DNA from: a virus
Direction: 5' to 3' (one strand)
IMG/VR virus record: IMGVR_UViG_3300029914_001572
Span: 1 to 35,012 of that record
DNA: 35,012 nucleotides
Shown here: positions 1 to 35,012 of the stretch, piece by piece
Layout of the letters: each line of letters starts with the position of its first letter
How positions within the stretch are numbered: the first letter of the stretch is position 1
Position numbers and translations under genes: made by a program
The notes under the pieces: generated by a model
What the model saw: only the letters and a program-made list of their open reading frames with translations
Database searches by the model: none
Told to the model about the DNA's origin: nothing

Positions 1-528
1 TCAGCACCAATTCGGTCGGTAACCCCAAGCGAACGACAATCCCCGCTGCCCCTCGCCAGTTCCTTGCGCGGGAAGAGTTGGTTCTAGCCGAGAAAAGCTG
101 GCCGGATGGATTGTCACCCGTCTTGCGGCTGGAACTACGTTGGATGCTGGGCATCCTTGCTGGACCTCTGTGACGGCCGCGGTTTGTGCCTCTTCGACAC
201 ACGGCACCGCCGGCAATTCGGAATCGGAATCAGTGAGTGCACTCTGTTTGCCAGCAATGTATGCTTCGATGCCAGCCAGTTCAATCCATACCCGCCGTCC
301 GATCTTCACAATAGGAAATGGTCCGTTGTTCCGGTCCAAACGGTATACCCTGCTCCGGGACATGTTAACCAGGCAACCGGCTTCCTCGGCCGTGATGTAG
401 TTGCAGACCAAGAATGGGCGAAGGGGACGCTGGTCATGTTCGTTGACGGCACCGGCGAGTGCCTCACCGTTGACAGCTGAAGAGTCACACTGAGGAAGGG
501 CAAGAGATTGGCTTGCGATGAGATTCAT
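1..528 (-). CDS. AlpA/excisionase-type HTH DNA-binding protein
   Basis: 175 aa. Residues about 42-94 form a winged-HTH of the AlpA/MerR-like excisionase class: a YITAEEAG start, then SRSRVYRLDR (recognition helix region) and FPIVKIGRRVWI (the wing strand), ending in AYIAGK. Proteins of this class act as excisionases or as activators of integrase and alternative promoters. The N-terminal 40 residues and the Pro/Ala-rich C-terminal 80 residues are not recognised, and the protein is longer than a typical AlpA (about 70 aa). The ATG at 528 has a weak AGAGG about 9 nt upstream. The stop codon is at the first base of the window, so downstream context is lost. It is transcribed away from the repressor and integrase. 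The HTH call is firm; the role as excisionase or regulator is inferred from phage context. Confidence 0.8.
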   Translation of the reverse strand: MNLIASQSLALPQCDSSAVNGEALAGAVNEHDQRPLRPFLVCNYITAEEAGCLVNMSRSRVYRLDRNNGPFPIVKIGRRVWIELAGIEAYIAGKQSALTDSDSELPAVPCVEEAQTAAVTEVQQGCPASNVVPAARRVTIHPASFSRLEPTLPAQGTGEGQRGLSFAWGYRPNWC

Positions 529-721
529 GTTTATTGCCTCTGCATCCAGAATGCCCCCGCGCAGTCCTGTTCCAAAGGCTCAGCAGGGCAGTCGCGAAGT
601 AGTGGGGAACTGGCCACTGCTGAGCGTGACAACAATGGCGTTTTCGAGCGCGGCCTACGCGAGCCGCAACACGGAGCCAACCTCTCTCTGATGACTGTGC
701 GGTGGCGCCAGAATGGCTCTA

Positions 722-1174
722 TTAAGCGGCGAGGTCAACAAACGACCAATCGCCCGATAGAAGTTCCACGTCCAGACCATCGAGCTCCACAGTCGCCGTG
801 TTCGTCTGAGGCTTAACAACCTTCAGGCGCCCGATCGAGCCATTCATAAATCCACGGTTCCAGTCGTTCCGCGTCCATATGATTGGCTCCGCTTCACAGA
901 TCCGACCTGCATCCACGGACGGCCTCCCCGGCTCCAGGATGCGGTGAAAATGGGAATTGATGGCTTCGACTCCGGCAATTCCGCATGTTGCGTCAGAAAT
1001 GGTCCTTTTGGACTGTTGTGCGCAACATTGCAAAAAGTGCTGTCGTGTCTGATAACGGATATTCTCGTCAACCTGGAAGCCGTTCATGTACAACGGTTTG
1101 TTGGAAATCAAAAAATGACGGGGGAGGGAAGTCCAATGCGGCCAGGAACTTCCTTTTCTTCCCAAAGTGTTCAT
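722..1174 (-). pseudogene. Truncated RecD-like (SF1B) helicase remnant
   Basis: The open frame gives 150 aa, but only residues about 68-149 look like a known protein. They carry an Ala-Ile-Asn-x-H-F-H stretch, then EPIIWTRNDWNRGFMNGSIG and an acidic VELDG...DL segment. This matches the region just before motif V/VI of RecD/TraA-type helicases, where a conserved 'ND...G..NG..G' turn occurs. The frame stops (TAA) exactly where the family's 'YA.T.HK.QGS' motif should follow. No Walker A or B occurs upstream, and the first 67 residues look like noise. I read it as a decayed fragment of a roughly 700-aa helicase or exonuclease V alpha subunit, left by deletion on both sides. The alternative is a short unrelated protein with chance similarity. 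No good Shine-Dalgarno sequence precedes the ATG. Confidence 0.55.
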
Positions 1175-1261
1175 GTTGGTTGTATTGCACGCAGACAGTG
1201 AATGTCAATTGTAGAACTTCAGAGGGAATCTGTTTGTGCAACCCAGACATCTTTTCGGAAC

Positions 1262-1290
1262 TTGACAGAGCCCGTGCCGTGCATTACAAA
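1262..1290 (+). promoter_or_regulatory. Sigma70-type promoter of the XRE repressor gene
   Basis: There is a perfect -35 TTGACA at 1262-1267, a 17-bp spacer, and a -10 TACAAA at 1285-1290 (4/6 to TATAAT). Transcription would begin near 1297, only about 4 nt before the ATG at 1301. No Shine-Dalgarno sequence is present in that interval. The repressor mRNA is therefore predicted to be leaderless or nearly so, as is known for lambda cI made from pRM. Confidence 0.6.
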
Positions 1291-1300
1291 CAACTCAACC

Positions 1301-1558
1301 ATGAGAACACCCCTCCAACTCGCTCGCGAACGAACTGGGCTGTCCCAGACCGAGGCAGCAACTCGTATGGGGATCGACCGGACCTACTACTCCCGGATTG
1401 AAAACGGGCGATGCAAACCCTATGCCAAAATGGCCAAGCAGATCGTGGATTTTTACGGCGCCCCGCTCACCCGCGACCAGGTCCTGTTCCCCGAGGAGTA
1501 TGTCGGCATGGCCCTGCCTCCGCAGCCGGAGGACGGCGCTCAGTCCGAGGCCGCGTAG
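1301..1558 (+). CDS. Small XRE-family HTH repressor
   Basis: 85 aa. A Cro/CI-type five-helix HTH spans residues about 3-60, with the signature LSQTEAATRMGIDRTYYSRIENG (helices 2-3) in its middle. The C-terminal 25 residues are acidic and disordered-looking. There is no LexA/CI cleavage domain, so it is a short Cro-like or immunity-type regulator rather than a full CI. Start: the ATG at 1301 begins the HTH fold and sits directly behind a consensus promoter; the in-frame extension to 1202 would cross that promoter. The stop is followed 2 nt later by the GTG of the next gene, so the two are co-transcribed. Likely role: control of lysogeny or early promoters, inferred from fold and position. Confidence 0.8.
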   Translation: MRTPLQLARERTGLSQTEAATRMGIDRTYYSRIENGRCKPYAKMAKQIVDFYGAPLTRDQVLFPEEYVGMALPPQPEDGAQSEAA

Positions 1559-1560
1559 CC

Positions 1561-1914
1561 GTGCCTCGCGGAGACCCACCACTCGGCGTCCCGTTGTCCA
1601 CAGTCCTCACCGGATTCGCCAAGCGCGGCGTCGCCGCTCAGGCCGCAGTCGACAAACTGACCGCTCCGAAGAAGTCCTCGAAAAAGGGCGCACACTACCC
1701 CATGCGCGAGTTGGCCGAGATGTCGCGGGAAAGTGCCAGGGTGTGGGATCGCTGGGCCGCCGTACCGAATCGGCGCGCTGAAATGGCATACGGCGCGCAC
1801 ACCCTTGCCGATCTGTTTCGGTCATCAGCCTATGTGCTGGATACGATGGCCGACAAAGAGCGCCAGGAAGACGAGCCTCCTCCCAAAGCCGCGCTCACCA
1901 AGCTGCAGAAGTAG
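1561..1914 (+). CDS. Unknown 117-aa protein co-transcribed with the XRE repressor
   Basis: I do not recognise this protein. It starts with GTG at 1561, two bases after the repressor stop, which implies translational coupling; the same frame upstream runs inside the repressor gene and is not used. It is Ala/Arg/Lys-rich and mostly helical. A basic KKSSKK patch lies near residues 38-45, then a helical region (RELAEMSRESARVWDRWAA), and it ends in an acidic/Pro-rich tail. There are no transmembrane segments and no clear catalytic motif. The position suggests a repressor partner or lysogeny accessory factor, but nothing in the sequence proves this. A rho-independent terminator follows at 2001-2024. 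Confidence 0.6.
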   Translation: MPRGDPPLGVPLSTVLTGFAKRGVAAQAAVDKLTAPKKSSKKGAHYPMRELAEMSRESARVWDRWAAVPNRRAEMAYGAHTLADLFRSSAYVLDTMADKERQEDEPPPKAALTKLQK

Positions 1915-1998
1915 CCTTTGACACTTCTCCGCGATCGGCGCTATGCTGCAGCGGTCAGGCATAGTGGCCTGTGGATTCAAACGCTCAAGTACACGCAC

Positions 1999-2817
1999 TC
2001 AAGCCCGAAGCGATTCGGGCTTTTGTGTGCCCGGCCGCGATAGAAGCTCGCTGAATGAGATCGCGCCGTTCGGAGCGTCCGGAGCCGTCAGCACGGAGCG
2101 GATCTCCTTCATAGCTCCAGCCACACCCTCAAGCGCTTCCATTTCCTTGTCGTACTCCTCCGCCGTGATCGTGCCCCGCTCCACCTGCACCCAGTGCGCA
2201 TGGTGGAAAGCTTCGCGCGCATAATTTCCAGCCCGGCCCGCATAACCCCGCTCCACCAGATATTTCGCTTCCATGCCCAGCCGGACCGCCTCGTAGGCGC
2301 TTTCGCTTGGCAGCTCCGGCTGCTCCGGCTCGTACCGGCGGCAGAACTCGTACCACTCCTCATCGCCCTCCATGTTGCTGACCAGGATCGCCAGCGCCTG
2401 GCTCAGCTCGAGGGCCGTCCGGAACTTGATGTGCAACTCCCCGCGCGCAAGCGTCACGCAGTCGGGCAGGGAGGCCAGCCCGAGTCCCAGCTTTTCTTTG
2501 AGCACTACAGTCCGCGGCTTGCGGCGGCTGACGTAGAGGTTCGCGGCCCGCCGGGCCTGGATCAATGCGGGCACGTCGCGCCCCGCCAATGTCGTCTGGA
2601 GAACGTCGTCGAGAAAGTCGAGCAGCCCCTCGGCCGGGACGATGTAGCTTGTCCCATACCGCACCCGCGGCATGGCTTCCATCAGAATGCTGGCCGCGCG
2701 CGGCATCAGGCCGAAGAGCCGGCCGACGTCAGAGGTGTGAAAGTGCGAGCAAGTCGAGCCGGCAACCGCCTTGCGGATCTCGGCAGCGTCCTTCAGCCAG
2801 GAAATCGGTTTGGCCAT
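1999..2817 (-). CDS. Unknown 272-aa phage protein, divergent from the integrase
   Basis: No family recognised. The ATG at 2817 has GAGG 5 nt upstream. Residues about 25-75 look like a small winged-HTH: SDVGRLFGLMPRAASILMEA, then a YIVPAEGLLDFLDDVL segment. If so, this is a DNA-binding protein such as an excisionase-like or regulatory factor. The middle (110-150) is mixed alpha/beta. The C-terminal half is helical with several Trp/Tyr (EEWYEFCRRYEPEQPE; a His-rich FHHAHW). It is transcribed away from the integrase across a 114-bp gap (2818-2931) that must hold both promoters. Its 3' end is convergent with the repressor operon and contains that operon's terminator. It could be a host-derived gene rather than a phage gene. 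Confidence 0.6.
   Translation of the reverse strand: MAKPISWLKDAAEIRKAVAGSTCSHFHTSDVGRLFGLMPRAASILMEAMPRVRYGTSYIVPAEGLLDFLDDVLQTTLAGRDVPALIQARRAANLYVSRRKPRTVVLKEKLGLGLASLPDCVTLARGELHIKFRTALELSQALAILVSNMEGDEEWYEFCRRYEPEQPELPSESAYEAVRLGMEAKYLVERGYAGRAGNYAREAFHHAHWVQVERGTITAEEYDKEMEALEGVAGAMKEIRSVLTAPDAPNGAISFSELLSRPGTQKPESLRA
2001..2024 (+). terminator. Rho-independent terminator of the repressor operon
   Basis: An 8-bp perfect stem AGCCCGAA / TTCGGGCT (2002-2009 with 2014-2021), a GCGA tetraloop and a T run (2021-2024) follow the + strand operon 1301-1914. The hairpin lies inside the last codons and stop of the convergent - strand gene, so one sequence is both terminator and coding DNA. Confidence 0.75.
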
Positions 2818-2931
2818 AGAAACCTCGAAAACGCAGGGAATTCAAGGGTAGGGATAAATGCGAGGTCGCGCACTCATCGGATTTCTACAAGATACTACTA
2901 ATTATCATGACCGGGTGTAAAATGGCCGATC

Positions 2932-3861
2932 ATGGCCTCACCGCACCCCAAACCCGCTCCCTGGCTGTTGACGGCAGGTACCTCGACAGCCTCCCTCGTC
3001 AATTTGGTTTTAGCCTCGGTTCCCTCGCCCAACACCCGCCGAAGCTACGCCAAAGGCATCGCCGATCTGCTGGCCTTCGCCGATGGCCGCCCCATCACCA
3101 GGGTCCTGCTGCTTGAGTGGCGCGCGGCCATGAAAGCCGCCGGCCGATCCGCTTCCACCGTGAACCTGCGAATCAACTCGGCGCGCGCCCTGGTCCGGGA
3201 GGCGCTGGGGTCAGGGGCTGTCGACGCCGCGCAGGCCTTCGATCTGCTGCGCGTGGGCAACCTGCCCGTCCGCGGGGTCCGCGTCGGCAACTGGCTGACA
3301 GAAACGCAGGTCGACGAGCTGCTCGCCGTCCCTGATCGCACCACGCTTCGCGGCAAGCGTAATTACTGCATCCTGGCTGTGCTGGTTGGCTGCGCGCTGC
3401 GCGAAGAGGAACTCTTGACGCTCAAACTGGAGGACATCCAGAGCCGCGCCGGGCGCTGGGTGATACTCAACCTGATGAGCAAGGGCGGGCGGGTGCGGAC
3501 CGTCGCAGTCCAACCATGGGTCAAGCAGGCTATCGACGCCTGGGCCAGCGCCGCGAAGATTCGCGATGGCAGGCTGATCCGCCAGACCACGCTCGCGCCT
3601 GGCGGGGTTTCCTCCGCAACCATCTGGAATATCGTGCGTGCCGCCGCCGCAAAAATAGGCGTCGCCAACTTCGGGCCCCATGATCTTCGTCGCACCTGCG
3701 CCAAGCTCTGCCACACCAGGGGGGCCAACATCGAGCAGGTCCAGCGGATGCTCGGCCACGCCGATATCCGGACGACTGCCCGGTACCTCGGCACCGAGCA
3801 GGATCTGGTGAACGCCCCCAACGACCGGCTGGTCTTCGGAGCACCCTCGAAAAACCATTAA
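2932..3861 (+). CDS. int: Tyrosine recombinase / phage integrase
   Basis: 309 aa. The SAM-like N-terminal core-binding domain is at about 20-115 (SPNTRRSYAKGIADLLAF), and the catalytic domain at about 122-300. All catalytic residues are visible: R157 in GCALREEEL, K184 in SKGGRVR, H250-x-x-R253 in PHDLRRT, H276 in LGHADI, and Y285 in TTARYLG. It breaks and rejoins DNA at att or dimer-resolution sites. The length and lack of an obvious extra arm-binding domain make it Xer/Cre-like. It could therefore serve as integrase, plasmid-dimer resolvase, or both. The ATG at 2932 has no good Shine-Dalgarno sequence; the in-frame GTG upstream runs straight into a stop. A perfect inverted repeat lies about 125 bp past the stop. 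No att core could be defined from one sequence. Confidence 0.9.
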   Translation: MASPHPKPAPWLLTAGTSTASLVNLVLASVPSPNTRRSYAKGIADLLAFADGRPITRVLLLEWRAAMKAAGRSASTVNLRINSARALVREALGSGAVDAAQAFDLLRVGNLPVRGVRVGNWLTETQVDELLAVPDRTTLRGKRNYCILAVLVGCALREEELLTLKLEDIQSRAGRWVILNLMSKGGRVRTVAVQPWVKQAIDAWASAAKIRDGRLIRQTTLAPGGVSSATIWNIVRAAAAKIGVANFGPHDLRRTCAKLCHTRGANIEQVQRMLGHADIRTTARYLGTEQDLVNAPNDRLVFGAPSKNH

Positions 3862-4061
3862 AATCCCCTCCAGCGCCTCCAGGAGCGATTCCGGGGTATC
3901 ATCCCCTGTCCGAATCGCCGCGCGTGCGTCCTGGGGCATCCTGGCGCGGCGACTAGCCGGTTTAATCGCTCCAGACATGGGAATGCCGCCTCAATCCAGG
4001 ATTGAGGCGGCGGGAAGAACGGCTCCGAGGCAACTGTACAAACGTATAGTGCCCCGGAGAT
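3862..4061. other. Intergenic region between convergent integrase and endolysin
   Basis: 200 bp without a credible gene. It holds two CCTCCAG copies nine bases apart (3867-3873, 3876-3882) and the strong inverted repeat at 3985-4011. Integration attP sites are often found beside int, so this is one place to look, but I cannot identify a core. Confidence 0.4.
3985..4011. repeat. Perfect 13-bp inverted repeat between integrase and endolysin genes
   Basis: Arms GCCGCCTCAATCC (3985-3997) and GGATTGAGGCGGC (3999-4011) flank a single A. Read as a hairpin it has a stem of about 11 bp with a five-base loop. There is no T run on either strand, so it is not a textbook terminator. Its place between two converging operons still favours bidirectional termination or 3' end protection. 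A recombination core site is the alternative. Confidence 0.6.
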
Positions 4062-4577
4062 TTAGGCTGCGCTCTTCAGCTCTGCCTGTAGCAAAGTTTG
4101 GTACTGGTCTTGTAGCTCTGCCATCGAACGGCCGCCCTGGCCGTAAGCGTTGCCGGGGAAGCTCGCCCAGATATTGCTGCAAGCCTGGATAGCGAGCCCG
4201 AAATTGCCCGACTCGATCAGCGCGATCGCACGCCGCTCCTTGATCTGCTGCAGCGCGATCGCGTCCTGGCTGGCGGGCGAGAAGTCCGTCAACGACAGCA
4301 GCGTTTTGTATGGGCGCCACCAGCGGAGCATGAGCTGGTACCTGCCTGACGCGTCCGAGAAGAGTCCCTTGGGAAACTGCGCGCAAGGTGGCCGAACAAG
4401 GATCGCGCCCCGCCCATTGGCAAAGGGATGGGTGGTGTAATCCGAGAAGACGGAGGGGCCGTCGACGCCGGTGACGATGACGTCGTAGCCTCGGTTGCCC
4501 GTCAGGCGGCTCGCGCCGGTCCCTTCGCTCCAACTGATCAAGTCGAGAAATGCTTTTTCTTTTGCGTCGATGCTCAA
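4062..4577 (-). CDS. Phage endolysin, lambda R-type lytic transglycosylase (GH104-like)
   Basis: 171 aa, close to the usual 155-175 aa of lambda gpR-like enzymes. Family marks run in order: catalytic Glu E18 in WSEGT, GYDVIVTGVDGPSVFSDY, HPF, ASGRYQLM, DFSPASQDAIALQQI, and near the C-terminus CSNIWASFPGNAYGQ. These enzymes cleave the MurNAc-GlcNAc bond with formation of 1,6-anhydro-MurNAc. There is no signal peptide or SAR segment, so release to the periplasm should need a holin. The two single-TM proteins upstream in the same operon are candidates. Last gene of the leftward late operon. The start ATG at 4577 lies 13 bp after the small membrane-protein stop. Confidence 0.92.
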   Translation of the reverse strand: MSIDAKEKAFLDLISWSEGTGASRLTGNRGYDVIVTGVDGPSVFSDYTTHPFANGRGAILVRPPCAQFPKGLFSDASGRYQLMLRWWRPYKTLLSLTDFSPASQDAIALQQIKERRAIALIESGNFGLAIQACSNIWASFPGNAYGQGGRSMAELQDQYQTLLQAELKSAA

Positions 4578-4590
4578 TGGTTCAGACTCC

Positions 4591-4707
4591 TTAGAATCTT
4601 GGGTTGAGGACGCAGCTCAGATAACTGCTGGCGATGATCAACAGCAGGGTTATCGCAGCGCCCGAGAAGAAAGCTGTAGCAGCCAATTCATTCCGTGACC
4701 ACTTCAT
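4591..4707 (-). CDS. 38-aa single-TM protein (lysis-module, possible holin or spanin partner)
   Basis: A short gene, easily missed. A polar start (MKWSRNE) is followed by one hydrophobic helix at about residues 8-33 (ATAFFSGAAITLLLIIASSY) with a Cys just after it, then a short tail NPRF. Its ATG lies one base after the TGA of the 178-aa gene (TGAAATG), so translation is coupled. The endolysin follows 13 bp downstream. Position argues for a lysis role such as a minimal pinholin-like peptide or antiholin, but 38 aa is very short for a known holin. No recognised family. Confidence 0.6.
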   Translation of the reverse strand: MKWSRNELAATAFFSGAAITLLLIIASSYLSCVLNPRF

Positions 4708-4708
4708 T

Positions 4709-5245
4709 TCAGGCCGCCGGCTTCAGCTCCGCCAGCTCCACTTTGAGAGACGGCGCCTTGGTGTCGATTTTGAAGCAGAGCCCGATCATCGCTGTGAGTT
4801 TCGTTCGCAGGCGCGCGCCCATGGTCAGGGTCTTCAGCTTTCCGGCCGGCCCCTTCACCATGTTGTAGGTGGTGTGCTCCTCGAAGAACTCTTTGGCCAG
4901 CGTCGGCGTTTCCGTCTTGCCCAGGTACAGGCGCAGTTTTTCGACGGCCGCAGCATCGATCCACGTGAGCGTTCCCGTGGTCGTGGTCGCGGTATTATGT
5001 ATTCCCTCGAGCCGCTTCGACTTATCGGTGTGCCGGCCGCCCCACTTCTCAACCATCGCCGTTAGCTCGACTTTGATCTCGCCGGCTGCGGCGCCCAATA
5101 TCCTCGCGGTCGCGGCCAGAGCATCGGCGCGGGTCTGCGCGGCGGAGTACTTCGCGATCAACGCGTCGATCTGCTTCGGGGTGGGTGCCGTTTCCGGCGT
5201 AGGCGCGAGTTCAATTTCCTGCCCAACTTCGGTGGTTTCTGTCAT
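4709..5245 (-). CDS. Unknown 178-aa phage protein in the lysis module
   Basis: Start chosen at the ATG at 5245 because GAGGAAA sits about 6 nt upstream. The in-frame ATG at 5260 lies inside a hairpin and has no Shine-Dalgarno sequence. The N-terminus is Pro/Thr/Glu-rich, then helices with coiled-coil character at about 20-70 (DALIAKYSAAQTRADALAA). The C-terminal part is mixed alpha/beta (EKLRLYLGKTETPTLAKEFF; a final KAPSLKVEL). No signal peptide or TM segment. I recall similar proteins from phages, but with no assigned function. A Gam/Gp157-type nuclease-inhibitor helix bundle was considered, but the match is too vague to call. Its stop abuts the next start by one base. Confidence 0.65.
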   Translation of the reverse strand: MTETTEVGQEIELAPTPETAPTPKQIDALIAKYSAAQTRADALAATARILGAAAGEIKVELTAMVEKWGGRHTDKSKRLEGIHNTATTTTGTLTWIDAAAVEKLRLYLGKTETPTLAKEFFEEHTTYNMVKGPAGKLKTLTMGARLRTKLTAMIGLCFKIDTKAPSLKVELAELKPAA

Positions 5246-5258
5246 TTCGGTTTTCCTC

Positions 5259-5289
5259 ATTGCCTTCTAGCCCAAGGCTAGATGGCAAT
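5259..5289 (-). promoter_or_regulatory. Stem-loop in the leader of the 178-aa gene
   Basis: A 14-nt inverted repeat with one mismatch (5259-5272 with 5276-5289, loop of three). On the - strand transcript it ends directly before the GAGGAAA ribosome site for the start at 5245. It could protect the mRNA or control access to that site. A second inverted repeat, GGGCACCC / GGGTGCCC, lies at 5301-5308 and 5335-5342, also between the two lysis-region genes. Confidence 0.5.
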
Positions 5290-5357
5290 CGGCTCGTTAC
5301 GGGCACCCCTTGTTTCCCGCGCGACCCGCTCCGCGGGTGCCCGGCCGGCAAGGACGC

Positions 5358-5753
5358 TCAGTGGCCGATGAGCCCGTTCCTGGGAAATGCCCACCCGAGC
5401 AGAGCGAACAGAGCTGAGGCTGCGGAAATCAGGGCCAGGGCCTGCCACCGGAACTTATTGAGAAGTGCGATGGCATCCTCCACAATCTTCATGCGGCTGG
5501 GCTGGCCGTTCCCGTCGAGCCCAACTTTAATCGACGATTCGCATCGGACAACGCGGCTGACCATGTCGTTCCGGAATGTGTCAACCTCGCCGCGGAAGCG
5601 CATCCACTCCCCATCGCGGAACGCTCTGAACTCCGCAAGGATAAGCTGGCTCATAACAATCTGAGGCGTGAGCATCAGGGGCGTGTTCTGAGCTTGCGAC
5701 TCTGCCACCAGGGCGGTGACAAGCGTTTTTTCGTCGTTGATTAATTGGTTCAT
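5358..5753 (-). CDS. 131-aa C-terminally anchored membrane protein (holin/spanin candidate)
   Basis: The ATG at 5753 follows AAGGAG with 8-nt spacing, far better than any upstream start. The N-terminal ~100 residues are soluble and helical. A single hydrophobic helix at about 103-123 (WQALALISAASALFALLGWAF) is followed by a short tail RNGLIGH. The layout of a long polar domain followed by one TM helix fits either a class III-type holin in reversed order or a tail-anchored membrane protein. It is the first gene after the tail tip gene (12-bp gap) and precedes the other lysis-region genes, which is the usual place for a holin. Function is inferred from position; no family recognised. Confidence 0.65.
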   Translation of the reverse strand: MNQLINDEKTLVTALVAESQAQNTPLMLTPQIVMSQLILAEFRAFRDGEWMRFRGEVDTFRNDMVSRVVRCESSIKVGLDGNGQPSRMKIVEDAIALLNKFRWQALALISAASALFALLGWAFPRNGLIGH

Positions 5754-5764
5754 GGTGAAGCTCC

Positions 5765-8368
5765 TTATGCAGTCGTGAGCGAACCGATCAGGAAATAGCC
5801 GAGCTTGCCCAGGAAGTCCGACGTGTGGATCGTGGCCACGGGCGTGATCGCGCCACCGGAGAAGGTCGCATCGACGTAATAAACGTAGTAGAGCGTGCTT
5901 TGCACCAGGCTCGGGATGGTGACCGCTCCGGCCGGCAAGCAACTCACCGACAGGCTTCCAACCGTTGCCGTGAACGGCGCGACGACGATATCAGCGGTCG
6001 CGCCGGTGACAGCGCTGGTCAGTGTGCCAGAAGGCGCCACTACTACGCCGGAAGTTGCGGAGATCGAGAGCGTAATGCTGATCGTGTCGCTCACTGTGAC
6101 CCAGACGCTGAATGTCCCGCGCGGGCGAAGCGAACGAATCTGGAAGTTGTAGGCAGAGCCGGCAATGACTCCGGCGACGAATGCCTGGAACATGCTCACG
6201 TCGACAATGCCGGCGCTCAACCAGGTCGTAGCTCCCACGGCCTGATACTGGATCTCAATCTGCGTGACGGTGTTGTCGGCAGGCGTGGTCCATGAGACGA
6301 GAGCACGCGGCGTGACGTTGCCATCCGCACCGATCAGCGCTGTGCCAGCGGAGCTGGTCACCGTCATGGATGACGGCGGCGCCGGTGACAGCGGAATCTG
6401 TGAAGCCCCCCAGGTGATGTCCTCCGGCGTCAGCTCCTCGGTGATGGACCAGGCGTAAACGGACGGGTCCGTTTCCTGGACGCTGGCGGTGCATGAGATG
6501 GCGAGCGCGCCATCCTCTCCGGAGGCGCTCCTCACAGGCTCGGCGACGAGTTGAATCTTATCGAATTCCAGATATTTGCCACTCCACCCCATCACTTCGA
6601 AACTGAAGTCCATCACGTCTGTAGGCACGGCCTGCCACGCGGCAAGGTTCATTGGGAAAGTGCCGGTGCCCTGTTGCCTGTTGCGCATCAGGTTGATCTT
6701 GGCCACGCGCTGCGCCTGGACTACCGAGATGACGCCGCGCAGGCTCAGCTCCTTCGGCAGCACAATGCCGCCATCGGCAGCGAGATATTGATTCGACGTG
6801 TAGCCATGCAGGGAATCGGGCTGGTACTGCGGGAATGAAGTCGTCTGCCAGGCGTAATTCCAGAGGTTGTTCGTCGTGCCGTAGTACCAGCCGTTGGTGT
6901 CGTACAAATTGCCGGTCAGGGCATAGGGATAGTTCGGCGCGGTGTAGGTGCCGTTGACGCAGTTGATCAAATCCTTGAGGCTGCGATAGGGACTCCAGGC
7001 GATTGAGTCGGTGAGGTTAGACTCGTCGAATGCAAAGCTTGGTCCCTGCCAGTAGGCGGGGAAGATGAACCACTCGCCACCGACGCGGCTGAGCCGGCCT
7101 GCGGCCGCCGGCATCATCGACGCCAGTGCATCACCGGGCGGCGTCGACGTGTCGTAGTGAATGTGCTGCTGAAAGTTCGATTCATTGCCCTGAGAGGTTG
7201 CGACCATCTGATCGCAGACGTTAGCAGCCGCGATGAGCTGGGCCTGGTTCACGGACGGATCGCCGAGGCCGAAGACGGGGTCGGCGATCACGTCGGCAAC
7301 CTGGAGAGCCCAGTTGGTGCTGAATCCGTAAGTCGAGGTGCGTGGATCCCAAATGGTGTTTTTGCCGTTCACCGTGATGCGGATCTCCGGCTCGCCGGGA
7401 AACTGGGTCGTGTCGTATCCGATGTTCAAATACAGATATGCAACGCCCCCGCCGCGTGCTGTCGTCGGCCACTGGCTGTCGTTGGCAGTGAGCGAGGCCA
7501 TGTAATCCCCAGGAGGTTGATCACCGAAGCGCACCTCGCAAAAAGCCTTGTTGGCAAAGTTGTAATGCGCGCCGCCAGGGCCGATGCCGTAGCCCAGGCC
7601 GTAGCCGGGAATGGCGGGGTCCTGCTGATCGGCGGCGCCGCTTCCACCGAAGGTGTACTTGCCCTGCACATCCGCGGTTGGAGTGGATGTGTAGCCGCTG
7701 CCGCCCGTCACCATTGTGACCGTCCATGCGCCGACGACAAAGTCTGTGCCGTAGCCGCCGGGCCCCGCGTTCGTGGCCCAGGCCTCGGCACCGGATCCGC
7801 CGCCTCCGGAGATAAACACGCGGAACCGCGTTGGCTTGATGTTCGAAAAGCCGGATCCACCCGTGGCAGTGATTCCGGTAATGACTCCGCCGGATACCGT
7901 GACGGTCGTTGTGGGTGGTGTGGATACATGGCCGCAGCCGATGTTCGCGGCGTTGCCGTTCTGCGCGAAATACAGTTGCCGGCCGTCCAGGTAGACGTTG
8001 ATGAAACTGTCAATCGTCCAGGTCGCGACCGGGATTATAAAGTTCATGACGTAGTTGCCGCCGGAGCCCCCCGCGCCCGTGGTGGACTTGTAGGTGATGG
8101 TTCCGCCGACGCGCTGCTGACCGTAGATGAGCTGGCGAAGCCCCGCAGCGGTCCTGGTCGAAATGTTCATGCCCCGGTTGCCAGTGAGGGCCTCGGCGAT
8201 TGCGCCGGCCTCCATGGAGACGCCAGCGCCGAGCAAGCCCACTTCGATGGTGCCCAGCATCCCGGACAGGTACAAGCTCGCGGGTATCAGCAAGGGATCG
8301 AGTATGCTGGCCGTGACGAGCGCTGCATCGGCTAGCAGGATGCCGGCTCCGTAAATTGCTTTAGACAT
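5765..8368 (-). CDS. gpJ-like tail tip / host-specificity protein with FN3 domain
   Basis: 867 aa. The hydrophobic N-terminus (1-60) is followed by RQLIYGQQRVGGTITY (about 80-95), the recurring start of lambda gpJ-like tail tip proteins. A Gly-rich beta region (about 155-260) contains two GGSGF/GGSGY-type repeats. The core then resumes (CEVRFGDQPPGDY; ADVIADPVFGLGDPSVNQAQ, the gpJ 'phage tail 3' segment). A fibronectin type III domain is at about 665-765, with an unassigned ~100-aa beta C-terminus. The protein sits at the tail tip and contacts the receptor. At its start it overlaps the end of the DUF6950-like gene by 8 bp. It is shorter than lambda gpJ (1132 aa), with the Gly-rich module as an apparent insertion. 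Confidence 0.82.
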   Translation of the reverse strand: MSKAIYGAGILLADAALVTASILDPLLIPASLYLSGMLGTIEVGLLGAGVSMEAGAIAEALTGNRGMNISTRTAAGLRQLIYGQQRVGGTITYKSTTGAGGSGGNYVMNFIIPVATWTIDSFINVYLDGRQLYFAQNGNAANIGCGHVSTPPTTTVTVSGGVITGITATGGSGFSNIKPTRFRVFISGGGGSGAEAWATNAGPGGYGTDFVVGAWTVTMVTGGSGYTSTPTADVQGKYTFGGSGAADQQDPAIPGYGLGYGIGPGGAHYNFANKAFCEVRFGDQPPGDYMASLTANDSQWPTTARGGGVAYLYLNIGYDTTQFPGEPEIRITVNGKNTIWDPRTSTYGFSTNWALQVADVIADPVFGLGDPSVNQAQLIAAANVCDQMVATSQGNESNFQQHIHYDTSTPPGDALASMMPAAAGRLSRVGGEWFIFPAYWQGPSFAFDESNLTDSIAWSPYRSLKDLINCVNGTYTAPNYPYALTGNLYDTNGWYYGTTNNLWNYAWQTTSFPQYQPDSLHGYTSNQYLAADGGIVLPKELSLRGVISVVQAQRVAKINLMRNRQQGTGTFPMNLAAWQAVPTDVMDFSFEVMGWSGKYLEFDKIQLVAEPVRSASGEDGALAISCTASVQETDPSVYAWSITEELTPEDITWGASQIPLSPAPPSSMTVTSSAGTALIGADGNVTPRALVSWTTPADNTVTQIEIQYQAVGATTWLSAGIVDVSMFQAFVAGVIAGSAYNFQIRSLRPRGTFSVWVTVSDTISITLSISATSGVVVAPSGTLTSAVTGATADIVVAPFTATVGSLSVSCLPAGAVTIPSLVQSTLYYVYYVDATFSGGAITPVATIHTSDFLGKLGYFLIGSLTTA

Positions 8369-8807
8369 GCCATGCTCTTTTCACCGATGTGATCGGGAGT
8401 CTCTTGAGACCCTGTTCGCCGGCGGCGACGATGTGCCGCCCGCTCAGGTGAACAAGCCCGGCGATAACCCGGCCGGCGTCTTCGAGGACAACCAGATCGC
8501 CGCGCTGTGCCCTCAGAGGGTGCTGCCACTCGACCAGGTCATGCTTCGTGGCGCACCAGGCGGCAGCGTCTTCGACGGTGCCATTCTCGATGCCGGTGAC
8601 CTTGACGATTGCGGCCTTCGCGCCGGTCTCGTCGGAATAGAGGCCGCGAAAGTCGCTGGCAATATCGAAGCCGGTCATCGCCTGGATCCCTGCAGCGGCC
8701 ATTAACGCGCAGTCCCACGTCCCCCACTTGAAGGGCGTCCGGGTGTTGTCAACCAGGAACTCATGGAACTCTTTCTCTGCCCATGATTCCGATCTTTTAA
8801 GGGTCAT
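8361..8807 (-). CDS. DUF6950-like tail-assembly protein
   Basis: 148 aa from the ATG at 8807, which has GGAG 6 nt upstream. An alternative start at 8819 overlaps the previous stop as TGATG and would add four residues. The signature is FKWGTWDCALMAAAGIQAMTG, then FRGLY, as in the DUF6950 family (name from memory). It often takes the place of the NlpC/P60 tail-assembly peptidase between distal tail and tail tip genes. The Trp-Gly-x-x-Asp-Cys motif resembles the catalytic Cys entry of NlpC/P60 folds. A His is present in LSGRHIV near the C-terminus, so a peptidase-like fold is possible but unproven. Confidence 0.72.
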   Translation of the reverse strand: MTLKRSESWAEKEFHEFLVDNTRTPFKWGTWDCALMAAAGIQAMTGFDIASDFRGLYSDETGAKAAIVKVTGIENGTVEDAAAWCATKHDLVEWQHPLRAQRGDLVVLEDAGRVIAGLVHLSGRHIVAAGEQGLKRLPITSVKRAWHV

Positions 8808-8818
8808 GCGATTCTCCA

Positions 8819-9376
8819 TCAGGCCACCCAAATAAGCGCCTGGTCATTCAAACTTTCAACGGATTGGAAGAAAGTGTCGCCGGGGAAATAAAGCATCTGG
8901 TCCGCCGATGTGTAGCGGCGCATGTTGGCCCGTGACAGGTTCGAGAGCTTGTTCTCGAGGGCCAGCGTGATCGACAGCGTCTTGGTTCCGATCTGAATCT
9001 TGGGCTGATCAACAGTGCCCACGAACAGCGGGTATGGCGTGCCGAAGATGTTGCCGTTTAAGTCCAGAAGGCCGAAGTAGATCGTCACCGGCGCGCCTAG
9101 CTGGATGTCGGCCATGCACTCATCGAGCAACAAAGGATCGATGGCGGAGAGCGAGATCGAAGAGCCGTATGCCTGAACGTCCGTGCCTTCGACGATGGGC
9201 GAAAGCTTGCCGAAATCGCCCACGCCTGTGTACGTGTTTCCGGCGTAGACGAGGTTGCCGACGCCGGTCCAGCAATGCACAACCTGGCTATGAAAAGTGA
9301 TGATCGCCATGAACAGCGGCCGCACGTAATTCGAGACCAGCGGGGCAACCATGGGGGCGGAGATGTTTCTGGGCAT
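8819..9376 (-). CDS. Distal tail / baseplate hub-like protein
   Basis: 185 aa. Beta-rich N-terminus with VHCWTGVGNLVYAG and YTGVGDFGKLSPI, then GTPYPLFVGTVDQPKI. The C-terminal part has RRYTSADQMLYFPGDTFF and ends in ALIWVA. The TG.G...Y.G.Y.G pattern and the 'RRYT..DQ...PGD..F' block recur in tail proteins of the DUF2163/gene-transfer-agent hub type. It is coupled to the gene before it (TAATG overlap at 9374-9378) and to the DUF6950-like gene after it. The role in linking tail tube to tail tip is inferred from order and family resemblance. Confidence 0.65.
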   Translation of the reverse strand: MPRNISAPMVAPLVSNYVRPLFMAIITFHSQVVHCWTGVGNLVYAGNTYTGVGDFGKLSPIVEGTDVQAYGSSISLSAIDPLLLDECMADIQLGAPVTIYFGLLDLNGNIFGTPYPLFVGTVDQPKIQIGTKTLSITLALENKLSNLSRANMRRYTSADQMLYFPGDTFFQSVESLNDQALIWVA

Positions 9377-10026
9377 TACCGCACCTCGGTTGCAGAGACC
9401 GAAAGCTGCAGCAGGCCGGTGAAGTCACCGTGCCAGCTACGGGCGTTGTCTTTCAGGCGGAACAGGCCGACCGTGTCGATCAGGTTGATGGCCGTGAGGT
9501 TCGGCGGCGACTTGCGAAGCGAGGGCCAGATAGCAATGGTCGCGTTGCCGCCGGCGTCCGAGTTCACGGCCTCGCAGACAACATGAAGCTGGTAGCCGAT
9601 CTGGAGATAATCGCCGGCGAGAAGCTGGCCGAAGACGTTGGGAGTCCACCCGCTCGTCACGAGGGAAGTGGCCGAGGTGAGGTTGTTCGTCCCCGTGGTG
9701 TTGCAGATAGGAGCGCCCTCTGCCGCTCCGAGCGGAGTTGCGCAGAATGGATCGCCGATTTGAAACACGTTGCCGATGCCGCGAAGCTCGGCCATGAATC
9801 CGCGCCACGGAGAGGCAACCCAGCGATTCATCTTTGGCAGCGTGAAGCTCAATGACCAGCCGTCCGCTCCCGGCCAGGCGAACGTTTGATTCCGCGAGGG
9901 AACGAACGGAGATCCAACATTGGCCACCGCGTCTTCCATCGTCACGCTGATGTCCGCCATGCCGGGATAGGGCGGCAGCGTTATGAGCGTGTAAGTACTC
10001 GACCCAATGGTGATCACTGAGGACAT
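9376..10026 (-). CDS. Minor tail protein following the tape measure (Dit-like position)
   Basis: 216 aa, beta-rich, no TM segment. Marks seen: PPYPGMADISVTMEDAVA near the start, then QTFAWPGADGWSLSFTLP and WRGFMAELRG. The WxxF/PxMxR and 'W..F...LRG' pattern is common in minor tail proteins that follow the tape measure in siphoviruses (distal tail or Dit-like, lambda gpM/L position). A middle segment GTNNLTSATSLVTSGWTPN looks like a small beta insert carrying carbohydrate-binding-like repeats. The stop overlaps the next ATG. Exact family not recognised; tail role from position. Confidence 0.62.
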   Translation of the reverse strand: MSSVITIGSSTYTLITLPPYPGMADISVTMEDAVANVGSPFVPSRNQTFAWPGADGWSLSFTLPKMNRWVASPWRGFMAELRGIGNVFQIGDPFCATPLGAAEGAPICNTTGTNNLTSATSLVTSGWTPNVFGQLLAGDYLQIGYQLHVVCEAVNSDAGGNATIAIWPSLRKSPPNLTAINLIDTVGLFRLKDNARSWHGDFTGLLQLSVSATEVR

Positions 10027-10067
10027 GGGGACTCCGTTGTTATGCGTGGATCAGATTGGGCGGGAAG

Positions 10068-12314
10068 CTAGCGGCGCGAACTTGGGCTGCGGCGTGCCGA
10101 ATCCTTCGCGGCTGCATTGCTTGCAGCGACGATGTGTGGAGCTGCCTGCCGGATGCCGCGCTGAACCGCAGCGTTGATTGCGGCCGGGTCGTTGGCGCCG
10201 CGGGCGTCGATGTTCCAGGCGTGGTTGGTGACACCGCCGCCGCTGCCACCGGAAAGCATCGCCGAAGTGTCGCGAGCATTGTTGATCTTTGAAGTGGATC
10301 CAACCTGCAAAAGCTCCGGACCTTTTTCACCGGTCATGTAGAAATCGCCGGGGCTCAGAAGACCGCCACCAGCCTTGGGGATGAGCATGGACGCCAGGCC
10401 GCTCCAGAAGCCGCCGCTGGTAGCTGCCTGGGTCGCCGTCGATACGGCAGTGCCGGCGCTCTTCAGCACACTCGCCATTCGAACCCACATGGGGTTTGCT
10501 TCCGACGTGCCGATCTTGTTGAGGCCGAGTCCCTTCATGAGAGTGCCTTCGGCATCCTGCAATCCGGTCTTCGCAACGCCTGTGAAGATCGCCTTGCCAG
10601 CCTGCTCGAACGGATGATCGCCGGCTTGTGGCTTGGTCGTCAGGACGTGAATGAGGGCGTTGTTCACATCACCCAGCGCACTGGTGACGGTCTCCCTGAA
10701 CTGTGCGCCCCAGTCCTGGGACTTCGCGATAATGTCGGCGAAGGTCTTGTCGACCTGGCCGGTGAATGACGTGCTGAAAGTCGTTGCGCTGTCAGTCGCC
10801 TGCTGAATCTGGTACTTGTATGGGATCTGACTTATCTGATTGCCGACATCCATCATCTGCGCCTGACGCTCGTCTGAAGGAACTTCTTTCTTGAGCTTGG
10901 CAAGCTGCTCATTGAGCGGTACCAGCTCGGCGGCGTAGCTCTTCGCATGCAGCGCAACCTCGGCCAGAGCCGCTGCATGCGGGGTCAAAGCGCCCGTGGA
11001 TTCCAGCGCCTTCAGCTTGACCTGGCCGAGTTCCCCGGTGAACTTCGCGTAGGCTTCATAACCCTTGGCCAGCTCCGCCGCGATCTTGTTCCCGCCCTCA
11101 TGCGGATCCATGTTGATGAAATTCAGGACCCCGTCAGGGACGTTCTTGATGGCCGTGGATTTGCGGATCTCGTCGAACTGCTTCGAGCGAGCCTCGTACC
11201 CCGAATAGAGTTTGTCCTGGATGGAGTCGTATTCCGATGATCCTCGGCCGAACGCGGAAATCCTCGCCGCCCAGAACTGAATCTCGTCCTCAACAGACAT
11301 CCCCCAAAGCGCCTTGGTTTTCTTGAACAGCTCCTCCATAACCTTGTAGGAATCGGCGCTCGCTGTACCGGCTTGGGTGAGCCTGGTGTTCTGGCCCTGG
11401 AGAGCCTCATGTTGCTGAGTCGCCCGGATGACAGTTACCTCATCACGGCTCGATGCCTGCATATCATTGACGTCGTTCATTTCCGGAGCGTAGTTCGCAC
11501 CGTAGTTGGCATGCATCGTGTCGATCTTGCGGACCGCGCCTGAACCATCCAGGTACGTGTGCTTTCCCGTGCTGAGAGCTTCCAGCTCGTTGCGACGGGT
11601 GGCCAATGAACTGCTGAAGCTGTTTGCCTCGGCCAGCCGCGCCTCTGGCGTGGCCGCGTCCCTCATGTGGAGGCGGTGCTGCTCCTCCATCGTCTGCTCG
11701 TAGCCGTTCCGAGACTTGTTCCCCCAGATGGAACTAATCAGGCCGACATCTGTTTTCTGGAGAGCGTCTTCAATTAATTTGATGTCGTCGCCGAGTTGCT
11801 TCTGCAGATCCTCGGCGGCCTTCTTGGCTTCAAGGATGGCGATCAGTGGACCGTTCCTCTGCGGCTTGTGTTCCAGCTTGGCGTTCGTGTCCTCCAGCTT
11901 CGCGTTGGCCAGCTCTATTTCGGTGTTCGTTCTCTGCATGGAACCGTGGATCGAACCCCACGCCTCTTCGTGTTTCTTCGCAGCTTCCTCGGACTTTTGG
12001 GCGAACTCGACAACCTTCTTCGTGACTTCCACAACGGTGTTTATCAGGGCGAACACAACGACTGCATCGAAGGCCAGGTTCATGGCTGTGGTAATTCCCG
12101 GCAGCTTGCTGATGATTCCCTGAAGACCGCGTGGAATGCCTAGCCCCAGTTCTTCGGAAAGCAGGCGAACAGACTCGCGGCTCCTGTCCATCTGCTCGCG
12201 CATATCCGCGGCCATCTTCTTCGTCAGTCCCTGGGCTTCCCCAATGGCTGCTTTGAAGTTGGCGATCTGGAGCTCGAGCGAGACGTATGCTGCTGCTACT
12301 TTGCGTGAGGCCAT
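10068..12314 (-). CDS. Tail tape measure protein
   Basis: 748 aa, among the longest proteins here. It is strongly helical with a coiled-coil region at about 110-200 (KSEEAAKKHEEAW; ANAKLEDTNAKLEHK), a hydrophobic helix at about 70-95 (LAFDAVVVFALINTVVEV) and a further apolar region near 650-680. A Gly/Ser-rich stretch lies near the C-terminus. Tape measures fix tail length at about 1.5 A per residue, so a tail near 110 nm is predicted (family rule, not measured). Normally this gene directly follows the G/T chaperones; here a 3-kb gene lies between them. Start ATG at 12314. Confidence 0.85.
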   Translation of the reverse strand: MASRKVAAAYVSLELQIANFKAAIGEAQGLTKKMAADMREQMDRSRESVRLLSEELGLGIPRGLQGIISKLPGITTAMNLAFDAVVVFALINTVVEVTKKVVEFAQKSEEAAKKHEEAWGSIHGSMQRTNTEIELANAKLEDTNAKLEHKPQRNGPLIAILEAKKAAEDLQKQLGDDIKLIEDALQKTDVGLISSIWGNKSRNGYEQTMEEQHRLHMRDAATPEARLAEANSFSSSLATRRNELEALSTGKHTYLDGSGAVRKIDTMHANYGANYAPEMNDVNDMQASSRDEVTVIRATQQHEALQGQNTRLTQAGTASADSYKVMEELFKKTKALWGMSVEDEIQFWAARISAFGRGSSEYDSIQDKLYSGYEARSKQFDEIRKSTAIKNVPDGVLNFINMDPHEGGNKIAAELAKGYEAYAKFTGELGQVKLKALESTGALTPHAAALAEVALHAKSYAAELVPLNEQLAKLKKEVPSDERQAQMMDVGNQISQIPYKYQIQQATDSATTFSTSFTGQVDKTFADIIAKSQDWGAQFRETVTSALGDVNNALIHVLTTKPQAGDHPFEQAGKAIFTGVAKTGLQDAEGTLMKGLGLNKIGTSEANPMWVRMASVLKSAGTAVSTATQAATSGGFWSGLASMLIPKAGGGLLSPGDFYMTGEKGPELLQVGSTSKINNARDTSAMLSGGSGGGVTNHAWNIDARGANDPAAINAAVQRGIRQAAPHIVAASNAAAKDSARRSPSSRR

Positions 12315-12334
12315 GAGTGTTTACTCCAATGGAC

Positions 12335-12356
12335 AGGGCGACCTGATGGCCGCCCT
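12335..12356 (-). promoter_or_regulatory. Hairpin between fibre-like gene and tape measure
   Basis: A nine-bp stem with one mismatch (12335-12343 with 12348-12356, loop of four) lies just past the stop of the SGNH/fibre gene and before the tape measure start. There is no T run, so attenuation or mRNA end protection is more likely than full termination. Confidence 0.45.
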
Positions 12357-12378
12357 GTGGTGCACGGGAAGGTGGGGC

Positions 12379-15300
12379 TTAGTAACTCGGATACCACTTT
12401 GCTGTGGCCGGGTCGTAGGTCATGGTTTCGAGCTTCGACAGCACCGCCGTAGACGCGATGGCAATGTTGCCAGCGGTAGTCGTGGTCCAGAGAGCATCTG
12501 GGATGAGCGTCACCTGGCACCCAACTCCGGCTGTCGTGCAGCCCGTGGGCGCTGTGATCGTCGCAATGGCCGTGGTGCCCGTGATGTGAACCGCCGGAGA
12601 TACAGGGGCAATCGTTGTGGCCGATGCAATGGCTGTACCGATGGTCAACTTGGGAATGCCCTGCGTCGTGACCGGCTCATAGACATTGGACCCAATGAGG
12701 GTTTGCACCTGAGCCGACGTTGCCGCTGTCGCTGTGCTGGTGCCGTTGCCATATACGACACCCGTCAACCCTGCGACCTGGTTGGATGTGGTTGCGTTCG
12801 TTGCATTCGTAACAGCCGTTGAACCGATTGCGGACACCATTTGCGCTGCTGTCGACGCAGTATGGGCACTCGTGCCATTGCCATAGAGGACGCCCGTAAC
12901 CGTTCCCGCTTCGCCTGTGCCACCTATCGACGCGGGAATCGTGCTGGCAGCTACAGTTAACGATGGAGTTGTGGTGCTCGTGGTGACGGTAGGAACCAGC
13001 CAAGTAGGCCACGAGACAGAAGGTGCAGAAAAACTTGTAACTTCGTTTGTGGCGCTTGTGGCGATGATCGAGGCTGTTCCAATCGCTTGCAGAACCGGGG
13101 ACGCACCACCTGTCATTTCGATGCAATTCGACCCACCGTCAGCACAGAACTTAACTGGCATCGCTGTTGAGGTTCCTTGAGATTCTACCTCTAACATTGG
13201 GCCTGTTGAAGTGTTGCCAGTTGTGTCCTCTATGAAAAACTGAGCAGCAGTGGGGGAACCTGTATCCGCACCAAACACATACGCAGTATTGAACGTTGTT
13301 CGTGCGCCGCCTGTCCAAGTAAAAGTGAACGCATTATTCAGTGGCATGGATAAATTGAGATTCCCGGTCGGATTGCCGAGATAATTCCATCGTGTCGAGA
13401 GTGTGGATGGAAAGTCAGCCTGTACCAACGGCCTACATGATGCCGATCCAGGGGAACTTCCTGTCCCCGGTCCCGCCGCAATAGCATTTGCCGCACAATT
13501 GGGGCTCGTGAACTGCGGGCCAGTTTGGTTGTTCACAGCGGCAGTAAGACCGAGAAAAGCAGAAGTGCCACCCGAACCTACAGAAGTGAGCGGTTGTCCG
13601 TTCAAGTTGCAAATATAGACATTTGGGGCAACCCCGCATAAATCACCGCCAACAGCGCCCTGAAACGGGATGGTTTTTGCCGCCGTGCCATTTACTTGCC
13701 CCATCGACGAAAAGTTCATCAACTTTAGAAATTCGTTGGCGATAGTGATTGAGTTTGCGGCATTCGGATGCGTGCCGTCGTAGCCATTGCAGTTAGGTAA
13801 AAGATTTGAGGTGTAGCATGCCCCGCGCACATCGGCATTGGCGATTCCGAGGCCATCTCCTGATAGTTCGTCCGTCACTTGCTGGATATTCTGATCGAGC
13901 CCGTCTAACTGAGCGTCAGTGTGCGCGGCGTCCTTGTACATCGTCGCAGCATAGTCATAAGGCCCGGTATTCGTAAGTTGGTTTCCGTTTCCGGCAACGC
14001 CAATAATACGTAGTTTGTCCGTTGAATAGGCGCTGACATAGGTCACGGTCATGACGTGCAGACCATTGTTTAGCCCTGCGAAGCGCAGCGCATACGCAGA
14101 TGTGCAGGACGCTACTAATGAGCTAGTTGGGCAGGTGTTCGGTCGTCCAGTTCCCAGCGGGGTGCTCCACGCCAGAAACGGCGTAAAAAGATTGCATTGG
14201 TAATTGATGCAACCGGCACCGCCGGATATTTGCGCAACCCCTTGTGGTTGTAGTTGAGTTACCGGAGATCCACCGAAACTGGTGATTGTTACGTTGAAAG
14301 CCGGGTAAGTGGTGGTGGTCGCGCCCACGATAAGGTAGCCGGTTGTGCCATAGAAAGAGCAGGTCCAGGTTGAACCGTTAGTGTTTGTTGCCAGCACGCC
14401 GGGAATTGATCCGACTGTAGTCCCGTTGTAATTGGGCAGCCATGTGTCGGAAGCCCATGTGCCGGATGTGGCACAAGCCGAACTCTGCCCGCTCTTGAGA
14501 TTTGGAGCGAGTTTCCAAAGATAAGCCGCGCGTAGAGACGCAATCCATTCAGGTTCGGGATAGCTTGGAGGATTGTAGTTTAGTTCGTTTTCGCCAATGA
14601 GCAAGCTGCTAACCGAGGTCGCGGTTACTGGAGGATCGGCGTAGATGCGTAGGTTCTGATCATACAACTGATCCCCATTGTTGCCTTCGTTGGTGAGAGT
14701 CCACCCTTGCGCTGCCGCGATTAAAGGTGCGTATGCCTGTGCGCAAGGTTCAGTAGTACCGCATGGTCCATAACCAGCCGTGATCGAGTCACCATTCGCC
14801 GTCCAAGCCCGCCCGCGCAGTGTTGTGCCGTTGATGGCGTTAACGACCGCACTCGTTGCCGCGACGGTGCCTGCGACATTGATGCCGTTCGTCCCATTCG
14901 AAGTGAGGCCGGGGATGAATCCAGCGCCGGCTGGCCCGGTCGGGCCGGCAGGGCCGGTTTGGGTGACAACCAGCGCGGCCTCGTTAGGTGGGTACACGTC
15001 GAAGCTGCAAGCGCCGCCCACACTCGTGGCAGCGGTGCAGAAGCCGCTGGAGACGGCAGATCCAGAGCCAGCGGGTTGTACGCACGAGTAGCCCGGACCC
15101 AACAGCTGCCTGCCGCTTACGTTGTCTGTCACGGTGAGCGAGTAGCAAATATTGATGGGCAAGGTCAGCGCGGTGTCGGCGAGCTGGATAGTAAACACGC
15201 CGTTCGTGACAATCGTAGCAACGGTGCTGGACACCGACTGACCTAAACCATTCACGCGGAAGCCGAGCGGCGACCCGGAGTTATTGACTGGCGAGGCGTG

Positions 15301-15450
15301 TAGGGTGGCGTTCGCGATCAGGTTGCCCGTGGAGTCCTGCAGCTGGTTGCTGCTAAGGGACACGTAACCCAGAGGCGTGGTGGCGAACGAGGCGACGGCA
15401 AACGCGAGGGGGCACGCGCCCAGCAGGGCGGACCGCAGAAACTTATTCAT
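12379..15450 (-). CDS. Signal-peptide-bearing SGNH-hydrolase / tail-fibre-like protein
   Basis: 1023 aa. A Sec-type signal peptide lies at 1-23 (hydrophobic core ALLGACPLAFAVASFA). A beta domain (24-155) follows, then a short collagen-like GPAGPTGPAGAG at 166-177. The SGNH/GDSL esterase domain spans about 210-580: block I GDS (S222 nucleophile), block II glycine near 256-259 (EGNNGD), block III GEN (N288), and block V DGTH (D558, H561). Residues about 320-480 look like an inserted beta domain. The C-terminal 440 aa are Thr/Ser/Ala/Gly-rich, with two copies of a G-V-x-Y-G-N-G-T-S unit, as in fibre shafts. Such hydrolases deacetylate surface glycans. It could be a virion depolymerase or a secreted lysogenic-conversion enzyme; the signal peptide favours the second. 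The DNA is visibly more A+T-rich than its neighbours (13681-13740: 28/60 G+C). Confidence 0.72.
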   Translation of the reverse strand: MNKFLRSALLGACPLAFAVASFATTPLGYVSLSSNQLQDSTGNLIANATLHASPVNNSGSPLGFRVNGLGQSVSSTVATIVTNGVFTIQLADTALTLPINICYSLTVTDNVSGRQLLGPGYSCVQPAGSGSAVSSGFCTAATSVGGACSFDVYPPNEAALVVTQTGPAGPTGPAGAGFIPGLTSNGTNGINVAGTVAATSAVVNAINGTTLRGRAWTANGDSITAGYGPCGTTEPCAQAYAPLIAAAQGWTLTNEGNNGDQLYDQNLRIYADPPVTATSVSSLLIGENELNYNPPSYPEPEWIASLRAAYLWKLAPNLKSGQSSACATSGTWASDTWLPNYNGTTVGSIPGVLATNTNGSTWTCSFYGTTGYLIVGATTTTYPAFNVTITSFGGSPVTQLQPQGVAQISGGAGCINYQCNLFTPFLAWSTPLGTGRPNTCPTSSLVASCTSAYALRFAGLNNGLHVMTVTYVSAYSTDKLRIIGVAGNGNQLTNTGPYDYAATMYKDAAHTDAQLDGLDQNIQQVTDELSGDGLGIANADVRGACYTSNLLPNCNGYDGTHPNAANSITIANEFLKLMNFSSMGQVNGTAAKTIPFQGAVGGDLCGVAPNVYICNLNGQPLTSVGSGGTSAFLGLTAAVNNQTGPQFTSPNCAANAIAAGPGTGSSPGSASCRPLVQADFPSTLSTRWNYLGNPTGNLNLSMPLNNAFTFTWTGGARTTFNTAYVFGADTGSPTAAQFFIEDTTGNTSTGPMLEVESQGTSTAMPVKFCADGGSNCIEMTGGASPVLQAIGTASIIATSATNEVTSFSAPSVSWPTWLVPTVTTSTTTPSLTVAASTIPASIGGTGEAGTVTGVLYGNGTSAHTASTAAQMVSAIGSTAVTNATNATTSNQVAGLTGVVYGNGTSTATAATSAQVQTLIGSNVYEPVTTQGIPKLTIGTAIASATTIAPVSPAVHITGTTAIATITAPTGCTTAGVGCQVTLIPDALWTTTTAGNIAIASTAVLSKLETMTYDPATAKWYPSY

Positions 15451-15482
15451 GGGGACAACTCCGGGTGTGGATTAGAAAATGA

Positions 15483-15791
15483 TTAGAGAATTGGCACGCC
15501 TGGCCGAACTGCGATCAGGGCAAATTTGGCCGCGAACGACTCCGCGATCTCATCGTCGGTGGGCTCCTTGACCTTGCGACCTAACATGAAATCTTCAGAG
15601 CTGAGCGGGGGATCGGGGCGCGCCATCGAGAAGTTGGCGGTAACTGAGGCCAGGATTCCGACCAGGTAGTTGCTGCGATCGAGGGCCTGCTTGTGCCGGC
15701 GCAGGAGAGCGGAGAACTGCCGCGGGGTAAGGGACCAGAAGTCAGCGTCGGATAAGTGTAGATCGTAACGCGCTGAACTCCACAATCCCAT
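15483..15791 (-). CDS. Tail assembly chaperone T-part (gpGT-type, reached by -1 frameshift)
   Basis: From the ATG at 15791 the frame gives 102 aa, but that ATG has no Shine-Dalgarno sequence. The frame is open back into the upstream gene: after a -1 slip at CCCCC (15827-15831) it reads QDGPELTNAQRW straight into it. The core FWSLTPRQFSALLRRHK is the familiar T-domain motif that recruits the tail tube protein in lambda-like phages. The full G-T product would be about 226 aa (112 from frame 0 plus 114). It acts with the tape measure during tail assembly and is absent from the virion in lambda. It lies immediately upstream of the SGNH gene instead of the tape measure, which is unusual. Confidence 0.78.
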   Translation of the reverse strand: MGLWSSARYDLHLSDADFWSLTPRQFSALLRRHKQALDRSNYLVGILASVTANFSMARPDPPLSSEDFMLGRKVKEPTDDEIAESFAAKFALIAVRPGVPIL

Positions 15792-15808
15792 CCACCGCTG
15801 CGCGTTGG

Positions 15809-16162
15809 TTAGCTCTGGTCCGTCCTGGGGGCCGTGTCTTCGTCCGCCTCGGTGTCAGGTTCGGCCATGCCGGCGCTCCAACATGCGAGCACAGCGGACC
15901 ATATCTCGGACAGGTTCTTGCGCGTCACGAGAGTCTTGACTTCGGCCAGGGTGGACTTCGGGTTCAGGGGAAGCATCGCGGCGTAAAGCATGGCCCGGAC
16001 CAGGTTGATCGAGGGCGCGGAAATGTCGCGTGAGCGCAACCCGGTCAGCAGCGCGCGGTCGGTTACATCTTCGGCGACGGCGACCGCTTCGAAGGAAAAG
16101 AGCAGTTGGAACGTGGCCTCGCCGATGGTCAGGGATGTGGAAGGTGCTACGGGGTTAGTCAT
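15809..16162 (-). CDS. Tail assembly chaperone G-part
   Basis: 117 aa. Mixed alpha/beta start (TIGEATFQLLFSFEAVAVAED), helical middle (INLVRAMLYAAMLPLNPKS), and an acidic C-terminal tail (EPDTEADEDTAPRTDQS). Length, acidic tail and position directly after the tail tube gene match gpG-type chaperones, which coat the tape measure. The last codons GCC CCC AGG before the stop hold a CCCCC run where a -1 shift would open the T frame. In the family most ribosomes stop here and a few percent shift. A strong hairpin (16188-16215) separates it from the tail tube gene. Confidence 0.75.
   Translation of the reverse strand: MTNPVAPSTSLTIGEATFQLLFSFEAVAVAEDVTDRALLTGLRSRDISAPSINLVRAMLYAAMLPLNPKSTLAEVKTLVTRKNLSEIWSAVLACWSAGMAEPDTEADEDTAPRTDQS
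15827..15832 (-). promoter_or_regulatory. Candidate -1 ribosomal frameshift site (GCC CCC)
   Basis: On the - strand the frame-0 codons GCC CCC AGG lie 16 nt before the G-part stop. A -1 slip of the tRNA on CCC keeps perfect pairing (C CCC) and continues into an open frame that runs to the T-part stop. It is not the canonical X-XXY-YYZ heptamer (GGGAAAG in lambda), so the exact slip position is an inference. Confidence 0.5.
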
Positions 16163-16187
16163 GATTCCTCTTCAGGTTTGTGGTATC

Positions 16188-16215
16188 CCCGGTCCCCAAA
16201 CGCGAGGGACCGGGG
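16188..16215 (-). promoter_or_regulatory. Strong hairpin downstream of the tail tube gene
   Basis: A perfect 10-bp GC-rich stem (CCCCGGTCCC 16188-16197 / GGGACCGGGG 16206-16215, loop of eight) follows the tail tube stop. A smaller AACCCA / TGGGTT repeat (16217-16235) sits between stop and hairpin. There is no T run. It probably protects the 3' end of the abundant tube mRNA or attenuates readthrough. Confidence 0.55.
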
Positions 16216-16234
16216 GAACCCAGTTCAGTTGGGT

Positions 16235-16777
16235 TTAGCTGCCGGTCTTAATGGTCATGATCCCTTGCAACTTGATGTTGATCTTGACGGTCAGCGTCTT
16301 GTCAGCACCTATGCCGACCGGGGTAGGCATAGAGGAGACCCAGCCATTGAAGTCGTACACGTTTCCGCTCGTGACTTGTCCGGCGATCTTCTGCAATTGC
16401 ACCTGATACTGGTTCGCGAGTCCGGACAGGAAAGCTGTCTGGAGCGCAATCAAACCGGGGTCACCGGGCAAGAACACACCCGTCGCGGTGAACTCACCGG
16501 GGTCCAGCACGGTCGGAATGGATTCCTTCGTGACGGTGCCGGCGATGTCGGAAGGCGAGCCTGTATTTGTGATGTCGTCAAAGCTCAGCTTCTGTTCTGG
16601 CAGGGTGAAGTCCTTAATCTGCAAGAGCGCAATGCCGGTGGGGGTTGCAGCCGGGGCAAGAGTCAACGCGGTCGGAGGAATGGACGGAGCAGCGACAGGC
16701 GCTGCAATGGTTGCGGGAGTGGCATTGATAACCAGGACTGCGCCTGCGCCTGTGCCGCCCTTTGAGAGAGTGGACAT
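16235..16777 (-). CDS. Major tail (tube) protein
   Basis: 180 aa from the ATG at 16777, preceded by GAGG about 7 nt upstream; the longer frame to 17005 only overlaps the terminator gene antigenically and is not used. Beta-rich, with a Gly/Ala-rich low-complexity stretch at residues 7-50 (an Ala-Pro-rich linker), then LPEQKLSFDDITNTGSPSD and a final IKLQGIMTIKTGS. The size and 'DDITNTGSP' (a tube-protein-like loop where siphovirus proteins read 'd.T..gd') fit a gpV/HK97 gp6-type tube subunit. It is placed between the tail terminator and the G/T chaperones, exactly where a tube gene is expected, and strong hairpins follow it. Role assigned mainly by position plus fold. Confidence 0.75.
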   Translation of the reverse strand: MSTLSKGGTGAGAVLVINATPATIAAPVAAPSIPPTALTLAPAATPTGIALLQIKDFTLPEQKLSFDDITNTGSPSDIAGTVTKESIPTVLDPGEFTATGVFLPGDPGLIALQTAFLSGLANQYQVQLQKIAGQVTSGNVYDFNGWVSSMPTPVGIGADKTLTVKINIKLQGIMTIKTGS

Positions 16778-16806
16778 GATGTTACCTCGTGTGAAGCGGT
16801 GGGGGC

Positions 16807-17223
16807 TTAGCTCTGGTAATCGACCAGGACTGAGACGTTGGTTGTGGAGAGCAGGGCGTCGGACTGATACAAATCGGTGAGATTGACGACGTCGGCGAAG
16901 AAGACTTGTGGACCGCCGGGGAGAAATCCCTGGTAGCCGTTGAGCGCGGCCTTGACCGCGAGCCCGAGCTTGTGGGCGATGAGGTAGCTGCCTGGCCCGA
17001 AGCACGCGTGGCAGCTAAACAGAATGCGCGCGTGGGCCACACCGCTCGATCCGGTGAGCGTCATCTCGTCGTGATCGCTGACCGCCTGGTACACGATGGC
17101 GGGGAAGAGCGAGATATCGACGGGCGCGGGGATCGGCTGGATGCTGTCGCCGCCGGCGACGATGGCCACGATGGGCGTCTCGGTGAGCAGCAGCGCGACA
17201 ATGCCTTCGATGAGTGTGACCAT
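16807..17223 (-). CDS. Tail terminator / tail completion protein (DUF3168-like)
   Basis: 138 aa. Starts with IEGIVALLLTETPIVAIVAG, continues with LFPAIVYQAVSDHDEMTLTG and RILFSCHACFGPGSYLIAHK, and ends with a beta strand VSVLVDYQS. The pattern 'i...L..d..v.alvg....P......lPaivY..vs' is the DUF3168/gpU-like tail completion fold. It caps the tail tube and joins it to the head. The ATG at 17223 directly abuts the stop of the gp10-like gene (TAA then ATG), so translation is coupled. Confidence 0.75.
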   Translation of the reverse strand: MVTLIEGIVALLLTETPIVAIVAGGDSIQPIPAPVDISLFPAIVYQAVSDHDEMTLTGSSGVAHARILFSCHACFGPGSYLIAHKLGLAVKAALNGYQGFLPGGPQVFFADVVNLTDLYQSDALLSTTNVSVLVDYQS

Positions 17224-17742
17224 TTAGTAGTCCTCTCCGCCGTACTCCGAGTCGGAAGGTGAATCGTCGGCCAGGTCCTGGCCGAGCGAAGATGCCAGGT
17301 TTTCAAGCATCACTTCGACGGCCCGCTCAATCGAAGAATCGAAGCTGCGCACCATGAACGGGTTTGCGTCGATGTGCTTTGTAACGTGCGAACCCTTTTC
17401 ACCGCTCTTGCCGCCCTCGATGTGGTCGAAGCCGTTCTCAACCCAATAGGCCACGTGGCCGGTGCCGATGCCGGGGCCGACCTTCACCGCCGGGTTGTAC
17501 CTGGTCCCGATGACGACCTGGTCGCAGAGACTTTCTTTGAGCACGCCCGGCTGCAGGGCATTGCTGTCCGGAGTCGGTTCGTCGGTACGCTCGGGGCATT
17601 CCGCGACCATTGCGTCGAGGAGGACATCACCGCCGGCCTGCAGCGCGTTGCGGACCGCCCGCTTGGCTACGCGCGTGGGGAGTGCCTTGAGCAGGTCCTC
17701 CCATTCATGCGTGTCGATGGTGAGCTTGACTTCATCGGCCAT
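17224..17742 (-). CDS. HK97 gp10-like head-tail joining / neck protein
   Basis: 172 aa. An N-terminal helix-rich segment WEDLLKALPTRVAKRAVRNA, then GGDVLLDAM, a GVLKESL strand, GIGTGHVAYWVENGFDH, and ANPFMVRSFDSS followed by helices. This order (amphipathic helix, 'l...l...v.kral..Al..ga..v...a', 'h..fvE.Gt', 'aqPFmrpA') is the HK97-gp10 family of neck/tail-completion proteins. The acidic C-terminal 25 residues are an extension. Its ATG overlaps the head closure stop (TAATG) and its stop abuts the tail terminator start. Confidence 0.8.
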   Translation of the reverse strand: MADEVKLTIDTHEWEDLLKALPTRVAKRAVRNALQAGGDVLLDAMVAECPERTDEPTPDSNALQPGVLKESLCDQVVIGTRYNPAVKVGPGIGTGHVAYWVENGFDHIEGGKSGEKGSHVTKHIDANPFMVRSFDSSIERAVEVMLENLASSLGQDLADDSPSDSEYGGEDY

Positions 17743-18104
17743 TACGAACTCACGGTGTCAACGCCGATGCAGGCGAGGATCAAAATCCGGTGACGCCGAT
17801 TCACGTCGTCAACATCCTGGATGGTGTAGGCATTGTCGCCGAACTGGATCCGCATGCCGGGCGCGATCGCGACCGCGGGATAGCGGATGGTGATGCAGTC
17901 GGTTGCGTTGGCCGCTTGAGTGGAGTTCTGAAACGAAAACTTGAAGGTCAGGCTCGAGGTGCCCTCGATGGCGGCGTGCGTGGTCAGCACCGTTGACCAG
18001 GTAGTGCCGGGCTGCCCGGCTGAGTCGCGGGTGGAGCTGGGCTTTTGGATGGTGATGGAGTGGCGAAGCCGGCCGGCGGCGAGTTGGGTTGGGTCGAAGG
18101 TCAT
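17742..18104 (-). CDS. Head closure protein (SPP1 gp16 / HK97 gp9-like)
   Basis: 120 aa. AGRLRHSITIQKPSSTRDSA (start of the stopper fold), then GQPGTTWSTVLTTHAAIEG, ITIRYPAVAIAPGMRIQFGD, and YTIQDVDDVNRRHRILILAC. This is the clear layout of the phage head-tail joining family (PF05521). It plugs the portal after packaging. It overlaps the connector gene by an ATGA junction at 18101-18104 and the gp10-like gene by TAATG. About the usual length of the family (105-120). Confidence 0.85.
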   Translation of the reverse strand: MTFDPTQLAAGRLRHSITIQKPSSTRDSAGQPGTTWSTVLTTHAAIEGTSSLTFKFSFQNSTQAANATDCITIRYPAVAIAPGMRIQFGDNAYTIQDVDDVNRRHRILILACIGVDTVSS

Positions 18105-18976
18105 GCCTGGTACCCGAAGGTGTCGAAGGTGTCGGTTGCAAGCAGGCTCTCAACGCCCATCTCGATGGCTTTGGGCGGATTGGCCTCGGCTGCGTCGCGG
18201 TGGGTGAACCAATACGAAATCAGCAGGCTCATGGCCTGGGTGATGGTGGCCGGGCAGTTGCCGATGCAGTAGCTCGCCGTGAGTGTCGCGCCTGTGTACG
18301 AGCTGTTGACGGTCAAGACCGAACTCGCATTGGTGAAGGGGACTGGAGCGCCGGTAGAGTCCACCAGGACGATGTTGGTGACCTGGAGTACCGTGCCAGC
18401 CATGAACGCCGCGGCCTGGGAAAGCGTAATTGCGAATGGCGAAGCCAATGGAACTTCCAGCGAATCCACAACCGGCAGCGCATACGTCGCGGCCGTGTAG
18501 AGGATGGTGACCGAGCCGGGGAGGTAGCTCTGTGTGTATGGCCAGTAAAGCCCCGGCATGGGCACGATGCGCGCCGGCTCGCTCGTCAGGTCGACGTAAT
18601 ACTGGCTTGGATCGAGAGTCTGCAGAGTGCCGGTGAGATCGATGTAAGTGATGCTTTCAACTGAGAGCGTGGCCACCATCGGCAGCCTGATCATGAGCGC
18701 GTGCCAGTATTTCCCGTAAAGGACGTGGCGATCATTTGCGTCGATGGTGCCAGACCAATCAGGGAAGGGAAAGAAGTCAAGGTTCAGGCGCATGGCGCGT
18801 GGGAAGATGGCGCGCTGCATTTTCTTCTCGACATATTGCCGCGCGGCGATGATGTATCCGCCGATCACCGTGTCCTGCGAGGTATCGCCGGAGTCGATGA
18901 TGCATTGCAGCTTCGCCTGGGCGAGGGTCATCGGCTCCGCGATGGGCGCGGACATTTCTTTGTAGACGAGGGGCAT
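18101..18976 (-). CDS. Head-tail connector (gp6-like) with an inserted domain
   Basis: 291 aa. The N-terminal part is the familiar connector fold: MTLAQAKLQCIIDSGDTSQD, IIAARQYVEKKMQRAIFPRA, and RLPMVATLSVESITY with a tyrosine-rich strand YYVDL. The C-terminal helix TQAMSLLISYWFTHRDAAE also fits. Between 'ILYTAATYA' and that helix, where the family usually has about 10 residues, there are about 80 extra ones (166-243). They form a beta-rich segment ending in CIGNC. So this connector is roughly 90 aa longer than usual (190-210). Connectors form the ring between portal and head closure protein. The ATG at 18976 has AGGT upstream inside the tail of the previous small frame. Confidence 0.78.
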   Translation of the reverse strand: MPLVYKEMSAPIAEPMTLAQAKLQCIIDSGDTSQDTVIGGYIIAARQYVEKKMQRAIFPRAMRLNLDFFPFPDWSGTIDANDRHVLYGKYWHALMIRLPMVATLSVESITYIDLTGTLQTLDPSQYYVDLTSEPARIVPMPGLYWPYTQSYLPGSVTILYTAATYALPVVDSLEVPLASPFAITLSQAAAFMAGTVLQVTNIVLVDSTGAPVPFTNASSVLTVNSSYTGATLTASYCIGNCPATITQAMSLLISYWFTHRDAAEANPPKAIEMGVESLLATDTFDTFGYQA

Positions 18977-18979
18977 GGT

Positions 18980-19090
18980 TTACCTGATGGCGCGTTCGCG
19001 GTTCTGAATTGGACGGTCCGCCTGTTCGCGGGGGACGCGGATCGGCGCCGGCTTGGGAGCCGGTGGGGTTGGAACTGGGGTTTGTGGCAT
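18980..19090 (-). CDS. 36-aa proline-rich small protein between capsid and connector
   Basis: Possible gene. The ATG at 19090 has GAGG four bases upstream, and the stop ends three bases before the connector ATG. The sequence is Pro-rich (QTPVPTPPAPKPAPIRVPRE) followed by an Arg-rich tail. Short Pro/Lys peptides at this place occur in other phages, but I know of no function. It may act only as a translated leader for the connector. Confidence 0.4.
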   Translation of the reverse strand: MPQTPVPTPPAPKPAPIRVPREQADRPIQNRERAIR

Positions 19091-19101
19091 GGGGCCTCTT
19101 C

Positions 19102-19125
19102 GGGGCCGGCGTTGAAGCCGGCCCC
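19102..19125 (-). promoter_or_regulatory. Hairpin downstream of the major capsid gene
   Basis: A perfect 9-bp stem GGGGCCGGC / GCCGGCCCC (19102-19110, 19117-19125) with a six-base loop, 25 bp past the capsid stop. There is no T run. It likely stabilises capsid mRNA or partly terminates, uncoupling high capsid expression from the connector genes. Confidence 0.5.
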
Positions 19126-19149
19126 GTGGGGAGGAGGTTGAGGGATTGG

Positions 19150-20334
19150 TTACTTGCCTGTGAGTGTGATTACAGGATGGCTGCCTGCATCCGTGACAGC
19201 GCCGCCCACGCGGGCGAAGGCCACGAAGCCAGTCCGGTTCAGCTCGATCCAGCGGTCAACGCTCTTCTTGAGCATGATGCCGGGAAGCACTTCGCGGTAG
19301 GTGTAACCCTCTGAAAAGTTGCCGAACTGGATGTACGGGTTGCCCACGCCGATCGCGGGTTGGTAGGGGTTGATCTTCACCGGGAAGCCGAAGATCGTGC
19401 CCGCGAAGCCGGAGATTCCGCCGTCAAGGAAGGGCAGGAAGATGGGGCGCTGGTTGCCGTCCGTGATGTTCATGATCCCGTTGGCGAGGGTTGCATTGCT
19501 CATCAGCCACGAAGCGCCGATCGCGTATGCAGGGTCCAGGGTGGCCAGCATGCCAGTCAGATCGGCATATTTGGTCACGAGCGTGGTGGCACCGGTGATG
19601 CCCGCGGCGACGGCCGAGAGCGCGCCGACGTTCGACGTGTTGCCGTTGGTGATCCAGTTCGCGGCTGTGCGTTGATAGCGCGTCTGGGTCGCCTTCTCAA
19701 CGAACCCGACCAGGTCGAACAGGACGTCGTTGAGCAGAGAGTTGTCGAGCAGGATCGGATTCGACCGGATGTCGTCAACCTGGATGGTGACGCCGGTGGC
19801 CGAGGGATCGGTGGTGGTGATGGGGGCCGAGTTGAGCACGAAGCCGTTAGCCAGATCCGAGAGGAGGGGAGCCTTGACCGCTTCGCCGGTGCTGGTACGG
19901 AACTTGTACACCAGGTCGTATACCGAGCCCGAAGACTTGAGGGCAATCTTCGGATCGGTGACGCCTACCGGAATCATGACAGAGCCATCGATGGCAATAG
20001 TCAGATCGCGGCGCTCGAATGTGGCTCCGGCTGCGTAGTTGCGGAGTGCCACCGCGGTTGCGGCGCGGCGCTCATCCATGGAGCGGGTCTCAGCTACGAC
20101 GATGGCGCCATCGGCGATGGGCGCCTGGGCAACGCGGTTGGGTACGCTGCGGAGCTCGGCCGCGTCGGCTTCGAGCGAAACAGTGCGCTCGATGTCGGCC
20201 TTGATCACGTTGGCGTCGGCCAACATCTTGTCTACGGCGACCCGCTGCTCGGTCGTCACGTCTGCGCCGGCCATAATGGCGCGGGCGTCAGAGAGGAGTT
20301 TGTTGCGCTTTTCCTGCAATTCAAAAAGGGTCAT
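19150..20334 (-). CDS. HK97-fold major capsid protein with N-terminal delta domain
   Basis: 394 aa. Residues 1-about 95 are a helical, coiled-coil delta (scaffold) domain (LFELQEKRNKLLSDARAIM), removed by the prohead protease in this family. The capsid fold follows: YAAGATFERRDL (N-arm), DGSVMIPVGV, EAVKAPLLSDL, RTAANWITNGN, and ASWLMSNATLANGIM (the spine/P-domain motif where HK97-like capsids read 'Wlmn..t...i'). Then GFPVKINPYQP, YIQFGNFSEGYTYRE, and FVAFARVGGAV. It forms the icosahedral head. The start at 20334 has GGAAG upstream. The protease gene upstream on the transcript and the lack of a separate scaffold gene fit a delta-domain mechanism. Confidence 0.92.
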   Translation of the reverse strand: MTLFELQEKRNKLLSDARAIMAGADVTTEQRVAVDKMLADANVIKADIERTVSLEADAAELRSVPNRVAQAPIADGAIVVAETRSMDERRAATAVALRNYAAGATFERRDLTIAIDGSVMIPVGVTDPKIALKSSGSVYDLVYKFRTSTGEAVKAPLLSDLANGFVLNSAPITTTDPSATGVTIQVDDIRSNPILLDNSLLNDVLFDLVGFVEKATQTRYQRTAANWITNGNTSNVGALSAVAAGITGATTLVTKYADLTGMLATLDPAYAIGASWLMSNATLANGIMNITDGNQRPIFLPFLDGGISGFAGTIFGFPVKINPYQPAIGVGNPYIQFGNFSEGYTYREVLPGIMLKKSVDRWIELNRTGFVAFARVGGAVTDAGSHPVITLTGK

Positions 20335-20475
20335 GGTACTTCCTTGTGCTGCGAGATTTGATGCTTGCAGGACAGCGGCAGCGGCAGGCTGGGGCTTCTC
20401 AGCGGCATGACAGACGGGTGCGAGTGAACGCGGCCGGCAAGCGGCGCGCCCGTCATGCGTGATGCAAAAAGTGGT
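20335..20475 (-). other. Leader region of the major capsid gene
   Basis: 141 bp between the 52-aa gene and the capsid start with no credible gene; only the GGAAG ribosome site next to the capsid ATG is clear. Complementary CATGAC / GTCATG elements (around 20417 and 20454) could pair into a long, bulged stem. A promoter or mRNA leader is plausible, but no consensus was seen. Confidence 0.35.
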
Positions 20476-20634
20476 TTAACCGTGGTTGGGCATATGCTCC
20501 GCGGTCTTAATCGCACACATGGCATTGGCCGCGTTGCAGGCGGCCTGCGAGAACTTCAATGCTTCCTCTGACTTCTCCGCCTTCGCGGCCTTATCGATCA
20601 GAGCTTCAACTTCTTTTCTCTTGTCGTTGGGCAT
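20476..20634 (-). CDS. 52-aa helical protein between protease and capsid
   Basis: A small gene with a very good ribosome site: GGAGGT eight bases before the ATG at 20634. The sequence is charged and helical in its first half (NDKRKEVEALIDKAAKAEKS), then Ala-rich with two Cys (QAACNAANAMCAIKTAE), ending HMPNHG. No known family. It sits between prohead protease and capsid, where small decoration or scaffold-helper genes occur. The capsid has its own delta domain, so scaffolding need not be its job. The clear ribosome site and fit between neighbours make the gene likely real; function unknown. Confidence 0.6.
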   Translation of the reverse strand: MPNDKRKEVEALIDKAAKAEKSEEALKFSQAACNAANAMCAIKTAEHMPNHG

Positions 20635-20663
20635 CCGGTTCTACCTCCGAATTCATCACTAGA

Positions 20664-21386
20664 TTAGTCGGTGAAGGCCAGGCGGATGTTCATCACGCGG
20701 TTTGCGTCTGCGTTTCTGATGGAGCGCGACTCGGCGCACGAGCAGTACTCCTCGTCACAATCGGCGTCGGAACACAGGCCGCAATCGCCGCCGGCGCACT
20801 CGGCGCAGTCGCAGGAGCATTGTTCTGCGTCGCGCTGTTTCATCTTGGCGCGGATCTCGACGGGGCACGACGCGAGGGACCGGATCGATACCTCGGACGA
20901 CTGGTACGCCGGGAAGCTGCATGGCGAGATCTCGTAAAGGTCGACGGCGATCAGCGTGCGCACCACGTTGCCGGCGGCATCGCAGAGCCACTTGTCCTCA
21001 ATGGTGGAGAATCCGAAGCTGTTGGCGTCCAGGTCGCCGCGGTCAACCGACTCGGCCAGGTCAGAGCCCTGGGAGTTCTTCGGCAGCTTGCAAACGAAGC
21101 GCAGGCCTTCGGGCGAATCGGTCAGAGCCAGAGTCTTGCTTTTTGTCCGGCCGAGCAGGTTGGCCGGGATGTGATCGCGGAGACAGAGTACGTCTGCGCC
21201 AGCCTTGAGCGCGCCGGCGAAGACTCCAGGGGCCAGCAGCTCGGTGAAGCCGCCCAGGTCGCACGACGGCGAGTTGTAGGGGATGAGCCCGGAGAGCGTG
21301 CGGGTGCCGTCGTCTGCGGTGGCGACGCGGAACTCGGTGGTAAGAAGCGTGCGTACTGTGCGCTCGGTTTTAGGCTGCTTGATCAT
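20664..21386 (-). CDS. HK97-type prohead protease with Cys-rich C-terminal tail
   Basis: 240 aa. The protease domain spans about 15-170. TLSGLIPYNSPS opens it; GVFAGAL and the catalytic His H72 in LRDHIPANLLGR follow, then NSQGSDLAESVDRGDLDANSFGF with catalytic Ser S123, and YEISPCSFPAY. It is a serine protease of the herpesvirus-assemblin fold that cleaves the capsid delta domain. The usual 'MSFGF' is NSFGF here. After residue 185 comes an unusual tail with nine Cys in 28 residues (C190-C217), spaced like small metal sites. The gene starts inside the portal 3' end (17-bp overlap). Confidence 0.88.
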   Translation of the reverse strand: MIKQPKTERTVRTLLTTEFRVATADDGTRTLSGLIPYNSPSCDLGGFTELLAPGVFAGALKAGADVLCLRDHIPANLLGRTKSKTLALTDSPEGLRFVCKLPKNSQGSDLAESVDRGDLDANSFGFSTIEDKWLCDAAGNVVRTLIAVDLYEISPCSFPAYQSSEVSIRSLASCPVEIRAKMKQRDAEQCSCDCAECAGGDCGLCSDADCDEEYCSCAESRSIRNADANRVMNIRLAFTD

Positions 21387-23073
21387 CTGTGTCCTCTTCG
21401 GGTGCTGCGAGTTCGTGTACCGCTTTGGCCGCGGCGATGTCGCGTGAAACCGCGATGTGAATGGAGCGGACGGCGCGGGTGAACTCGGCGTTGGCGTAAC
21501 CGGCGCGATCGGCGTCTGGAATGACTGCCGGCCACTTTGCGGCCCGCTTTTCCATTGCGCGCAGCGCGTCGTTGATTACGCCGTCGGCTGGATCGCCTCC
21601 GGTGAACAAACCGACGCCGTTTTGACCGATCGCCGTGTCCGCGATGGAGCGAAGAACAGGCTGGAAACAGGCCGTAATCGCGGCCAAATCCCTCTTGCTG
21701 CGGGTCAAAAGGCGGTTGAACCCGTCTGAATAGAGGCCGATGAAGGCGCGGGTGTACACGCCAAGCATGGACCGCTCCGCCGGCGTGGGCAGTGCCGCGT
21801 CAATGGGCTGGTCTTGCAGCGACTCGGTATCGAGCAGTCGCTTTGAATTTTGGTAATTGACGGCCGTGACGTAGACATCGCACTCCGGACCGCCGGGATT
21901 CTCACCGAGCTTGCGGAGCACGTCGTTGGCCGTGTACCACCCACCGTTGCGCCCGGCCTGGTAGGCCTCGTTCTGCGACTTCAAATCGGTGCGCAGCAGT
22001 CGGGTTACATCGAAGCTGCTGTAAAACTTCCCTGCCTTGCTGCCTTGGGTGGGGCAGAGCTTGCGATCGAATTCGGCCTCAAGCTTGCGCAGCAGCGGTG
22101 CCAGGGAGATGACCAGGAATTGGAGCATGAGCTGCTCTGAGTTCGTGCCACTCAAACGGCTGGTGTCGCCGACCAGGTGCGGGCTGATCTTCCAGAGCGC
22201 CGCGATATCGGCGCGCTGGAATGACCTGGTCGCGAGGAACTGCGATTCTTCGGGCGTGAGCCCGAGGGACTGATAGGACCAGTCGCCGCCCCATAAAAAT
22301 TGCATACGTCCCTGATTGACGCCGCCGGCGTTCTCCTGCCAGCTTTCCTTCATTTCTTTCTGCACCGCTGGAGACGGCTTGGGGGCCTTGTTCATGAAGA
22401 CGCCTGTGCCCTTTGTGCCGTTGCCGAAGAGTCGCGCGCCATGTTTCTCAGCCGCCTTGGCCAGGCCCAGAGATTGGCGGGCCAGCATGATGGGGGACAT
22501 GCCCTTGCGGCCTTCGAGTGAAAACAGCGGGACGTGAATCATGTCCTTGGCATCGACGATGCGATAGGTGCCGAGAGGTTCGCCCTGCGAAGTTTTGTAC
22601 GCCATGACGCCGCTGGGCTGTCGGACTGGTTCGGTCTTGAGCGGATTCAGCGGCCAGAGCGCGACAGCCTGCCTGAGCTTGTTGCGCTCGATCTGCGCGT
22701 AGCAGTTGCCCATGGCGAGGCAGCCGATCATAGTCTCAACGAAACTCGGCGCGGACATTTCCGGGTTTGGCTCGCTGTTGAGCAGGTAGTGCAGGCCGGT
22801 GTCTTCCGCGACGACGTGCCCCTTGTCGGTGCGCTCCATCAGCCGCAGCGGGAGCGTGGCTCCCATTGAAGCGAGCAGGGTGATGCAGGAATAAACGGTC
22901 GTAATCTGGAGGCTGTTGGCCTCATTGATCTGCTCGCCGGCGACGGTGGCTTCGCCGCCAACTAGCCAATCCCAGATCGCGCTGGAGCTGAGGGGGATGG
23001 CGGGATTGTCGATGGGGCTGCCGCCGCGAAGGGCGATCAACGCGGAAGTGATTCTTTTGCCGAAGAGGGCCAT
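21370..23073 (-). CDS. Portal protein (HK97 gp3 family)
   Basis: 567 aa. Typical order: the region NEANSLQITTVYSCITLLASMGATLPL, then HYLLNSEPNPEMSAPSFVETM, GNCYAQIERNK, DMIHVPLFSLEGRKGMSPIMLARQ, and FQRADIAALWKISPHLVGD. GTNSEQLMLQFLVISLAPLLRKLEAEFDRKL, the HK97-family crown helix, follows. Twelve copies form the DNA entry channel at one head vertex. It is longer than HK97 gp3 (424 aa). The extra C-terminal ~130 residues (from about 435) are helical (RSMLGVYTRAFIGLYSDG) and probably form a barrel extension. Stands 25 bp after TerL and overlaps the protease start. Confidence 0.92.
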   Translation of the reverse strand: MALFGKRITSALIALRGGSPIDNPAIPLSSSAIWDWLVGGEATVAGEQINEANSLQITTVYSCITLLASMGATLPLRLMERTDKGHVVAEDTGLHYLLNSEPNPEMSAPSFVETMIGCLAMGNCYAQIERNKLRQAVALWPLNPLKTEPVRQPSGVMAYKTSQGEPLGTYRIVDAKDMIHVPLFSLEGRKGMSPIMLARQSLGLAKAAEKHGARLFGNGTKGTGVFMNKAPKPSPAVQKEMKESWQENAGGVNQGRMQFLWGGDWSYQSLGLTPEESQFLATRSFQRADIAALWKISPHLVGDTSRLSGTNSEQLMLQFLVISLAPLLRKLEAEFDRKLCPTQGSKAGKFYSSFDVTRLLRTDLKSQNEAYQAGRNGGWYTANDVLRKLGENPGGPECDVYVTAVNYQNSKRLLDTESLQDQPIDAALPTPAERSMLGVYTRAFIGLYSDGFNRLLTRSKRDLAAITACFQPVLRSIADTAIGQNGVGLFTGGDPADGVINDALRAMEKRAAKWPAVIPDADRAGYANAEFTRAVRSIHIAVSRDIAAAKAVHELAAPEEDTDDQAA

Positions 23074-23098
23074 GTGTAAGTTCTCAGTGGTGCGTGGA

Positions 23099-24787
23099 CT
23101 ACATCGAGAAGCAGCCGATACCGGATTGGCTGGCGGTCGATTCAGCGGTGAGGGCGCGGTTCATCGCGTTAAGTAAGGCGACCGCGCCGTCGATCTTGTT
23201 GGCCGGCTTCTGTTTCTCCGGGAAGGCATTCTCGGACTGGCCGCGAACTTTGGAAACCACGTTGCTCATGCACCAGGTCAACACCGGATCGCCGGTATGG
23301 TGCACGCGGCCGTCGAGGATCGCCGCATCGAGCGACTTCATCGGCAGGCTGAGATACTGCGGAATCTGTGGCACCTCAACGAGCGTGACGCCGGTGGCCA
23401 GGTATAGCTCCTGGGTAAGCTGGTCGCAGTAGCGCTTGTCGTAGCACAGCGCCGTGACGCTGTGGGCCTCGATGTCGGCCGTCAGATCGGTGCGCACTAG
23501 GGCGTAGTCAAGCGCGCTGCCCTCGCAGGGGATCAGGAAGCCCTCGTCCGCCCACTTTTGATAGTGCTGGTTCTGAGGCAGCGAGATCCGATCCTGCGGA
23601 AGGTAGTGCCGCGGGAACACATAGAAATGCAGCTTCCCGTCGGCCGAGCGCACATAAACTTTGACCACGCCGCTGAGATCGAGCACGCTGGCGAGATCCA
23701 TGCCGATGTAAAGTGGATCCGCTTTGAAGTCTTCCTCGCTGAGCGTGGCGTCTGCGCCAGCCGCCCATTTGACCAGGTTGAAATACGCGGCCGATGCCGT
23801 CATCCACTCGCACAAATGCTTGGTGCGGAAGACCCCGGCCTTACCCGCGTTCTTGATGGCCTGTTGCTGATCGTGCAGTAGCGTTTCGAGCGAGACGGAC
23901 ACACCCAGGTTCGGGTTCGCCATCCAGAGAGCCGCTACAGTGGTCCAGTCGGTGCCGGCATCGATCGTGTAGATAACCGTGAAAAGCTGCTCGTCGATCA
24001 GGGCGCCCTCGAGGACGCGCTGCGCGGTGATCTGCAGATCGTGGCACGGGGACGCCGTGTTGAATCCCGCCGTGGTGATGACCAGGAGGAGTGGTTGCTC
24101 TCTCCCGACCATCCCGGTGCGCAGGGTGTCGTACAGCTCCGCTGTGTCTGCCTCGTGAAACTCGTCGCAGATGCCGCATGAGATCGATGCGCCGTCGCCG
24201 GGTTTGCCGATGACGGGGATGAAACTGCCGCCGGTTGCCTCGACGGTGAGCGATCGCGCGTTGGCCTTGATGCCCAGGACCTTGCGCAGGTCAAGGGTTT
24301 TCTCGACCATGATCTTGGCCGGGCGCCATACTTCGAACGCCTGCTTTTCGCTTGTGGCGCCGCAGACTACTTCGGCGCCGGCCTCGTTATCGCACCGCAG
24401 CATGTAGAGGCCGATCGCGGCGGCGAGGGGCGACTTGCCGTTTTTGCGCGGCACACAAATGTACGCTTCGCGGTACCGGCGAAGCCCAGTCTCTTTACTG
24501 AGCCAGCCAAAGATCGAGCAGACAATGAAGATCTGCCAGGGACCGAGCTTGAGCTTCTCTCTGCGCGCTGCCCAGCGGCCCTTGGTGTGGGGAAGCAGTT
24601 CGATGAACTCGCAGGCCTTGTTGGCGGTCGCGTCGTCGAACCTATATGGGAAACCCGGCCGCTCTAAATTCTCAAGGTGCCGGGCTGCAGCAAGGCGGAT
24701 CCACTTGCAAGCCAGGATGGTGCCGTTGGCGACCTCGACCGCGTATTGTGTTGCCGCGCCGGCGTAGCTCAAGCATTCCGTAATCAT
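23099..24787 (-). CDS. terL: Terminase large subunit (HK97/Terminase_1 type)
   Basis: 562 aa. The ATPase domain has the adenine-contact region GPWQIFIVCSIFGWL (82-96), a Walker A-like PRKNGKS (113-119), and Walker B ISCGICDEFHE (D208, E209). A coupling motif LLVITTAGFN (about 234-243) follows. The nuclease domain begins at D364 in YIGMDLASVLDLSG, with further acidic residues in CYDKRYCDQ and in NKIDGAVALLNA near the C-terminus. It drives ATP-dependent packaging into the portal and cuts the concatemer. The ATG at 24787 overlaps the TerS stop (ATGA). With HNH and P27-like TerS it fits a cos-packaging phage. Confidence 0.94.
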   Translation of the reverse strand: MITECLSYAGAATQYAVEVANGTILACKWIRLAAARHLENLERPGFPYRFDDATANKACEFIELLPHTKGRWAARREKLKLGPWQIFIVCSIFGWLSKETGLRRYREAYICVPRKNGKSPLAAAIGLYMLRCDNEAGAEVVCGATSEKQAFEVWRPAKIMVEKTLDLRKVLGIKANARSLTVEATGGSFIPVIGKPGDGASISCGICDEFHEADTAELYDTLRTGMVGREQPLLLVITTAGFNTASPCHDLQITAQRVLEGALIDEQLFTVIYTIDAGTDWTTVAALWMANPNLGVSVSLETLLHDQQQAIKNAGKAGVFRTKHLCEWMTASAAYFNLVKWAAGADATLSEEDFKADPLYIGMDLASVLDLSGVVKVYVRSADGKLHFYVFPRHYLPQDRISLPQNQHYQKWADEGFLIPCEGSALDYALVRTDLTADIEAHSVTALCYDKRYCDQLTQELYLATGVTLVEVPQIPQYLSLPMKSLDAAILDGRVHHTGDPVLTWCMSNVVSKVRGQSENAFPEKQKPANKIDGAVALLNAMNRALTAESTASQSGIGCFSM

Positions 24788-25185
24788 GCGAATTTTCCGA
24801 ACGGTGAAGGCGCTAGGGCCGGGTCGCCCTTACCGGGCGCCAGGTTGACCCGGCTCCGATCGGAAGGGGTCATGGCCAGGCGGCTGAGGCAGCTCACAAG
24901 TTGGGCGGCGTTGCTGCTCGTGAACTCGACGCCGAAGCGCATCTGGAAGGTGAGCCGGCAGGTCAGCTCAAGGATTAGGCGATCGGAGTTCATGAGCACG
25001 CCGGGTGGAATCTGGCGGACCAGCTCTTTCCAGATCGCCTTCAGCTCCGCGTCGAAATGCTTTGGGGCTGGGCCGAGGGCGCCGGTTGGTTTAGGCTCGC
25101 TGGTTCGGTTGGCATAGCGTTTTTTGTCGTGCTCGATGCTGGCCGATATGGCCAGGACTGAGGTTGCTTTTCGCGGTGCGGGCAT
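24784..25185 (-). CDS. terS: Terminase small subunit (P27 family)
   Basis: 133 aa. Basic N-terminus MPAPRKATSVLAIS, then PKPTGALGPAPKHFDAELKAIWKELV, and helices with DRLILELTCRLTFQMRF. A long helix region and PSPFGKFA at the end follow. The 'P..p..L......W..l...l......l...D...l...a' pattern is that of phage P27-type small terminases (PF05119). It recognises the packaging start site and stimulates TerL. The stop overlaps TerL (ATGA). Length matches the family (about 110-160). Confidence 0.85.
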   Translation of the reverse strand: MPAPRKATSVLAISASIEHDKKRYANRTSEPKPTGALGPAPKHFDAELKAIWKELVRQIPPGVLMNSDRLILELTCRLTFQMRFGVEFTSSNAAQLVSCLSRLAMTPSDRSRVNLAPGKGDPALAPSPFGKFA

Positions 25186-25309
25186 GGCATCTCAAATTTC
25201 CTGAACTGCGGACACGTGAAAAAGGGGCGCGTGGTCTAGAGAGGATGGCCTCAAAACCTTTTGAGACCCCCTATCCCTTTGGGGCGACCCGGAGTGACTT
25301 TGGGAGCCT
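25186..25309. other. Intergenic region between HNH and TerS; candidate cos region
   Basis: 124 bp without a gene. It holds a palindrome TCAAAA-CC-TTTTGA (25251-25264), a CCCC...GGGG mini-stem just after it, and a G-rich run. In HK97-like cos phages the cohesive-end site lies near terS and the HNH gene, so this is the best place in the window to look for it. Nothing in the bases alone proves a cut site. Confidence 0.35.
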
Positions 25310-25651
25310 CTATTCGCCGGCGGCCGTTCGTGACTTGTGGCAGTCGCCGCAGAGCGCCATTAGGATCGTGTCGTCAAACCTGCGCTCGGGAGCGTATCGG
25401 AGCTTGATTGTGTGGTGGACGTCGGTGCCCACGCGCACGCGGCCATGTCCCAGGCAGTCGACACAGAGCGGATGCTCCCGTAAATACCGAAGCCGGAACT
25501 GCTGCCACTCATAGTCGTAGCCGCGCTCGTTTGCGGTGCCACGGCCGAAGCCGGATGAGGCAGCCGCGACCCCGTGCGCAGCGCAATAGCCCGCAACCAC
25601 AAGGCTTGGGCAACTCGGATACGCACAGGGACGCGACGGTCGAGGCGGCAT
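25310..25651 (-). CDS. HNH endonuclease of the packaging module
   Basis: 113 aa from the ATG at 25651, one base after the upstream stop (TAACATG), so coupled. The N-terminal zinc-type cluster is C9, C14, C23, H26. The HNH domain at about 60-108 has CVDC (63-66), VHH (H79, H80), an Asn-less DDTILMALC variant, and CGDCH (101-105). This is the usual four-Cys treble-clef HNH found next to terminases. In HK97-type phages such HNH proteins are required, with TerL, for specific cos cleavage (established for that group). Here it lies beside TerS across the 124-bp candidate cos region. Confidence 0.88.
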   Translation of the reverse strand: MPPRPSRPCAYPSCPSLVVAGYCAAHGVAAASSGFGRGTANERGYDYEWQQFRLRYLREHPLCVDCLGHGRVRVGTDVHHTIKLRYAPERRFDDTILMALCGDCHKSRTAAGE

Positions 25652-25652
25652 G

Positions 25653-25973
25653 TTAGGCCGCTGTCGCTGTGGCCGAAAGCTCTTTGTATTCAGCTTCAAT
25701 CAACGGCAGGAACGTGCCCTTGAAATAGGTGAAGAAGGACTCGATATCATGAACTTCGGCCAGGTCTGCCGGAAGGTCGATGCCCTTGGCGGCGACCGCA
25801 ATAGCGCCATCGGCAATCGCCAGCTCTGCAGCCTTGACCAGGTTGATCACTGCGGCCTTGATCGCGGGTTCGCCTTTGACGGCTTCGTCGATCAGCGTCA
25901 CAAACTTGGGGGCGTGCACAAACGGATATTCGACGTCGGCAACGATCTTCTCTACTACGGTTTTAAGGCTCAA
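25653..25973 (-). CDS. Unknown 106-aa helical phage protein
   Basis: No family recognised. Almost entirely helical: LKTVVEKIVADVEYPFVHAP, then FVTLIDEAVKGEPAIKAAVI, an Ala-rich AELAIADGAIAVAAKG, and an acidic DIESFFTYFKGTFLPLIEAE. No TM segment or signal. The size and helical repeats suggest a small structural or regulatory protein of the packaging module. The stop is one base before the HNH start. The ATG at 25973 has AAAGGAG 10 nt upstream. Confidence 0.65.
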   Translation of the reverse strand: MSLKTVVEKIVADVEYPFVHAPKFVTLIDEAVKGEPAIKAAVINLVKAAELAIADGAIAVAAKGIDLPADLAEVHDIESFFTYFKGTFLPLIEAEYKELSATATAA

Positions 25974-26028
25974 TGTATTGCTCCTTTGAGGGTTGGTTGG
26001 ATTTGGTTTGCTGAGAACGCCCGCTGGC

Positions 26029-26047
26029 GAGGCCGCTGAAGGGCCTC
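26029..26047 (-). promoter_or_regulatory. Short hairpin between small genes
   Basis: GAGGCC / GGCCTC (26029-26034, 26042-26047) with a seven-base loop in the 120-bp gap 25974-26093. No T run. It may attenuate transcription between the regulatory genes and the packaging genes; weak support. Confidence 0.3.
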
Positions 26048-26093
26048 ACTCGGCTGCGGGCTTGAGAAGATTGCGCCGGTTGGCAGCCGTTGG

Positions 26094-26291
26094 CTACCGC
26101 GTGACAGTGGTCAGATGGACCGTCCGGTCAACCGGCGTGACCGTAGCTGTTTTGAGTTTGCAGACGTGATCGGCCTGCTGGCTGTCTTGGAATTCGATCA
26201 GTTCGTCCGCGCGCTTTATGCGCATCGGGATCTCGATTAGCTCATGGCAGTCATCGCAGCGGAGTGTGCACCGTTCGATCTGGAGCCGCAT
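26094..26291 (-). CDS. 65-aa protein with CxxC-H zinc-type motif
   Basis: Unknown. An N-terminal beta hairpin MRLQIERCTLRCDDCHELIEI with C8, C12, C15 and H16, a helix near AAD (KRADELIEFQDSQQ), and DHVCK (H42, C44). These could form one zinc site, as in small phage zinc ribbons. The ATG at 26291 has AGGCGG nearby, and the gene lies between the ECF-type sigma factor and the packaging genes in the same direction. Possibly a sigma-factor accessory or DNA-binding peptide; function not assigned. Confidence 0.5.
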   Translation of the reverse strand: MRLQIERCTLRCDDCHELIEIPMRIKRADELIEFQDSQQADHVCKLKTATVTPVDRTVHLTTVTR

Positions 26292-26338
26292 GTGTCCGCC
26301 TTTTACTGCCCTAATTACATAAACGCGGATCTTCGGAA

Positions 26339-26848
26339 TTATCTACGGCACTTCCCCTTGATGCGGTCGAATCGAGCGCGCACGGCGCCCAGGCTCAGGC
26401 CGGTTGCTTCCGCGATGTCGCGCATCTCCGCGCCGTCCACCAGCGCGCCCACCAGGTCAAGCTGATCTACAGTCAGCCAGACGGGCGGCAAATCGCTCAT
26501 GCCCCTGCGCGGGGAATCGTCTGAGTCGTCGCGCGCAAGTTCCTGCTCGAGCATTTCGACGATTCTGGCATCCGACAGGACTGACCGCGCATGGCGGGCC
26601 TTGTCGAGGATCAGGTTGCGGAGAATCTTGCGAAGCCAGGTCGCGCAGCTCGCATGGCGGCCGTCGAACCCGTTAATGTGTTTCCAGACCTGGATGCACG
26701 CCTCCTGCGCAAGGTCCTCGGCATCCTCGCGGCCTTCCAGGCGGCCAACACTCACGGCGAACGCGCGTGACTCCAGAATCATGCCGTCCAGGCTCAGCTC
26801 GCCGGCTTTGTAAGCGACAAAGGATGCTTGCAGTCGGCCGCGCGTCAT
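26339..26848 (-). CDS. ECF-like sigma-70 family factor
   Basis: 169 aa. Start ATG at 26848 overlaps the previous stop (ATGA). Region 2 at about 30-90: EDAEDLAQEACIQVWKHIN (2.2) and the SCATWLRKILRNLILDKARH stretch (2.3-2.4). After an acidic linker (ARDDSDDSPRRG), region 4 at about 125-169 contains AEMRDIAEATGLSLGAVRAR, an HTH that reads a -35 element. This is the two-domain layout of extracytoplasmic-function sigma factors. No anti-sigma is recognised beside it. Together with the next gene it forms a tandem sigma pair inside a phage, probably for late transcription (inference). Confidence 0.85.
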   Translation of the reverse strand: MTRGRLQASFVAYKAGELSLDGMILESRAFAVSVGRLEGREDAEDLAQEACIQVWKHINGFDGRHASCATWLRKILRNLILDKARHARSVLSDARIVEMLEQELARDDSDDSPRRGMSDLPPVWLTVDQLDLVGALVDGAEMRDIAEATGLSLGAVRARFDRIKGKCRR

Positions 26849-27564
26849 GCCGCCAACCCCCTCAGGCTCTTCCTCAGCTTCACCACGCACTTGGCCAGTA
26901 TCTGACCCACTCGTGCCATGCACACACCATGGACCAGGCCGATCTCGCGCAGGGTCATGTCGTCTTCAAAGCGCATCCTGAGAATCGTTTGCTCACGAAT
27001 AGACAACAGGGCCACGGCCTCCATCATCTTGTCTGCGAAGTCCATCCTGATCACGCGATCCAGCTGGTCTTCCCCTTGGCTGGCGACGGTGGCTTTTATG
27101 TCCACTTCGTCACCGCTCTCGTCTATGCGGCCAGGCTTGTCCAGGTCAAACACATACGATCGCGCCAGATCTTCCCTCAACTGGTGCAGGTCTACCAGGC
27201 TCACTTCCAGCAGGGCTGCGATTTCCTCATCTTCAGGGTCTCTCTGTAGCTTTCGGGTAAGTAGTTGCTCTGCGTCGGCCATCTTCCTGCCTCTGCTACG
27301 GGCCACGCGCGAGCACCAGTCCTTCTCGCGTATGCCATCCAGCATGGCGCCAGTTACGCGGCCCCTCATGAACGTTGTGAACGTCGAGCTGCCCGGTTCA
27401 AATCGCCTGGCAGCTTCTATGGCTCCATACGAGGCATCGGACAGCAGGGCGTCGAGGTCTGTTTGCGGCATCTTCTTATGCATGCTGAACGCCAAGCATC
27501 TGACAGCGGTCATGCCTCCGATCACCAATGCTTGCTCCGCTGCGGTCATGGCTGGCTCGCGCAT
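26845..27564 (-). CDS. FliA/WhiG-like sigma factor
   Basis: 239 aa from the ATG at 27564, which overlaps the upstream stop (TGATG); a second ATG five codons later is an alternative. Region 2 contains DLDALLSDASYGAIEAARRF, then STFTTFMRGRVTGAMLDGIR and DWCSR (the -10-reading 2.3-2.4 of the sigma-28 type, where FliA reads 'f..ya..RIrGamlDelR..dW..R'). Region 3 is LLTRKLQRDPEDEEIAALL, region 4 is LSIREQTILRMRFEDDMTL and the HTH VHGVCMARVGQILAK. All four regions are intact, so it should be functional. It couples translationally to the ECF-like factor after it. Confidence 0.9.
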   Translation of the reverse strand: MREPAMTAAEQALVIGGMTAVRCLAFSMHKKMPQTDLDALLSDASYGAIEAARRFEPGSSTFTTFMRGRVTGAMLDGIREKDWCSRVARSRGRKMADAEQLLTRKLQRDPEDEEIAALLEVSLVDLHQLREDLARSYVFDLDKPGRIDESGDEVDIKATVASQGEDQLDRVIRMDFADKMMEAVALLSIREQTILRMRFEDDMTLREIGLVHGVCMARVGQILAKCVVKLRKSLRGLAA

Positions 27565-27803
27565 CAGGCCGCCAACTCTTCGACCCTGATGAGCCGAGCA
27601 TAAAAAAGCGCTGGATTCCACGACGCGACGATGGCGCGTGCGACGCTCGATCCCGCGACGTAGTCTTCCATGACTTTGAGGTTTGGGCGCAAAGATTGCC
27701 CGCACGGCAGCCGCTTGAAGGGCGCGTGGAGCGAGTCGGGGTAGTTGCGCCAGGTGATTTTGATGGGCGCGTGAATGGGGGACTTCATACGTGGCTTTTT
27801 CAT
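27564..27803 (-). CDS. Unknown 79-aa basic protein upstream of the sigma pair
   Basis: Start ATG at 27803 overlaps the upstream stop (ATGA). Basic N-terminus (KKPRMKSPIHAPIKITWRN), a helical middle (NLKVMEDYVAGSSVARAIVA), and end FYARLIRVEELAA. No family recognised. It sits between HTH/small genes and the FliA-like factor, with overlaps on both sides, so it is part of the same operon. The net basic charge could fit DNA or RNA binding, but this is only a guess. Confidence 0.55.
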   Translation of the reverse strand: MKKPRMKSPIHAPIKITWRNYPDSLHAPFKRLPCGQSLRPNLKVMEDYVAGSSVARAIVASWNPALFYARLIRVEELAA

Positions 27804-27997
27804 AAGCCGGCGAAGCTCCCGGCCCAGTGGATGTGCCCGTAAAGGCGGCGAAGGGCGTTCTGGTCGTGGCTCGCCGTCTCCACCAGTCGTTCGTAGTAGG
27901 AGATCTGAGGGTTCACAGGCGACCACCGAGCGCGCTCGCGGAGCAGGGCGGCATCAACCTCTGCGGTTATTTCCGCGATGGAGTTGGATTCAATCAA
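27800..27997 (-). CDS. Unknown 65-aa protein, possible TTG start
   Basis: The frame is open from far upstream but is used as coding only after the HTH gene ends. The best start is TTG at 27997, overlapping the end of the HTH gene by 8 bp. Helical, acidic N-terminus (SNSIAEITAEVDAALLRERARW), then NPQISYYERLVETASHDQ and an aromatic end YGHIHWAGSF. No family known. The start is uncertain because no Shine-Dalgarno sequence is visible; translational coupling is likely. Confidence 0.5.
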   Translation of the reverse strand: MIESNSIAEITAEVDAALLRERARWSPVNPQISYYERLVETASHDQNALRRLYGHIHWAGSFAGL

Positions 27998-28262
27998 TGA
28001 GCACCGGCTTCGCCCTGCGAACGCGAATCGACTTCCAGCGCGCCGGCGTCTGCGCGCGGCGCTCGTAGGTGCAGATCTTCCGCACCGTGGTTCGAGCCAG
28101 GTTGAGTTCGCGTGAGATTTTCTTGTAGCCGAGCCCGTCATCCTCATGCGAGTTGCGCATTTGGTCGACCAGGGCGTCGGAGAGGACAGCGTTGTGGTGG
28201 GTCGCGCCGATTCTCCGGCCGGACTCATTCACCGCAACGAGCAATCTAAGTTGTAAGGGCAC
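27990..28262 (-). CDS. Phage HTH protein (Hin/resolvase-type helix-turn-helix)
   Basis: 90 aa from a GTG at 28262. Residues 1-20 RLLVAVNESGRRIG followed by THHNAVLSDALVDQMRN and the HTH DDGLGYKKISRELNLARTTVRKIC, then a basic end TPARWKSIRVRRAK. The order 'GRRIGe.Hh.AklsD..v..mR.lhe.g.gy..ia..f....tTV..I' is a recurring small phage regulator. It is the promoter-proximal gene of the leftward late operon and probably binds DNA to control it or its divergent neighbour. The start is uncertain; no strong ribosome site is visible. Confidence 0.72.
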   Translation of the reverse strand: MPLQLRLLVAVNESGRRIGATHHNAVLSDALVDQMRNSHEDDGLGYKKISRELNLARTTVRKICTYERRAQTPARWKSIRVRRAKPVLID

Positions 28263-28299
28263 ACTCTAGTTATGAGCAAAAAAGCTCGCAAAGTTGATT

Positions 28300-28325
28300 C
28301 GACTCCGCACAGTGCGACTCCGCAC
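28300..28325. promoter_or_regulatory. Direct repeat/palindrome, candidate operator
   Basis: An 11-bp direct repeat CGACTCCGCAC (28300-28310, 28315-28325) spaced by 15 bp. A perfect odd palindrome CGCAC-A-GTGCG lies between them (28306-28316). It lies in the 98-bp gap between the divergent HTH gene and the + strand gene, the natural place for an operator of either. The binding protein is not identified. Confidence 0.45.
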
Positions 28326-28360
28326 TTACGCGCGTATCTTGGGGGATGGAGGTGTTGGTG

Positions 28361-28762
28361 ATGGCCGATTTGCGAGAGCTGTTGACGGCCGCTGTTCACG
28401 CGCTGCGCAGTTACCAGTACGGCAACGCTTCAACCGAACTCGCTGAAGAGATGGCCGACCACATCGACGAAGCGCTCAAGGAGGCGCCAACAATGATCAA
28501 GCCAACCATCGGACGCGTCGTCTGGTTCTGGCCGCACGGTCTAAACCCTGGGACTCAGCCCCAGGCGGCTCTCATCGCCTACGTCCACTCAGATACCATG
28601 GTCAATCTCGCCGTCTTCGACCCCGAGGGCGAAGCGCACAGCCGGACCTCGGTGTGGCTCTATCAAGGCGCCGGGGAAATCCCCGATGGCGCGTACTGCG
28701 AGTGGATGCCGTACCAGATCGGCCAGGCGAAGACTCAGGCCCCTGGCAGCGCCACGCCGTGA
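28361..28762 (+). CDS. Two-part phage protein with a second internal start
   Basis: 133 aa from the ATG at 28361, which has GGAGGT 7 nt upstream. Residues 1-44 are helical (DLRELLTAAVHALRSYQYGN). From residue 45 begins a recurring small phage domain: MIKPTIGRVVWFWPHG, ALIAYVHSDTMVNLAVFDPEG and GAGEIPDGAYCEWMPYQ. That domain is usually a free-standing gene of about 80-90 aa. Its Met codon (28493) has its own AAGGAGG site 8 nt upstream. So both a long (133 aa) and a short (89 aa) form may be made. Function of the domain is unknown. The 3' end overlaps the convergent Crp/Fnr gene by 28 bp. Confidence 0.72.
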   Translation: MADLRELLTAAVHALRSYQYGNASTELAEEMADHIDEALKEAPTMIKPTIGRVVWFWPHGLNPGTQPQAALIAYVHSDTMVNLAVFDPEGEAHSRTSVWLYQGAGEIPDGAYCEWMPYQIGQAKTQAPGSATP

Positions 28763-29445
28763 TCGAACTCCGCGTAGTTATCCAGGTGGTCCTTGATCAC
28801 CCGGTAGCATTCGCACGCGCGCTCCTCAAGGCTCGACGCATCCAGGATGCGCACCGTGCCGCGGACGTAGTCGATCAGCCCCGCGGCCTTGAGCGCGCTG
28901 GCGGCGATCGACACGGTTGAGCGCGTCGCCCCCAGCATGTCGGTCAGGTACTCCTGGCTCAAGGCGAATGTGTCCGTGCGCGCGCGGTCGGCGCAGATCA
29001 GCAGCCACCGCGCAAGGCGCTGCTCAAAGTTATGCCGGCTGTTGCAGCCCGCGCTCTGCATCGCCTGCACCAGTTGCGCCTGCACATAGCGCAATGCCAA
29101 CAACTGGAAGATTCCGCCACGCGCGAATTCGAGCCGCGCCAGCTCTAGCTTTGCCGCAAAGCCCGAGCCTGCGATCTGTGTGTACACGCGGTTCAAGCTG
29201 CGCTTGGTCCCCATCAGCGCGGACACGCCGATAATCGACTCGCAGCCGAACATGCCAACCTCGACCTGGACGCCGTCCTGGAAGGTGGTGGTCATGGACG
29301 CCATGCCAGCCTCAATGAAGAAGAGATGCTCGATCGGCTTTCCCGGAAACTCAAACTCATGAGCCAGATCGAACTTCACCGGGCGCAACCGCAGCCGTCC
29401 AACTACCTCGGCCGAAAGCGCGCGCAGAACAGTGTTCGTGTACAT
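28735..29445 (-). CDS. Crp/Fnr-family transcription regulator
   Basis: 236 aa. Cyclic-nucleotide-binding-like beta roll at about 25-120 (HEFEFPGKPIEHLFFIEAG; VEVGMFGCESIIGVSALMG), a dimer helix (FQLLALRYVQAQLVQAMQSA, then the FEQRLARWLL transition), and a winged HTH at about 160-215 (ALSQEYLTDMLGATRSTVSIAASALKAAGLI). The cAMP-contact R/T/S residues of Crp are not evident, so it may sense nothing or another ligand. It ends with ACECYRVI, common in this branch. It is divergent from the WGR-gene promoter across 123 bp, so it may control that block. The ATG at 29445 was chosen as the only Met ahead of the fold. Confidence 0.85.
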   Translation of the reverse strand: MYTNTVLRALSAEVVGRLRLRPVKFDLAHEFEFPGKPIEHLFFIEAGMASMTTTFQDGVQVEVGMFGCESIIGVSALMGTKRSLNRVYTQIAGSGFAAKLELARLEFARGGIFQLLALRYVQAQLVQAMQSAGCNSRHNFEQRLARWLLICADRARTDTFALSQEYLTDMLGATRSTVSIAASALKAAGLIDYVRGTVRILDASSLEERACECYRVIKDHLDNYAEFDHGVALPGA

Positions 29446-29488
29446 GATCCAAGGTTACTCCCGCGCGGTCCTCCCCCAAAAGTGTTAC

Positions 29489-29517
29489 TTGTTTCCGCAT
29501 TTTAATCTTGCTATATG
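29489..29517 (+). promoter_or_regulatory. Promoter of the rightward accessory block
   Basis: -35 TTGTTT (29489-29494), a 17-bp spacer, -10 TATATG (29512-29517). Start of transcription near 29524 leaves a ~45-nt leader with GAGG before the ATG at 29569. This also rules out the earlier in-frame ATG at 29515, which lies inside the -10. Confidence 0.5.
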
Positions 29518-29568
29518 TATTACTTTGTCCTACATTTCACACAGCCCAAGAGAAAAGAGGCACCACCG

Positions 29569-30180
29569 ATGAGCATCGAGTCAATCGACCTCTCATGCCG
29601 CGAAGGCTTTCATGACAAGGTTTATCGCGCACAGATCGAAGAGGCCGGCAACGGCTACGTAGTCAATTACCAGTTCGGCCGTAGAGGCACGGAATTGTCC
29701 CGTGGAACCAAGACTGACACGCCGGTGTCACTTGCCGAAGCAACTAGCGTTTTCGACAAGCTGGCGAAACAGAAGCTCGGCAAAGGCTACTTCAGGGAGG
29801 TCGAGTGCGCCAACAAAAATACGGCCATGGTTGCAGGACAGGCTTTGACTCAAGATAGCGTAAATGCTGCATTGAGGTGGCTGTGGGAACGGGCGGAGCA
29901 TCTGAAAACAAGAGACAACGCCCTCGCCTTCGTGGAGATGCTCCACTGGCGTGATCTCGCCATAAAAGAGTTCTTCGCCCAAGGTTACGCTCTTCAGCCC
30001 CTCATCTCCGGCAGCGAAGTACATACACACTACAGCACGTCCCGGAATGAATCCGCGGTGCGCTGGCTTGAGAAGCTGGCATTCGCATCGGACAAGGCAG
30101 AGAACCCCGCCACTCTGCTGGCAATGCTCAACTGGCGCGACAAGACTCTCGTAGAACGCGGCATCGAACTGACGGGCTGA
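29569..30180 (+). CDS. WGR-domain protein with two C-terminal helical repeats
   Basis: 203 aa. The N-terminal WGR domain is at about 5-78: GFHDKVYRAQIEEAGNGYVV, then NYQFGRRG (residues 34-41; the WGR signature with Phe for Trp) and LAEATSVFDKLAKQKLGKGY. WGR domains bind nucleic acids in PARPs and in some bacterial regulators. Residues about 99-141 and 162-201 look like two copies of one ~40-aa helical unit, each with RWL early and M-L-x-W-R-D (MLHWRD, MLNWRD) later. No catalytic domain is seen. It heads a rightward block under its own promoter and is divergent from a Crp/Fnr regulator. Role unknown; DNA/RNA binding is inferred. Confidence 0.75.
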   Translation: MSIESIDLSCREGFHDKVYRAQIEEAGNGYVVNYQFGRRGTELSRGTKTDTPVSLAEATSVFDKLAKQKLGKGYFREVECANKNTAMVAGQALTQDSVNAALRWLWERAEHLKTRDNALAFVEMLHWRDLAIKEFFAQGYALQPLISGSEVHTHYSTSRNESAVRWLEKLAFASDKAENPATLLAMLNWRDKTLVERGIELTG

Positions 30181-30250
30181 TTAGGCGGTCAACGATACAG
30201 AAACTTAGATATAGCCAAGCGCTTCTCAACGCAAGAAGAAAGAACACATC

Positions 30251-30898
30251 ATGAAACGCTTCATTTTGGTCCTACTCGCACTGATGTTCACCGTCCCGGC
30301 AATCGCGCAGGTGACGCCGGTCACCGCACCTGCTGTCCCCTTCGATGCGTCCGTGTTTCGTCAGGCGCTCCGTGACAAGCTCCCATCTCTGCAAACAGAA
30401 ATTACCGCAAGCGGCAACCGGAATGAAGCAGAGAAAGCATGCGGGGTGAAGGTTTTTTCGGCGATTGCAGAAATGGCCTATAGTGCATCACCACTTACAA
30501 AAGAGGAGGCGCAACAGTGGGGAACCGCGCAAACAAAAGCGGTGAAATTATGCTTTACAGAAGCCATGCCTCCGGTTCCCGCCGCCGACCAGCAGGTGGT
30601 GCCCACCCCCGCACCATCAGGCAAGCTGAGCCGAACCGATTTTCTACAGAGCAGGGTGGATGCGGCCGCTCAGATGTGCAAGTCTGCTATTGTTGCGACG
30701 GCTAAAGACCCGTCCTCGGTGCAGTTCGATGACAAGTACGCTTACGGTTTTGGCGCAGTCCTCACTAGAAACTGGATAATCATCGATTGGGGCATCATGG
30801 GGAGAAACACATACGGAGCAGTGCTGAGGCACACAATGGAGTGCAAGGTCTCTTGCATACAGGGCAAGGCTTGCACGTTCGTAGATCTCACCGAATAA
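30251..30898 (+). CDS. Secreted protein of unknown function
   Basis: 215 aa. Clear signal peptide: MKRF, hydrophobic ILVLLALMFTVPAIA, cleavage after A19. The mature part has a helical N-terminal half with Cys in EKACGVK and KLCFTEA, a Pro-rich linker (PPVPAADQQVVPTPAPSG), and a C-terminal half AKDPSSVQFDDKYAYGFG, then MECKVSCIQGKACTF. Even Cys number suggests disulphides outside the cytoplasm. The 'DPsSvqF...' start of the second half resembles a small family I have seen in phage/moron proteins, without known function. It could alter the surface of a lysogen. Gap of 70 bp to the WGR gene; an A-rich GAAGAAAGAA region before the ATG. Confidence 0.65.
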   Translation: MKRFILVLLALMFTVPAIAQVTPVTAPAVPFDASVFRQALRDKLPSLQTEITASGNRNEAEKACGVKVFSAIAEMAYSASPLTKEEAQQWGTAQTKAVKLCFTEAMPPVPAADQQVVPTPAPSGKLSRTDFLQSRVDAAAQMCKSAIVATAKDPSSVQFDDKYAYGFGAVLTRNWIIIDWGIMGRNTYGAVLRHTMECKVSCIQGKACTFVDLTE

Positions 30899-30960
30899 CC
30901 GGCATCCACACGCGGAAGCCCCGTCGAAGTAAAAAGTCCTTACGCCAAAAAGAAGGCAGC

Positions 30961-31164
30961 ATGATAACGAAGCCGCAAAAGTCTGTACCCACGAGCCCCT
31001 TTTCCATGCGCATCAATCCGGAGACCCGCGCTCTGCTCGACTATCTCATCGAGCGCACCGGGCTGAAGGACGCCCAGCTCTTTCGCATGGGGGTTAAACT
31101 GCTGGTGGAGAAGGAACGGTCCTTAGCCGCCGTCGCACCCACACCAGCGCGCAAAACACGCTGA
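30961..31164 (+). CDS. 67-aa ribbon-helix-helix-like protein
   Basis: Start ATG at 30961 with AAGGC upstream. After a basic leader, a beta strand (SPFSMRINPET), helix (RALLDYLIERTG) and second helix (KDAQLFRMGVKLLVEKE) give the layout of an RHH/CopG/MetJ-type DNA-binding monomer that works as a dimer. The basic C-terminal tail (PTPARKTR) supports nucleic acid binding. It lies in the rightward block and may regulate it. No toxin gene is recognised beside it, so a toxin-antitoxin pair is not supported. Confidence 0.6.
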   Translation: MITKPQKSVPTSPFSMRINPETRALLDYLIERTGLKDAQLFRMGVKLLVEKERSLAAVAPTPARKTR

Positions 31165-31190
31165 GAAGAAAGTTCACGCCCCGCTCCCTT

Positions 31191-31208
31191 CGCGCCAACG
31201 AAGGCGCG
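31191..31208 (+). promoter_or_regulatory. Short hairpin ahead of the 126-aa gene
   Basis: CGCGCC / GGCGCG (31191-31196, 31203-31208) with a six-base loop in the 79-bp gap after the RHH-like gene. No T run follows; the next gene starts 36 bp later behind AGGAGG. Weak attenuator or mRNA-processing hairpin at best. Confidence 0.3.
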
Positions 31209-31243
31209 GGCCAGCCGCACTACAGCCTTCAAAGGAGGCCACA

Positions 31244-31624
31244 ATGCACACCCGCCAAGGTGTCGCCGTACCCGCGCACCCCAAGGATAACGTAACAGTG
31301 CTCGCCGAAATGCTTCGCGAAGCGGTCGCACCCAACTGGGCACCCCTCGAGAAACTCTGTCCGCCCGGGCTCTGCGAGCAGTTCAGGTTCATGGGCTCGG
31401 CCGATGGAATCTACCTCTACAAGCATGTTGACTCGCTCCGCTATCTGAACGTCGACGTCTTCGGCCGAACTTACGCTTTCAATCCCGAAAGCTCCCTCTA
31501 CTACACTATTTCCGTCGCTGCGGCCATGCGCGGCCTGGCACGGGCGGAGTTGGACGATCTCTTCGCGCCTGCCGAGCGCGCCGCCTTGATGATCATGTTC
31601 CAAAGCCTGGGGGTGAAGCCATGA
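31244..31624 (+). CDS. Unknown 126-aa protein
   Basis: Very good ribosome site AGGAGG six bases before the ATG at 31244. No recognised family. Mixed alpha/beta: a helix VTVLAEMLREAVAPNW, a Cys pair in KLCPPGLCEQF, then strands GIYLYKHVDSLRYLNVDVFG and YAFNPESSLYYTISVAAAMRG, with C-terminal helices. It overlaps the next gene (ATGA). The strand pattern 'fmGsadGiYLYKH...YLn.d..Gr.y.f' may be a small alpha/beta sensor-like fold, but I cannot assign it. Confidence 0.65.
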   Translation: MHTRQGVAVPAHPKDNVTVLAEMLREAVAPNWAPLEKLCPPGLCEQFRFMGSADGIYLYKHVDSLRYLNVDVFGRTYAFNPESSLYYTISVAAAMRGLARAELDDLFAPAERAALMIMFQSLGVKP

Positions 31625-31893
31625 AGCATGAACAGAATCTGCGCATCCTGCGCGACATGCTGCTGCTGGTCGATTCGCCCGTCCCGCTTCTAGTGATGCG
31701 CGAGTGGTCCGGCTGGGAGTTGGCGGTTGTCCAAAATTGGGCCGCTGCCGCGCATCTCAAGGCCAGCGATAACAGCGTGCGTGTTCCGCCTGTTCCAAGA
31801 TGTGTCGAGGCCTACGCGCGCGGAAAGAGTGCGGCCGCAAGGGCGCGGCTGGCTGACTTCCACGCCAAAGCTGAAAAGTCGAACCTTCGGTGA
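31621..31893 (+). CDS. Unknown 90-aa helical protein
   Basis: ATGA overlap with the gene before it and GTGA overlap with the receiver-like gene after it, so the three are translated together. Helical throughout: NLRILRDMLLLVDSPVPLLV, a WSGWELAVVQNWAAAAHLKA segment with three Trp, and a basic Ala-rich end. The 'RILRDMLLLVDSPVPL...W....V..WA...HL.ASDN.V.VP..P' pattern is that of a small phage protein whose function is not known. No TM segment. Confidence 0.65.
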   Translation: MKHEQNLRILRDMLLLVDSPVPLLVMREWSGWELAVVQNWAAAAHLKASDNSVRVPPVPRCVEAYARGKSAAARARLADFHAKAEKSNLR

Positions 31894-32267
31894 GGCCGCC
31901 TCGGAAGATCCTGCTGGTTGGTGATGATGAGGAGCGGATCGGCGTGCTGCGCTATCTACTCCGCACCTATAAATACGCTGTAATTACAGCCTCCAGCCCC
32001 GCCGAGGCCGCGGAGCTGCTGTGCCAGCCCATCGACGTGTTGCTGCTGGAGTGGCCCCTCGACGGTGCAGAAGCCCTATTGAACCGGTCTAAGGAGATCA
32101 GCCCGGCGACCAACACGCTCGTGGTCACCGATGAGGACCGCCTACCGGTCGGTGTAACTCCCGACTCGACGCTGTTCCGCCGCAGCCTGCGCTCCAATGC
32201 GGAGATCCTGGACCGCATCATGGTGCTGGCTGCGAGAAAACGCGGGCCGCGACCGGACCGCGTCTGA
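31890..32267 (+). CDS. Response-regulator receiver-like protein lacking the phospho-Asp
   Basis: 125 aa from a GTG at 31890 (GTGA overlap). Receiver (CheY-like) fold: beta-1 KILLVGDDEER with the acidic pair D12/D13; helix 1 and RYLLRTYKYAVITASSPAEA; beta-3 IDVLLLEWPLDG; beta-4 NTLVVTDED with T80; and beta-5 TLFRRSLRSNAEIL. At the phosphorylation site the usual Asp is Glu (E54), and the usual beta-5 Lys is replaced by Arg (R97/R98). It is therefore a pseudo-receiver, perhaps locked in an active-like state, with no output domain. It ends 3 bp before the convergent zinc-type gene. A phage-borne mimic of a host signalling domain is plausible. Confidence 0.75.
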   Translation: MRPPRKILLVGDDEERIGVLRYLLRTYKYAVITASSPAEAAELLCQPIDVLLLEWPLDGAEALLNRSKEISPATNTLVVTDEDRLPVGVTPDSTLFRRSLRSNAEILDRIMVLAARKRGPRPDRV

Positions 32268-32270
32268 CGC

Positions 32271-32720
32271 TCAATCCTTCTCGGCGGCGCTCAGCGCCCT
32301 GTTGTCCTCGATGAGCTTCGTCATGCATTCTGGCGCCGAGCACACTGTTTCCTCGAGGTTGGCCCACAAGCACCGGCCTGGGCATGCGCGTCGCTCGGTA
32401 CATCCGCAGTAGCGGCAGATGCCCTGGACCGGTCCTGGCAGCTCTTCGTATCCCAGGCCTGCGCGCCCCTCGATAAAGTCGCGGTGTGAGATGTGGACGA
32501 CTTTCGGGACCGTCAGCGTGGCCAGGCCTCCGCTGCGCACATTGCGGGCTTCCGCGTGCGTCGCCACAAAGCAGGCCTCGATCGCCGGCTCTCCGCGCGT
32601 GCCCGCCAGCTTCTCGTCCATCGAAAAGCCCGCCACCAGCGCGTTGTAGACAAGCTGCTGCTCGCCTCGGCGCTCGATCACCAGCACCGCATCCCCAGGC
32701 CTGATTCCCATGGTCGTCAT
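32271..32720 (-). CDS. Phage protein with C-terminal zinc-type Cys cluster
   Basis: 149 aa; ATG at 32720 overlaps the stop of the gene upstream (TGATG). N-terminal beta domain MGIRPGDAVLVIERRG, LVYNALVAGFSMDEKLAG, and GLATLTVPKVVHISH. The C-terminal cluster is CRYCGCTERRACPGRCLW, with C102, C105, C107, C113, C117, C127 and C132. The 'CryCGCte..aCpg.C.w....vCsapeC' motif recurs in small phage proteins and should bind zinc. The function is not known. First of seven leftward small genes that follow the partition genes. Confidence 0.65.
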   Translation of the reverse strand: MTTMGIRPGDAVLVIERRGEQQLVYNALVAGFSMDEKLAGTRGEPAIEACFVATHAEARNVRSGGLATLTVPKVVHISHRDFIEGRAGLGYEELPGPVQGICRYCGCTERRACPGRCLWANLEETVCSAPECMTKLIEDNRALSAAEKD

Positions 32721-32953
32721 CAGTTCGCTTCCTTGGGGGGCTTTGACATCAACTCGAAAATCTCGTGAACCTCGTCGATCGGGATGGCGCCGGTCGCAGC
32801 CAGGCGCGCGATGAATTCCGTCGGGCTCGTGAACACCAGTCGCTCGCCGCCGTCGTGCATGTTTAGAAGCTCTGCGTAGTGTCCCTGCAGGTTCACCGAC
32901 TCCCGCAGGGCGGTCATCAACACCTGGACCCATCTTCTCTCCGCTTCGGTCAC
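32720..32953 (-). CDS. Unknown 77-aa protein (GTG start)
   Basis: GTG at 32953 overlaps the stop of the gene before it (GTGA) and its own stop overlaps the next start. Helical: TEAERRWVQVLMTALRESVN, then GHYAELLNMHDGG, and TEFIARLAATGAIPIDEVHEIF. No family recognised, no TM segment. It is only supported as part of the tightly overlapping chain of small genes. Confidence 0.55.
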   Translation of the reverse strand: MTEAERRWVQVLMTALRESVNLQGHYAELLNMHDGGERLVFTSPTEFIARLAATGAIPIDEVHEIFELMSKPPKEAN

Positions 32954-33189
32954 GGCTTCACCTGCGCTTCCGGTGTCCAGAAGGGATGCCAGTGCGGGTT
33001 GCCCTCCATGATCTTGTTGATCAGGCGGATGCCTTCCCAGAACACCTCGTTCATGTCTTCGCGGCGCACCACGCCTGCGGCCATACCCAACAGGAGCACG
33101 AAGCGCTCCCACTCTTCCCTGGTAAACGTCACCCCCAGCGTGATCGTCTTTCCGTCTTCCGATTCGTGGTACCCGCTCTCTATTTGCAT
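32950..33189 (-). CDS. Unknown 79-aa protein
   Basis: Beta strands at the start (ESEDGKTITLGVTF), then helical TREEWERFVLLLGMAAGVV and EDMNEVFWEGIRLINKIMEG with several Trp. No known family. The ATG at 33189 lies inside the 3' end of the gene upstream, so translation is coupled. The GTGA junction at its end couples it to the next gene. Confidence 0.6.
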   Translation of the reverse strand: MQIESGYHESEDGKTITLGVTFTREEWERFVLLLGMAAGVVRREDMNEVFWEGIRLINKIMEGNPHWHPFWTPEAQVKP

Positions 33190-33386
33190 TGCTCCGCCTT
33201 TCTCTGCTCGATCAACTCGGTCAGCGCCTCGTTCATAAACTGCACTTCCTCGCGGTCGCTGTGATACTGCCGGCCGACGGTGAGAATCGCTTCAAGCATC
33301 GCGACATCGAAGCTGGCGTAAAGAGCCGCGACGATCAGCGTGGCCAGTTCTTTCTTCGCTTCCGAGCTTAGGGTTGTTTCAGCCAC
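33180..33386 (-). CDS. Unknown 68-aa helical protein (GTG start)
   Basis: Start set at GTG 33386, where GGAGGAG lies 6 nt upstream; the ATG two codons earlier abuts that site too closely to be used. Helical: SSEAKKELATLIVAALYASF, MLEAILTVGRQYHSDREEVQ and a final charged helix TELIEQRKAEQ. No family recognised. Overlaps neighbours on both sides within the small-gene chain. Confidence 0.55.
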   Translation of the reverse strand: MAETTLSSEAKKELATLIVAALYASFDVAMLEAILTVGRQYHSDREEVQFMNEALTELIEQRKAEQCK

Positions 33387-33582
33387 AAGCATCTCCTCCC
33401 CGCAGCCGTGGAATGCCCTGATCAGGCAGTTCGGGGTTGGTACCCGATTCCGGCGCCACCAGTACGACTTCAGTCCCGCCATAGGGCGTCCCGATCGGGC
33501 TGCGCGCCCACGCCAGCGCACGGGCTTCGGCTGCCAGGCCTTCGGTATTCACGCGCGAGTTATTCCTTGGATCCAATGCCAT
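33379..33582 (-). CDS. Unknown 67-aa protein
   Basis: The ATG at 33582 has an excellent AGGAGG six bases upstream. The sequence has little helical or beta signal: Ala-rich RVNTEGLAAEARALAWARSP, then PYGGTEVVLVAPESG and a Pro/Gly-rich end. It is likely partly disordered. No family recognised. It overlaps the next gene's start by 8 bp. Confidence 0.55.
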   Translation of the reverse strand: MALDPRNNSRVNTEGLAAEARALAWARSPIGTPYGGTEVVLVAPESGTNPELPDQGIPRLRGGDACG

Positions 33583-33584
33583 GT

Positions 33585-33761
33585 CTAGCCTCCTGAGGCT
33601 GCCCGTCGCTGCAGCTTTCGCGCGATCCGCACCTGCCAATCATGAAGACATCCCTCGCAACGTGAGCATTCGTCGTCAACGGCGAAGTCCATCCCGCAGT
33701 CGATACAAAGCTTCTTCGGCGGACCCTTGCTTGGAGCCAATGGAATTCGGGGCTCGCTCAT
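33585..33761 (-). CDS. 58-aa zinc-ribbon-like protein
   Basis: Short gene; the ATG at 33761 overlaps the stop of the gene before it (ATGA). Basic start (PSKGPPKK), then C-x2-C in LCIDCGMDF and C-x2-C-x2-C in DECSRCEGCLHDW, and a basic helix (VRIARKLQRRAA). Five Cys and a nearby His are enough for one zinc site of the rubredoxin/zinc-ribbon kind. Likely nucleic-acid or protein binding; function unknown. Its stop lies two bases before the next gene's ATG. Confidence 0.6.
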   Translation of the reverse strand: MSEPRIPLAPSKGPPKKLCIDCGMDFAVDDECSRCEGCLHDWQVRIARKLQRRAASGG

Positions 33762-33985
33762 CGGAACCCCTCAATGAACCTGCGCACTTCCGCTGTGTTG
33801 GAGAGCCAGCCAGGCAGCATCATGAACTGCACGCCGAGCGGTATCGCCGGGTGATTTTCAGTAATCGGGTGCTTCCCCAGATCCGACAGCATCGACGTCA
33901 CTGCCTGCATCGGATCGCCCGCGTCGAGCAATTCAATCGCCCGTCGCTTGCACTCAGCCAGATGTTCTTCGCGTTCGCGTCCCAT
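33758..33985 (-). CDS. Unknown 75-aa helical protein
   Basis: ATG at 33985 with GGAAGA upstream. Helices REREEHLAECKRRAIELLDA and MQAVTSMLSDLGKHP, then LGVQFMMLPGWLSNTAEVRR. The pattern 'A..m.SmLsDl..hP.t..h.ai.lg..l...g.l.....vr.fIegF' is a common small phage protein of unknown role. First gene after the RHH-like/ParA pair, across a 77-bp gap containing a palindrome. Confidence 0.6.
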   Translation of the reverse strand: MGREREEHLAECKRRAIELLDAGDPMQAVTSMLSDLGKHPITENHPAIPLGVQFMMLPGWLSNTAEVRRFIEGFR

Positions 33986-34009
33986 CGCATCTTCCTTTCA
34001 GGTGCGCCG

Positions 34010-34067
34010 GGTACTTGAAGTACCTAACGCAGCGACCGCCTGCAAAAGGTACCTCAGGCACCTCAGG
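34010..34067. repeat. GGTAC palindrome and ACCTCAGG repeats, candidate partition site
   Basis: A perfect odd palindrome GGTACTT-G-AAGTACC (34010-34024), then GGTACC (34049-34054), and two ACCTCAGG copies nine bases apart (34051-34058, 34060-34067). They lie at and just past the 3' end of the RHH-like gene. GTACC elements recur inside that gene (34263-34296). Short repeats beside an RHH partner and ParA resemble type Ib centromere sites; this is an inference. Confidence 0.5.
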
Positions 34068-34374
34068 TGTGCAGATACTGCTCGACGAGGTGATCCACCA
34101 GGTCGCTGAAGTCGCCGCCCTCGTCGTATCTCCATTTGCGGGCCGCGGCTCGATGGTTTTCACGCCGCATGAAGACTTTCACAGCTTTGTACTCCGGATG
34201 CTTGCTCTTCGCCGTCGCCTGCGAAGGCAGCGGCGCGAGCCTCGGCCCCGGCTGGGTGCCGCGAGTACCCTGAGCGATCCGAGTACCCTGAGTACCGCCT
34301 GCGCGCTCCGGCTCCTGCGCCTGCTTGATTCCCGCGAACAACTTGGTAAGGCCAGCCGATTTCAGATCGCTCAT
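34063..34374 (-). CDS. RHH-like partner of ParA (candidate centromere-binding protein)
   Basis: 103 aa; the ATG at 34374 overlaps the ParA stop (ATGA). The N-terminal part is helical (LTKLFAGIKQAQEPERAG), then a low-complexity stretch at about 26-45 with repeated Gly-Thr (GGTQGTRIAQGTRGT). The C-terminal 45 residues have a strand KAVKVFMRRENHR and two helices (AAARKWR; DFSDLVDHLVEQYL), a ribbon-helix-helix-like layout. Type Ib ParB/ParG-like proteins share this size, a flexible N-terminus and an RHH end. The Gly-Thr repeats are encoded by the GGTACTC DNA repeats at 34263-34296. Binding of the neighbouring repeats is inferred. Confidence 0.65.
   Translation of the reverse strand: MSDLKSAGLTKLFAGIKQAQEPERAGGTQGTRIAQGTRGTQPGPRLAPLPSQATAKSKHPEYKAVKVFMRRENHRAAARKWRYDEGGDFSDLVDHLVEQYLHT
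34263..34296. repeat. 18-bp-spaced GAGTACCCTGAG repeats inside the RHH-like gene
   Basis: GAGTACCCTGAG occurs at 34263-34274 and 34281-34292 (period 18 bp), with a third partial copy GAGTACC at 34290-34296. They encode Gly-Thr units in the linker of the partner protein. The shared GTACC core with the palindrome downstream suggests one family of sites across about 290 bp. Confidence 0.55.
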
Positions 34375-35012
34375 GCCCGCACCGCCGTGTCTTTTACAGC
34401 GGGCGCGTACAAGATCCCCATGGATGTGAGCTGGCGCCCGATCTTCACGTAAGACTCCCAGGCTCGGTCGGCCGCGGGGTCTTTCACCTGGCACACGATG
34501 CAGCCCGCCGTCTCCGCTTTCTGGAAGACTTCGAGCCGCGGGATCTCGCCGTCGAAAACCGGCGCGTGGGACTCGGTAAGCAGGTTACGCAGCGCGGCAG
34601 CCTCCTTGGCCTTGTACTGAGGCACCGCGGCCAGCAGCACTCGGAAATCGGCGCCGATCGCTTGCAGCGCGCGCACCGTCTGCCCCAGCCCGTTGGTTGC
34701 CTGGCCGCCCAGGGTGGTGGGCACCACCAGCAGATCGCAACCATCTGCGGCGGCTTCGAGGCCAGCGCTGCCGGGCCGCTGCCCAACGTCGATCACGATG
34801 TGTTTGTAATTGGCCGCCAACTTCGCCGCCTGCTCGAAGGGCGCCACTTTGTACGGGAAACCTTCGCCGCATTTCGACCAGGCTATCGCGTTGTGCACAT
34901 CGTCGCCGTCCAGCAGCAGCGTCGGTGCCAGGCCCTGCAGGTATGCGGCCAGATGCACCGCCGTCATGGTTTTGCCCACCCCGCCTTTGTCGCTCACTAC
35001 GCTCACGATCAT
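34371..35012 (-). CDS. parA: ParA-family partition ATPase
   Basis: 213 aa; ATG at the last base of the window. Deviant Walker A SDKGGVGKTMTAVHLA (K9, K14), LLLDGDD (A' motif, residues 32-38), and IVIDVGQRP (Walker B, D75). DLLVVPTTLGGQATNGLG resembles the ParA P-x2-P-x2-D region, and FRVLLAAVPQYKAKEA follows. Short ParAs without an N-terminal HTH are type Ib and pair with a small RHH protein, exactly the gene that follows by ATGA. They position low-copy DNA at cell division. Its presence on an integrase-bearing phage suggests an extrachromosomal state. A role in other cargo positioning is the alternative. Confidence 0.88.
   Translation of the reverse strand: MIVSVVSDKGGVGKTMTAVHLAAYLQGLAPTLLLDGDDVHNAIAWSKCGEGFPYKVAPFEQAAKLAANYKHIVIDVGQRPGSAGLEAAADGCDLLVVPTTLGGQATNGLGQTVRALQAIGADFRVLLAAVPQYKAKEAAALRNLLTESHAPVFDGEIPRLEVFQKAETAGCIVCQVKDPAADRAWESYVKIGRQLTSMGILYAPAVKDTAVRA

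Follow-up and report, generated by a model that had tools for sequence, protein, structure and literature searches.

A candidate family of exported, modular tail-fibre proteins in siphophages of soil Acidobacteria

The late gene cluster of a probably temperate Acidobacteriota siphophage encodes a protein of 1023 residues, P0001, which we assign with good confidence to a family of modular fibres and which, from the sequence of its N-terminus, is predicted with still higher confidence to be exported. The family, whose members are exchangeable tail-fibre proteins of phages infecting soil Acidobacteria, is previously undescribed. Among annotated phages (50,697 phage records) no match was found to P0001 or to the signal-less version of its N-terminal domain (N-domain), and the part of the literature that we covered yielded signal-peptide endolysins and signal-less fibres or depolymerases only, with no signal-peptide tail fibre. 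Our best explanation, to which we give about even credence, is that P0001 might be a modular side tail fibre with an SGNH esterase head that is exported via Sec, disulfide-bonded and attached to the tail at or after lysis. The family, its export signal, the pairing of its cysteines and the swapping of its cargo are supported by sequence comparison; the attachment to the virion and its timing, the trimerisation, the enzyme activity and its substrate are what we infer for P0001.

The window, that is the whole 35,012-base virus record that was analysed, has the late gene set of an HK97-like siphophage, encoded on the minus strand in the order terminase (24787-23099), portal, protease, capsid, head-tail genes, major tail protein and G/T chaperones, followed by the P0001 gene, tape measure, distal tail, further tail genes and tip protein. 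The open reading frame of P0001 (12379-15450, minus strand, ATG at 15450) starts 32 bases after the preceding gene, a T-chaperone-like ORF (15483-15791, minus strand) that is 64-86% identical in relatives; the G-chaperone-like tail protein lies at 15809-16162 (minus strand, phrog_2115). Immediately downstream of P0001 is the tape measure protein (10068-12314, minus strand, phrog_3779), and the distal tail protein (9376-10026, minus strand, phrog_1302) and the tail tip or central fibre protein (5765-8368, minus strand, phrog_5616) are encoded further on. The location between chaperones and tape measure given in the original prediction was thus confirmed, the strand being minus. By eye, a possible hairpin with a 7-bp stem (CAGGGCG...CGCCCTG) and no T run is seen in the gap between fibre gene and tape measure (12315-12378, minus strand).

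Outside the tail module, the phage carries a tyrosine integrase (2932-3861) and, at the end of the record, a ParA-like ATPase (34371-35012, minus strand). Two adjacent, overlapping sigma-factor genes lie upstream of the terminase genes (26339-27705, minus strand), one of them ECF-like (Sigma70_r2, E 1e-14) and the other with regions 2, 3 and 4; the late genes may be served by sigma factors that the phage itself supplies. A CRP/FNR-type regulator gene (28735-29445, minus strand; HTH_Crp_2, E 2e-15) was also observed, as well as a gene for a WGR-domain protein (29515-30180, plus strand), located where G+C is lower; the neighbouring gene (30251-30898) encodes a small protein that begins like a signal peptide.

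P0001 is composed of several segments, all encoded on the minus strand. Residues 1-23 (15382-15450) form a predicted Sec-type signal peptide with the anatomy MNKFLRSALLGACPLAFAVASFA^TTP and an AxA-like cleavage site, SFA^TTP. Signal peptides were called here by our own heuristic rule (basic n-region, hydrophobic core, AxA-like site) and not by SignalP; by these n/h/c-region rules the signal peptide proposed earlier is present, and conservation agrees, Ala23 being invariant among 10 close homologues. The N-domain (residues 24-165; 14956-15381), a beta domain that resembles lambda Stf-type domains, contains four cysteines (102, 123, 138, 148) that are likewise invariant among the 10 close homologues. 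It is followed by the expected collagen-like sequence, GPAGPTGPAGAG, which begins at residue 166 and with a linker extends to residue 205 (14836-14955); the collagen start is conserved in alignment A1, which comprises ten N-domains. Residues 206-590 (13681-14835) are the SGNH-hydrolase-like cargo, with a possible insert at about 321-500, and residues 591-1023 (12382-13680; GC3 48-66%) form a C-terminus ending in ...LETMTYDPATAKWYPSY, the repetitive, fibre-like character of which was borne out. The mature protein contains 22 cysteines, an even number, and no long hydrophobic anchor was found in it.

The cargo is a putative SGNH esterase, called from its motifs and a sub-threshold Pfam match. 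All catalytic blocks are at the predicted residues and in order (GDSI with Ser222, GENE with Asn288, DGTH with Asp558/His561), and Lipase_GDSL_2 (PF13472) matches residues 220-299 with E 2.4e-6, at 28.6 bits against a gathering score of 32.9. About 270 residues separate the GENE and DGTH blocks, which is compatible with the inserted beta domain proposed earlier. P0001 thus shares the ordered blocks of SGNH/GDSL hydrolases, including esterase tail proteins, but differs in its sub-gathering score and in the long stretch between second and third block. A single-sequence fold model of this part was of low confidence (pLDDT 31). A search of the PDB by sequence gave no match, no close SGNH relatives beyond near-identical copies of the same virus were found in the viral and genome collections, and in profile comparison with the SGNH ends of three signal-less family members (L032, L035, L039) only the first blocks align, weakly. 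Low GC3 also marks this segment. The base counts cited as evidence of A+T-rich DNA are exact on recounting (28/60 G+C at 13681-13740, 38/60 at 23101-23160), but the drop does not extend to the N-terminus: G+C is 53-54% and GC3 48-62% in the SGNH and following C-terminal segments, whereas signal peptide and N-domain have a GC3 of 77-87%, in line with the 73-81% of other late genes. Only the swapped cargo is low in G+C and foreign in composition, and the N-terminal segments are phage-native.

Using the distal tail protein as bait, we found six relatives besides near-identical copies. In five of them (L006-L010) one or two genes between T chaperone and tape measure share the N-terminus of P0001, and two more distant phages (L018, L024) show the same arrangement; in the sole relative without a slot gene (L011), the tape measure directly follows the chaperones. 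Only the first ~180 residues of the slot genes in L006-L010, corresponding to signal peptide, beta domain and collagen start, are shared with P0001 (51-63% identity). The remainder is a beta-propeller and collagen fibre in L007, L008 and L010, a long collagen/repeat fibre in L006 and another SGNH-like protein in L009. The N-terminus therefore appears to be fixed and the C-terminus exchanged. The two exported fibre genes of L006 are followed by a further small gene (6789-7277), whose product (MKKFLLLAVLMCATMAHA...) looks secreted and contains two cysteines and a GPTG motif.

Used as query, A1 found the domain in 36 viral contigs, at two loci in Acidobacteriota MAGs and in 12 of the 399 genomes of the host class. 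In total, 48 genes besides P0001 carry the N-domain in tail modules of Acidobacteriota siphophages; the domain of P0001 is 55-65% identical to other A1 members and 41-63% identical in A2. These genes, many of which lie on fragmentary contigs, occupy several slots, namely between chaperone and tape measure, between tape measure and distal tail, before a hydrolase-like gene and after the tip. A signal peptide is predicted in 33 of the 49, P0001 included, while the other 16 start at the domain itself (M-P-T-G-Y/F-T...); a Shine-Dalgarno-like sequence precedes almost every start. Both versions are found in the same gene slots, the tape-measure/distal-tail and after-tip slots being used by either, and carry similar glycan-active cargo: the signal-less ends include SGNH (L032, L035, L039), lectin-like (L037) and beta-helix (L031) types, and short cargo segments are common to the two versions (L022 with L042/L044; L031 with L058). 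Both were never found together in one tail module among the modules examined, with 10 kb flanks and some contigs short. One N-domain copy, present in the record of L032 and in a matching genome, is split over two overlapping frames (L052/L064/L068) and is apparently broken by a frameshift.

The two versions differ in their cysteines. Among signal-bearing genes, signal lengths and sequences diverge while the architecture is kept, and the number of domain cysteines is even in 33/33 cases (2, 4, 6 or 8). Signal-less genes usually have one unpaired domain cysteine; most have Gly at the first cysteine position, a lone second cysteine and no segment with the third and fourth. After removal of near-copies, domain counts are even in 29/29 signal-bearing versus 4/12 signal-less genes (Fisher p 5e-6). 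Whole mature signal-bearing proteins, with 1.9 Cys per 100 aa, have even counts in 22/24 (p 2e-5), and tip proteins of the same phages in 9/23. A preference for even cysteine numbers is known from exported, disulfide-bonded bacterial proteins (PMC7678975). On a domain tree built with the cysteine columns removed, in which many forks are unresolved, the signal-peptide state changes about 2 times and well-supported branches provide 1 independent pair for the link between signal and cysteines; the link therefore represents one or two events, without phylogenetic replication. The even-step changes within the signal-bearing group, where departures from four domain cysteines lead always to 2, 6 or 8 and occur in several lineages, are stronger evidence than this association. 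As predicted from their sequences, export and disulfide bonding of the signal-bearing proteins are well supported.

Several observations suggest that the N-domain resembles the N-terminal domains of lambda Stf-type fibres. Its AlphaFold2 model (pLDDT 84) found several tail-fibre proteins among its best viral Foldseek matches, with modest scores, and nothing better than E 0.02 in the PDB. In hhalign, the domain aligned with lambda Stf N-terminus to N-terminus over 55 residues with a score of 28.2 (pairwise p/E 0.002, probability 13%), whereas unrelated phage proteins reached 20.3 at the most and 60 shuffles 17.0. Among the fibre families of Pfam and PHROG, none matched the domain with a credible score. 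SGNH, lectin-like and beta-helix ends are typical of receptor-binding or depolymerase fibres, and since signal-less siblings carry such cargo in the same slots, the domain appears to serve a cytoplasm-made fibre too. With lambda Stf and EPclA-type side tail fibres the family shares a beta domain at the very start (in the signal-less siblings), a collagen segment and a swappable C-terminal end, as in the N-domain/collagen/C-domain layout of E. coli prophage fibres (PMC3368898). P0001 differs from them in its Sec signal peptide, conserved cysteine pairs, SGNH cargo, position between chaperone and tape measure and lack of a Pfam or PHROG match.

According to our explanation, P0001 would be expressed from the late tail operon, carried across the inner membrane by its Sec signal peptide, cleaved by signal peptidase after Ala23 and folded with disulfide bonds outside the cytoplasm, forming trimers there by means of its collagen segment and C-terminus. 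Upon cell lysis, the N-domain, with its look of Stf-type docking, would join the tail of the released virion; breakage of the envelope is the presumed route by which a periplasmic P0001 would meet cytoplasmic tails. During adsorption, the SGNH domain might strip ester groups (e.g. acetyl) from polysaccharides of the next host's surface or matrix. Late attachment of fibres is feasible in phage assembly. A late phage enzyme that leaves the cytoplasm by Sec is the signal-peptide endolysin Lys44 of fOg44 (PMC6116005), although this is a lysis enzyme encoded outside the tail module and without fibre architecture.

Signal peptide, paired cysteines and the missing membrane anchor would also suit our main alternative, a soluble periplasmic or secreted late esterase/adhesin family that never joins the virion and strips or masks the surface glycan of dying cells and cell debris, which would keep progeny from being trapped or prevent superinfection. 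The esterase and sugar-binding cargo fits such a role, and lambda offers a precedent with lom, an exported-protein gene inside the tail region between J and the side-fibre gene. Lom, however, is an outer-membrane protein and not a modular fibre, and we know of no signal-less fibre siblings of it. Signal-less proteins that share the domain and the slots could not act in this way before lysis, the conservation of the N-domain while the cargo changes points to a partner that stays constant, for instance the tail, and the fold matches are fibre-like; we consider the off-virion role rather unlikely. That the hydrophobic N-terminus is instead an uncleaved plug or anchor holding an ordinary, cytoplasm-assembled fibre in the tail agrees with the fibre-type architecture and with the long hydrophobic stretch at the start of the tip protein of the same phage. 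It is improbable in view of the basic n-regions, the small -3/-1 residues just before the conserved domain (-1 Ala being invariant in the close set), the even-cysteine rule and the signal-less siblings, which need no such anchor.

The original prediction had offered a lysogenic-conversion enzyme remodelling the host surface or a fibre/depolymerase captured from a secreted host protein, and the fibre/depolymerase option proved to be the better half. Export signal, SGNH motifs, low-G+C cargo and the phage integrase would agree with a moron acting on the lysogen surface, but we regard this as very improbable. Within the late operon the gene stands close to its neighbours, and recent acquisition of the whole gene was rejected on synteny, with the homologous N-terminus in the same slot of seven other phages, on native N-terminal composition and on the finding of no promoter or terminator above shuffled expectation, the promoter scan being a weak test. 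Capture from a host protein is not borne out for the N-terminus: homologues with readable surroundings lie in phage tail modules, and the domain is rare in the host-class genomes.

N-domain genes occur in Acidobacteriales/Acidobacteriaceae MAGs, and homologues of the tip protein in 19 of 399 genomes of the class, with identities of up to 56-59% in the aligned part; in prophage regions of two of these 19 (L084, L086), the tip gene is directly followed by fibre-like genes that bear a signal peptide. The host of the phage is therefore probably an Acidobacteriota bacterium of the class Terriglobia.

Fibres of tailed phages are assembled in the cytoplasm according to the textbook, and to our knowledge no tail fibres are known that leave the cell before the phage is complete. 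We propose, tentatively and with a little less than even confidence, that this phage clade Sec-exports its fibres, oxidises them outside the cytoplasm and fits them at or after lysis, while siblings would keep the fibre cytoplasmic and lack the cysteine pairs, through loss or from the outset. Because exported and non-exported siblings occur naturally in shared operon slots, a different route of fibre assembly can be put directly to the test, and such a route could account for disulfide-stabilised fibres suited to life in soil. Signal-peptide 'auxiliary' carbohydrate enzymes in soil viromes may, as a caution, be tail parts. For phages of the Acidobacteriota, which are abundant and little studied, our work also provides a list of host-recognition modules.
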